Program-made: the position numbers and the translations under genes
The notes under the pieces: model-generated
Databases searched by the model: none
What the model was told of the DNA's origin: nothing
Seen by the model: the letters and a program-made list of their open reading frames with translations, nothing else
Shown: positions 1 through 64,000 of the stretch, piece by piece
Layout of the letters: each line of letters begins with the position of its first letter
How positions within the stretch are numbered: position 1 is the stretch's first letter
Source: Boletus sp. NGJ
Taxonomy: Eukaryota; Basidiomycota; Agaricomycetes; Boletales; Boletaceae
Reading direction: 5' to 3'
Assembly: GCA_019096195.1 (NCBI GenBank)
Contig: JAGTXK010000050.1
Span: 558,001-622,000, forward strand
DNA length: 64,000 bases

Positions 1-132
1 AGAAATATCCAACTGCACTACGTCCCCTCAAAAGGGAATCTGGCCGACATTTTCACAAAGGCCCTCCCCCAACCGGCTTTCATAGGCCATCATTCTCTTT
101 TAGGCCTCCAAGAGGTGACTCCTGTGCTGTAG
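1..132 (+). mobile_element. Copia retrotransposon fragment: RNase H C-terminus
   Basis: The frame starting at base 1 reads through the typical end of a Ty1/Copia polyprotein (HYVPSKGNLADIFTKALP followed by a short tail and a stop). This is the last part of the RNase H domain. The rest of the element lies outside the window. A purine-rich stretch and a TG start near 267 could mark its 3' LTR, but no second LTR is available for comparison. Treated as a fossil fragment. Confidence 0.75.
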
Positions 133-730
133 GAGGAGCCCTCACTTTTTGAATAGAGTATAAATTTGAAGTGATTTTTGCTTTTCTGTTCTTTGCTTTT
201 TCTTATCTTACTTCTCATCTATTTCTCATCCCTGCCTCAGTTTACGATCGTTGGATTGAGGAGGAGTGTTGGAGCAAGCGATCCAACGAACACTCCATCC
301 CACTGTATTTAGACTTTGGCATATCAACCAAATATACTTATATTGCGAGAATGCTCACTCACACCTCACTCTGTATGACTACAGTGTTGAGAGTGTGAGT
401 ATCCATTATTTGTTTCATATTCATATCTTACTCATCCTGTAACATAGAGCATGTTCCTACTCTAGGTATGCATTGTCAATATACTCCGTACGACTACGGT
501 GTTGAGAGTAGTATGTTCCTGCTCTAGTTCTTATAGTGACTTGGGCTTTCTAAGCACAAGCAGGGCTCATAACCTGTGGGAAGACTGTAGTCTTCAATGT
601 AGTCACTGAAGAGACTGAGCTACGGTACGAAGATTCTAAGTACCGTGATTATGTAACATGTGGCTGTACCACCATATCGTATGAAACTCCAACAGCGTCG
701 ACTAAATTCAATTTTGCTGATGCTAAACCT
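133..730. other. Non-coding stretch, probably Copia LTR/leader debris
   Basis: No gene is supported here. A purine-rich tract before 267 is followed by TGTTGGAGC, which resembles the start of a Copia LTR. A short motif (actacggtgttgagagt type) recurs at about 378-395 and 495-512. Bases 563-574 (gggctcataacc) match the initiator-methionine tRNA anticodon arm. On the reverse strand that is a Copia-type primer site, so a second, reverse-oriented Copia piece may start here. Confidence 0.35.
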
Positions 731-1487
731 GTGTCAATACCTGTTGACCCTAACACTCAGCTCTCTAAGTCCCAAAGCCCACAGACTATGACGGAAGTCG
801 CTAAGATGCATAACATCCCATATCGTCAAGCCACTGGATCGCTGATCCATCTAGCAGCTGGTACACAACCCAATATTGCTTTTGCCATGTCCTACGTCTG
901 CCAATTCAATTCGAACCCTGGCTGGGCTTATTGAGAAGCTGTCAAGAGGATCTACCAGTACCTCGTCAGTACTTGAAACTGGTCACTGACATTCAGAACC
1001 CAGAAACGCAGACTCATTGGATATGTGGACACAGATGGTGCTTCACAAGAGCATTGCCATGCCATCACAGGATTTACTTTCCTTGTTGATGGGGGAGCAA
1101 TCCTGTGGGGCTTGCAAAAACAAGAACTCGTCACTCTGTCCATAGCAAAATCTAAGTATGTCGCCGCTACACACGCTGCCAAGGAAACCATCTGGCTCCA
1201 CCATCTCATCAGCAAGATATTCCGCCCACTTGAACACCCTACCATACTCTATGGGGACAATCAAGCAGCTATCACGCTGATGAAAGATGGTAGTTTTCAT
1301 GCCTGCACGAAACATATTGACATACGCTACCATTTCATTTGCTTCACAGTTGAACAAGGTCACATATGTTTTCTATATTGTCCTACTAATAATATGGTCA
1401 CAGACACACTTACTAAAGCTCTCCCAAGCATGAAGGCCAAGCATTTTGCTGCCAAACTTGGACTATACCCTTCCACTTGAGGGGGAG
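731..1487 (+). mobile_element. Copia retrotransposon fragment: end of RT plus RNase H
   Basis: The frames from 731 show the Copia RT C-terminal signature (IPYRQATGSLIHLA ... NIAFAMSYV), then RNase H (from about 1025: GYVDTDGASQEH, ETIWLHHLISKIF, LYGDNQAAITL, TKHIDIRYHFI) and the usual end (DTLTKALP). A purine tract gggggag precedes a TG start at 1488, which is the expected boundary of the 3' LTR. Only the 3' part of the element is present and it is broken. The C-terminus differs clearly from the fragment at 1-132, so this is another Copia lineage. Confidence 0.75.
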
Positions 1488-4400
1488 TGTAGGAGTTATA
1501 TGATATATGTACACAGCATTATATAATTGAAAGGAACTTGCAATGGACGAAAGAAAGAAACCTAGACCTAATATCTCAAGCATTGCTAGCCAAAGCAATG
1601 TGCGGGAGAGAGAAAGGCAATTTCAAGGCTAGGCGAAACATGGTACTCTACTGGCTATTTATATACTACTGATAGTGGTGCACAGACCGTGCTATGCTAT
1701 GACATTGTGGGTACTGGGTATGACATCACAGGAACGGGAAAGTGTTAGTGTCCAATAGCGAAAGAAAGAAACTGATGGGACGAGATGCATGTGATATGCA
1801 CATGTAAGTGAAATGTAGTCCGGAGTGTTCTAGACGTTCTAGGCGTGGCTACGTGTGATATATCTAGGGAAACTAATAGATAGTGACAGAAGGGGAAATC
1901 TAAGTAGAGGGCTTCTGGAGGGTTCTGGAGGTGGTTCCAGTCGGAGTGCTTGGAGTGCTTGGAATGCTTGGAATGGTTCCGGTTGGGAACTCAGGATGGT
2001 TGGGGCATTCAGAATATGTACCCTATGAATAACTTGGTGATCTAGTGTGGCTTGATCAGTACTTGTGATCGGATGTGATGGGTGATCTATGGCATGGGCC
2101 AGGGATCAAGGATCAAGCAGAGGAGTTGAGGATCTGGAGGCGAACTCCTGATTAGTACTTGTGTAGTGTACCGAGCACTGCATCAGGTACAGTCTATGGG
2201 TCTTGTGTGGATACTGAGCGCTGCTTCAGGTATGTCCACAGGGTGTGGCAGTTTAGAGGCGTGCAGGCCTATGCTTGTGGCAATGAATGCTGGGGTTAGC
2301 CGTGAGGCTACTTGGTGTCATAGGTATAGCAGGTATGACGAGGGTACTACCAATAAAGGTGTACGTAAGTGTAGTTGGTTGTAGTGGTGTATCATATGAG
2401 GAAGGATATGATGAGTGGCTACTCTAGGTGTATGCGAGGTAAGGCTAGGATGGAGTTTGGTGAGTGTAGGCAAATGTATTGTCTGTAGGTGTTACGCCGG
2501 GTAACAATGTGACATGTTCCCGTATAATCAACCCTGTTTGATTATAGGACTAGCAGGATTTGAGGGGAAAATACCTCCAGAGGCCCAATGATTCCTCTGA
2601 CTGGGGACCACTGCTAGCTTTACGTAGAGTCCTGTCATTACCTCTATGACCAATGGCGGAGTCTTGGATTTACCAACAGTGGCACAATCCTCCGAGAAGG
2701 AAGGGCAGACTGGATGTGGAGGCCAGAAACTAGATCTCTGGGCTTACACAGCCTAGTGCTGGTGGCAGAGTCCCATGCTTACAGGGTCAGTGGTGGAGTC
2801 CTGACCAATATGGGCCAACCTCTGTTGGTGTTGGAGTTGCCGAAGCTTTAGAAGCGGGTAATGGAAATGAGGCCACACAAGTGCATAGTGATGAGAAGGA
2901 TGATCACAAGCACAAGGGCGATCACCTCCAGAGCATGGGGAAGGCTTCTGAGGTGAAGTGGAACTGGTAGTGAAAGAAGCTGTTAGATTACATGGGAAGA
3001 AGTGTAGATCTAGGTTAAGATTACATGAAGGGCCCATGTCCCTATTTATAGGCCTTGCCCATCTAGGGCAGGCTTCGTATTGAATATAGTAATCGTAAGT
3101 CGCAGATGAAAGATTACTATAAGAGGATCAAGGCATGAGTCAAAATGGAAGGAATAGGAACACTGGGCTGTGTATGAAAGAGCACAGCTGGGGAGGCAAT
3201 GTCTATGATCGGATCAAGAAGGAAGGCATATATTAATGAAATAGGGAAGGCAGTGTCCAGACCAAACAGGTAGCTTTCTGAAAAGGGAGTTACGAGTAAC
3301 TTCCTAGAAAGGAGGTTTCGAATGGGGTGATGCCTGAGTTGGTGTTGCAGGGGAATCACAGGGGAATCCCTGGTCCGAGTCGAAGAGTAGATTGTCCCAT
3401 AGTCCTACAGGAGGTGAGAGAAGGGGAAAAGATGTACCCCCTTCAGTAACCATAACAGTAGGTAGTGTGAGAGTGTAGAGGGGTGCTAATAGATAACAGG
3501 TATCAACAGTGAACATTTTAATAATCATAGTGGGTACTTAGCATCATTTTTGACACGCTACACCTCAGTAACTATCTACTACAGTCTACTGAGTCCTACT
3601 GCATATTACAGTTTGAACTGGTTGATCTCTGTATATGTAGCGACCTATCTTCATAACTGTTGTTCATTCATGCTTGTTGACTTTTGCAGCAGGGTTCACA
3701 ACAAGAAGGTAAAATTACTTGGTCTGATACTATCATTATTAGGGTCTTAGACCATACTTGTGTGTGATTGAGGAAAAGTGATCTGAATCTGTCTGTGTCA
3801 CCCATCTGAATCCGCTTCCTAAACTGAGATTCAGATGACACCAGATTATTGCAATGTCATTGACTATACACGACCATAGATGACCACATTTGGAAGTTAT
3901 GATTATGCAATTATAATGGTATTAATAATGCTCAGTGCCAGTATCGGAGTCTGAAACCTCTCTTTCCCTTCAACTGCACTGATGTGATTTAGACAATGTC
4001 CTCTTGCCCCTGACTACCACCTATCCTACAAGGCTATAAATTGAACCTCTGAGTCTACCTGTTGTCTATCATCTGAATTGTTGCTTCTTCTGGTCCAGGA
4101 CCTGCAAGGTAAGTGTCAATGTGATATTGTCTGTTGTTATTTTGTTCAGACATCTTAGACTGACTTGTGCAAGTTTTTTTTACCAATGTTGTTGTCAGGT
4201 CCCCACCCAATTCCCCAGAGCTTCATCATCACCACATTTTGCCCTGGTAAGTATCAACTACTTCGACATCTAATTATATCCTGACATTCAAAATTCTGTT
4301 GTATAGGTTCTGGATCTGCTTGGTCTCTCCACTCTGAATTACACCACATGAGAATTTTGGAGCTGTGAAGTGGGGTGCGATTGGTGGATGGTATTAGCTA

Positions 4401-4740
4401 AACAGAAATATAATTGCCATTGATGTGAATTGGTGTTGAACCATTAAAATGTTGACCCCCCATAAAAGTATTGTTTTGTGCCATTTATACTTGTAGTAAT
4501 GCCATTTTAATCCAGCCACCAGCATGAAAATGGTGACCCCCTCGTCGTGATGCCATTTCAATCCAGCCAACTCACCCATTTGCCCTGTGACATTATTAGT
4601 CATCGTAATGTCTCACCCAATTATGGTAATGATCATTATAATGTCGCCTGACAGCATTATCATCTTTTCTTAGTCATTAACTATACATTTACATTCAGCA
4701 CCATTGTAATACCCATTATAAGTAATTAACATGTCATCCA
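1488..4740. other. Long non-coding region of degenerate repeats
   Basis: No gene is supported. From 1488 the sequence begins like a Copia 3' LTR. From about 1528 (tgaaaggaac) to 1770 it resembles a reverse-oriented LTR of the same Gypsy family as elements D-F: same layout of TGAAAGG, an AATTTCAAGGCTAG block and a TATATA box. It is too decayed to delimit. The 2480-3540 part reads like old retrotransposon leader sequence. Around 4025-4050 there is a TATA-like stretch (ctataaattgaacctctg) that could be another LTR promoter. Between 4440 and 4580 the motifs aatggtgaccccc and ccattttaatccagcc recur imperfectly. Confidence 0.35.
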
Positions 4741-4749
4741 ATGACATCC

Positions 4750-7700
4750 AGAATTTTCCAACAATCCCTAAGTACATTGAGACAACCCCCATGTCACTGA
4801 TCCCAAAGTGGTCCTTCATCTGCTGCTTGACCCAATTGAGAAATGGGTGATTGTTGCTGGCACCAAGACCGTCATTGACATGCCAGGTGATAATGCAAGT
4901 GATGGACCTCCCATCAGAGAGTGCCTTGTGGAAGATGAAGACAGCAAAGTCAACTTTTGACTTATAGAAACCTAGGGCAATGAGAACGCCTGATAAAAGT
5001 TCATATCAATCTAGTGCTGCCTGTTTGAGTCCATAAAGCAACAACAGGAGGCAGCAAACAAGCAGAACACCGGTTGCGCTGTACTATTCAAACCCCTGTG
5101 GTTGCTTCATGTAGAGGTCTTCTTTCAGCTTCCCATGGAGAAATGCCCATTGGCATTGAAGCAATCCAGCTCTCAATCTAGCATTGCTGCTAGGGCAATG
5201 AGAGTCTTGATTGATGCCTGACGAGCGATGGAAGCATAGGTTTGATGAAAGTCTATTCCCGGCACTTGGGAAAAGCCCTGGGCCATGAGCCTGGCCTTGA
5301 ATTTTCCCCCTCCCTTGATGTTGTGAGTCTTGAATTCAAAAACCCAGTGATTCCCGATAAGCTTTCGTCTGACTGGTGATTCAACCAACTTCCAGACCTT
5401 CATCTCCCACATCATACCCAGCTCCTTCTCCATCGCTCTGAGCCAGCTTGCCTGATTGGAGCATTTGATGGCCTCATCATATGTTGCCAGTGGGATTGCC
5501 ATGTCATACCCCAGATTAGCAGGATTGTGATGGCGGTCACTCTGGATTAAAAGGTAAGCCTGCTTAGTGATGATGAAGCTGGCTTGACTCTCAGATATGA
5601 TGTCGATATGATGTTCATTGGGGGCAAGAGCATCTGCCACTTCAAGAACACTGGCCAGAGTCGCCCCCTCAGATGGCAGATGAACAGCAAGACCCACTCT
5701 AGTATGCGTGGCCTAGGCAGCAGGAAAATGATTGCGTTGCCACTGTAGCTCCATAGCATACTCTGCACCCTTCTTGGTTAAGACACAACTGTGATCAGAG
5801 CGATGCAGCAGGATAGGCGAATCAGGTATGATGACATCTTAATCCATGGGTGAGCTTGGTGGGCATGATGGTGAGGGGCGGGTTGCTGCCTCCTTGGTGG
5901 ATGACAAACCAGGCGATTCCATTTTGTCCACAGGCTCTGCAGATGGCATAGGTGACATTGCAGGGAGTTTGGGAGACGTTACACAAAGGGATTCAGAATT
6001 GTCGTGAGGATGCAACACTGATTCTTCATTGAAGATGACATCCCACACATTAAAGAATGATCCATTGCATACATCATGCAATCGCCATCCCTTCACTCCA
6101 TCAGAATACCCCATGAAGATTGCCTCACAGGAATGCAGTCCATTCTTTGGCCATACCTCCGGAGGAATGCAGGCAAAGCAGCAAGCTCTGAAGACGTGGA
6201 GATGTGAAAGGTCCAGCTTCTTCCCATGCAACATCTCAAACGGGATGTGATGTTGTGGAAGCACATGACTGGGAGTGACATTCCATAGGTATGCTATGTA
6301 AAGCATGGCCTCTCTATAGTACCTGGATGGAAGCCTTGATTGCACCAATGATGCCAATGCGCACCTCTCGATGGTCCAAACAGCACACTCTGCCTTTCCA
6401 TTCTGCTGATGCACATAAGGCACAGACCTCCCATGCTCTATCCCATGCTCTTGCAGGTACTTCTTGAACTCCTCCCCCACATATTCACTGCTGTTGTTTG
6501 ATTGTAGCACCACGGTCCATTGTCCAAACTTGTTCTTTCAACGGGCCTGCAGAATCTTCCAAGCATCAAATGCCTGATCACACATAGCCAGGAGTTGTAT
6601 GTTCAAGATATGTGTGTGGTCATTAAGAAACAAAATGAAATAACACTTGCTGTGAAGAGTCGTGGTTGGAAAAGGCCTGCATATGTCAGAGTGAACAAGT
6701 TTGAGAAAACACTGAGCAGGAGGTGAAGGGGATGGAGGATATGGTACATGTGGGTGTTTAGCCAGGATGCAGGAATCACAGCATGATTGGGATGATGCTT
6801 CATCCAGGTCCACCCCAATGGTCAAGGAGGGAAGAGACTTCCTCAAGTCTCCTCCAAGGTGACCCAGACATGCATGCCAGAGGTCCCAGGTCTGCCTACT
6901 GGGGGTAAAGGCTGTAAAAGATGTGGTATCGGTGGTGTGTTCTGAACTGATTTTGTGTGGCAGGAGAAGGAACTCAATGATCAGATGGTAGAGATCCCCT
7001 TTCATGAGTATGTCCCCAAGATGCTCTTCTATGTGGAACATCTCACACCACCCTGGATTCTCCTTGAAATGTAGCTCTCAGCCTGCACTCGTCATCTGCC
7101 CAACAGAGAGGAGGTTCACCATTGCATCAGGAGCATAGAGACAGTGTAATAACTGCACCCGATGCTGCTTCCCTCCAAGAGTCATAAGAACAACACATTT
7201 GCCATATCCCTCCATGTTCAGACTTCTGTGATTTGCAGTCATCATGTGGACACTTTGATCTGGGATATATGACCAGAAAAGACGCTGGTCATGAATCAGG
7301 TGGCTCATTGTTCCAGAATTGAGAATTATGGTGCCTGCAGACTCTGTCAATGCACTGGATTCAAATGGGGGTTCATGAATTGCTGCACAGGAGAGCTCAC
7401 GAAAGTGATGATCAGTTGGCTGTGAGGTGACCACGAAATTTGCAACTGCCGGTGAGGATGACAACATTGCCATCGCTGCAACCGATACAACTTCACTCGT
7501 TTTCACCTTCTCATCCTTCACCTTCCTTTTCTTCTGCCAAGGTGCTTGCCCTTCCAGGCCTCCCCCTTTCCTATAATAGTGCCTTGTGTCATGGTCACAA
7601 CTCTTATGTTCTGCACAGAGTGGTGTGGTGCAATACATTCTGCTGGGGTTGTTCTTAGTGTGACAAAGACCAGTCTTGGAATTGACATTGGGAGCTGATG

Positions 7701-8729
7701 TCAAGCTTTGAGCTATGTTTGCATATTCAGAACCTGATCCTAGAAGACCAGACTCTTGCAGCATCTGCATAGCTTTGTTGACAATGGTGGATGCAGCATC
7801 CTGAAAGGTGTATGCCTGACGTGGTACTCCACCCTGCAGGAGGGTGAGGAAGGGGTTTGAGGACTGTAGACCATGGGCAGTTGTTGTAGTATGACATAGA
7901 TTGGGAAGTGAGGTGGAAGTGGATGCTTGCCTGTAAGTGTTAAATGCTGAGGGAGTTGTTCCAGTGTACCCAGAGAGTTGATACGCATGAAGCGCCTGAA
8001 CACTCTGCTGCATCTCCATTTCTATTGTTTTCCTTATCACCAGCCATAGACCTGTTTGAGAAAGACCATGAAGAAGAGCATATACTGCATTGGCCTCTGA
8101 TGGCCATGCACCCATCCATGCTAGCCATTCATTAGATGATGTATGTGCTGCAATGTATTTTTCTGCATCTGCAGCCCCCTTCATTCTAAGGTTTGAGATC
8201 TGATAATGGTGAATTGAAGGAAGATGTTGCTTCAGTCATAGTGACTGGTGAGGAGCTCCCACACTTCGCATGCAGTGATTGATACATCATCAGTGATAAG
8301 TGACAGTATGGTGGAGTTGACTTTCTAAAGAATTATTGATTTAGCTAACCCATCTTCTTTAATCCAAGTCTGAATCGATTGCTGTTCAGTCGTGGTTGGT
8401 GCTCCTGAGAATATCAGCTGCAGCATTTCAGATGCGAATTTAATAAAGTCATTTGAGTCCATCCCAGTGCTGACATGATTGTAGACACCTTCTCCAAGTA
8501 GAAGGTGCTCTGTCTGACGTCTCCACTCATAGTAGTTCTCTGTCCCCATAAGTTCTGGCACATTTTCAAACTTCCCCATGATTGCGTAATTCCTGATGTG
8601 TTGTGAGTCCTGAGCGCCTGATCACCCAGTGTGCTGATCTTCACCTTCACTCTCGTTGGAGATGAGCAGGTGCAAGATTCTCCTTTCATTCTTCTAATTT
8701 GTGCTTAGGTGAGTGTGGGGCTCATAACC
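4750..8729 (-). mobile_element. Ty1/Copia retrotransposon, broken (element C)
   Basis: A reverse-strand Copia element in the canonical Copia gene order. Gag lies at about 7078-8579, with a knuckle-like Cys/His segment near 7570-7640. The protease/GAG-pre-integrase region (WDLWHACLGHL) lies at about 6538-7330. Integrase core is at 5839-6513 (NNSSEYVGEEFKKYL, VPYVHQQNGKAE). RT is at about 4750-5697 (NHWVFEFKTHN, FKARLMAQGFSQVPGIDF, AFLHGKLKEDLYMKQP). The primer site on the reverse strand is at 8717-8729. The RNase H end and the 3' LTR are not recognisable. It is a fossil with several breaks and is poor in CpG, so probably old. Confidence 0.8.
8717..8729 (-). other. Copia primer-binding site (initiator Met tRNA anticodon arm)
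   Basis: The reverse strand reads ggttatgagcccc. This is complementary to the anticodon arm of initiator methionine tRNA, the internal half-tRNA primer used by Drosophila copia and many fungal Copia elements. It lies just upstream of the gag start of element C, where a primer site is expected, and the preceding bases end in TGTCA as an LTR should. Confidence 0.6.
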
Positions 8730-8731
8730 TG

Positions 8732-8995
8732 ACACAACACAAAAACCAATATTTATGATAGGTCTGAATGTTGTATGAAATGTGAAGATTGCAGTTAAAA
8801 TTTAAGCCTGACATTTTCACAGCACTTAAACTTGAAAATTTTGCCTAATCTATATCTAAACTTCAAGCTTTTGCCTAATCTATGTCTAAACTTCAAGTTT
8901 AAGTGCCACAAAATGTCAAGACTAAATTTTAACTGCAATTTTCCCATTTCATACAACATTCAGACCCACCCTAAATATTGATTTTTGCATTGTGT
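8732..8995. repeat. 264 bp foldback (long inverted repeat) element
   Basis: The left arm starts acacaacacaaaaaccaat and the right end, read in reverse, starts acacaatgcaaaaatcaat. The arms continue to match over roughly 110 bases each (for example ctgaatgttgtatgaaat and ttgcagttaaaattta on both). Between them lies a short centre with two direct copies of a tttgcctaatcta block. It looks like a non-autonomous foldback/MITE. The target duplication is unclear (aacct occurs on both sides, at different distances). It abuts the Copia primer site at 8717-8729. Confidence 0.7.
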
Positions 8996-9139
8996 GAAGA
9001 ACCTAGGACGAATCACTAGAACTAGCTATAAGTGACAAATAGCAATAGGAAGAGATGGATGCATACCTTAGTCAATGGATGACAGTGACTGAGGTATAAC
9101 AATCTGATGTGGCAATATAAATATATGACGCATCACATG

Positions 9140-9489
9140 TGAAACAAACACAGATATTTTCTCTAAAATTATAGTAGTTAGCTAGGACTTAGCAATCCCA
9201 CAAATGCTTATGTAGTTACTCTATACCTAGGCCTTAAGTCTAGACCATATGTCATACCTTAGTCAGACTACGTCACAACCCTATACCCATAGAACAGTCT
9301 AGACCCCACTACGTCACCATACATTATACAGAACATTCTAGTAGTTTCCATGCCGACCCTAAACTGAGGACTGTAGATAATATATAAGTAGCGTAGCAAC
9401 ACTTGTATTCGATAGCTTTGGAATTCCTTTTCTCTCTTTTGGATAGCGCACTTAGCACCCCTTGAGATATTAAGACTCTTTCCCTTTCA
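9140..9489 (+). repeat. 5' LTR of element D
   Basis: 350 bp, starting TGAAACAAAC and ending CTTTCA. It contains a TATA box (tatataagta, 9381-9390), with the predicted transcript start about 30 bases downstream near 9410. The bases at 9413-9425 are complementary to the primer site right after the LTR. It matches 15880-16229 almost throughout. Confidence 0.9.
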
Positions 9490-9502
9490 AATTTCAAAGC
9501 TA
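9490..9502 (+). other. Self-primer binding site of element D
   Basis: The 13 bases right after the 5' LTR (aatttcaaagcta) pair with LTR bases 9413-9425 (tagctttggaatt). Twelve pairs are Watson-Crick and one is G-U. The LTR partner lies at the predicted 5' end of the element transcript. This is the arrangement of Tf1/sushi-type self-primed reverse transcription. No tRNA match is evident. Confidence 0.7.
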
Positions 9503-10338
9503 TTACCTCGTCCCTGGGCTCTTCGCCTCTGGACACTTCTACCGCTCTACCCCTACTTGCTTTGCCTAGTTGGCGCAAACTTTTTGCCTGCTAGTACCAC
9601 TCTCATTTCCAACCCAGACTCTCCCCGCATCCATCCTCAGAGGAACTGAGGACTCTTGTTAGCGATAAGCATAATTCCAGCCTACTAGGTGGTGGCTAGC
9701 ACGAGATCATCCTCTACTGCAGGAGAAGATAAGGAGATACCAATCACTGTTCTCTCCCCTCCCTCCACTTCCGAACACGCGGGCTCTTCATCACTGTCCA
9801 GCCCTTGCCGGACCTTAGGCTTAGAGGAACCTGTTAGCGCTTGTGATGCACTCAAGTAAAGCACTCGTCGAAGTGCTTGTCTATATGCTCGTCCGGCGTT
9901 CTAAATAAGGATAACATTGCTACCGGGCATAGAGCACTAGCCCCGCTTCTTGGGTGGTTGTCGACCCAAGTGTACGTTGGCACTATGATAGTATGCTCAG
10001 GTTCGCGTGATCACCCATGATGTCACATAGCTATGACAAGGGGGTTTATCTCGCCTTCCCTCCATGTAGCACCTTCCTGTAGTAAGGAAGTTATCCTCTG
10101 GTTCCCTCACTTCCTGACTCTCCCACTTCTAGATGGTGTGCAGTCTTTCCTGCCGTTTTCTTTTTCAAGCTGCCATCAGAACAGACGCATTCCTACCAAG
10201 TTTTCCACTGCCGTTATGTCTGGGCTCACCCTGATTATAGCCTAGTCGTCCACACCACCCTCACCACCTACTTGCTGACGCTCACCCGGTGCGTACAAAC
10301 AATCACCCACCTAGCAGAACTCGCCAGGCTCCGCCACA
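9503..10338 (+). other. Untranslated leader of element D
   Basis: This lies between the primer site and gag. No host gene is supported. The same leader, in reverse orientation, is found in element E (about 29600-30380) and element F (about 25000-25815), with shared blocks such as gagcactagccccgcttct and ccaccctgaggtc-like segments. That confirms it belongs to the element. Confidence 0.6.
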
Positions 10339-11730
10339 ATGACCACCATACCGACCCTGTACAGCCGCCCCATCTCCACCACTCCCCCTGCTCCAGGGAG
10401 TTTCATGGATCTTGCCCAGAGGGCAGCAGCCCAGGGCCTACCTACCCTCCAACTGGCCCAGCTGGCCCCAATCCTCCCCATGGCCACCCACCTGCAGCGT
10501 GAGGTGGCGCAGTACAATTTACACCAGTTGGTGCTCCAATACAACATCTGGTGCCAGTAGTTCATGGCAGACCCAGAAGCGGCTGGACCACCACCCCCAA
10601 TCGAGGTTCCATGTGTAGACCCCCCCTCTCCGAGCCCCATCAGGGTCAATATTCTGTCACCCCCCAGAACACCCTGGGTCCCTCCACAGGGCCCTCCTCC
10701 TTCCCATCCTCTGCCATCCCTGCCATCACCCCCATCCCACCAGAATTCACCTGGGCTCCTGAGGGTGCCAGTGCATGGATTCCCTCCCACTTCCCCCTGA
10801 ATTGGGAAGAGTCTGGCCTCTAAGCCAGAACACTACGACAGGAACAAAGAAAAGTTCGTGCAATGGTGGCGCACAATGACCCTCTACTTGAGCGGCTTCG
10901 AGACGGAGCCAACCAACCAGCAAAAAATACTAATCACCCTCTCCTATATGCGAGGAGACAACGCTGCCAGAAGGTTCTCAGACTTGCTGGCCAAAGGCAA
11001 TGCTTATGCCCTCATCAGTTATGAGTTCTTTGTTGACAAGCTCAAGAAGACATTCCAACCCACCGGCCTCGCCAGGCAAGCCAAACAGAAACTCTTTTCC
11101 CTCCGGCAGGGGAAGGACACTGTTGAGGATTACTTTACCCAGCTATACCAATTAGCAATGGAGGCCAAATTCAATGTGCAGATCAATGGACAAATGATCA
11201 TCAATCAAATACACCACAGGTGCAGAACGACCTGGTGGAGTACGTTGAGAGGTATAAGCCTGATCTCATCGACTCGACCGACATTCGCGAGTGGGAGCAG
11301 GCCTTTGTATGGGCAGAAGAAGTGCTTGGCGCCATCGCAGAGCGCAAGAAAGCCACCTCTATCTACGCGACGGGTCCGATCTACAATCCATGCTTCACCC
11401 CCCGTCCTCGCTATGTCCCACCACCAACTGCTCCTCCCCCCTCGGCGCCCGCATCCTCAGCAGACCGGGACGTTCCCCAGACAAGGCACTCCTATGGAGC
11501 TCAACAAGGCACGCGCAGCCGGTTTATGCAGGAAGTGCAGAAAACTGTGGCCATGTGCAGACCACCCCCCCCGCCCTTGCCCACAGGTGAGAAGCATTAC
11601 AGTAAATGGACAGGAAGTGTCCTCTGACATGTTTGCAGCCATCCGGGCCATGATGGACTCAGTGGAAGTTCCTCAGGAGGAGCCTGTAGTATACACTTCG
11701 GATGTATCGGGTTTTCAATCTGTACAGTAG
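10339..11730 (+). pseudogene. Gag region of element D
   Basis: Encodes the Gypsy capsid region. Proline-rich N-terminal frames are followed by a segment with KFVQWWRTMTLYL, FSDLLAKGNAYA and QKLFSLRQGKDTVEDYFT, which is the retrotransposon gag domain. A C-terminal knuckle-like segment follows (CRKCRKLWPCADH, spacing C-x2-C-x5-C-x2-H). The same order is present in elements E and F. Broken fossil. Confidence 0.8.
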
Positions 11731-11762
11731 ATGCCAGTCAACCTACTATACCCCCTAAGTCA

Positions 11763-14700
11763 TTGTCAAAGAATAAATTCACAGTTCTAGACATTGACAA
11801 GACTGAAACCGAAAACTGTGTGAACCTCCCTGGCACTCCGCCAGTTAAAAACATAACCATCATGCTGCGAAAGGTGAAATTCACACCATCCGTGAAACTA
11901 GATGACGGACCAAACGATGCTGACACTATACCCCACAAACACCCCAAAGAAGTACAAAAGGAAGAGATGTCCTCTTATTCCTGGTTGAACATGTTAGACC
12001 CTTGGTCTATACATTGGATGAAGGCTCAGATGGAGAACATGGATGTAGAGCGAAGCATCCACCACCTCAAGTCCTTCATCCACAACACAGGACAATCGAA
12101 GTGTCTCGGGACCTCATACAGGACCTCCGAAAACTTTCCGACGAAGACGCATACTGGGTCCTCCATGACCTACAGCACACCCCAAAGTTCCGGAAAGCAT
12201 CCCCCTGATCGATCAAGCAAAACTCATTGGAGATCCCTGTTAAGGTGACCCTTGCAAACTGTCAGACCGCCAAAGTCAAGGCACTGATCAACTCAGGGTG
12301 CACCAGATCGTCCATACACAAGAAGTTTGTGGCTGAAAAGGGGGTACCCACCCACTAACTCCCCCATCCCCTCACCATATACAATGCCAACGGCACACCA
12401 AACACCAGAGGCAAAGTAGAAAGGTTCGTGATACTCAAACTCCAGGTCCACAACCACAAGGAACAGTTGGCCCTCGCCATAACAAACCTTAGGCCTAACA
12501 CGATATTCCTTGGTCACGATTGGCTGAAAACACATAACCCAGCCATCAACTGGAAAACAGGTAGAATCTCCTTCCGCTGTAAAGGAGATCACGTCACAAG
12601 TAACATAGATGAAAAGGAGGACGAGATGGACGTAGACTACATGCCCTCCCAGGGCAACCGCCTGTTTGAGCTCAATGTAGTAGAATACCTGAGCAATCAA
12701 AACGCCACCACAGAGGTAGCCATTAAGGACTATGCCCAAAAGAAAAAGAAAACCTTCAAGGAAGCCACACTGAAGTACGCCCACGAGTTTAAAGACGTCT
12801 TCGACAAAGAGAGTTTCGATGTGCTACCCCCAAGATGCCCTTGGGATCATGCTATTGAACTCCTCCTGGGAGACCATGAAGTAGACTGCAAAGTCTACCC
12901 CTTGAATCCCGGTGAGCAAAAAGAACTCAACGCCTTCCTTGAGGAGAACCTCAAATCTGGAAGGATACGACCCTCCAAGTCCCCCTTCGCGTTGGCATTC
13001 TTCTTCATCAAAAAGAAGGATGGATGCCTCCGCCCCATGCAAGATTACTGCAAACTAAATGCAGTGACGAAAAGAAACTGATACCCCCTCCCACTCATCA
13101 ACGAACTGGTCGATAAACTCAAGTCAGCCAGGTACTATACTAAGTTCGACATGAGATGGGGGTACAACAACATACAGATGGCTGAAGGAGACGAATGGAA
13201 GGCAGCCTTCCGAACAAACCATGGTCTATTCAAGCTGCTCATGATGTTCTTTGGACTCACCAACTCCCCAGCGACATTTCAAACCATGATGAACACGCTG
13301 TTTAAGAATTTGGTGGACCGAGGTGTAGTGGTCATCTACATAGACGATATCATGATATTCATGAAGACGCTCGAAGAACACCGGAAAGTAGTACGCGAAG
13401 TGCTACAAATCTTGAGGGACACCCACCTCTACCTACGTCATGACAAGTGCGACTTCAAAGTTCAAGAGACCAAGTTTCTTGGGCTTATCGTTGCGCAAGA
13501 CAAGATAAAGATGGACAGAAAGAAGGTGGAAGCCATCAAGAGCTGGCCAGTCCCCACCTCGAAGAAGACACTGAGAGGTTTCCTTGGATTCCTCAACTTC
13601 TACCGACGGTTCATCAAGAACTTCGCAATGATCGCGTGCCCCCTAAACGCGCTCACGTTGGTGAAGAAAGACTTTGAGTGGACAACAGCCTGCCAAGAGG
13701 CCTTCCAAACCCTCAAGGACACGATCTCCTCCGCCCTGGCGCTAGCCATGCCAACCAACAAAGACCCCTACCACATTGAAACCGACGGTTCTGACATAGG
13801 CATCGGCGCCATCCTCTTCCAACAACACGATGGTGTATGGCATCCCATCTCATTCATCTCCCGTTCCCTCAACAACACTGAGCAGAACTACCACGCAGCT
13901 GACCTGGAGATGCTCGCCATCATGTTCACTCTCAACGAATGGCGACAATACCTCCTTGAGACAGCACACCCAATTGAGATCTAAACGGATCACAAGAACC
14001 TCAAGTTCTTCCGCCGACCTCAAGACCTCACCCAACACCAGGCCAAGTGGCAACAAGTACTACAAGAATACCATGTAGTGATTAGCCACCAACCCAGCAA
14101 AACCAACCCTGCAGATCCTCTGTCCCGGAGGCCAGACTTCGAAAAGGGGGTGACATCTGACAACACTGCACAAACACTACTCCCTGACATGCTTTTTTCA
14201 CCTCCTCTGTCGCCAACCTCCACCACAGTCTCTCTCAAGGCCGTCATGCCAGCAAGCATGCTATCCAGAATCACCAAGATGCAGTACAAACTGGAGCAAT
14301 TTGCCAAAGATGGCCTGGGAAGGGAGAACTCACCCTGGACCTGCAAGGAAGGGCTCGTCCACTGGAAGTCACTCATATATGTGCCAAACGACATGAAACT
14401 CCAAGAGGACATCCTCATCGCTAACCATGACCACCCGATCGCTGGCCATCCCGGTATCTGGCAAACGCGTGACCTAATCATGAGTGAGTATTATTGGCCA
14501 TCACTACGTAGAGATGTGGAGTCATATGTAAAAGGCTGTGACACATGCCAGAAGGTTAAAGCCAAAACCTCGGCAATCAGCACACCGCTCCACCCAAACG
14601 AAATCCCATCATCCCTATGGGAGATCATCTCCGTAGATCTGTTCAGCCCCCTCCCCCAACCTGACGGCAAGAACGCCATCCTAGTCGTTGTCGATCATTT

Positions 14701-15868
14701 CTCGAAAATGATCCACCTAACACCGGTGATGGACACCATTACGTCACAAGGAGTCGCAACAATCTTCCACGATCAAATATTCAAACTCCATGGTGTCCCC
14801 TGCAAGGTGATCTTGGATTGAGGAACCTGATTCATGTCATCGTTTATGCACAACCTCTACTCCCTCCTTGGCATCGAAGCCAACCCATCTATGGCCTATC
14901 ACCCCCAAACTGACAGCCAGACGGAATGTGTCAACTGAGAAGTAGAGAAGTACCTGTGCATCTATGTTAACCATCGCCAAACCGATTGGGTAGAATGGCT
15001 ACCACTGGCCGAATTCACCCACAACTCCCAAACCACCAGCGCCATGGGCGTCTCACCATTCCTGCTCAACTACGGGCAGCAACCACTCATACCCAACAAA
15101 AGAGTGGAAGTGCGGAATGAGTCCACCACCTCCTTCGCCGAAACAATGAAAACACACCACAACTCGGCAAAGGACGCACTAGAGAAAGCAGCACAGGCGA
15201 TGAAAAAGTCACACGACAAACATGCCTCCCCCGTCATTGAATACACTGTTGGTCAGCAGGTCCTACTCAAAGGAACCCACATCCAGACTGACTGACCAAC
15301 AAAGAAATTCGACAACAAACGACACAGGCCATTCAGGGTGAAATGAAAGGTAGGTGAAGCCTCCTACGAGCTCGACCTCCCAAAGATGTGGAAGGGAATC
15401 CACCCTGTCTTCCATGAATCACTCTTCACGCCCTACCACCCCAGCACATCCCCCTCCCAGACGAAACCGAAACCGCCACCCCCGGTTATCGTCCAACAAC
15501 AAGAAGAGTATGAGGTCGAACACATCGCTGACTCATGTAAGCGACACGGTAAGACAGAGTATCTAGTACAGTGGAAAGGATACCCCCACAAGGAGCGCAC
15601 CTGGAAACCAAAGAAAAACGTCTCAAATGCCCCACAGGCGATCGAGAAGTTCCACCACGAAAACCCCACCACCATCCGCACCCTCACAGATGGCAAATGC
15701 AACTGCCCAACATGCGCGTTCCCCGGCACCCCACTATTTGATGACCCATCCTTCCACTTGTATGTGACATCCCTCAACTGCCTCCCCGACCACCTCTTCG
15801 AGATCCCCGAGCCCCATAGCGACGTAAAGCTCACCAGTATCATCGTCGACCGGGAGTTCAACAGCTAA
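11763..15868 (+). pseudogene. Pol region of element D (PR, RT, RNase H, integrase, chromodomain)
   Basis: Parts in order: aspartic protease near 12270-12400; RT from about 12900 to 13500 (IRPSKSPFALAFFFIKKKDG, VVVIYIDDIMIF); RNase H at about 13750-14080; integrase zinc-binding part near 14410-14560 (GHPGIWQTRDLIMSEYYW, CDTCQKVK) and core from about 14620; and a C-terminal chromodomain near 15510-15660 (EYLVQWKGYPHKERTWKPKK). The protease-RT-RNaseH-integrase order and the chromodomain place it in the Gypsy chromoviruses. Broken fossil. Confidence 0.85.
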
Positions 15869-15879
15869 AAAGGGGGTAA

Positions 15880-16229
15880 TGAAACGAACACAGATATTTT
15901 CTCTAAGATTATAGTAGTTAGCTAGGACTTAGCAATCCCACAAATGCTTACATAGTTACCCTATACCTAGGCCTTAAGTCTAGACCATATGTCATACCTT
16001 AGTCAGACTACGTCACAACCCTATACCCATAGAACAGTCTAGACCCCACTACGTCACCGTACGTCATACAGAACATTCTAGTAGTTTCCATGCCAACCCT
16101 AAACCAAGGACTGTAGATAATATATAAGTAGCATAGCAACACTTGTATTCGGTAGCTTTGGAATTCCTTTTCTCTCTCTTGGATAGCGCACTTAGTGCCC
16201 CTTGAGATATTAAGGCTCTTTCCCTTTCA
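15880..16229 (+). repeat. 3' LTR of element D
   Basis: 350 bp, preceded by the polypurine tract aaaaagggggtaa and followed by the duplication acatg. It differs from the 5' LTR at about 17 positions by hand count, mostly C/T and G/A. Confidence 0.9.
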
Positions 16230-16327
16230 ACATGTGACTACAAGATGACAAAATATATGTGCTTGGTGACGCACTGCAGTAGAGATAGCAATAATAGAGC
16301 AAGTAGGATAGCAAGAAGTCCAATGAT

Positions 16328-16686
16328 TGAAAGAGAAAAGCCTTAATATCCTTAGGGGCACGAAGAGTGCTATCCACAGGAGAGAAAAGGAATTTCAAGA
16401 CTAAAGAATACAGGTGTTGGTATGTTACTTTATATACGTAGGGAGATATGCATGGACCAGCTTAGGGCTGGTCGTGGAAACTACTGGAATGTTCCATATG
16501 ATGTATGGTGACATAGTGGAATCTAGACTGTTCTAGGGGTATTGGGTTATGACGTAGTCTGACTAAGATATGACGTGTGGTCTGGGCCTAAGGCCTAGAT
16601 CCAAGATAACTATGTAAGCATTCGTGGGATCGTTAAGTGTTAGCTAACTATGATAAATAAGGAGAAAATGTCTGAAAGTCCTTTCA
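16328..16686 (-). repeat. 3' LTR of element E
   Basis: 359 bp. On the reverse strand it starts TGAAAGGAC and ends CTTTCA. The polypurine tract of the element follows in plus orientation as ttaccccctttttagg. It is the partner of 30394-30752. The block at 16391-16403 corresponds to the 5' end of the transcript. Confidence 0.9.
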
Positions 16687-18922
16687 TTACCCCCTTTTTA
16701 GGCGTCGAACTCCCGGTTGACGATGATACCAGTGAGCTTGGGGTCGCTGAGAGGATTGGGGATTTCGAAGAGGCAGTCGGGGAGGCGATTCAGTGATGCG
16801 GCGTATGAACGGAAGGAAGGGTCGTCGAATAGGGGGGTATCTGGGAGCATGCACGTGGGGCAGTTGCACTCATCGTTTGTGAGGGTGTGGACAGTGGTGG
16901 GGTTTTGGTGATGGAATTTCTCGATTGCCTGTGGGGCATGGGAGACATTCTTCTTGAGTTCCCATGTACGCTCTTCTCAGGGGTATCCCTTCCATTGTAC
17001 CAAGTATTCCATTTTACCGTGTCGCTTGCATGAGTCAGTGACGTGTTCGACCTCATACTCTTCTTGTTGTTGGACAATAACTGGTGGTGGTGGCTTCGGT
17101 CTCGTCTGGGAGGGGGAGGTGCCAGGATGGTAGGGTGTGAGGAGTGATTCATGGAAGACAGGGTGAATTCGCTTCCACGTTTTTGGGAGGTCGAGCTCGT
17201 AAGAGGCCTCGCCTACCTTTCGCTTCACCCGGAATGGTCCGTGTTGTTTATCATTGAATTTTTTTGTTGGCTGGTCGGTCCAGATGTGGGTTCCTTCTAG
17301 TAGGACCTGTTGGCCAACGGTGTATTCGACGGCGGGGGAGGCGCATTTGTCATGTGAGGTTTTCATCGCTTGTGCCGCTTTTTCCAGCGTGTCTTTTGCC
17401 AAGTTGTGGTGGGTTTTCATTGTCTTGGTGAAGGAGGCGGCAGACTCGTTTTGTACCTCTACTCATTTGTGGGGCAGGAGTGGTTGTTGCCCGTAGTTGA
17501 GTAGGAAGGGCGAGACGCCAGTAGTGCTGGTGGTCTGAGAGTTATGGGCGAATTCAGCTAGTGGTAGCCACTCTGCCCAGTTGGTTTGGCGATGGTTCAC
17601 ATATATGCATAGGTACTTTTCCACTTCTCGGTTGATGCGCTCTGTCTGGCCATCGGTCTGGGGGTGGTAGGCCGTGGATGGGTTGGCATTGATGCTGAGG
17701 AGGGAATAGAGGTTGCGCATAAAGGACGACACGAATTGGGTTCCTCTGTCTGAGATCACCTTTCGCGGGATGCCGTGGAGTTTGAATATTTGATCATGGA
17801 AGATCATCACGACTCCTTGTGATGTAATGGTGTCCATTACGGGCATGAGGTGGATCATTTTAGAGAACCGATCAATGACGACCAGGATGGCATTCTTGCC
17901 GTCAGATTGGGGGAGGGGGCCGATTAAATCTACGGAGATGATTTCCCATGGGGATGATGGGATTTCATTTGGGTGGAGCGGGGTGTTGATTGCCGAGGTT
18001 TTGGCTTTAACCTTTTGGCAGATATCACAACCTTTTACGTATGACTCCACATCTATTCGTAGGGACAGCCAGTAATATTCGCTCATGATTAAGTCACACG
18101 TTTGTCAGATACCAGGATGGCCGGCGATTGGGTGGTCACGGTTCGCAATTAGGATGTCTTCTCAGAGTTTCGCGTCGTTTGGCACGTATATGAGTGATTT
18201 CCAATAGACGAGTCCTTCCTTGCAAGTCCAGTGTGACTCTTCTTTCTCTAAGCCGTCTTTAGCAAACTGCTCGAGTTTATATTGCATCTTGGTGATTCTC
18301 GTGAGTGTGCTTGCGGGCACAATGGCTTTGAGAGAGACTGTAGTGGAGGTTGGTGAGGGGGGAGGGGAAAAAAGGGCATCGGGGAGTAGTGTCTGTGCGG
18401 TGTTATCAGCTGTCACCCCCTTTTCGAAGTCTGGCCTCCTGGATAGAGGGTCGGCTGGGTTTGTTTTGCTGGGTCAGTGGCTGATAACTACATGATACTC
18501 TTGTAGTACCTGTTGCCAACGGGCCTGGCGGCGTGTGAGATCCTGGGGTTTGTGGAAGAACTTGAGGTTTTTGTGATCCATCCAGATCTTGATTGGGTGT
18601 GCAGCTTTGAGGAGGTACTGATGCCATTCATTGAGTGCAAACATGATGGAAAGCATTTCCAGGTCGGCTGCATGGTAGTTCCGCTCTACATCATTGAGGG
18701 AACGGGAGATAAAGGCGATGGGGTGCCATACACTGTTGTGTCGCTGGGAGAGGATGGCACCGATGCCGATGCCAGAACCGTCAGTTTTGATGTGGTAGGG
18801 GTCGTTGTCAGTTGGCATGGCCAGCGTCAGGGCGGAGGAGACAGTGTCTTTGAGGGTTTGGAAGGCTTCTTGGCAAGCCGATGTCCACTCGAAGTCTTTC
18901 TTTACCGATGTGAGCGCGTTTA
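16687..18922 (-). pseudogene. Element E pol, 3' half: chromodomain, integrase, RNase H
   Basis: Reverse-strand frames show the chromodomain (near 16980-17060, MEYLVQWKGYP), integrase core (17463-18086, IISVDLIGPLP, VISDRGTQFVSSFM), the zinc-binding part (CDICQKVK) and RNase H (18474-18920, LTRRQARWQQVLQEYHVVISH). The stretch ends at the insertion point of element F and continues on the far side at 26194. Broken fossil. Confidence 0.85.
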
Positions 18923-18927
18923 GGGGG

Positions 18928-19290
18928 TGAAAGGAAAGAGACCTCAATATCACACGGGACGCGAAGGGCGTAATCCGAGTGGGAGAAGAGGAATTCCAAG
19001 ACTAGCTAATACAACGTTGTGACGCTACTCATATACTGACTACTCGTGGGCACGGACCAGCTTAGGGCCGGTCGTGGAACCTACTAGAATGTTCTCGTAT
19101 GACGTACGGTGACGTAGTGGGGTCTAGCCTGTTCTATGGGTATAGGGTTATGACGTAGGCTGACTAGTGTGTGACGTATGGTCTAGACGTAAGGTCTAGG
19201 TATAATGGTAACTACGTAAGGTGTTCGTGGGATTGTCTAAGTGTTAGCTAACTACGTAAATAAAGGAGAAAATCGTCCAAGTTCGTATCA
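18928..19290 (-). repeat. 3' LTR of element F
   Basis: 363 bp, next to the polypurine tract (ttaccccctttctagcc in plus orientation). It is the partner of 25829-26188. The transcript-start block complementary to the primer site is at 18992-19004. Confidence 0.9.
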
Positions 19291-22200
19291 TTACCCCCTT
19301 TCTAGCCATCGAACTCCCGGTCGATGATGATACCGGTAAGCTTGACGTCGCTGTGGGGTGTAGGGATCTCGAAGAGTCGGTCGGGGAGGCGGTTTAAGGA
19401 GGCCGCGTACGAGCGGAAGGATGGGTCGTCGAATAGGGGGGTTTCGGGGAACGCGCAGGTTGGGCAGTCGCACTCGTCGTCGGCGAGGGTGCGAATGGCG
19501 GTGGGGTTTTCTCGGTGGAACTTCTCGATCGCCTGCGGGGCGTTTGAGACGTTCCTTTTGGGTTCCCATGTGCGTTCCTCGCGGGGGTATCCCTTCCACT
19601 GTACGAGGTACTCGGTTTTGCCGCGTCGCTTACGTGAGTCGGCGACGTGCTCCACTTCATACTCTTCTTGCTGTTGGACGATAACCGGGGGGGGTGGTTT
19701 CGGTTTCGCCTGCGAGGGGGAGGTGCCCGGGTGGTAGGGCGTGAGGAGCGACTCGTGGAATACTGGGTGGATCCCCTTCCACGTCCGCGGGAGGTCTAGC
19801 TCGTAGGAGGCCTCGCCTACCTTTCGCTTCACCTTGAATGGGCCGTGTCGTTTGTCGTCGAATTTCTTTGTCGGGCGGTCGGTTCGGATGTGAGTTCCTT
19901 CGAGTAGAACCTGTTGCCCGACGGTGTATTCGACGGCGGGGGATGCGCGTTTGTCGTGCGCCTTCTTCATCGCTTCTGCCGCTTTTTCCAGCGCGTCCTT
20001 GGCCGAGTTGTGGTGGGTTTTCATTGTTTCGGCGAAGGCGGCGGCGGATTCGTTCCTCACTTCCACTCGTTTGTTCGGGTATGAGTGGTTGCTGTCCGTA
20101 GTTGAGCAGGAAGGGGGAGACGCCGGTCGCGCTGGTGGTCTGCGAGTTGTGGGCGAATTCGGCTAGGGGTAGCCATTCGGCCCAGTCGGTTTGGCGATGG
20201 TTGACGTAGATGCAGAGGTACTTCTCTACCTCTCGGTTGATGCGTTCCGTCTGACCGTCGGTCTGGGGATGGTAAGCGGTAGACGGGTTCGCTTGGATGC
20301 CGAGGAGAGAGTAGAGGTCGCGCATGAACGACGACACGAATTGCGTTCCTCGGTCGGAGATCACTTTGCGGGGGACACCGTGGAGTTTGAAGACTTGGTC
20401 GCGGAAGATCGTCGCGACTCCTTGCGACGTTATGGTGTCCATCACCGGGGCTAAGTGGATCATTTTTGAGAAACGATCGACGATGACCAGAATGGCGTTT
20501 TTGCCATCTGATTGGGGGAGGGGGCCGATCAGGTCGACGGAGATGATCTCCCAGGGGGATGATGGGATCTCATTTGGGTGGAGTGGTGTGTTGATTGCCG
20601 AGGTTTTGGCTTTAACCTTTTGGCATGTATCACACCCTTTGACGTATGTCTCCACGTCGCGTCGAAGCGAGGGCCAGTAGTATTCGCTCATGATCAAATC
20701 ACGAGTGCGCCGGATGCCGGGATGGCCGGCGATCGGATGATCATGGTTCGCGATGAGGATGTCCTCTCTGAGTTTCGCGTCGTTTGGCACGTAAACGAGC
20801 GACTTCCAGTGGACAAGCCCGTCTTTGCGGGTCCAGGGGGAGTCCTTCTTCTCTAGGCCTTCCTTGGCGAACTGCTCAAGTTTGTATTGCATTTTCGTGA
20901 TTCTTGAGAGTGTGCTCGCTGGCGTGACGGCCTTGAGGGAGACTGTCGTGGAGGTAGGTGATGGTGGGGGCGAAAAAAGGGCGTCAGGCAGTAGTGTCTG
21001 CGCGGTGTTATCGGATGTCACCCCCTTTTCAAAGTCTGGCCTCCTGGACAGAGGATCCGCGGGGTTTGTTTTGCCCGGGCGGTGGCTGATGACTACATGG
21101 TATTCCTGTAGCACCTGTTGCCAGCGGGCCTGGCGGCGGGTGAGATCTTGGGGTTTGCGGAAGAACTCGAGGTTCTTGTGATCCGTCCAGATCTCGATTG
21201 GGTGGGCTGCCTCGAGGAGGTATTGTCGCCATTCGTTGAGGGCGAACATGATCGCTAGCATCTCGAGGTCAGCGGCGTGGTAGTTCCGCTCAGCGTCGTT
21301 GAGGGAGCGGGAGATGAACGCGACGGGGTGCCATATGCCGTCGTGTCGTTGGGAGAGGATGGCGCCGATGCCAATGCCCGAGCCGTCGGTTTCGATGCGG
21401 TAGGGGTCGTTGTCGGTGGGCATGGCGAGCGCCGGGGCGGAGGAGATGGTGTCTCTTGAGGGTTTGGAAGGCCTCTTGGCAGGCCGTCGTCCACTCGAAG
21501 TCCTTCTTCACCGACGTGAGCGCGTTGAGGGGGCGCGCTATCATCGCGAAGTTCTTGACGAACCGTCGGTAGAAGTTGAGGAATCCGAGGAAACCTCGAA
21601 GCGTCTTTCTTCGAAGTGGGGACGTTGGCCAGCTCCTGATGGCTTCCACCTTCTTCTCATCCATCTTCACCTTGTCTTGTGCGACGATGAGCCCGAGGAA
21701 CTCGGTCTCTTGGACCTCGAAGTCGCATTTGTCGTGGCGCAGGTAGAGGTGCGCGTCGCGGAGGATTTGTAGCACTTCGCGTACTACCTTGCGGTGTTCT
21801 TCGAGTGTCCTCGTGAATATCATGATATCGTCTATGTAGACGACCACTACGCCTCGGTCCACCAGGTGTCTGAACAGCGCGTTCATCATCGTTTGGAACG
21901 TCGCTGGAGAGTTGGTGAGCCCGAAGAACATCACGAGGGGCTCGAAATAGCCCGCGATTGGTTCGGAAGGCGGCCTTCCACTCGTCGCCTTCTGCCATCC
22001 GTACATTGTTGTACCCCCATCTCACATCGAACTTCGTGTAGTATTTGGCCGACTTGAGTTTGTCGACCAGTTCGCTTATGAGCGGGAGCGGGTAGCGGTT
22101 GCGTTTTGTTACCGCGTTCAGCTTGCGGTAGTCTTGCACGGGGCGGAGGCGTCCGTCTTTCTTCTTGATGAAGAAGAAGGCCGATGCGAAGGGCGATTTG

Positions 22201-23426
22201 GAGGGTCGTATCCTCCCGGATTTAAGGTTCTCCTCGAGGAAGGAGTCGAGCTCTTTTTGTTCGCCGGGGTTGAGGGGGTAGACCTTGCAGTCCACCTCGT
22301 GGATTCCCGGGAAGGAGCTCGATGGCGTGATCCCAAGGGCGTCTCGGGGGTAGCGCATCGAAGCTTTCCTTGTCGAAGACGTCCTTGTATTCGTGGACGT
22401 ACTTCGGGGCGGCTTCCTCGAAGGTCTTCTTCTTTTTCTGGACGTAGTCTTTAATGGCCACCTCGGTGGCGACGTTTCGATTTCGCATGTAGTCTACTAC
22501 ATCGAGTTCGAACAGTCGGTCGCCTTGGGAGGGCATGTAGTCTACGTCCATCTCGTCCTCCTCCTCGTCTACGTTGCTCACGGTCGTGATCCCCTTTGCA
22601 TCTGAAGGAGATTCTCCCGGTCTTCCAGTTGATGGCTGGGTTGTGCGATCTTCAGCCAGTCGTGTCCAAGGAACACGGTGTTAGGCCCGAGGTTGGTTAC
22701 TGCGAGGGCCAATTGCTCCTTGTGGTCGTTCACCTGGAGTTCGAGGATCACGAATTTCTCTACCTTGCCTCCGGCGTTTGGCGTGCCATCGGCGTTGTAG
22801 ACGGTGAGGGGACGGGGGAGGGAGTGCGTTTTTAGCCCCTTTTCAGCCACGAACTTCTCGTGGATGGATGATCCGGTGCAACCCGAGTCGATCAGCGCCT
22901 TGACGTTGGCGGTCTGTCGGTTCGGGAGGGTCAGTTTGACGGGGATCTCCAGCGAGTTTCGCTTTCGTGGAGCGGGGGGATGCTTTCCGGAATTTCGGGA
23001 GCGTGCTGTAGGTCGTGGAGGACCCAGTACGCCTCTTCGTCGGAAAGTTTTCGGAGGTCCTGCACGAGGTCCCGAGATACTTCGATCGTCCTGCTGTCGT
23101 GGACGAAGGACTTCAGGTGGTGGATGCTGCGGTCAACATCCGTGTTCTCCACTTGTGCCTTCATCCAACGTATAGACCAGGGGTCCAACGTGTTCAGCCA
23201 GGAACGAGAGGACATCTCTTCCTTTCGTGCCTCCTTAGGGATGTTTGCGGGGGATGGTGTCCGCATCATTCGGGCCGTCGTCTCGCTTTACGGACGGCGC
23301 GAATTTCACCTTTCGCGGCATGATGGTTAGTTGTTTTGCGGGCGGGGTGCCCGGTAGGTTCACGCGCTCCTCACTTTCGTCTTCAGTCTCGTCAATGCTT
23401 AGAACAGAGAACATGTTATTGCGCAA
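19291..23426 (-). pseudogene. Pol region of element F
   Basis: Reverse-strand frames, in transcript order: a short region with DETEDESEERVNLPGTPPAK (about 23240-23426), protease region near 22850, RT at about 21650-22360 (VYIDDIMIFTRTLEEHRKVV), RNase H at about 21100-21420, integrase at about 20070-20700 (GCDTCQKVKAKTSAINTPLH, VISDRGTQFVSSFM) and a chromodomain near 19530-19640 (EYLVQWKGYPREERTWEPKR). Broken fossil. Confidence 0.85.
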
Positions 23427-23461
23427 TGACTTAGGTGGCGGTACAGCAGGTCGACTGGTGT

Positions 23462-25243
23462 CTACTGTACAGACTGAAAACCCGAGTCACTTTGTACATC
23501 GGGCGCGTACACTACTTGCTCCTCCTGGGGAGCCTCTGCGGAGTCCATCATGCTCCTGATTGTCGCAAACATCTCGGGGGAAACCTCCTGGCCGTTGACC
23601 GTAATGCTCCTCGCCTGAGGGCGAGGGCGGGGCGGGTGGTCGGCGCAGGGCCAGGGTTTCCTGCATTTTCGGCACAGTCCAGCTGCGCGTGCCTTGTCTA
23701 GCTCCATAGGAGCGCCTTGTCCGGGGAAGGTCCCGGTTTGCTGAGGGTGCGGGCGCACGTAGGGGGCGCCGAGGGGGGCGGGCGAGTAGGCAGGGGGGGC
23801 GGCGGGCGGTGCGTATGGGAGCGGGGGCGCGGGACGAAGCGGGGGTTGTAGGTGGGGCCGGTGGCGTAGACGTTGGAGGTTCTCTTGCGCTCCGCGATGG
23901 CGCCGAGTACCTCCTCTGCCCGCACCAGGGCGGTCTCCCACTCACGGACGTCGGTGGAGTGTCGATGAGGTCAGGCTTGTACCTCTCGACGTACTCAACC
24001 AGCTCGTTCCGGGCTTGGTGCTCGAATCTGGTTGACGATCGTCCGCCCGTTGATCCTCACGTCGAATTTGGCCTCGATGGCCAGCTGGATACAAGTCGCG
24101 TGAAGTAGTCCTCCACGGTGTCCTTCCCTTGGCGAAGGGAGAACAGCTTTCTGTTCAGCCAGGCGAACGAGGCCGGCGGGTTGGAACGTCTTCTTGAGCT
24201 TTTCGCGACGAAGAACTCGAAGTTGACGGCTGCGTATGCGTCACCTTCCACCAGAAGGTCTGAGAACCGCCCAGCGGCATTGTCACCTCGCATGTAGGAC
24301 AGGGTGATGAGGATCTTTCTGCCGGTCGGTCGGCATGCTCTCGAAAGCCGTTCAGGTAGAGGGTGACGGTCCTCCACCATTGCACGAACTTTCTCCTTGT
24401 TCCCGTCGTAGTGCTCGGGTTTAGCGGCCAGGCTCTTCCCTATCCTCGGGGAGGTCGGGGGGAAAGCCACGTGCGGCGGGCCGCGGGATCCCAGGTGAAC
24501 TCGAGTGGGAGGGCGAGCTCGGCTGTGGGGGCGAGGGGAGCGGGCGCGAGGGAGCTGGGCCCTGCGGTGGGACCAGTCGGGGAGTCCTCCCTGGAGAAGG
24601 GATGCTGGACTCGGATACCGTGAGCTCGGGGAGGGGACTGCGTGTGCGGCTGCGGGAGGGTCCACTCTCGGCAGCTCGATTGGAGGGGGCGGTCCAGCCG
24701 CTGCGGCGTCGGCCGCGAACGCTTGGCGCCACAGGTTGTAGCGCAGGACGGATTGGTGCAGGAGGTACTGCGCTGTGTCCTCTTGGCGGGTAGGGGACGG
24801 AGGGGCCTGCGGTAGGGGGGATCGAGGCATTGCTGGTGGGGTAGGCTGGACCAACTGGAGGGTAGGCAGGCCCTGGGCTGCCGCCCGGTTGGCCAGGTCC
24901 CTGAAGCTGCCCGGGGCCGGGGCGACGGACGCGGGGCGCGAGTACGGCTGTTGGGAGGGTGACGTGGCTCATCTCGTCTAAGTCCGGCGAGCTGAGCAAG
25001 TCGGGTGATTGTTCGGTGGCGGTGGTCGTGCGTGGAGTAGGTGGTGAGGACTGTGTGGATTACGAATGAGTAGTCGGGGTGTACCCAGACGTAGCGGCGT
25101 CTGAATACGTTGTACGTGCGGGGGGTGTCTGAAGGCAGATCTGCAAAAAATAACGGCGGGAAAGACCGCGCACCGTCAGGAAATGGGAGAGTCGAGCGAT
25201 AGGAACCGGAGGATAACTCTCTTACTACAGAGAGGTGGTGCAC
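23462..25243 (-). pseudogene. Gag region of element F
   Basis: Reverse-strand frames carry the gag domain (TVTLYLNGFREHADRP, QKLFSLRQGKD-type segment), a proline-rich N-terminal part and the C-terminal knuckle-like segment CRKCRKPWPCADHPP. This is the same layout as gag of D and E. Broken fossil. Confidence 0.75.
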
Positions 25244-25815
25244 GCCCCAAAGTCGAGGTAAATGGGGTTATCGCACCTACGTGACGTTACGGGTAATCAC
25301 GCGAACCCGGGTCCACTATCGTAGCACCAGCGTACGCTCTGGTCGGCAACCACCAGAGAAGTGGGGCTAGTGCACTATGCCCGACAGCAACTTTATCCTT
25401 ATTTGTGACGCCGGACGAGCGTATATGCAAGCGTTTCGCCGAGTGCTTTACTCGCGTACGTCACGTGTACGAGCGGGTTCCCTCAAACCTGAGGTCCGGT
25501 ATAGGGGTGAACGGCGGCGACGAGCCCACACGTTCGGAAGTGGATGGAGGGAGTGAGAAACGAGACCCTAACTCCTTGATTCGTTCCCTGCAGCTGAGGG
25601 GGAGTTCCGCGCTAGCAACCGCCGTATAGGTCCGGTATTACGCTTATCGCTAACGGAGGTCCCTCGGTTCCTCTGAGGGTCAGATGCGGGGAGTGTCGAG
25701 AGTCAGAGAAGCGGGAGCGGTACTAGGGGGCAAAAAGTTTGCTCGCACTAGGCAAAACAGTAGGAGGTGGAAGAGGGAGGAAGTGTCCGGAGGCGAAGAG
25801 CCCGGGGACGAGGAA

Positions 25816-25828
25816 TAGTCTTGGAATT
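25816..25828 (-). other. Self-primer binding site of element F
   Basis: On the reverse strand the 13 bases right after the 5' LTR read aattccaagacta. They pair perfectly with the LTR block at 25892-25904 (tagtcttggaatt in transcript sense). Compared with D, two adjacent bases differ on both sides of the helix, and pairing is kept. Confidence 0.75.
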
Positions 25829-26188
25829 TGAAAGGAAAAGACCTCAATATCACATGGGACGCGAAGGGCGTAATCCGAGCGAGAGAAGAGGAATTCCAAG
25901 ACTAGCTAATACAAGCGTTGTGACGCTACTTATATACTACCTACTCGTGAGCACGGACCAGCTTAGGGCCGGTCGTGGAACCTACTGGAATGTTCTCTAT
26001 GACGTAGAGTGACGTAGTGGGGTCTAGCCTGTTCTATGGGTATAGGGTTGTGACGTAGGCTGACTAGTGTGTGGCGTATGGTCTAGACGTAAGGTCTAGG
26101 TATAATGGTAACTACGTAAGGCGTTCGTGGGATCGTCGAAGTGTTAGCTAACTATGTAAATAAAAGAGAAAACGTCTAATTCGTATCA
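25829..26188 (-). repeat. 5' LTR of element F
   Basis: 360 bp, ending at the ggggg duplication. It differs from 18928-19290 by about 18 substitutions and 5 small gaps (hand count). A TATA-like block (tatata, about 25931) precedes the transcript-start block in element orientation. Confidence 0.9.
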
Positions 26189-26193
26189 GGGGG

Positions 26194-28080
26194 CATGCGA
26201 TCATGGCAAAGTTCTTTACGAATCGTCGGTAGAAGTTGAGGAATCCTAAGAATCCTCTTAGCATCTTCTTCAAGGTGGGGACTGGCCAGCTTTTGATGGC
26301 CTGCACTTTCTTGTCGTCCATCTTTACCTTGTCTTGTGCCACAATGAGTCTGAGGAACTCAGTCTCTTGGACCTCGAAGTTGCACTTGTCGTGACGCAGG
26401 TAAAGGTGGGCATCCCTCAGGATTTGTAGCACTTCTCATACTACTTTTCGGTGTTCTTCGAGTGTCTGCATGAATATCATGATATCGTCTATGTAGACGA
26501 CCACTACGCCTCGGTCTACCAAATTCTTAAACAATGTGTTCATCATGGTTTGGAACGTTGCTGGAGAATTGGTGAGTCTGAAGAACATCACGAGCGGCTC
26601 GAACAGACCGTGGTTGGTTCGGAAGGCTGCCTTCCATTCGTCTCCCTCGGCCATTCGTATGTTATTGTACTCCCATCTCATGTCAAACTTAGTGTAGTAT
26701 TTGGCTGATTTGAGTTTATCGACCAGCTCATTGATGAGGGGGAGGGGGTAACGATTTCTTTTTGTCACCACGTTTAACTTGCGGTAATCTTGTACGGGGC
26801 GGAGGCGTCCGTCTTTCTTTTTGATAAAGAAGAACGCCGAGGCGAAGGGGGATTTGGAGGGTCGTATTCTCCCAGATTTGAGATTCTCTTCGAGGAAGGC
26901 GTTGAGTTCCTTTTGTTTGCTGGGATTGAGAGGGTAAACCTTACAGTCTACTTCATGGTTTCCCGGGAGGAGTTCGATGGCATGGTCCCAGGGGTGTCTC
27001 GGGGGTAGGGCATCGAAACTCTCCTTGTCGAATACGTCTTTGAACTCGTGGACGTATTTTGGGGTGGCTTCCTTGAAGGTTTTCTTCTTTTTCTGAATGT
27101 AGTCTTTAATCGCTACTTCTGTTGCAACATTTCGACTCCTCATGTATTCTACTACATTGAGTTCGAATAAGCAATTGCCCTGCGAGGGCATGTAGTCTAC
27201 ATCCATTTCGTCCTCCTCTTCATCCACATTGTTCGTGGCGTGGTCTCCCTTACAGTGAAAGGAGATCCTACCTGTTTTCCAGTCGATGGCTGGGTTGTGA
27301 GTCTTCAGCCAGTCGTGACCAAGGAATATCGTGTTCAGCCCAAGGTTTGTTACTGCAAGGGCCAATTGTTCCCTGTGATCGTGTACCTGGAGTTCGAGTA
27401 TCACGAACTTTTCTACTTTGCCTCCGGCATTTGGCATGCCATTGGCGTTGTATATGGTAAGGGGACAGGGGAGGGAGTGGGTACCCCCTTTTTAGCTACG
27501 AAGTCCTCGTGTATAGAAGATTCCGTGCAGCCTGAGTCAATCAACACTTTGACCTCGGCTTTTTGGTGATTCGCAAAGGTCACCTTGACAGGAATTTCTA
27601 GCGAGTTTCTCTTTGCTGTTCGAGGGGATGCCTTTCAGAACTTGGGTGTGTGTTGTAGGTCATGGAGGACCCAGTATGCATCCTCATTCGAGAGTTTTCG
27701 GAGGTCTTGTACGAGGTCCCGAGACACTTTGATCACTTTGGTGTCGTGGACGAAGGACTTGAGGTGGTGGATACTTTGTTCTACATCCGTGTTTTCCACC
27801 TGAGCCTTCATCCAACGTATAGACCAGGGGTCTAATGTGTTCAACCAAGAGTGAGAGGACGTCTCTTTCTTTTGTACCTCCTTTGGGTGTTTGCAGGGGA
27901 TGGTATCAGCGTTGTTCGGTCCATCGTCTCGTTTTACCAACAGTGCGAACTTTACCTTCCGTGGCATGATGGTTATGCTTTTTGTGGGTGGTGTGCCAGG
28001 GAGATTCACTCGGTTTTTTGTTTCAGTCTCGTCAATGTCTAGAACAGCAAATCGATTTCGTGACAATGACTTAGTGGGTA
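26194..28080 (-). pseudogene. Element E pol, 5' half: protease and RT
   Basis: Reverse-strand frames: a short region with DETETKNRVNLPGTPP (about 27635-28066), protease region near 27500, RT at about 26200-27000 (FASAFFFIKKKDGRLRPVQDYRKL, read in parts; VVVYIDDIMIFMQTLEEH). It continues the frame interrupted at 18922. Broken fossil. Confidence 0.85.
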
Positions 28081-28098
28081 CAGTAGAGTGACTGGTAT

Positions 28099-29574
28099 CT
28101 ACTGTACAGATTGAAAACCCGAATCTTCCTGTACATTTGAAGCATAAACTACAGGCTCCTCTTTGGAAGCCTCAGCCGAGTCCATCATAGCTTGTATTGT
28201 AGCAAACATACTGGGGGAAACCTCTTGTCCATTTACCGTTATGCTCCTCGCTTGTGGGCGAGGGCGGGGTGGGTGGTCGGCACACAGCCATGGTTTCCTA
28301 CATTTTCTGCACAGCCCAGCTGCGCGCACCTTGTCAAGCTCCATGGGAGTGCCTTGCCCGGGGAACGTCCCAGTTTGTTGGGGGTGTGGACGCACTGTGG
28401 GCGTCAAGGGGGGCGGTGTGGCGGGCAGATTGTAATGGGGGCATGGTACGAATTGAGGGTTGTAGGTGGGGCCCGTTGCATAGATGGAAGAGGCCTTCTT
28501 GCACTCCGCAATGGCGCCAAGTACCTCTTCTGCCTGTACGAGGGCGGTCTCCCACTCACGGACATCTGTACTGTCAATAAGATCCAGCTTGTACCTCTCT
28601 ACGTACTCCACCAGGTCGTTTTGAGCTTGGTGGCAGATCTGGTTCACAATCATCCAGCCGTTGATTCGTACATCGAATTTGGCCTCTATTGCCAGTTGAT
28701 ACAGCCGAGTGAAGTAATCCTCAACAGTGTCTTTCCCCTGCCGGAGGGAGAAGAGCTTCTGTTCAGCCATTCTGGCGAGGCCAGCGGGTTGGAAGGTTTT
28801 CTTCAACTTCTCAGTGAAGAATTTGAAGCTTACTGCGGCATAGGCATTGCCTTCAGTAAGGAGATCAGAAAAGCGGCCAGCCGCATTCTCACCGTGCATG
28901 TACAAGAGGGTGATCAGGACTTTTTGGCAGTCGGTGGGACTCCGTCTCGAAGCCATTGAGGTATAAGGTTACTGTACACCACCATTGTACAAATTTTTCC
29001 TTGTTGCCGTCGTAATGCTCCGGCTTAGCCGCGAGGCTCTTCCCTATCTTCGGGGACATAGGGGGAAAAGCCACGCGCTGCGGCCCTCAGGAGCCCAGGT
29101 GAACTCGGGTGGGAGGAGGGTGACGGCGGGGATGGCAGCGGACGGGAAGGAGGAGGGGACCTGCAGCGGGTAGTGGGGCTGGAACTGGGGTGTTCTCGCG
29201 GGGGACGGTATGTTGACCCGAATGGTGTGGCTCGGGGAGGCCAGCATGGAGGGATCTGGAGTGGGGGGGTCCACGCGAGGAACCTTGATTGGAGGCAGTG
29301 GTCCAGCCGCTTCTGGATCTACCACGAACTCCTGACGCCAGAGGTTGTACCAGAGCACCGACTGGTGCAAATTGTATTGGGTGACCTCTTGTTGCAGGTG
29401 TGTCGTGACGGGGGTGTGCGGAGTTGAATGGGCCATCTGGAGGGTTGGGAGGCCTTGGGCTGCGGCTCTCTGGGCGAGATCCGTGAAACTGCCCGGGGCC
29501 AGGGCGGTGGAGGTGGGGCGAGAGTACGGGCTGGGGATTGTGGTCATCTCGTCATAGTCCGGCAATTTCGGCAA
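28099..29574 (-). pseudogene. Gag region of element E
   Basis: A 285-codon frame (28099-28956) carries the gag core (KVLITLLYMHGENAAGRFSD, EQKLFSLRQGKDTVEDYFT) and the segment CRKCRKPWLCADHPP. A proline-rich N-terminal part lies at 29044-29574. Same layout as D and F. Broken fossil. Confidence 0.8.
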
Positions 29575-30380
29575 GATGTGTGATGGTTCAGAGACGGTGA
29601 GTGTGCGAGGGGTAGGTTGTCAAGATGGTGTGGACGACGAAGATATAGTCAGGGTGTGCCCAGACGTATCATCGGCGGAAGACGTTATAGGTGTGGGGGG
29701 AATCTGAAGGCAGCTTGAAAAAGAAGAGGGCGGGAAAGACCGCACACCATCAAGAAGTGGGAGAGTTGAGTGGAGGAACTGGAGGATAACTTCCCTACTA
29801 CAGGAAGGTGGTGCACACCGGGAAAGTCGAGATAAATCCCAGCTATCACACCTATGTGACATTACCGGGTGATCACACGAACCCGGGGTACACTATTGTA
29901 GTACCAACGTACGCCCTGGTTGACAACCACCAGAGAAGCGGGGCTAGTGCTCTATGCCCGGTAGCAACGTTATCCTAACTTATTATGCTGGACAGGCATA
30001 TAGACAAGCGCTTCTACGAGTGCTCTACTCGAGTGCTTCACATGCACTAGTGGGTTCCCCTAAACCTGGGGTCCGGTATGGGGTGAGTGGCGGCAAAGAG
30101 CCCACGCACTCAGAAGGTGGATGGAGGAATGAAAAAGATGACTCCTAACTCCTTATTGTCGCTCGCAGCTGCGACGAGACTCCACACTTGCAACCACTGT
30201 AATAAGCTGGAATTACGCGTAACGCTAACGGAGGGTTGCGGTTCCTCTGGAGCTAGATGCAGGGAGTGTTGGGGTCAAAGACTGGAGCAGTACTAGAGAG
30301 CAAAAAGTTTGCTCTGTTAGGCAAAAAGCGATATAGACGGGAGGAAGTGTCCGGAGGCGAAGAGCCCGGGGACAAGGTAA

Positions 30381-30393
30381 TAGTCTTGAAATT
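30381..30393 (-). other. Self-primer binding site of element E
   Basis: On the reverse strand the bases right after the 5' LTR read aatttcaagacta. They pair perfectly with the LTR block at 30457-30469 (tagtcttgaaatt in transcript sense). The helix differs from that of D at two adjacent pairs and from that of F at one pair. Confidence 0.75.
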
Positions 30394-30752
30394 TGAAAGA
30401 GAAAAGCCTTAATATCCTTAGGGGCGCGAAGAGTGCTATCCACAGGAGAGAAAAGGAATTTCAAGACTAAAGAATACAGGTGTTGGTACGTTACTTTATA
30501 TACGTAGGGAGATATGCATGGACCAGCTTAGGGCTGGTCGTGGAAACTACTGGAATGTTCCATATGACATATGGTGACATAGTGGGGTCTAGACTGTTCT
30601 AGGGGTATCAGGTTATGATGTAGTCTGACTAAGTTATGACGTGTGGTCTGGGCCTAAGGCCTAGATCCAAGATAACTATGTAAGCATTCGTGGGATCGTT
30701 AAGTGTTAGCTAACTACGATAAATAAGGAGAAAATGTCTGAAAGTCGTTTCA
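30394..30752 (-). repeat. 5' LTR of element E
   Basis: 359 bp, followed by the duplication atgat (30753-30757). About 12 differences from 16328-16686. At two places (near the atgacgtatgg and tatcggg blocks) one LTR carries TG and the other CA where the related element F has CG. That is the expected outcome of independent CpG decay on either strand. Confidence 0.9.
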
Positions 30753-30757
30753 ATGAT

Positions 30758-31027
30758 CATGATGATGTGATAAAACGTATGTTGGTAGTCAACACATTGT
30801 ACTACTCTTTTCTACTCTTTTTGTACAACATTTGACTATACATTTGACTACACTTTTTGTACAATTTTTGACTACACATTTTGTATACTTTTGACTTAGG
30901 ATTAGAATTAGAATTAGAATTAGAATTAGGATTAGGATTAGGATTAGCTTAAAATTACTACTATGACTATGACTACTATGAATGTACTATGAATGCTATG
31001 AAATGCTATGATACTATGATACTATGA
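30758..31027. repeat. Simple-repeat patch with telomere-like hexamers
   Basis: No gene. Bases 30807-30893 repeat a ttttgtacaa / tttgactacaca motif. Bases 30896-30947 are a clean six-base repeat made of ggatta and gaatta units (eight units or so). Bases 30958-31026 are a degenerate actatga/actatg repeat. The hexamer differs by one base from the fungal telomere unit TTAGGG. Confidence 0.8.
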
Positions 31028-31271
31028 ACATCAGTAAAATTACATGTGTCTTAATCTGGCTTATTTTAGCTAATTCTGCTTGTCAAATTGCAAAATATAT
31101 TCAATACCATGACCATATGTTCCAGAACATTAGAAACATCAACTACAATCAAGCTATTTTACTTTCTAACAAAATGAAGCTTAGAATTTGTTTCTGTGTC
31201 AGATTTGGAAATGTTGTGCAAGTCAATAAGCTGAATAAGACAGATTAAGATGCATGTAATTTTACTGATGT
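31028..31271. mobile_element. Small inverted-repeat element (MITE), 244 bp
   Basis: The ends are inverted repeats: acatcagtaaaattacatg on the left and its mirror on the right. The match continues with cttaatctg and a weaker stretch to about 60 bases. The AT-rich centre codes for nothing convincing. No clear target duplication was found, so the transposase family is not assigned. Just right of it, 31282-31303 (atacattatgagaattactg) resembles the end motif of the MITE at 32252. Confidence 0.65.
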
Positions 31272-31581
31272 ACCCCAGCCAATACATTATGAGAATTACT
31301 GTATATTGCAATTTTGCCTGCATACCATGATGGGAGCCACCAAAAGTCCGTACACTATGAGATTTATTCCTGGACCCGGAGGGGACAGGTTTGCGATCCA
31401 AGAATGCGTGGGAAGTGCCAAAAGTCGACGCCCGTGGGAAGTCTTGGCTTGACTTAACGGGAACCTAACCTTAACCTCAGTGTTGGGGCTCGTGTCGCCC
31501 AGGGCAGAGGGCTGGCGGTCATCACAATACTCCATCATCTGAACACTCCATTATCTACAACAACAGTACTACGATTTTATC

Positions 31582-32277
31582 ATGTCGAGCTTGGTCGTAA
31601 ACGAATCGGACGTGCAGGTCGTTTTGGCCGTTTCAGAGGACGTTGAGTGTGATGTGGACGTAGCGAACGGCGTTGTCAGTTCGCGCAGACTTGGCGATGC
31701 GTTCGACTTTGTGGGTGTTCGTCACATGCCGCTCCCGACAGTGCGTTTGTGGCCAGCGGGTCCTTGTGTACTCGTTCAGTTTCAGTCGCTGACGCAACTG
31801 GTTCATTCCTTTCCGTACCTCACTGTCGCTGCATTGGAGAGTGTCGCTTCGATTCATCATGTTCCTTTTAGTCGACGCTGGCCTAAGAATCGGCTCATGG
31901 AAGAACTGCGCCGTCATGAATGTAATGCACCTTGCGAGTCTGATCTCGTGTTCGTCTTCGAGCAACATCGCAAAAGTAGAAGGGTCAGTCGACGCAGGCA
32001 CGCGAACGAGAATGATGCACGCATTGTGCATGAATTTGTGCAGTCCCAAGAATGCACGATGTGGTCGCGCGATGGGATTCATTATGTCTCGTCACATCTT
32101 CTTAAAACACAATATCGGATAGCGCCTGATGATGATGGGCTGTCGTCTCTTCTCGTAGACGTACCGTTACCTTTCATACTGTCGATGTATACGCTGACAT
32201 CCCAGGACACCGATTTTTTAATGAGTGCTCATTCGGTTGCATGCGCGAGTACAGTAGACTTTCTCATAACGTATTGA
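31582..32277 (+). pseudogene. Unrecognised protein, 3' part cut by a MITE
   Basis: A 231-codon frame from a good ATG context. I do not recognise the product with certainty. The stretch HHVPFSRRWPKNRLMEELRRHECNAPCES (near residues 91-120) resembles a small helix-extension-helix plus Cys pair, seen in N-terminal parts of multi-copy agaricomycete transposon-linked genes (possibly Helitron-associated). That link is from memory and weak. The last residues and the stop (TVDFLITY) are supplied by the left end of the MITE that starts at 32252. After the MITE the same frame runs on from 32387 for about 65 codons (TATHQDRIQLLRVHHCPTVN ... FDLLG), so the insertion split an older, longer reading frame. 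Confidence 0.5.
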
Positions 32278-32386
32278 AAAATTCTCATAATGTATACTAG
32301 TGTTTGGTAGTTGTTTTTTCCCGGAGTGTAGGAAATGCTAATATACATTATGAGAATTTTTCGATACATTATGAGAAAGTCTACTG
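32252..32386. mobile_element. MITE, 135 bp, TA target site, 46 bp inverted ends
   Basis: Starts CAGTAGACTTTCTCATAA and ends with the mirror of CAGTAGACTTTCTCATAATG. A TA lies on each side (32250-32251 and 32387-32388), as for Tc1/mariner/pogo-type insertions. The arms contain the motif tacattatgagaa twice. The centre is short and non-coding. A half-copy of the same end (tacagtatgagaaagttgac) lies at 32881-32904. Confidence 0.85.
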
Positions 32387-32579
32387 TACTGCTACTCACC
32401 AGGATAGGATTCAACTACTCCGAGTACATCATTGCCCTACAGTCAACCGTTGGCCGGACGAACCACCTCACTTACTACTTTTGCCAATATGCACTGCTAT
32501 GGAATATCACCTTGTTGGTACGAACATTATCACGAATGATGCAGAAAATGTCCCTTCTTTATTCGACCTGTTGGGTTAG

Positions 32580-33550
32580 TCTCCAACACGATTTATGTTC
32601 ATTGTTTTCTCACGTAGTACAGCAATCACTAACATACATCGCATATATTTCACCTCCATTGACACCGCGCGGAGAGCTCTCTCCATCCTATCACACTCGG
32701 CTGTCATCTTCGAGCTAAATGGTATGAACTGACATTTGTTCTCTCATCCTTACAACATTCCTCAACACAGTAAATACGACGTAAAATTTATGCTATTCCC
32801 CCTTGTACTTCGTTGTTGAATTACTCTCCATCCTTGGGGCCAGGGGTGCCCGGAGGGCAATGCTATACAGTACTGCCATATACAGTATGAGAAAGTTGAC
32901 TGTATGTCATATTCTGCATCCCATCCACCAACCCTGCCACACGGTACGGGTGAGCCTACATCTGGGAACATTGAACTGGACGAGCGTAAACGTGACCGTA
33001 CGTTCAGTCCCCGTTCAAACGCGTTCCGAAGGACGCGTTCAGGTATAGATTGTCACGAAAATAAGGACCATTGACATGTGAACAAGTAGCCGCTTTGTTC
33101 ACCATAGCTTCCCACCATCCAGACCGCGAGCCAGAAAGCCCGACCTCAACGGCTTATACAGAGGACCGTACAATTTCATTCCACTCAATAAAGTCGTCCT
33201 AACCTCGCTGGCAGGACCAACTAACATCGATTCGGACTCTGAGTTGTCATTAGACATAAAGGTTGCCAGGTGCCATTACTGAGTTATCCACATGACATGG
33301 AAGCGACTCCCGCGACCCAATCTATGCGATTCAGGGCTACTGGTAACTGAGAACAGGACAGCAATGCGATGGGAAGCCTCCTTGCCTGTCCATGATGCCG
33401 GACAGTTTACGCGACTGATGACCGCTAAGCATCTCGCCACTGGATACATTCCATCCCACTTCCCACTCCTCCCACATCCCACGGTGATCGTGCAATGCAA
33501 TCGAATGCGAGGAGGTTTCCGATAGAGCGAACGAGTAGTTCTTTGAGAGG
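32580..33550. other. Non-coding region with MITE fragment
   Basis: No gene is supported. A partial MITE end lies at 32865-32904 (tacagtatgagaaagttgac, related to the element at 32252). The rest probably holds the promoter and leader of the TPR-CHAT gene downstream. No obvious TATA box close to 33551 was seen. Confidence 0.5.
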
Positions 33551-36500
33551 TTGCAGTCGGCCTTTCGAGAGGCAGATTCATGTTCGCCCAACAAAGAGTC
33601 CATTGCGGTGTTTCGGTGTGGGAAGGCCTTTACATCGTTAGCCCTTCTCGGACCAAGTGGCCCGCTCGCACAGTATCCCAGCGCTATCCCGAACCACCAT
33701 GTCAAATCAAGTTTGGTCGACTCAGATGGATTCCAAAGGTACTTGTCTCTTTCTGCCTGCGCGAGGAGCAGTGAAATGATGTGCCTGCCAGTTGATCAGT
33801 TGCTTTCTCGGGGGAAATCCCTTGTCGCCAAGTTTCAGCAAGGAGACGGGACCAATTACATTGACGAGGGGATAGTCCTCGATCGCAAAGCACTAGAACT
33901 TTGCCCACCCGGCCACCCCAAGCGGTATCTCTCCACGAATCAGCTTGGACGTCATCTCCATGTTCGTTGTAACCAGCTGGGGGAGATGACGGACCTCGAG
34001 GAGGCTATTGTGCTCGGCCGAGATACACTTGCGCTCTGCACAGAGGGGCACCCAGATCGGTCAATGGCTTTGAGTGACCTTTCATTTTACCTTTCCACTC
34101 GGTACAAGTGGCTCGGGGTGATGGAGGATCTCAACGAGGCCATTAGCCTCGACCGAGCCGCACTGGCGCTTCGCCCACCAGGGCACCCAGATCGTTCAGT
34201 GTCTTTAAGCAACCTCGCAAACCGACTCTCCCCTCGGTACAATCAGCTCGGGGCGATAGAGGACCTCAATGAGGCAATTGTCCTGGCCCAAGACGCACTT
34301 GCTCTTCGCCCACCGGGGCACCCAGATCGGTCAATTTCTTTGAACAACGTTTCGTATTACCTCTCCACTCGGTACAAGCAGCTCGGGGTGATGAATGACC
34401 TCGAGGAGGCCATTGTCCTCGGCCGAGACGCACTGACGCTTCGCCCACCGGGGCACGTGTATCGGTCAACAACTTTGAGCAACCTTTCGCTTTACCTCTC
34501 CCTTCGGTACAAGCAGCTCGGGGTGATGGAGGACCTCGACGAGGCCATTGTCTTCGCCCGAGACACACTGGCGCTTCGCCCACCGGGGCACCCAAACCGG
34601 TCAATGGCTTTGAACGACCTTTCGTATTACCTCTACACTCGGTACACGCAGTTCGGGGCGATGGAGGACCTCAACGAGGCCATTGTGCTCGCCCGAGACG
34701 CACTGGCACTCTGCACATTGGGACACCCAGATCGGTCATTGTTTTTGAGCAACCTTTCGGATTACCTCTCCACTCGGTACAAGCAGCTCGGGGTGATGGA
34801 GGACCTCAAGGAAGGTATTGTCCTCGCCCGAGAGGGACTAGCGCTTCGCCCACCGGGACACCCAGATCGGTCATCGGCTTTGAGTGACCTTTCGGTTTAC
34901 CTCCTCACTCGGTTCAAGAAGCTCGGGGCGATGGAGGACCTCGAGGAGGTCATTATCCTCGGTCGAGACGCACTGGTGCTTCGGCCTCCGGGGCACCCGG
35001 AGCGGTCACTGGCTTTGAACAACCTTTCGCGTTTCTTCTCCACTCGGTACAAGCAGCTCGGGGCGATGGGGGACCTCGAAGAGGCCATTGTCCTCGCCCG
35101 AGATACACTGGCGCTCTGCACAGCAGGGCACCCCGATCGGTCAATCGCTTTGAATGACCTTTCGTCTTGCCTCTCCATTCGGTATAAGCAGCTCGGGGTG
35201 CTGGAGGACCTCGAGGAGGCCATTGTCCTCGGCAGAGATGCACTGGCTCTTCGCCCACCTGGGCACCCAGACCGGCCAACGACATTGGAAGGCCTTGCAG
35301 GCCACCTGCGTACTCGGTTCACAACCTCGGGTCAGTTAGAGGATAAGGAGGAATTATTCAGTCTCTATGCTCAGCTGGCACATCCACCCTCAATGGTGTC
35401 ATCTGCGGATCTGTCTGCCGCTAGAACATGGATCCGTGTGGCTGAAGATTTTAACCATTCCACCACACTTCTAGCATATGAAGCATATCTTCGATTACTT
35501 CCCCGTCACCTTGCCACTCTGCCACCTTTGCCTCAACATCGCACTGTCCTCAAGGGCCTCACGGGGTCGCTCGCAGTGGACGCATTCTCTGCTTGTCTTC
35601 GTAAGAACTCTCCTACCAAAGCACTCGAGCTTCTAGAGCAAGGTCGCGGCCTCTTTTGGAGCCAGCTCGCTCGCCTCCGTTCCCCACTTGATGATGTCAT
35701 TGCATCTGGGTCGACAGGAAAGATGTTGGCAGACGAGTTCACACAACGGACCTTTGCCATTCGTACTGCCCTTGATTCACCCGGTCCGGATCAGCATGAT
35801 CGAGTATGCCGTCTCAATGTTGAGTTGCAAGGAGTCGTTACCAGAATCCGCGAGTTGCCTGGTCTCTCCCATTTCCTTCTCCCCTCTCCCTTCTCCGATC
35901 TTCAACAGGCTGCCTGCGAGGGCCCTGTGATCATCGTGAATGCAAGCAAATATGGCTGTGATGCACTCGTTGTCCTAGTCGACCGAAATCCCCACCATAT
36001 CCCATTGTCAATCACAAAGGAAGGTGTCCGAGAACTATCATCGAAGCTCGGTAAGTTGACTGTGGATGCAAAATCGATGGACGTGGCAAGAGAACTTGCG
36101 ATCTTTATGCGGGAACTCTGGCACGAGGTTGTTTCTCCCATTGTCAATTACCTCAAGACGGTGCATCCATTTCAATCACGCATTTGGTGGTGCCCTACTG
36201 CCGGGTTCTCTCTTCTTCCCCTCCACGCTGCTGCTCCGTATCGGGAGGGCCAACGGAATCTCGCGAATTTGTATATTTCGTCTTATACTCCCACGCTCAC
36301 CGCGCTCATTCGTGCTAGACGGCATGCTCTCCCGCATTCTGCATCAAAAGGGAAACACTTCATTGGTATAGGTCAAGCGCAAGCCAAGGGCGAGAACGAA
36401 CTCGCTTGCGTCGGCGCCGAACTAGCCAACATCAAGCAGCGTATCGATGGCCTCGCCACATTTACGCACATTGAGAGTCAAGAGTCCTGCATCGCCCGCG

Positions 36501-36943
36501 TCACCGAGGAACTTAGGAAGAACGAATGGGTGCACCTCGCGTGTCATGGTATCCCAAATCGGAAGCAACCATTCAAGTCCGCATTCGCTCTCCACGACGG
36601 GCGCTTCACGATCGAACAGATCATTCGGTGTGAACTACAGAACCCCCAGTTCGCGTATCTCTCTGCCTGTCATACGACTGTCGGGGACGAGGAAAGTCCT
36701 GACGAGGTGATTCATCTCGCGTCGGCGATGCAGTTTGCCGGGTTTCGTTCTGTGATCGGAACGATGTGGGCGGTGGACGATGCTCAGACGAGCAAGATCG
36801 CCTCGACTTTCTATGACAATATGAAGGATGAGTCTGGTTGTCTGGACCACACCCGTGCAGCGTTGGCGCTGAACGAGACGATGAAAAAATTGGCGAATAT
36901 ACCATTCGATCAACGTATCTTGTATATACATCTCGGTGCCTAG
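33551..36943 (+). CDS. TPR-CHAT protein, predicted caspase-like cysteine protease
   Basis: An uninterrupted 1130-codon frame. Residues of about 100-593 hold 11 tandem 45-residue TPR-like units (consensus EDLxEAIVLARDALALRPPGHPDRS...LSNLSxYLSTRYKQLGxM). The C-terminal 350 residues (about 790-1130) are a CHAT domain. The expected dyad is present: His999 in VHLACHG and Cys1040 in YLSACHTT, 41 residues apart, followed by SAMQFAGFRSVIGTMWAVDD. CHAT is a clan CD peptidase fold related to caspases and separase; bacterial TPR-CHAT proteins include the type III-E CRISPR partner. In fungi such proteins are suspected of roles in cell death or allorecognition. Alternative starts are the paired ATGs at 33776/33779, which would drop 75 weakly conserved residues. 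Substrate unknown. There is no signal peptide or membrane segment, so it is probably cytosolic. The repeat units are very alike in DNA as well, suggesting recent expansion or homogenisation. Confidence 0.9.
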   Translation: MQSAFREADSCSPNKESIAVFRCGKAFTSLALLGPSGPLAQYPSAIPNHHVKSSLVDSDGFQRYLSLSACARSSEMMCLPVDQLLSRGKSLVAKFQQGDGTNYIDEGIVLDRKALELCPPGHPKRYLSTNQLGRHLHVRCNQLGEMTDLEEAIVLGRDTLALCTEGHPDRSMALSDLSFYLSTRYKWLGVMEDLNEAISLDRAALALRPPGHPDRSVSLSNLANRLSPRYNQLGAIEDLNEAIVLAQDALALRPPGHPDRSISLNNVSYYLSTRYKQLGVMNDLEEAIVLGRDALTLRPPGHVYRSTTLSNLSLYLSLRYKQLGVMEDLDEAIVFARDTLALRPPGHPNRSMALNDLSYYLYTRYTQFGAMEDLNEAIVLARDALALCTLGHPDRSLFLSNLSDYLSTRYKQLGVMEDLKEGIVLAREGLALRPPGHPDRSSALSDLSVYLLTRFKKLGAMEDLEEVIILGRDALVLRPPGHPERSLALNNLSRFFSTRYKQLGAMGDLEEAIVLARDTLALCTAGHPDRSIALNDLSSCLSIRYKQLGVLEDLEEAIVLGRDALALRPPGHPDRPTTLEGLAGHLRTRFTTSGQLEDKEELFSLYAQLAHPPSMVSSADLSAARTWIRVAEDFNHSTTLLAYEAYLRLLPRHLATLPPLPQHRTVLKGLTGSLAVDAFSACLRKNSPTKALELLEQGRGLFWSQLARLRSPLDDVIASGSTGKMLADEFTQRTFAIRTALDSPGPDQHDRVCRLNVELQGVVTRIRELPGLSHFLLPSPFSDLQQAACEGPVIIVNASKYGCDALVVLVDRNPHHIPLSITKEGVRELSSKLGKLTVDAKSMDVARELAIFMRELWHEVVSPIVNYLKTVHPFQSRIWWCPTAGFSLLPLHAAAPYREGQRNLANLYISSYTPTLTALIRARRHALPHSASKGKHFIGIGQAQAKGENELACVGAELANIKQRIDGLATFTHIESQESCIARVTEELRKNEWVHLACHGIPNRKQPFKSAFALHDGRFTIEQIIRCELQNPQFAYLSACHTTVGDEESPDEVIHLASAMQFAGFRSVIGTMWAVDDAQTSKIASTFYDNMKDESGCLDHTRAALALNETMKKLANIPFDQRILYIHLGA

Positions 36944-37265
36944 TCTTCTCTACCCACGTTCAAGTTTGCTCTCGTGCTTTCCCCTACTGTACTTGCTGCC
37001 TGTAGCTGCTATCTAATATGCTACCGAATATTTCAGACTCCAGCGATGGAGAAACGTGTAAATCTCAGGTCGTCTAGATTGTCCATGCAACGTCATTTGA
37101 CTACTCAAATGATTCCAACGTTTCTCAAGCACCCATCGCTTGGCCGCGCATGCAAGGGTATCAGAGCCAAAAGAAGACAGAACATGTATTGGAACAAGAT
37201 GGTAACGGATGTCGTACAGACATATTGACCAACACGGACGATAAATATATTGGCTACAGACATTG
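36944..37265. other. Intergenic, convergent gene ends
   Basis: Lies between the stop of the TPR-CHAT gene and the stop of the reverse-strand thioredoxin-fold gene. It should hold the two 3' ends. No gene or clear repeat was seen. Confidence 0.6.
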
Positions 37266-38419
37266 CTATTTTTTCCCTCTGCGCTTACTGGGAGTCTTTT
37301 GACCACTGGTAGCAGTGGTCTTTACCTCAGCTTTCGGTGCGACGGGTGGTGTCGGTGTTGATGTGACGGTTTTTTTGGCAACTGGCTTTGGCTTCGCTTT
37401 CGACTGGTCTTGTGTCGATGGCTTGTGGAGAAAGTTCAAGATGAACATCCCCACACCTCCGCTGATCATATACATCAGCCACTTGGGAACTCGAACGAGA
37501 TAGCGGTAGACCGTCGCCAAAGCGAACGCAAAGTAATCAAGAACCCATTCTCTGTCATGCAAATCAGTCCGTAGAAGAAACGTGTACTGGGACTCGTGCG
37601 AACCTGTTCCCCCCTGGGCCGTACACGGACGTCCAAGGTTCCTTCTTGCGCCACCCTTCTTCCTTGAGAAATTGGTACAACACCTCATCACTGAGTCGAA
37701 TCTGGCCAGCTCTATAGAATCGGAGTGTCTTTCCTCGATCCTTCAGTACAACAAGCGTGGGTGGACTGAAGACATGGTTGAGCGATACGGAAAAGCGACA
37801 AGACACGCAAATACGTACGACCACACTACCCATTTGGTGGTAATGACAGTGACATCCAGGTAATCAATCCTTCCGAATCGGACATGTTCCAGGTCGCCTT
37901 TCGCCAGGGTATAGTTATATGTTGCATCAAATGACTCGTCCACGAATTTAGAGACTCCATCTGGTTGCCCCGCGGTAGTAGATCTGCAACAACGCTCTCG
38001 GTGTCGGCATAAAATGGATGAGGAAAACTGACTTACACTACGATGAACCACACCCGTTCCTCTTCCTCCTCTGGTGTCATTTTCTCATTTATAACTAGGT
38101 CTGCATAGTTGGAATCGGTGATGAGAGGGATCCGCTCATCCCAAAGCACGGGGGGTGTTCCAGTGAGATTAAGACCAATGACCGAAGAAAGCGCCGAAAT
38201 AGGACCGCCAGTCACTAGGTTGTCGAGAAACGAAGGTTTCGGTGGAGTTATCCCATGTTTTCCAGCTCCGGTCGTTTCAGTAGGCTGGGGGGCTTGGGAC
38301 TGTGCATGGGCAGGCAAAGTAGGTGTGGGCTGTCCAGGAGTCCACCCCGCTGAGAAATATTGGGCGTTGGCAAGTCCGGCGGCCACGAAGAGGCTTGATA
38401 CCAAGGTTAGCAACTTCAT
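37266..38419 (-). CDS. ER membrane protein with thioredoxin fold
   Basis: A four-exon reverse-strand gene (38037-38419, 37819-37983, 37604-37765, 37266-37551) giving 331 residues. The start at 38419 begins a clear signal peptide (MKLLTLVSSLFVAAGLANAQ). After a proline/threonine-rich stretch comes a thioredoxin-like region (RVWFIVV...HVRFGRIDYLDVT, PPTLVVLKDRGKTLRFYR). A membrane segment follows (WLMYMISGGVGMFILNFL), then a Lys-rich tail ending KRRGKK, consistent with ER retention and a cytosolic tail. No CxxC motif is seen where the redox site should be, so it is probably redox-inactive and acts as a chaperone or adaptor. The frame is preserved across all three introns (52-54 bp). It matches a conserved basidiomycete family of unknown function. 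It is divergent from the KEX1-like gene, with 368 bp between starts. Confidence 0.75.
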
Positions 38420-38787
38420 GGATCGCGGAGGCAGTGACGGGAACAAAAAGCTGCGGAATGGTTTCGATTGGGAAATACCGTAAGTACTAGCACAGCGTTG
38501 ATGTTGTGGGCGGCCTGAGCATAAAACCGTGTGCTTCAAGTTTGAGCGCACATGCAACAACTTTTACTTGAATAACTAACGCGCTGTAGGTTGACCATAC
38601 ATCATTTACATTATTGTGTATAGACAATTCCATTGACCAAAAGTATTGCAATTATGTAACAAGGAGATGGTGTTGTGGTGATCGGCTGCAGTTGCAGTAA
38701 TGATTAATTGTCAAAAGGTTCAGTCATCAGCAGCGCCCACCAGGCCAAACGTCCCCAGCATTTACCGCCCGACAGCCAAGTTCACGA

Positions 38788-41316
38788 ATGCTGCCCACAA
38801 GAATGTTTGGCAGGCCGGCCTGGTCATACCTTTGGTTTCTGTCTCTAATGGCCCACCGGGCTCGGGCTCTACCCACTGACAGTGAGTATCGTCACGGGTA
38901 CAACAGGCTGAACACTCATATTGAAGCCGGCTGCAGTGCCATCGGCCGCCTCCTTCTACGTCTCCAGCCTCCCTGACCTACATCAAGACCCCACCCACCC
39001 GTTACACATATACGCCGGACACATCATCTCTGACCCAAATGCGTCCTCTGCAAGTGACCTCGACGTGCTTGCGCATCTGTTTTTCGTGATGGTAAAGGCA
39101 CGCCGAGCAGCCGATAAAGAGAGACTGATGTTCTGGTTCAACGTGAGTTTGTACGACGCTAAGGCGTCACCACCGACATGAACTGTATTGTGGCTAGGGT
39201 GGGCCAGGATGCTCGTCGTTTGATGGCCTCATGATGGAGGTGGGCCCATTCAGGGTAGATGGACAAGGCGGGTTGAAAACTGTCGAAGGAAGTTGGAACG
39301 AGTACACAACTATGGTCTACGGTGCGGAACTGCACTCTCTTGTTTCGCCTTTACTCAGGTCTCCCAATTCGACAGTTGATCAACCCGCGGGGACGGGATT
39401 GTCATACACTAGCACAAACCACTACGTGAATACACTACAAGAGGTATAACGTTCTTTTGGACCAATTGTCTTCGACGACTCTTCTGACATTTCTTCACAG
39501 GCTACGGACCACATAATTCAGTTTCTCAGGACTTTTTATCTAGTTTTTCCAGAATATTTATCGGTGGATGTCAGTCTTCCTTCTTGGTATCGTTTTTAGG
39601 TACTCACGACCGGCAGACCTATCTTGGCGGTGAAAGTTTTGCCGGGCAGTATCTCCCTTATTTTGGTATTATAATTTTCCTTTCATATCGACCTTTCAGC
39701 TGCTAACGCGTACACAGCGGACGGTATTCTTAGGTCTGATCTCAACATCCCATTACGCGGTGTCGCGATCGGAAATGGCTGGATAGATGGCCGTAACCAA
39801 TACCCCTCATATCTCGAATTTGCAGCAACCCATGGTATTCTTGATGTGGAATCGCAGGTAGATGTGGACCTGTTGCTTTTACGTGCAGGCATCTGACAAC
39901 AGATTGCTTGAAAGCAATATAGAGATAGCAAAAATGCTACAGATGAATGCATTTCCGAATTCGACGGTATAACTTCAGAACCAATCAACGTTGAATTCTG
40001 TGAGAGTATCTTAACCTTTGTTCTTGAGTCAAAGTTGCGGACGTAAGTGCAGATTCTAGTGTCATTCCATCATACCTTTGATGACTGATGATACGCAGCG
40101 TGGACGGAGTAACGAAGTGCATGAACATTTACGATGTGCGATTGGAGGACGACTACCCAGCTTGTGGTATGAATTGGCCGCCGGACCTAAAGGACGTAAC
40201 CCCTTATCTCGCGGTACGTCCCCAGTGTTCAAACTCTCCTGCATTATTGCTCAATGACATCTGCATGCTGACATTTGTAGCGTGAGGACGTCGTCAGAGC
40301 TCTGCACGCCACCGGCAAATCTGAGAGCTGGGTCGAATGCCAACACCGCGTTGGGAGCGAGATACGCATGAAGTTCTCGCCATCCTCAATCACACTTCTC
40401 CCGGGCGTCATCGAACGGGTTCCCTGTATTACTATTCTCGGGTGACCAGGACTACATATGTAACTACATGGGCACCGAGAAAATGATTGATTCCATGATA
40501 TGGAACGGCCAGAAGGGTCTTGGTGTGAGTCCATCATTATTGTCTAACCACTCTTTCTCCCGCTATCTGATGCATCTCATCTTGTACGACCCGGTTGATT
40601 GCTGATGTGTCTCGTGTGTAGGCGGCACCCATCGAGCCATGGACTGTCAATGGGATACCAGCCGGGTCGTGGGTTTCTTCACGAAACCTCACCTATGTCA
40701 AGGTATGGTATCTCTGTTTATAATTACATTACAGCGCCGTTTCCAACATTTGCTTGCGTGCAGGTTTTCAATGCATCCCACATGGTCCCATACGACGTCC
40801 CCGACGTCGCCCACGATATGATCCTCCGTTTCATGGGCGTGGACTTCTCGGTCATTCTCGAGGGCTCGGCGCGTATACCGAGCAGCGTCGGCGACGACGT
40901 CAAGCCCATCTTCATCGATGACGAGAACCTCCCCGTCTCGTCCAACCCACCAGGAACATCGCCTGAACAAACGAAAGCACAGTGGGATGGTAAGTGTATC
41001 TGTGATGTCCCGTTCATTTGGGGAATAACGCGCGCGCGAGCAAGCATATTATAATGCAGGGACGGCCGCGTTGGTCTTTTTACTCATCGCCATCGGTCTC
41101 GGCGTTTGTATATGGTGTCGGCTTCGCAAAAGACGCGTGATGCTCTCTCGAGGGGGTAATGATACGGAAGAGAACATACCCCTCAAAGATACGTCCGAAG
41201 AGGACGGGTTCGAGTTGGAACTTGAGGAGGCTCGGCGAAAGAGAAAAGGGAAGTCACGGGCAGTCGAAGATGAGGGATCGCCAATTTTTGATGTGGGCGA
41301 TGCTGATGAGGATTAG
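38788..41316 (+). CDS. KEX1: KEX1-like serine carboxypeptidase (Golgi)
   Basis: Thirteen exons by my model: 38788-38881, 38937-39142, 39198-39321, 39376-39443, 39501-39569, 39617-39665, 39718-39857, 39915-40042, 40099-40213, 40281-40524, 40622-40702, 40764-40989, 41060-41316. Family S10: substrate-site FWFN-GGPGCSS, catalytic Ser in [13 protein letters not shown], catalytic Asp in the SGDQDYICN segment, and His in [11 protein letters not shown]. An N-terminal signal peptide and a C-terminal membrane segment ([17 protein letters not shown]) with an acidic cytosolic tail fit KEX1, which trims basic residues from secreted proteins in the late Golgi. Two oddities. The intron after 39857 needs an AAG acceptor at 39914, because the nearer CAG acceptor would put TGA in frame. 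Exon 40281-40524 carries one extra base near 40427, so the frame slips before the SGDQD motif. That is either a sequencing error or a young pseudogene. Confidence 0.8.
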
Positions 41317-41439
41317 TATGAGGTTCGAGACGTCGACTCGATTCTCTTATCTGGTCTTGTTGTGCGTACATGATCATCCAAAAAAGGGGGCTCCGTTACA
41401 TTGGTTGTGAGGGCGAATGGATTTCAGACCGAGATTATT

Positions 41440-43883
41440 TTACATCTGAATTTCACCAAAGACGACTGTGTCCACCCATTCTCCTGCTTGCAGTTGTGAT
41501 GGACCTCCCTCTCGGAGGATGGGCAACTGCACCAGTGCGTTGGCCCCACTCAAGCTTGCCACCCGGCTCGACCTCTGACCTCCGGTACTATACGCTTTGA
41601 GGCCAACTGGCGTCGCTTTCACAATGACACGATGGAACTCCACTCGGGGATCCAGGCGCATCGGGTGTTGAATCTATCGGCATGCAAACGTTAGATGTCG
41701 TTTCTTCCATGCAACCGATCGACGTCATGAACAGTAAACAGTGCACGACTCACCTGTGCTTTGACGCGCGGGAGCTGACACCTCTCGACCGGCCACCCGC
41801 CCAACCTCCTGAGTGCAGGTAGCACGAACACATAAAACGTCACGAGCGCTGACGCTGGATTGCCGGGAAGCGCAAACAGGAATTTCCGTTCGTCTTCCTG
41901 GTTTGGCACAGGCAGGCTTGCAAATGTCGTTGGCTTCCCGGGTTTCATCGACACGCGACCAAAGTGAATCGTTCCCCCTGCATCGTCGCTCGATGACGGG
42001 TTTGAGAAGGTCGCTGGGACCCATTGATGTACCGCCCGTGGTGAGAAGTAAGTCTGCTACTTGAAGCCCATCGAAGATGGCTTGGACATGTTCGTTGACG
42101 CTAGGATATTGCTTCAATCGCGGTGGTCTCCTTTAGATGGAAAAAAAAAATCTGGGCCTTACTCGTCTGGTACTATCCCGAGATCGACGACTATGTATCC
42201 CATGCCTTTGAGTATTGCTTGCAACGAGGGGCGGTTGGTGTCGTATATCCCTCCCCATCCGTCAATGGGAAGTGGATTCGGAGATTGCAGGTTCAAAAGT
42301 TCGTTACCCGTACTGAAAAGTGCTACAATAGGTTTGCGTCGGGCTTTCACCTATAGGCGCGTCGCCCATATCATTCAGTGTGACGAACAGACAAACTAAG
42401 TACAACCTGACAGACCTCTTTTCGTCCGACAAACGCCAGTGTACCAATTTCGCCTCCCAAACTCGTGATCACCTCGTTTTTCTGCAACACCAAATCTCCA
42501 GTGCGTACGTCTGAACCAGGCAGTCTCACGTTTTCACCCGGAGGGATCTGCACGAGCGTCTTCACTTGACGCTCTTCGAGATCTTTGCCGTTGGCATCTT
42601 TGATGATAGACACGAGCTGAGTGTCTTCTACCATGATAACGGCGTCCGTTCCAGCAGGAAGTGGCCCCCCAGTGTTGACGCGGAATATAGACCCCTGTGG
42701 GACGTCCTCCGCAGGCGCATGTGTTTTCCATGTCAACACATTGTAGACTCCGGGGGGATCAGAAGCTGTCAGCTCAGAGAGTCAAGCCAAACAATTCTGA
42801 GTTGGGTTGCATCATGGCCATCCTTACATCGAAGTGCGTAACCATCTACGTTGGTAGTTTGCGAAGACGGCACATTCTGTGGCGCGTATACATCTTCGGC
42901 GAGTACACATCCCGCGAGGGCTGGGTCGACCTACACACCACATTAGCCAGCACGATGACGTTTCTCCAGTGGCGATCACGAACCAGCATCTCGAGAGGCC
43001 CCAAAGGTTGAATCTCGGTCAAGATGAGCTGGAGGGCTGCTTCGAGACTGATCTGCGGGTATGGTGATATGCGATGGCGGCCTGGAGCTGTGGACACATC
43101 TGCAACGCCTGTCTACGTAGCAGGTCTCGCGCACTTACCAGGCACAGATGGATCATGGGAGAGTAGTGTCCTGGGTTGAGGCGCTTTATGTCCCTCATGA
43201 TGATGATGGTGGTGGTGGTGGTGGTCAGGCGGATTCGTGGCCTGGGACGGGGTGTGACTCGACCCCAATGCAGCATGTACTTGTTTACCGCTGCCTCCCT
43301 TGATAAGATCGATCGCGTGGGCAACAACACCATTAGAGAGAAGCACTTCCATGTTCTCCCTCACAGCCTTGACACTTCCGGGGAGTGTCACGACGAGGGT
43401 GTTTTTGACCGTTCCCGCGATCGGTCTGGACAACGCCGCGAGCGGGGTGTGCTTCATCGACGCAGAGAGCAAGAGATGTACGATCCCCGACGCATACCGC
43501 TCGATCAAGGGTGATATAGCCTAACAAACTCCCCTATTCAAGGCGGAACAGAAACGTGAAGGCGGGGGCACGGGATACCTCGGGCGTTCTGTCTCTCACA
43601 CCGAATCCAGTTCCACCGGTGGTGATGATCCAGTCCGTTGCGCCGTCCGAAGACTGATCCTGGACGGTCTGGCGGATCTGAGCTTCGTCGTCTGGGAGAA
43701 GGGTGGTAGATATATCTTGATACCCGTGATGCTGGAGGATCTTTTGTATTTCGGGGCCAGACAGGTCTTGACTTCTACCCGAAGCTGCGCTGTCGCTGAC
43801 TTGGTGTCGATGAGCTCATTGGACGTAGTAGGAGCGGCTGAGGCAACCATACCTGTGATGATGAGTACCTTGACGGAACTCAT
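41440..43883 (-). CDS. cnxE: Molybdenum cofactor synthase, G-E fusion (gephyrin/CnxE type)
   Basis: Nine reverse-strand exons: 43853-43883, 43579-43799, 43139-43520, 42984-43099, 42828-42930, 42416-42765, 42163-42350, 41754-42130, 41440-41673. The N-terminal G domain (MogA-like, molybdopterin adenylyltransferase) shows [15 protein letters not shown] and [13 protein letters not shown]. The C-terminal E domain (MoeA-like, molybdate insertion) shows [57 protein letters not shown] and the domain IV end. G-then-E order is that of gephyrin and Aspergillus CnxE (plants have E-then-G). The linker carries nine consecutive His residues. Exon 41754-42130 is one base out of phase (near 42000). The intron at about 42131-42162 would be only 32-35 bp. 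The stop lies 123 bp from the KEX1 stop (convergent). Confidence 0.85.
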
Positions 43884-43961
43884 GAGTGATGATAGTGGTG
43901 GTGGGGTACGACCGCGTCAATTCCGAGAGGTTCACTCCTACTCAAATGCGTGAGTCATCAT

Positions 43962-46565
43962 CTAGATCGCAAGTTCCTCTAGTCTATACAAGCCAACACC
44001 CAAACCAGTCCGCTGTTCAAGCTGCTTTTTCCGTCTCCTCCACTCCGCTGGACTCTCCTTAGATACATCCGTCTTTTCCTTGAGCAACTGAACCTTCACA
44101 AATGGTTCCAGCAACCCACGTAGCGGTTCTAAGCTATCTATAAAGTTGATCTCGGGATCTATAACTGAGAGGATTCGACGGAGCAAATCGTGCGCGGGCT
44201 GGTACTGGAGAAGAGCAACGAACGATGCGTCAAGCAAGGCTTGAAGGAAAGTGATGACCTGATAACGAATAAATGTTGCGATATGAAACAAGCGCGGCTG
44301 ACATACCTTGGGATACGGAGGAGAATCTGCCATGCTTGGCGGCATCTGCGTGTTCGTGGCCAATGACTCAAGCAGAGCCCCCAACTCATGTTCAGTTCCA
44401 CCCTGTATCCAATTCTCCAGTATTTCTAGGATCACGACAAGATCCTGAGCGTCGGGTAGGTATTTCCGGATAGCCAGACGCAACGGGGCCGCTGTGAACG
44501 GATATGATACGCAGGCGAAGAGATAGGACCAAAGAGGGGGTATATAACCTTCTGAAGCATCAACATCCATCGCGTTTTCGCCCCTGCATTGTCTGTCAAT
44601 AAGGAATTTGGCCGAAGCCATCAGTTCGTCCTCGGAGACGTCCGCAACCGTCGTGAGAGCAAGCATCACGTTCTCCTGAACGACTCGTGAGGTTTAAGAA
44701 GTTCGAAAATCGGGGGGTAGCAGAATTCTTACCCAGTCACCTCGTTCGCGCAGCGTCGTGATAAGGCGACCGTTGAGCATGATAGTACTGACGACGGCAT
44801 TTTCAAGAAGACAGCGTGTTATGCGGGGAGTGTACGGGTAATTGGTTGGTGGCTCTGGAGGCAAGACGATATTGAAGATTTTTTTAACAAATTCATGACC
44901 AAGAGTCGCTTCTTTCGACTGTTCCTGCCATTAGTGGAGATTTTGCATCCAATGATGGAATCCTTACGCTACGTGAGTCAAGCCACTTCAAGAAAACTTG
45001 CTCAGCCTTTTGTGCATGGTTCTTCTTTAAAGAAGTCCGAATATCGGAAATTATCTTGGTTGGTCCGTCGTCCTCTTCGGATTTCTGACCATTCGATGTT
45101 TTTTGGATTACCCACTCAGCTGTCAGAGCCGTTTTGCCTAGCGCAGCAGCGAGACTCGACTTAAGTCGTGGGTCCACGGGCACAATGTACACCAAGGAGT
45201 GCTTAGGGGAAGCTTTTTTCTCATGCCTCTGTGGGGACGACACGGTTAAAAGTACTTGTCCTTCGTCGGCGACAGTGAGGCTTAGATGTGGTAAAGAAAG
45301 TGAGGATGGTACAGGCATCGATTGTGCCGTCAGAAGGACTCCATAGGACAGGTCCCATATTTGAAGCGATATATCTTGGGTCCCTTCCACTAAAGCAGCG
45401 AGGAGGACAAGAGAAGTGCCCAAGGATACAATAGCGATGCCTTCCCTCGCCGATGGCTTTTGTCTTTTGAGGATGGTCAACCGTTGGAGGTGAAGGTTTT
45501 CGGAGATGGGGGTTGAGACAAGGGCCGTATTCTGGCACGCGAGTTGATAAGTCGCCCATATTCCACGCGAGTCTGTAGCATGATATACCAATGTGCCATC
45601 CCGACGAGAATGGAAGACATACCAATAAAACTAAGAACCCCAGAGGGACTGCAACTCAAGCCGCGTATAGCGATCTTAGTGCCACTGGTCGAGCTTGCGA
45701 TTGGTATCTCGCAAGTTCCGAATGGAACGAGTTCTTCTCCTAAGAGCACAAGTCGTACGTGCAAGGTCATGCGGACCCGACAGCAAGTGATGACAACTTT
45801 TCCATATGAGTTCATGTCATCTTGCATGAAACTACACGAATTGCAAGGGAAGACAAAGGTCTCCAAGTATTTGCGGTCCCCGGGCCACTCTAGCCGGCTT
45901 TTTATGTCCACCTGTGCGTTTGCAAGGGAGAGATGTCCATTTTTTGAAACGAGTAATAGCGGTACTATGTCATGACCTGTACCACATATTCGAAGAGGCA
46001 GGTCATCAACCTAGGACGGCGTCGGAGAAAGTCATTGGATCTCGAGGGTAGGATGAGCGTACGACTACAACAGTCTTCTCGCTTGCTGCGACTCTTGAAC
46101 CGGAAAGGCTTTGTCGTATCACCCAGATAGTACGCCCACGGTTTGGTTTGGTGATATCTGGGGCTGTTTCTAAGGCTGCGTAGCTAATAACCGACCTGTT
46201 CCCGTCCTCCGTGACGTGCAGGCTGAGGGCAGGTGTTGCGAAAGCGACACGCCTTTCAACAGAAAACGATGTTACAGCATGGAGGTTCTGTAACTGCGCT
46301 TGAGCGTGTCAGACTTTGTCGCAAAGCTGGAATGAAATGACTTTTTACTGACGTCCCAGACGTGAATGCCCTCTCCTTGTGCGGTCAGTGTGGCATAGCC
46401 GGGAAAGTCAGCGTTGTAAGAGGAGTATATTGCCTCATAGTCTGGGAGCTTTGGGGAGAGTGTGCTGCCGGAATACAGCTGAAATGGCTCGCCAATGGTC
46501 GAGCTCGTCGACGTCGACGCTGCCATCAGATTGCCAGGCGTGGGAGTTGTCGATCGCTTGCTCAT
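43962..46565 (-). CDS. NOL11/Utp8-like nucleolar protein
   Basis: Seven exons on the reverse strand: 46349-46565, 46011-46298, 45623-45964, 44968-45572, 44733-44924, 44307-44675, 43962-44258. All junctions keep frame and give 769 residues. The N-terminal half looks like a degenerate beta-propeller (YATLTAQGEGIHVWD, SLQIWDLSYGVLL). The C-terminal half is helical (LENAVVSTIMLNGRLITTL, HDLLRRILSVIDPEINFIDSLEPLRGLLEPF). This layout fits NOL11/Utp8, a t-UTP component that links rRNA transcription with processing. The assignment rests on overall layout rather than a diagnostic motif and could be wrong. The first intron uses an AAG acceptor. The gene is head to head with CLPTM1, with 79 bp between start codons. 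Confidence 0.5.
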
Positions 46566-46644
46566 TCAAGCAGCTAGCTGGCGGGTCGCAGTCGTACTTT
46601 CCTACAACCATCACTCTCCTCAACGTCGGACTCGGGTTCACAGG
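46566..46644. promoter_or_regulatory. 79 bp shared bidirectional promoter/leader region
   Basis: Only 79 bases separate the ATG of the NOL11/Utp8-like gene (46565, reverse) from the ATG of CLPTM1 (46645, forward). Core promoters probably overlap the opposite gene's 5' end. No TATA box is visible. Confidence 0.5.
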
Positions 46645-49436
46645 ATGGCTGAACCAGCAGTAAGACAACGTGCCCAAGCTCTCCAAGAGGAGAATAGCCC
46701 CTTCCGCAAAGTTTTTGGGGTCGTCCAGGTATGACATCTCCACGTATACTTCCAGTCCAGCTCCCAATGCCGTCTTATGGTATAGCAAGTGCTCCTGGTG
46801 TGGGCTTTTTCACAATTAGGTGAGTGCAAGAAAGCGTGGGGTTAGATCAAGAACTGAATCCTATACAGCGATGAAACTTTTTTCCCCCACGAAGCCTCAG
46901 ACAACTCCGGCTGTCCCTCCCGGAAGCGAAACACCCTCTTCAGTTGGTCAAGTGAACCCCTTACTTCTCCCACCACAGCACGCCCACCTTGCGTGGGCAC
47001 TTGGGCAGCCGCTCTCGATGTATGTATACTTTTCGACATCCCCCAACGGCGACGTGTTCTCGCGTCAATGGACCTCTGGATGGAGAGAAGACCAGGATAA
47101 GGACCTACCATCTTTCGTATGGTCAAACATTACGTTTGGTGATTGGGACGACCATAGAACCGAATACTTTGACATTGCCCTGCCCGAGGTATATATAGCC
47201 ACAGTTGTCATGTGTATACAGAATCTTACTCGAATCAGGTTGTTCAACGGAACGCGTCTCTCTGGGCGGATGTCTTCCTTACGAAGGAGGGGGCGAATCC
47301 GGATCCATCGAATTCATCGTTTAACCCCCAGTCCGTGCACCATATTCGTAAACGTTGGTCGACTTCTGCGAACCTTCCTATGATGGTTATCTCACCTAGT
47401 TTGTGATGCAGTGTTGAGTAGGTATCTACCAAAGGCCAAGATACGCAAGGAGAAAAATCTTTTGAGCAACTCCGATGATGCACAGGAAGAGCAGGAAGAG
47501 GTATCTCCTTGGATTTTTGCCTGGTCCATGCTTATTTAATTCTGCAAGGTCATCGAGGAAGATGTGATCGTTTCACATTGGTATAGGGTACGCCACCGTC
47601 ACTCGCTGACGATGCAACCAGGGGACTAACAGCAGTGCAGAACTTGACATTAGCTCTCATCTCCGACGAGACCGCTCTCGCGCTTGACAAATTACCTCCG
47701 GTCATATCCGAACGTGAGTATCCATCGTTGCTAACTGGGCAATACTTTGACCGCAACAGATATCCACCTGGTTCCTGGCGCAAGGGATGCATCCGGAACG
47801 AAAGGGTTTTACAAACCAATTGTGTTCCCAAACGATGTCTGGTTGCTACGGTCCCACCTTACCGAGATTAACACCACTACCCCTAGCTTGCCATTGCAAA
47901 TAACGTTCCAGCCAATGTCGTACTTAAAATTTCAAATCTTCGCGTCAATGACCCATGGCTTCGATGAAGCGATAAAGCAGCAGGGCGGTGGCACTGGCGC
48001 AGAGCTAGATGAAGTAAAGAGGATGTTGCTCGAGACCAATCCATGGTTCCTTGGCTTAACCGGACTCGTTAGTATCTTGCACGTGGTGTGAGTTCGGCCG
48101 AGACCAGTGTCAGCTACCCCAGCTGACCGATGCAGATTTGAGATGCTCGCATTCAAGTCCGATGTATCCCACTGGCGTCAACAAAAGGAACTCGTGGGGG
48201 TATCTCTCAGGTAAGCCTGCCGGGCATTCTATTACCCTCACTCTTCTGATTGTATTTATCGATCCCGTAGAACGGTACACTCATCGCCCGCAATCGATAG
48301 GCTTACGCTCATGCCACCATCTGATACATTTTCAGATCATAACCAACGTGTTTGTCCAGACTGTGATTCTCCTGTACCTCATCGACAACAACACAGACAC
48401 GAGTTGGATGATTCTTCTCGGCTCTGGAATGGGTGTTATTGTCGAAGCTTGGAAGGTAAGTCACGTTATGCGAGCGATTATCGTACTTGTGTTAACGCCG
48501 CGAGTTAGATCACAAAAGCGGTTGATGTGAGCATCGTGCGTTCGCCTGCCGGATCGATGCTCCCCTATATGCTGAGTATTAAAGGTATGGCTCGAACACG
48601 TTTTTTATATTTCGCGTGCTACAAATAACATAATTAGACAAACACGTTCTCAGCGAGGATGAGAAGAGGACACAGGAGTAAGTGGGTTGGAGATGTCCTA
48701 AGGGAATAATTGGCGCTGACTGCGTGTTTTTTGAGATACGACAAACTTGCATTCCGATATGTATCCTATGTGGCCATCCCGCTGCTCATAGCGTATAGTA
48801 TCTACTCCCTTGTGTACGAGACACACAGGGGCTGGTACAGCTACATCATCTCGACACTAACCTCTTTTGTATACATGTTTGGATTTGTGAGTATATTGGG
48901 GAACCCCGTTCACGTTGGCAAGGTTTCCTGACGACAACTGATTACACCAGGCACAACTGATACCCCAGCTCATAATCAATTATAAACTAAAGGTCCGTCG
49001 TTGCTATATCTGTCGATTGTGGCTTCTTACATTGGGGAACTCTGGCAGAGCGTGGCTCATATGCCAATGAAAGCAATGGTTTATAAAACCCTGTCGACGG
49101 TGGTAGACGACCTATTTGCGTAAGCCTCACGGAATGTTACTATGTGATCACATGGGGCACGGAATTCACGCGACGACCACACCACAGGTTTTGCATCAAG
49201 ATGCCCACCCTCCATCGGCTCGCGTGCTTCCGGGACGACCTTGTGTTTTTGGTATTCTTATACCAGGTGGGCGATTGTACTATCTCTGGACACAACACCG
49301 GATTGACCATGAGGCCGTGTCCGCACAGCGGTGGATATATCGCATCGATCCCAAACGAGTGAACGAATATGGACAGGTGATGGTTGAAGATGCCGTGAAG
49401 ACTGACGGCAACGGGGAGACGAAGAAGGACAAGTAG
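46645..49436 (+). CDS. CLPTM1: CLPTM1 family multipass membrane protein
   Basis: Eighteen exons: 46645-46728, 46786-46819, 46869-47188, 47239-47353, 47412-47500, 47549-47587, 47641-47713, 47760-48087, 48136-48210, 48271-48274, 48336-48455, 48509-48584, 48638-48677, 48736-48886, 48951-48992, 49049-49119, 49188-49266, 49329-49436; 615 residues. Family hallmarks: DLPSFVWSNITFGDWDD, NASLWADVFLTKEGANPDP, MSYLKFQIFASMTHGFDEA, LLETNPWFLGLT, NVFVQTVILLYLIDNNTDTSWM, YETHRGWYSYIISTLTSFVYMFGF, PTLHRLACFRDDLVFLVFLYQ. Several C-terminal membrane segments. CLPTM1 proteins sit in the ER and affect receptor assembly and, in the CLPTM1L branch, glucosaminyl-PI scrambling. The tenth exon is only 4 bases (aacg). 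It completes an R-T pair and restores the frame into IITNVFVQ. Confidence 0.9.
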
Positions 49437-49857
49437 TAACGAAAACAAGGTCCAATCAGGATGAGCGGGTGGAGTTACAGAAGGTGGTGTACGGCCTCGC
49501 GGTGGTAGCGGCTGCACCCGGATAATTCTTTCAGTCGCGCTAGCTCCCGCCGTGCCTGTGCGGTGTGCCTTGGTGGTTAATGGATATAGGACGATGCTGC
49601 AGGTCGATAGAGCGCTACTGTGTGAAAAAGGAAATTCTAAAAATGTCAAAAACTGCGGTCAATTTAATAAACTTGGCCGCGGATCTGCGAATTTCGGGCG
49701 AGAGTGTGACCGTGGGAAACGGGACCCCATATCTCCTATTTTGGAATGCGAAACACGGCACCGGACATTCATCTAATCCGCTGCTGGATCTCGTCTGCAC
49801 CGCTAAACGCTGGTCGACCCATCTTTCCTTTTTCCCTCCACTACCGCAACCGTCACA
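49437..49857. other. Intergenic, CLPTM1 3' end and next promoter
   Basis: About 420 bp without a supported gene. It holds the 3' end of CLPTM1 and presumably the promoter of the gene starting at 49858. No clear TATA box or repeat was seen. Confidence 0.5.
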
Positions 49858-52661
49858 ATGGCGGACATGCCAAAGGACCAGCCTTCCAGGGCCTGCAAGT
49901 GTCTCAACGTTCGTATATGGCCATTGCTTCACGCAGAAACCCCCCCCAATTTTCTCATGGCTGCCTCTGGTGACTGCGAATATACGCTGACGTACGTTGG
50001 CGAGCGGGGCATTTTCATTGTTGGTCGCACCGAAAATTTGCTTTGCTTTTTCATCTCATCGTTTCTGTCTCTTCAGACTCATCCACAAGTCACTATGAGG
50101 ACGAGGAAAATCGGACCACCTATCGTGGACTCGTCTCGATGCATCCGATTTACGACGCTCACCTGTCTTCTCTGTCAGACGGTGGCATACCGTGTCCGGC
50201 AGCTTGTCGCATCCGATGTGGATCGTCAGGAGGGCCCATTGCTCCCCTCTTCCGACTGGGTCGAACAGGAGACCCTCCTGAGCAGTTGTGGGTGGATTGA
50301 AGTGAACAAAGACTGTCTCGTGAGTGGCTCGACTGGTTCATATCCTTTCAGCACGCCGGGAGAACAATTGCTTTGTGGTTCTGTTTGTCTTTTGTCATAT
50401 CGGCATGTGTGACTGTTGGCGTTGTACTTTATCCGCCAACAGTGTCAGCATGTCTTTCTGAGGTCGATGGCCACTCCAGTGATGTTGACTCATGATTCCT
50501 TGCCATCGTTTTAGCTTGCTGAGGACGTTACGCGGCTGTCATCCTCGTCTACGTACTCGTCGACCTTTGGCATCGCTTTACCTCAGAATGCGATCACAAC
50601 GGCGACACTGACGCAGCTAGTCCAACAATGTCCTCAAGAGTCTCGTGCGCAGATGAGCGCTACCGCCGGACCTTTCTTGTACAACTTGAAGCCCCTCTTC
50701 CCACCAGCACCTTTCGTACCCTCTCACCCCGTCTTTGCTCACCTATCGTCGATCGCTGTGAAGGCTTCCGAGCATCTCAGATCGTTGGCAGAGGAGCAAA
50801 TAGCGGCGATCGTTCGAGATAAGTTTGCAGAACTGGAAAAAGCGCATGACGGACTACGACATGATGTGGAGAAGCTTTGGCGGCAATTTATTGAGAATAT
50901 AAGTGAGGCGGAGAAGCAAATAGGACCCAAGGTTGCGGAGACGAGGAGGCGGGACTCGCGTGGCCTTTCGTTGTCCACTTCGGGAGTCTCAGGAACGCCT
51001 CTAATCCCCGTTCGGAATTTCGTGCCGACCACAAGCACAGCGCCGAGAACGATGTCTCCATCATCCTCACTCCCCAGAGTTTCCTCCCTTTCAGCATCGT
51101 TAGCGGCCTCGGCGTACCATCATGTCCGCATGGCCCAGATATCGACAGAGACGCGCGAACGATCACCACCTCCGTACTCGTCTCACCCCTCCTCCCTTGG
51201 CTCCGCGGAGGATTCGATCTCGTCATCGCTCGAACCTACCCCTGAATTATCTCCGCGCTTGAATGGTGACAGCATCGTGCAGCCTTTCAAGCGGAGCATG
51301 GACGAAACGAGGGACACGGCCGCCAGTTTCAGGTACTTCACGATCCTGGAAGCCGACGTCGCTCGGGCACGTCAGCAACATCCTGCTTCCCTGCCGAACT
51401 CCAGAAGCGAAGGCAGTTCAGAACTGGTTAAAGAGAGTGGAATTTCAAACGCCCCGATAATAACCACACCAGCTCAGGAGGCGGAAGAAGTTCATGAACA
51501 TCCGCCGGAGAACTTGGATCGGGGTGTGATGTCACCTACGGATGGGACACCGCGAAGGAGGAAGGTCAAGTTCGATATCCAAGCGGGGATTCCCACAGGT
51601 GAGGGAGCGAGCTCGGCAGCCGATGGAGAATATCGAGAGGACGAGGGTGAGGGTTTGGCCTCGTCCTTTGCTGCCGGGAACTGACGGCATCCGTAGAGCT
51701 GATATTTGACTTGGAGGATGGTAGTAGTGATCCCGAGTCTTCAGATGCAGCTCCTGCTCTTCCATTCATTGAGAATGCTCAGACACGACGCCGAGGACGT
51801 CATCGCGTTGCGAGCCTTGGAGCTTTGCCAGCGTCACTGTCCTCTCTCCGGCCGCCGTCACTTCCAGCTTATTCCGTCCGTTCCCCAGCCGCTGAGGAAC
51901 CTGCAACCAGCGAAATAAATAGCGTTGCCTCACATACAACACCGCCCGCTCTACTATTACAAGGAGACCGATCCAAATACCCAGAACAATTCGATCCACA
52001 AGAAGAAGAAATATTGAAATTAGTCGCGGCAAATACCCCGAGTCATAGAAGCGCGTGGAAAAGAAATAGTAAGGCATGGCAAGTGTTCGTGAGTAGACGG
52101 CGGAAAGGCGCCTCCGGGGCCCTGATACCGGAAGAGACCGAGGATGGCTCAGGACGAGGGGCAGACGACAATACAGGTGACAGTGACTGGGGTGCTTCTA
52201 GGGGTAAGCTTTACTGGTTGACGTCGACGATGCTGGGCTCATGAAACATAGATATACGATGGTCTTTAGGAAATGCCGGGTTCCCCTCCTCGTTACCTAT
52301 CGACATTAGTCCATTATCTCTTCAGAGAGTGCCATTATCACTGGCATCGTATCAGCCCAAAAGTTCGCTTTCAGATCGAGCAGGGTTGATGGCTCCTGCC
52401 TTCCCGGACGGTCGACGACATACATCGTCGGCTACCCTGCGCAGGGCTTCGTATGCGGAACGAGATCGTTCCAGAGCTATAGATCCCGGTGCCCTTGACT
52501 TTATTCCAGGGGAAGGGGAAGACGTGGAGGAAGACGAGAGTGAGGAAGAGCCTAGCAAAGCGAACGTCGCCGACGAAGGCCGTGGGAGGCGGCGCGCATT
52601 CAAGATCCTCGAGGCTCGAAGTAAGGTTCCAGAAGCGGGCATGTGGATGAGTCTTGCATGA
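49858..52661 (+). CDS. Conserved basidiomycete protein, single-pass membrane plus coiled coil
   Basis: The start at 49858 has a good context (acaATGGC). Exons I can support: 49858-49912, one from 50077 (HSSTSHYEDEENRTTYRG), one ending at about 50467 with a membrane segment (TIALWFCLSFVISACVTVGVVLY), 50515-51598, 51697-52203, and 52252-52661. The join between the second and third is unresolved: a TGA at 50298-50300 must be spliced out, and an AAG acceptor shortly after it is possible. The main exon has a coiled coil (HLRSLAEEQIAAIVRDKFAE...) and long Ser/Pro-rich, probably disordered stretches. The C-terminal block (SYQPKSSLSDRAGLMAPAF, RRASYAERDRSRAIDPGALDF, RAFKILEARSKVPEAGMW) matches a conserved agaricomycete protein of unknown function. 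Function not assigned. Confidence 0.6.
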
Positions 52662-53293
52662 GTCTCTCGACCACTTTCAGTTGTGTTGTCGTGTTCTTTT
52701 TTTTTTTTTTTCACATATATAATGTGGCATAGCTCGTCGTCTGCAACGTTTCGATGTCCGTCTTTACATTATTCTATCACTAATACCGTAGCTCTTTTGC
52801 TTCATTTGTAGCATCGTCGTTGCAATTGTTTTGGAATAACTACACGTACGCTGACGTTGTTCTATGCAGTTTGGTTATCCTTGACTGTGTGATAGTCATG
52901 ACGGACCTCTCTTGTCATCATGCCAATAGATCCGATTCCCGGCATTGGATCCGCTGCCAATATGATGTCAACTTGCACTTACAGACTTCAAATTAGCTGA
53001 CTACATAGTAATAACTTGTGAACTGCTCAAAGTTGAGTCTCCCAGCTTTTGGGATTGTATTCTGGGCAGAAAAGTCCACTGAGAACCCTTGATTTCCTTT
53101 TTTTTTTTTGCCAGGCGGCCCCCGTCCTCCAGTCACAGCGGCACGTTACACTCCCTACCAACGGCGAACCACGCATCCTTCAATTGGCTAATTCGGCTCC
53201 CTGACCAGCAGCGCTATATAAATATGTATACAGATCTTTTTATTTCTCCTCATTGATCCAACTGATCGCACGGCCTCAAAGGTTCAACCAACC
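52662..53293. other. Intergenic with promoter of phosphatase gene 1
   Basis: No gene. It includes a poly-T run at about 52698-52712 in the 3' region of the previous gene, another at 53099-53109, and a promoter next to the following gene (see 53183-53222). Confidence 0.6.
53183..53222 (+). promoter_or_regulatory. TATA and CCAAT-type promoter of phosphatase gene 1
   Basis: A reverse CCAAT box (attgg, about 53183) lies about 30 bases before a TATA box (ctatataaat, 53214-53223). The ATG follows about 70 bases later at 53294. The spacing suits a TATA-driven pol II promoter with a leader of roughly 40 bases. Confidence 0.55.
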
Positions 53294-54749
53294 ATGAATA
53301 AAAGAGACTACAAAGTGAGTACTTTCACCCTCTTTTGTTTCCTCACTCACAAAAAGTTGGAAATCGACGCGCTTGCCAATAAGACAGTGCCAGGGTTCTT
53401 TCTCCAGGATGATCCAGAACAAGAGTACATTGAAAAGGTACGCGCGCAAACGTGATAAATTTACCTACCTGCGTTCGACTGGATGTGACCGTCCAACGAT
53501 CTTTTGCTACTAGGCTGCGAGTTCGCGTCAGACCTTGACACCGTTTGTGTCGTACATTGCTGAGACGTGTCGTGTAATCCAGGTGCTCCCCCGATTCGGG
53601 TTGATAGACCAAAGTCCCGATCGGTGGACGACGTTCGTTAACGAGATCAAGGAGTCCAACGAGACCGCAGCACCAGGTGTGCAATACAAGGTCTTCTTCC
53701 TAGGCAGACACGGGGACGGTTATCGTACGTTTCCTATCCGCGCTGCATCAGAGCGTGCCTCGTTTCATGGTCTTTTTCCAGATAACGTGGGTGAGGCTAG
53801 ATATCCACTCGCCGTATTTTCGACTCACTCTTTGATGTCCGTCCGTGGTACCGGTTCTCCAGGGCTGGGTTGAGTGAGTTTTTGCTTGCAACCGATGCGA
53901 TCTCATCTTCGATATATCGGATCAGTTACTGGGTGCAACGAAACGGCGATGGAGACATCGTATGGGGACGTGAGTGACGCCTTTTATTTTTGGGAGAGCG
54001 TGCAACCCCGTCGGCTGATTTCCAAGTCTCAGCCGATCCACGACTCACAGAATTGGGCCAACAACAGACCCGGGACGCTCATTCGGCGTGGAAGGAGGAA
54101 CGACGCTTCGACATTCCTATTCCAGAAAAGTTGTATACCAGTCCGCTGACGCGCGCAATACAGACGAACCAACTCACATTTGACGAATCTATTGTCCCCG
54201 GTCTCGAAGTGACCATTCTCGAGGTGAGCCCGGGCAATCCTATCACCGCCTTCACTGAATAGGTAACCTTTTCATGTTGTTCGCACACGCTTATAGAACG
54301 TTCGTGAATATTTTGGCGTCTTTACCCCCGACAAGAGACGCTCACGCACGGAAATACACGAAGAATTCCCAGAATACCTGTTTGAGGATAATTTTAAAGA
54401 CGAGGATCCGCTCTGGACGTCGGAATATCGAGAAGTCCACGACGTCGTCGTGGAACGAGGCAGAAAAGTGTTGGATGTCATATTTGACAAAGACAAGGCC
54501 GATGGTGTGTATCCACTTTTCGTTTACCTGACATCTAAAAGTAATGGTCATCAGTTATATCTATCACGTCACATGGAGGATTCCTTGGTGCCCTCTTGAG
54601 ATTTGTGGGGCACCGTTCTTGGAGACTCCTCACAGGAGGTAAAGTTGTTAATGCTTGTCAATTTTTATCTAGAATAAGCTGATTTCTCTGTATCGTTGAC
54701 AGGGGTCATACCAGTGATTATCAAGGGGTCCATCATAGAAGAGAAATAG
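53294..54749 (+). CDS. Histidine phosphatase (phosphoglycerate mutase-like), paralog 1
   Basis: Ten exons: 53294-53314, 53384-53437, 53583-53724, 53782-53813, 53863-53873, 53926-53969, 54033-54223, 54297-54504, 54555-54638, 54703-54749; 277 residues. Motifs: phospho-acceptor His in FLGRHGDGY-HN, Arg in SPLTRAIQTN, second His in ITSHGGF, and NGDGDIVWGPDPRLTELG, which is typical of the fungal phosphoglycerate mutase-like phosphatase family. The substrate cannot be read from sequence; it is more likely a phosphatase than a glycolytic mutase. The fifth exon is only 11 bases (ggctgggttga). The exon lengths 142, 32, 11, 44, 191, 208 and 84 are identical in paralog 2 at 62348, which confirms the model. 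The first intron ends in AAG. Confidence 0.85.
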
Positions 54750-56800
54750 CGCAATTAGGTCACTTATGTTGTGATACCAAGTAGTGTAGTTCTCGTTCCG
54801 CTGGGGGGCCAATATATGACGCCCCTCATTTGTCTCCTGGTTGTTCTCTCCCACCTTATCTTTGTAGTTGCTCCTTTCCGATAGCGCGATAACGTCTGAG
54901 TCAGGTGTGCGGGAAGGTGTCCCCAAGTTGGCAAACGAAGGGTAGGGAAATTAAACGCGCTCCACTGCTGCGTGAGGATCAGGCATATCGGGAAACAGCA
55001 CCGGACCGACCTGTCACAGAACAAAGCGCTCAAACAACCGAGAGAAACTCGTATCACGTTTGCTTGGTGAACGTGGGAGGGGTTACAGCGTGTGGTTCAT
55101 AATGATGCCGAATGCTTTTTGTCCTAGGTTAAGTTTGAAGGAAATGAAGTACTCATCTTTCCTGTTCAATCTCGCGTACTTGTTGTAGCCAAATCGTATA
55201 CGTATGTTTCTGTCCTTGACAAGAACGCCGATCATTTTCAAGAGGCGACCTACCGTCAATCAGACCGATATGGGGCCCTCGGATCTTGTACGCGCCTATG
55301 GTGGATATTAGTGGGATGGTACCTTGGGTTAATACCCCTATCTACTGTTGATTGCCGAACACCTCAATCGGGGAAGAAAGGTCCTTGGATCGGGTCACTG
55401 ACGGATAACTTGCACAGCAGAGTTCTCCGGGCCGGGCTTGCTGTAGAGATGATTATCCGGATAAGTTCTGGGCTGTTCGAGGGAAAGACGTTCTAGCAGT
55501 GAAGAGATATGAACAGACACCAACCTCATCTCCATAATGAATACCAGCACCAGTGGCATGGGCGTATCACGACATCGAGTGTGATCAGTGCACATTCCGG
55601 GAATGTACGGTGAGGTGTCGTTATCTGGAGAGCCCAGACCCCACTAAGGCGAAGAAATGGGGATTGGAGCAAATCTTGGAATAGATTGAGATCCAAGGAG
55701 CCATGTGGGCCAAGGGGAATGCCCAGCGGACTTGATTCCCTTCTATCGCCTCGGTGCTAGCTGCCACTGCTCCCCGTGTTTCGTCTCTCTCTATGGAACA
55801 TAATTGAGGTCGTCTAGAATCTGCGGACCGTACACAGAAGGTGTTTGGAGCAGGTGACCCAAGATTATTACGAGAGTCAAGGTATCCGCATCAAAAGCGA
55901 GCACTGAGCGCGGGAGTTTGTCGGATGTGTTAGCAGCGACGACGGTCCGAAAACCGTTTTACTTAATACAAAGCATCCCCACCGGACGGGGACTTACTAG
56001 TACACAGTCTAATGTGGACTGAGCTTCGGTTCTGCAACTTCCCCGTCTGCAACGGGTCACCTTTAGCTGTGTATACTGCACATCTGGAGGCTGGACGAGC
56101 CGTGAGGCCAAGTTGAGGCCCAGTCTATTGCCACCCTTCCTAAATATGATTAGAATGATAGATTTCTTGAAGTATGTGGTCTGGTTGGGAGATTCAAACC
56201 TTCCCGAATTTACATCTTCGACGTTTCGAGTCGTCGTCAGGCCCAACGCAAGTCCGGGCTTTCCCTCCGAGTCGATCTACCCCCGCGAGAGTCTTTGACA
56301 CCGAGATATAGGCTCCATTCCTGATGGGCCATGCGGCCGAGCCTGTGAGTCGCCACTTCAATTCAGATGCGGCAGACTTTTGTGGACGTCCAACTACAAG
56401 GACGGTCACAGCGTTTTTAGTATTTCGCATATCTGAGGCATTGTTCCGCGACCCAGTAAGTACTTACAGTAATAGTGAAGTTGCGTTGCGACCTTTTGTT
56501 GCTCCTGTTGCTTTGCGTGAATGATCCTGCCAGCCCAAGTAGATTCTGAAACCGGCAATTGTTTGCAACTCATAAATACGACACCATCCAAGACGCAATT
56601 TTTTGTCTTATTGTAATTGGAAGCTCGAGGTTCGGCGCTGCGCTCAACGAGTCTCCGAACACAATAAGACAACTCTCGAAGAATGATTTCGTCAGGAATT
56701 GCATGTGCGTGGTCAACATTCAAGTTGTTCCGAACGAGGAAAACTTCCAGTTTCACTCTCCACTCAACTTACTATCTCTCTTGGTTACGACTGGTTCAAG
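54750..56800. other. 2 kb region without a supported gene
   Basis: Nothing firm. One open stretch from about 55131 to 55496 (VKFEGNEVLIFPVQSRVLVVAKSYTYVSVLD...) follows a plausible acceptor (cctag) but has no recognisable start or family, so it may be a remnant. No LTR, MITE or tRNA was recognised. Confidence 0.4.
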
Positions 56801-57748
56801 ATGTCTAGCATGAAAAGTAAGCACTGGCAGGATATCAAGTTTCTTGCGTTCTTCCCAGATGGTCAATTTGTGATGCAAGTTTCCCTCGACGGGGCAACCC
56901 AATTACGAGTATCAGATGGTCAAAGAGTGGGTTCATTCATCGCAATGCCAGATGTGAATACCGGCGCTATTTCAAGAAACGGAAAGTGGTTGGTTGTCGG
57001 GTATGATGACAGAGTGACCGTCTGGGATGTAACAACCCAGAACAATGTATGTGAGCGGTTGCGCTCACAGGATTTGCGGGGTTCAAGTGGAAGGTACTAG
57101 TGTTAACCTCTGAGGTGGTGTTTTGACTAATCATACATACGTACTGTTTACAGAAGAACACAAACATGGTACTTCACAGCGTTGGACATCTCTCCCGATT
57201 CGTCGAGGGCTGTTATCGGTGACAGTACGCGGTCAATCTTTCTGTTGAGCATCCCCACTGGGGAACAACTTGCAGTTTGCAGTTGTGATCGTGGTCTTTA
57301 CCTGGACTCTTTGCAATTCTCTCTCGCGGGTGACTGCCTCGCTGTTGGTACGGCAGGCAAAATAATTGACAGTCATATCACCACGCCTTCCACTCTTCAT
57401 CTATGGGATGTTTCCTCCAGCGACCAGTTGAATCGGCGCCTGGAAGTCCCATTTAGCCCATTCCACAAAAACGTTGCCCAGGATGAGCGCTCCATCATCG
57501 TCAACTGGTTGAAGAGTGAACAGCAAGTCCTTGTTGGATCCCACCGATCTCTGGCAGTCGTCGACGTGTTGACCAAATCAATGGAGCTCAAGGACATCCC
57601 TTCATTCCAGACTGTTTCGAATGAATGCCAGTTCATCTTGTCCGCAGCCACTCCTGCCGCGTTTGCGTCTACCAACGTTTGCCCACCTGCTATCGCAACG
57701 TTGCCGATAGCACCCGTCGGCTGGGGTCTTGCACGCATCGTCGTCTGA
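56801..57748 (+). CDS. WD40-repeat-like protein
   Basis: Two exons, 56801-57093 and 57154-57748, joined by a 60 bp intron (gtacta...tttacag, branch-like tgactaat) that keeps frame; 295 residues. WD-type blades are visible: IKFLAFFPDGQFVMQVSLDGATQLRV, WLVVGYDDRVTVWDV, ALDISPDSSRAVIGDSTRSIFLLSI, LHLWDVSSS. There are about four to five blades, fewer than a full seven-blade propeller. The frame stops just before a fragment homologous to the CHAT gene (57839). In agaricomycetes WD40 arrays are common C-terminal parts of NLR-like proteins. This could be a free-standing or truncated remnant of such a gene, which is inference. Confidence 0.6.
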
Positions 57749-57838
57749 GCGCAGCGTATTACTCGTCTCGCTGTCACCCTATCATTTACAAAAGCAATGG
57801 ACGTTATTATACCCCTCGCACACAAATGGGACAATGGA

Positions 57839-58060
57839 TCCGTGGGCGCCGAACTAGCCACCATTGAGCAGCGCGTCGATGGCCTCGCTACATTCATGCA
57901 CATCGAGGGTCAAGAGTCCTGCATCGCGCAGATCGCCGAGGAGCTTGGGAAGAACGAATGGGTGCACCTCGCGCGTGCGTCATGGTATCCCAAATCGAAA
58001 ATAGCCATTCGAGTCCGTGTTCGCTCTCCATGATGGATACTTCACAATCGAACGCATTTC
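57839..58060 (+). pseudogene. CHAT-domain gene fragment, paralog of 33551-36943
   Basis: The stretch VGAELATIEQRVDGLATFMHIEGQESCIAQIAEELGKNEWVHLA matches residues of about 953-997 of the TPR-CHAT protein (VGAELANIKQRIDGLATFTHIESQESC...). DNA similarity continues over the next 90 bases, but in a different frame. In the readable frame the HLACHG motif is replaced by HLARASWYP and the frame ends at 58033. The Cys half of the dyad is absent. It is a short broken duplicate about 21 kb from the intact gene. Confidence 0.75.
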
Positions 58061-58139
58061 TAGAATACATCATGACCACACTCGACTACATTCAGGTATT
58101 GCGCTCCTCGACCGCCACAGCTGGCTCTCGCGAGTGTAT

Positions 58140-58490
58140 TGCTCCTATCAGAGCTGTGGTCTTCCATCCAAAGGCACTCAAGGCGCGCTTTCCGCAAGTC
58201 ACTTCCGTCGGAATGGACGATTGGCTCCCAGGGAGGTTATTATGCGTTCGTAAAACACCCATTCCGGAACGTGTCCTCGATTACGTTTTGTCAGCGCTTG
58301 GCAAAGGAGTTGGGTATTCTCGTTCTTCCTAAATTTCTACGGTAAGGCGGACGAGACGGAGAGGCAGGCGTTGGGTCTGTCTGAAGAAGGATGGGATAGA
58401 TGGGTTCGTTTTTCGATTGCAAACGTTAACGATGAACAGATTGACAACGTCTGCGAGCGTTTGAGAAGATGTAAAACGTATTTCGAGTAG
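58140..58490 (+). pseudogene. C-terminal remnant of a class I/II aminotransferase
   Basis: Frames show GSQGGYYAFVKHPFRNVSS...RLAKELGILVLP, then after a one-base slip near 58332 FYGKADETERQALG...WVRFSIANVNDEQIDNVCERLRR and a stop. This resembles the end of fold-type I PLP-dependent aminotransferases of the kynurenine/alanine aminotransferase group (GGYFAFV...VALLPG...RFSIANV). The lysine-bearing and N-terminal parts are not present. A gene remnant between the CHAT fragment and RIX7. Confidence 0.55.
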
Positions 58491-58612
58491 AATACACAAT
58501 ACCAATTCAATCTGGATAAGTCATAGTAGCTCACTAGGCGCCATTGTGGCTGTGCAATATATTTTCGAGATTTCAAGGACTCAATCATATTTCCGGTTCA
58601 CAGACACGAGGC

Positions 58613-61498
<2,886 letters not shown>

Positions 61499-62347
61499 CT
61501 AGTAAATGATCAAGTACACTGAGTGAACTCGTTCTCCCCGCGAACAAGGTACCTTCCTGCCACGCAATTTGCTCATCCTGCGGTGGCCCATGTGACAGAC
61601 GTTCTATGTACAAGGCCATGTACACTTTCGTTCGTTCGCTCCAAGCCTAGGGTGAACAGACAAGAAGGAACGTGGTATACCTTTAATTTGAAGTATCCAA
61701 GTCTGAGTGCTTCAAGAACTCGCCACTATCATTGCAACGACCTCGAGTATCCGATTTCTACGGCGTCTGATAAATGACATCTTGCTGATCAGTAAAGGGA
61801 AATCACCTCAGAGATTGGACGCTCGAGCTAAGTGATGCCAAGACCCGTGGTGAACGAGGAAAACATTCAAGCAAGCGGCCCAACATCATACACCCTCGTT
61901 GAAGCTGCCACAAGACCCTGTCCTCCAATCCCAACCTCTTGCGTGCGTATATTAGAATTCGTCGGTGACCGGCCGGTGACCGTTCAGTGAATATCCTGGT
62001 GAGCTCAATCATGGACGGGCTTATTAGGACTCATATGGCGTGACACGATCTTGAAGAACTGCGTAATTGATAAGTCCACATACTCGCAATTCAGCTCAGC
62101 ATCTATCTGTATTGCATTTTATGACCTGGATCAATGTGACACATCTTGTACTCTTGAGTGAATACAGAAGATCCATGCGGGGAACTTGAGCGAAAGGGTA
62201 GGCATCCGCTCATCCTTGCTGATGCTAATCGGTATCCGCCGCAAGTAACTTAAATGTCCAGTTGTATTAATATCCCATACTGGGATTTGCGGTTAACTCT
62301 CCGAGTCGACAAGGAAGACGGTCCACAAGGTTGGCTGCAAGGTATCC
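61499..62347. other. Intergenic between RIX7 and phosphatase gene 2
   Basis: No gene, repeat or RNA was recognised. It should hold the RIX7 3' end and the promoter of the next gene. No clear TATA box was seen near 62348. Confidence 0.5.
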
Positions 62348-63772
62348 ATGGGCACGCGACACTATACTGTTCGTGCAGATCAGTTCTGACGCAGATCAGC
62401 CAACCGATCATCTTTATACCAGACCCTACGCGGACTCTTCCTCCAAGATGATTCCGAATCAGCAGAGGATGCTGTACGTATACCCATATCCCCCTTGTTT
62501 TAACGAGCGCGGTGGAATCGTTGATCTTGCCCCCCGCTCTCGTTGCCATAGGCCGTGAGCCTGGTTCGGGTTCTTGTTGAGGACGTTGGATGAGCTCGAT
62601 TCTGTTCTAGATACCCCCGCGTTTTGGGCTCAAGGACGATAGTGACGATCGCTGGGTAAAATTCAAACGGGAGATCGAACGACTGAACACGAGTGCACCA
62701 TCGGGAACGCAGTACAAGGTCGTCTTCCTTGGAAGGCATGGCGAGGGATACCGTACGTTCCCTACTGAGATCCCCAATATCATTTGGTCCCACAGCCGAT
62801 GACGACCGTCAGATAACGTGGCGATGGAAAAGTACACAGCAAAGGCATGTCACACCACCACCTCGCTCGTACTTTGATCGAATAGGATCTTCTAAAAAAA
62901 CTGACGGGATTTCTGCAGGCATGGATGAGGCAAGCTTTGATCACGCGTCGGTCTTTGAGCGCTTTTCTCATCTTCCCGATATCGCACTAGCTACTGGATG
63001 AGACTAAATGGCGACGGAGAGCTTGTGTGGGGACGTGAGTAGCGCCGCACGAGCATGTCTCGGCATCCGACCTTTAGTCATCGATCACAGCCGATCCCGA
63101 CCTCACCGAGTTGGGTGTAGAGCAAGCGAAAGATGCGCACCGAGCGTGGAAGACGGAACTCGAGTACAGCATCCCTCTTCCTGAGAAACTGTATTGCAGC
63201 CCCTTGCGCCGCGCAATCAAGACCAACCAAATCACATTCGAGGGTCTCCTCCGGCCGGATCTCAAGGCGACTATCGTAGAGGCAGGTCGCGCATCGAGAT
63301 CCAACTGGCGCTTCCATGCTCAACTTGTGCCCCCAGGATATCCGTGAGAAGAACGGGGTATCCACATGTGATAAGCGGCGCAAAAAGTCGGAGATCGCAA
63401 AGGACTTTCCTGATTACCCGTTTGAGGAAGGATTTACTGAAGCGGACGAAAGATGGGACCCCGAGGTACGAGAAACGCCTGAAGAGCTTGATACCCGCGC
63501 CAAGAAAGCGCTGGATATGATATTCGACAATGACGAGGAACAATGTATGTTGGTCACGTTCTCAGGTGTTGCACACGGAAGGATGACTGTCCTAGTTATT
63601 TCCATCACGGCGCACCACGGATTCATCAACGCTTTCCGACGGGTCTGTGAACACCGTCCTTGGACGCTCCCAACCGGAGGCGAGTATTTGTGAGCACTAA
63701 TCTGACGAACGACTGACCTATCCACTAGGTGTTGTACCGATTGTCCTGAGAGCTGAGCAACTGTTGAATTAA
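62348..63772 (+). CDS. Histidine phosphatase (phosphoglycerate mutase-like), paralog 2
   Basis: Ten exons placed by comparison with paralog 1: 62348-62368, 62423-62473, 62611-62752, 62813-62844, 62919-62929, 62991-63034, 63091-63281, 63337-63544, 63596-63679, 63729-63772; 275 residues. Motifs: VFLGRHGEGY-HN, RLNGDGELVWGPDPDLTELG, SPLRRAIKTN, ITAHHGFINAF, HRPWTLPTGG. Seven exon lengths equal those of paralog 1, including the 11-base exon (gcatggatgag). Four of the introns begin with GC instead of GT (after 62844, 62929, 63281, 63679), while paralog 1 has GT at each of these places. If GC sites are not spliced, the gene would be dead; the open, conserved exons argue that it works. Substrate unknown. 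Confidence 0.8.
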
Positions 63773-64000
63773 AATAAATATTCGTAAAAAGCCATCGACT
63801 GAAGTTCGTATACGTTAGCTTTCCGCTGTCAGAGCTGCGACCATTGACATACGACCTGGTGATGCTACACGTAGTCGTGCCAGAAATAGCACAAGAGCTG
63901 ATTGGGGAACTGACCTGACAGAAGCTTGGATTTTGTTTGGAAGTCTTTGCATCTTGTGCATCTTGTAGCTCCAGGAGGGTTCCAAAGACAATCGGATCGG
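63773..64000. other. 3' flank of phosphatase gene 2
   Basis: The end of the window. It probably holds the polyadenylation region (aataaata at about 63774). No further gene is supported. Confidence 0.5.

Follow-up and report, generated by a model that had tools for sequence, protein, structure and literature searches.

Covariation between a block of the LTR and the adjoining primer site points to self-priming in a high-copy chromodomain Gypsy family of Boletus sp. NGJ

Identifying the molecule that starts reverse transcription is crucial to understanding how an LTR retrotransposon propagates, and three Gypsy copies (D, E and F) in one stretch of the Boletus sp. NGJ genome raise the question of whether an element can supply its own primer. 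The window analysed here, i.e., the whole stretch of DNA, comprises 64,000 nt of contig JAGTXK010000050.1 (positions 558,001-622,000, forward strand). A sequence-only reading had noticed that in all three copies the 13 bases immediately downstream of the 5' LTR can pair with a block inside the LTR, had seen no evident tRNA primer site, and had taken Tf1/sushi-type self-priming as the natural interpretation. We checked D, E and F base by base and read their target duplications by eye. The 5-bp duplications (ACATG for D, ATCAT for E and CCCCC for F) set the LTR ends, and the putative primer-binding site therefore begins with the base that follows the 5' LTR.

Copy D lies on the plus strand. Its 5' LTR (TGAAAC...CTTTCA, 9140..9489) follows the duplication ACATG at 9135-9139 and contains the self-primer block, the predicted RNA 5' end, at 9413..9425; the primer-binding site at 9490..9502 pairs with 9413-9425 with one G-U, located at helix position 9. 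Open stretches encode reverse transcriptase and RNase H (13082..13984; Pfam RVT_1 and RT_RNaseH_2) and a chromodomain (15347..15868; Pfam Chromo, 2.5e-16), followed by a polypurine tract (15867..15879) and the 3' LTR (15880..16229, block at 16153-16165), with ACATG again at 16230-16234. The other two copies lie on the minus strand. F has its 5' LTR at 25829..26188 (duplication CCCCC, 26189-26193), its block at 25892..25904, its primer-binding site at 25816..25828 and its 3' LTR at 18928..19290 (block 18992-19004; CCCCC, 18923-18927), and an open stretch at 19302..20162 contains SH3_Tf2-1 and a chromodomain (Pfam PF24626, 58.8 bits; PF00385, 60.9 bits). For E, the corresponding features are the 5' LTR at 30394..30752 (duplication ATCAT, 30753-30757), the block at 30457..30469, the primer-binding site at 30381..30393 and the 3' LTR at 16328..16686 (block 16391-16403; ATCAT, 16323-16327). 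We confirmed that E and F pair perfectly, that the two adjacent base pairs swapped between D and E/F are positions 4 and 5, on both sides of the helix, and that the further pair differing between E and F is position 9, again on both sides. At 16323-30757, F is nested inside E with the duplication CCCCC, so E is the older insertion. Elsewhere in the window, a 135-bp unit forms a tandem array of about 9.7 copies (33974-35281), and its 45-residue translation presumably resembles TPR-like repeat proteins.

The family domains recognised by Pfam are gag, reverse transcriptase, RNase H, integrase and chromodomain, with Chromo, the C-terminal integrase chromodomain expected of Tf1/sushi-type chromoviruses, present in D and F and SH3_Tf2-1 above the cut-off in F and below it in D. 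D, E and F are members of a high-copy chromodomain Ty3/Gypsy family, which agrees with their earlier assignment to the chromoviruses. Among 120 listed of 3413 homologs, the organism names are those of Agaricomycetes except for one amoeba, Planoprotostelium; Armillaria, Phanerochaete, Amanita, Lentinula, Leucocoprinus, Trametes and Auricularia are the genera named in this set.

To collect the family, we scanned the genome for a 22-base anchor that lies beyond the site, allowing 3 mismatches; the anchor shares no letters with the helix and thus avoids picking copies by their pairing. The anchor occurs at 93 places, including D (L030), E (L032) and F (L031), and 91 of these are family members with the block upstream. 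The remaining two (L099 and L101) have neither a block nor an LTR end, and we judged them chance matches and dropped them; since the block was found by the family pattern with two mismatches allowed, any copy whose block had diverged strongly would be discarded in the same way. A DNA search with L100 added a divergent relative, L133, bringing the collection to 92 copies; two LTRs without a site from the same search (L134 and L135) were not counted. L100 and L133 belong to a distant sister group and share 73% identity across the stretch that matched.

Pairing is nearly complete across the collection. The 92 copies provide 1196 helix cells, which are not independent because many copies are related, and 1184 of them are Watson-Crick pairs, 4 are G-U and 8 are unpaired. 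Perfect helices, of seven types, occur in 80/92 copies, and the other 12 have one defect each. Among the 85 distinct aligned copies, 99.4% of cells pair, as opposed to 19.6-55.7% in controls with one strand slid 1-3 columns, and 79 cells are changed on both sides, compared with a mean of 19.7 in shuffles and 0 in the slid controls; these both-side changes occupy 5 of the 13 helix pairs. In L100 and L133 the helix letters are different and pairing is still perfect. Covariation of the two blocks, which the sequence-only reading had proposed to look for across the family, is thus found in the 92 copies, and matching changes occur on both sides in copies beyond the original three. The number of further pair types in the helix and stems was no higher than in shuffles, and rare variants per site (0.42 in the helix, 0.69 in other non-CpG columns and 0.56 in CpG-bearing columns) are too close to argue from.

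The ends of the helix bear on where the RNA would begin. The next position on the inside pairs in 0/92 copies and the next on the outside in 18/92. Four of the 12 helix defects sit at position 1 (binomial P of about 0.01), a hint that transcription may begin with the A at position 2, which would make a 12-base primer. A TATA-like box, for which several spellings were permitted, is present 31-35 nt upstream of the block in 89/92 copies and 41 nt upstream in one. In the two others, L034 and L036, another repeat occupies this region. We considered whether these were captured promoters and rejected the idea, as what stands there is the terminal part of a different high-copy LTR-like repeat, whose 20-base pattern has 279 matches in the genome (up to 2 mismatches). 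At 12 loci with this repeat, 10 continue into unlike sequences and two (L144 and L145) into the same one; nested insertion is therefore likelier in L034 and L036, possibly near the transcription start. The foreign repeat occurs in pairs about 7.4-7.5 kb apart in several contigs, and its end is also seen in the window at 3437-3456 with 2 mismatches.

Unconstrained consensus folding recovers the primer helix together with a stacked CCUY:RAGG stem and a nested hairpin. Over the 25 pairs that include the nested stems, 98.9% of cells pair and 243 carry changes on both sides, whereas the slid controls reach no more than 53.1% and 8, respectively; these counts are somewhat favoured by the structure having been derived from the same alignment. 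All three copies in the window adopt this fold (z = -1.1, -3.4 and -4.9 for D, E and F, respectively), and the fold energy of D is unremarkable (z = -1.08, 26/200 shuffles as good). With respect to the pretzel fold, the primer helix and one R-U5 stem covary. The third duplex of the Tf1 pretzel, between the site-flanking leader and the LTR, was not found by covariation in the Boletus family; the strongest candidate in the leader, with 11 both-side-changed cells, is a local hairpin.

Taken as a Tf1/sushi-type element, the family would prime reverse transcription with the 5' end of its own RNA, a reading to which we assign a probability of roughly 0.92 and which is supported by the family-wide covariation, the TATA spacing, the chromodomain and SH3_Tf2-1, and the lack of a match among the tRNA genes compared. 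The anatomy, the pairing, its covariation and the absence of a match among the compared tRNAs are established here, and we infer the transcript start (from the TATA box), the cleavage and the use of the primer. Transcription would start at the 13-base block, about 32 nt past the TATA box, and the RNA would fold back to pair its initial 12-13 bases with the 13 bases immediately downstream of U5. The CCUY:RAGG stem and the nested U5 hairpin would stack upon the primer helix, and the 13-15 nt of U5 beside the site would stay unpaired and serve as template. As in Tf1, RNase H would then cleave beyond the helix, and a short stretch of RNA would remain as the primer.

How the match between block and site is kept is a separate question. 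Flank trees built with the helix left out, in four versions, gave 27, 34, 35 and 30 inferred double changes, which are rough counts given recombination between copies and shallow, poorly resolved trees (of 89 inner branches, 21 are starred and 38 open; some long branches join). One-sided changes number 12 in every version, each confined to a single copy, and none among the 92 copies was inherited by a group of two or more. Their direction, inferred from neighbouring types, shows no bias, with 6 changes in the block and 6 in the site. At positions 3, 4, 5 and 9, block and site changed on the same branch 6, 5, 6 and 7 times, against null means of 0.9, 0.7, 0.8 and 1.4. We also conducted a tree-free test with 89 copies (L097, L100 and L133 excluded) and 22 common variants between block and site, counting the four combinations when each occurs in two or more copies. 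All four marker/block combinations were present for 18, 12, 15 and 6 of the 22 markers at positions 3, 4, 5 and 9, whereas block and site were mixed in only 0, 0, 1 and 4 of the 89 copies. We also considered decay after insertion as a source of the one-sided changes: both LTR blocks of D are identical and its site differs, and in L036 a block about 6.4 kb downstream, taken as the 3' LTR, matches the site.

The sequence-only reading had held that compensatory change implies selection on pairing. That step goes too far, since selection is not the sole possible cause of matched double changes: if the self-primer is itself copied into new DNA, the site comes to match it without selection. During retroviral replication the primer tRNA is copied by plus-strand DNA, so that one strand of the new copy bears the old site and the other a copy of the primer, according to the passages of PMC7472051 and PMC5371799 cited here. 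There is in our view an even chance that the primer site of the Boletus family is rewritten in each round, when plus-strand DNA copies the attached 5' RNA primer. A mutation at the RNA start would then pass into the site in one step, and block and site would evolve in concert. Self-primer copying predicts matched double changes and few inherited halves. This is the pattern observed; the lack of inherited half-changes agrees with primer copying and does not prove it.

Strong selection against halves predicts nearly the same pattern, and we hold the two readings at about even odds. Selection alone, whereby a mutation on one side impairs the copy until a chance change on the other side restores the match, is the standard reading of compensatory change, and we rate it just under evens. 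In its favour, the U5 stems, which are beyond the reach of primer copying, covary too. Less easily accommodated are the 12 one-sided changes, all in single copies, against 27-35 double changes, and the rarity of G-U intermediates in the primer helix relative to stems 3-5 (wobble:double events of 4:27 in the helix versus 21:20 in stems 3-5 on one tree, and 4:34 versus 25:34 on another, P of about 0.001 in both). The low wobble in the primer helix is a weak argument against selection alone, owing to CpG decay in stems 3-5, to stem 2 also being without wobble (4-5 double events), and to the inherited wobbles in stems 3-5 numbering only 2 and 1.

Apparent covariation on flank trees could also arise if an R-U5-site cassette moved between copies by template switching, which we consider improbable. 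The open branches of the flank trees would allow for it, and the four-combination markers point to recombination or repeated change. Against it, the markers between the two blocks are scrambled relative to both ends, and copies whose U5 is only 0-3 differences apart have different perfect helices (e.g., L024/L043 and L026/L029). Moreover, cassette transfer leaves the first origin of each matched pair unexplained.

Far less probable is a DNA-level role for the two blocks, e.g., as a protein-binding site, instead of an RNA helix. Binding sites can be inverted repeats, as is generally known; here, however, the site begins exactly at the LTR edge, the block lies at the expected transcript start, and the nested stems of the same RNA covary. 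The remaining alternative was addressed by comparing 7 copies with 52 tRNA genes (48 distinct), extending an earlier comparison of 32 genes with 6 copies; the 52 genes occupy 50 loci, of at least 61 listed places, which leaves some room for a host tRNA. Priming by a host tRNA, with an incidental self-match, is the least credible of these explanations, as neither comparison gave a match at the primer site. For the 52 host tRNA genes, 3' ends match at most 6/12 bases at the site and at most 8/12 in the 40 bases that follow the LTR, and the longest pairing with a tRNA (9-10) falls in the range given by shuffles. Moreover, tRNA priming does not predict a site that varies together with the LTR block.

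Self-priming itself, which we prefer, is already known, including a proposal for a basidiomycete element, and is treated as common to Tf1/sushi elements in the cited passages of PMC10085805 and PMC6317226; what is new is the scale of the covariation and the argument on primer inheritance. As described in the portions of PMC7175516 and PMC10085805 used here, Tf1/Tf2 of Schizosaccharomyces pombe are likewise chromodomain Gypsy elements in which the RNA begins with a sequence complementary to the site adjoining the 5' LTR and the 5' region has extra RNA structure. Their helix is 11 bp, compared with 13 bp here (12 if transcription starts at the A), and primer use is reported for Tf1, whereas for the Boletus family we infer it. 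Tcn1 of Cryptococcus neoformans is also a basidiomycete Gypsy element proposed to self-prime (PMC7175516, in a passage citing Goodwin and Poulter 2001); the two are likened by description, and the tests here rest on 92 copies. Self-primer/site complementarity and pretzel-type folds are shared by Tj1 and Tosmo/Tcry of fission yeasts, which the cited parts of PMC4600332 and PMC10085805 describe element by element, without covariation among the copies of one genome. Ty3, a solved-structure match (7q5b), is a Gypsy element as well. Unlike the Boletus family, Ty3 and Ty1 are tRNA primed, and their primer sequence is not inherited, as stated in the passages of PMC5371799 and PMC7472051 cited here. 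In the open-licence literature searched, we found no earlier report of covariation on this scale or of the argument on primer inheritance, and no answer as to whether self-primed elements inherit their primer.

In the literature excerpted here, self-priming rests on the Tf1 experiments and elsewhere mainly on sequence complementarity. With 92 copies and seven perfect helix types, a single genome offers a natural mutation series in which to ask what each base contributes and by what means block and site stay matched, and a known but thinly documented mechanism becomes easy to test. Many copies can separate slow compensation by selection from one-step rewriting, which a single element cannot. 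If true, rewriting would mean that a Gypsy element inherits its primer as retroviruses do, in contrast to Ty1/Ty3 with their strict inheritance of the site, and would make self-primed elements self-correcting.
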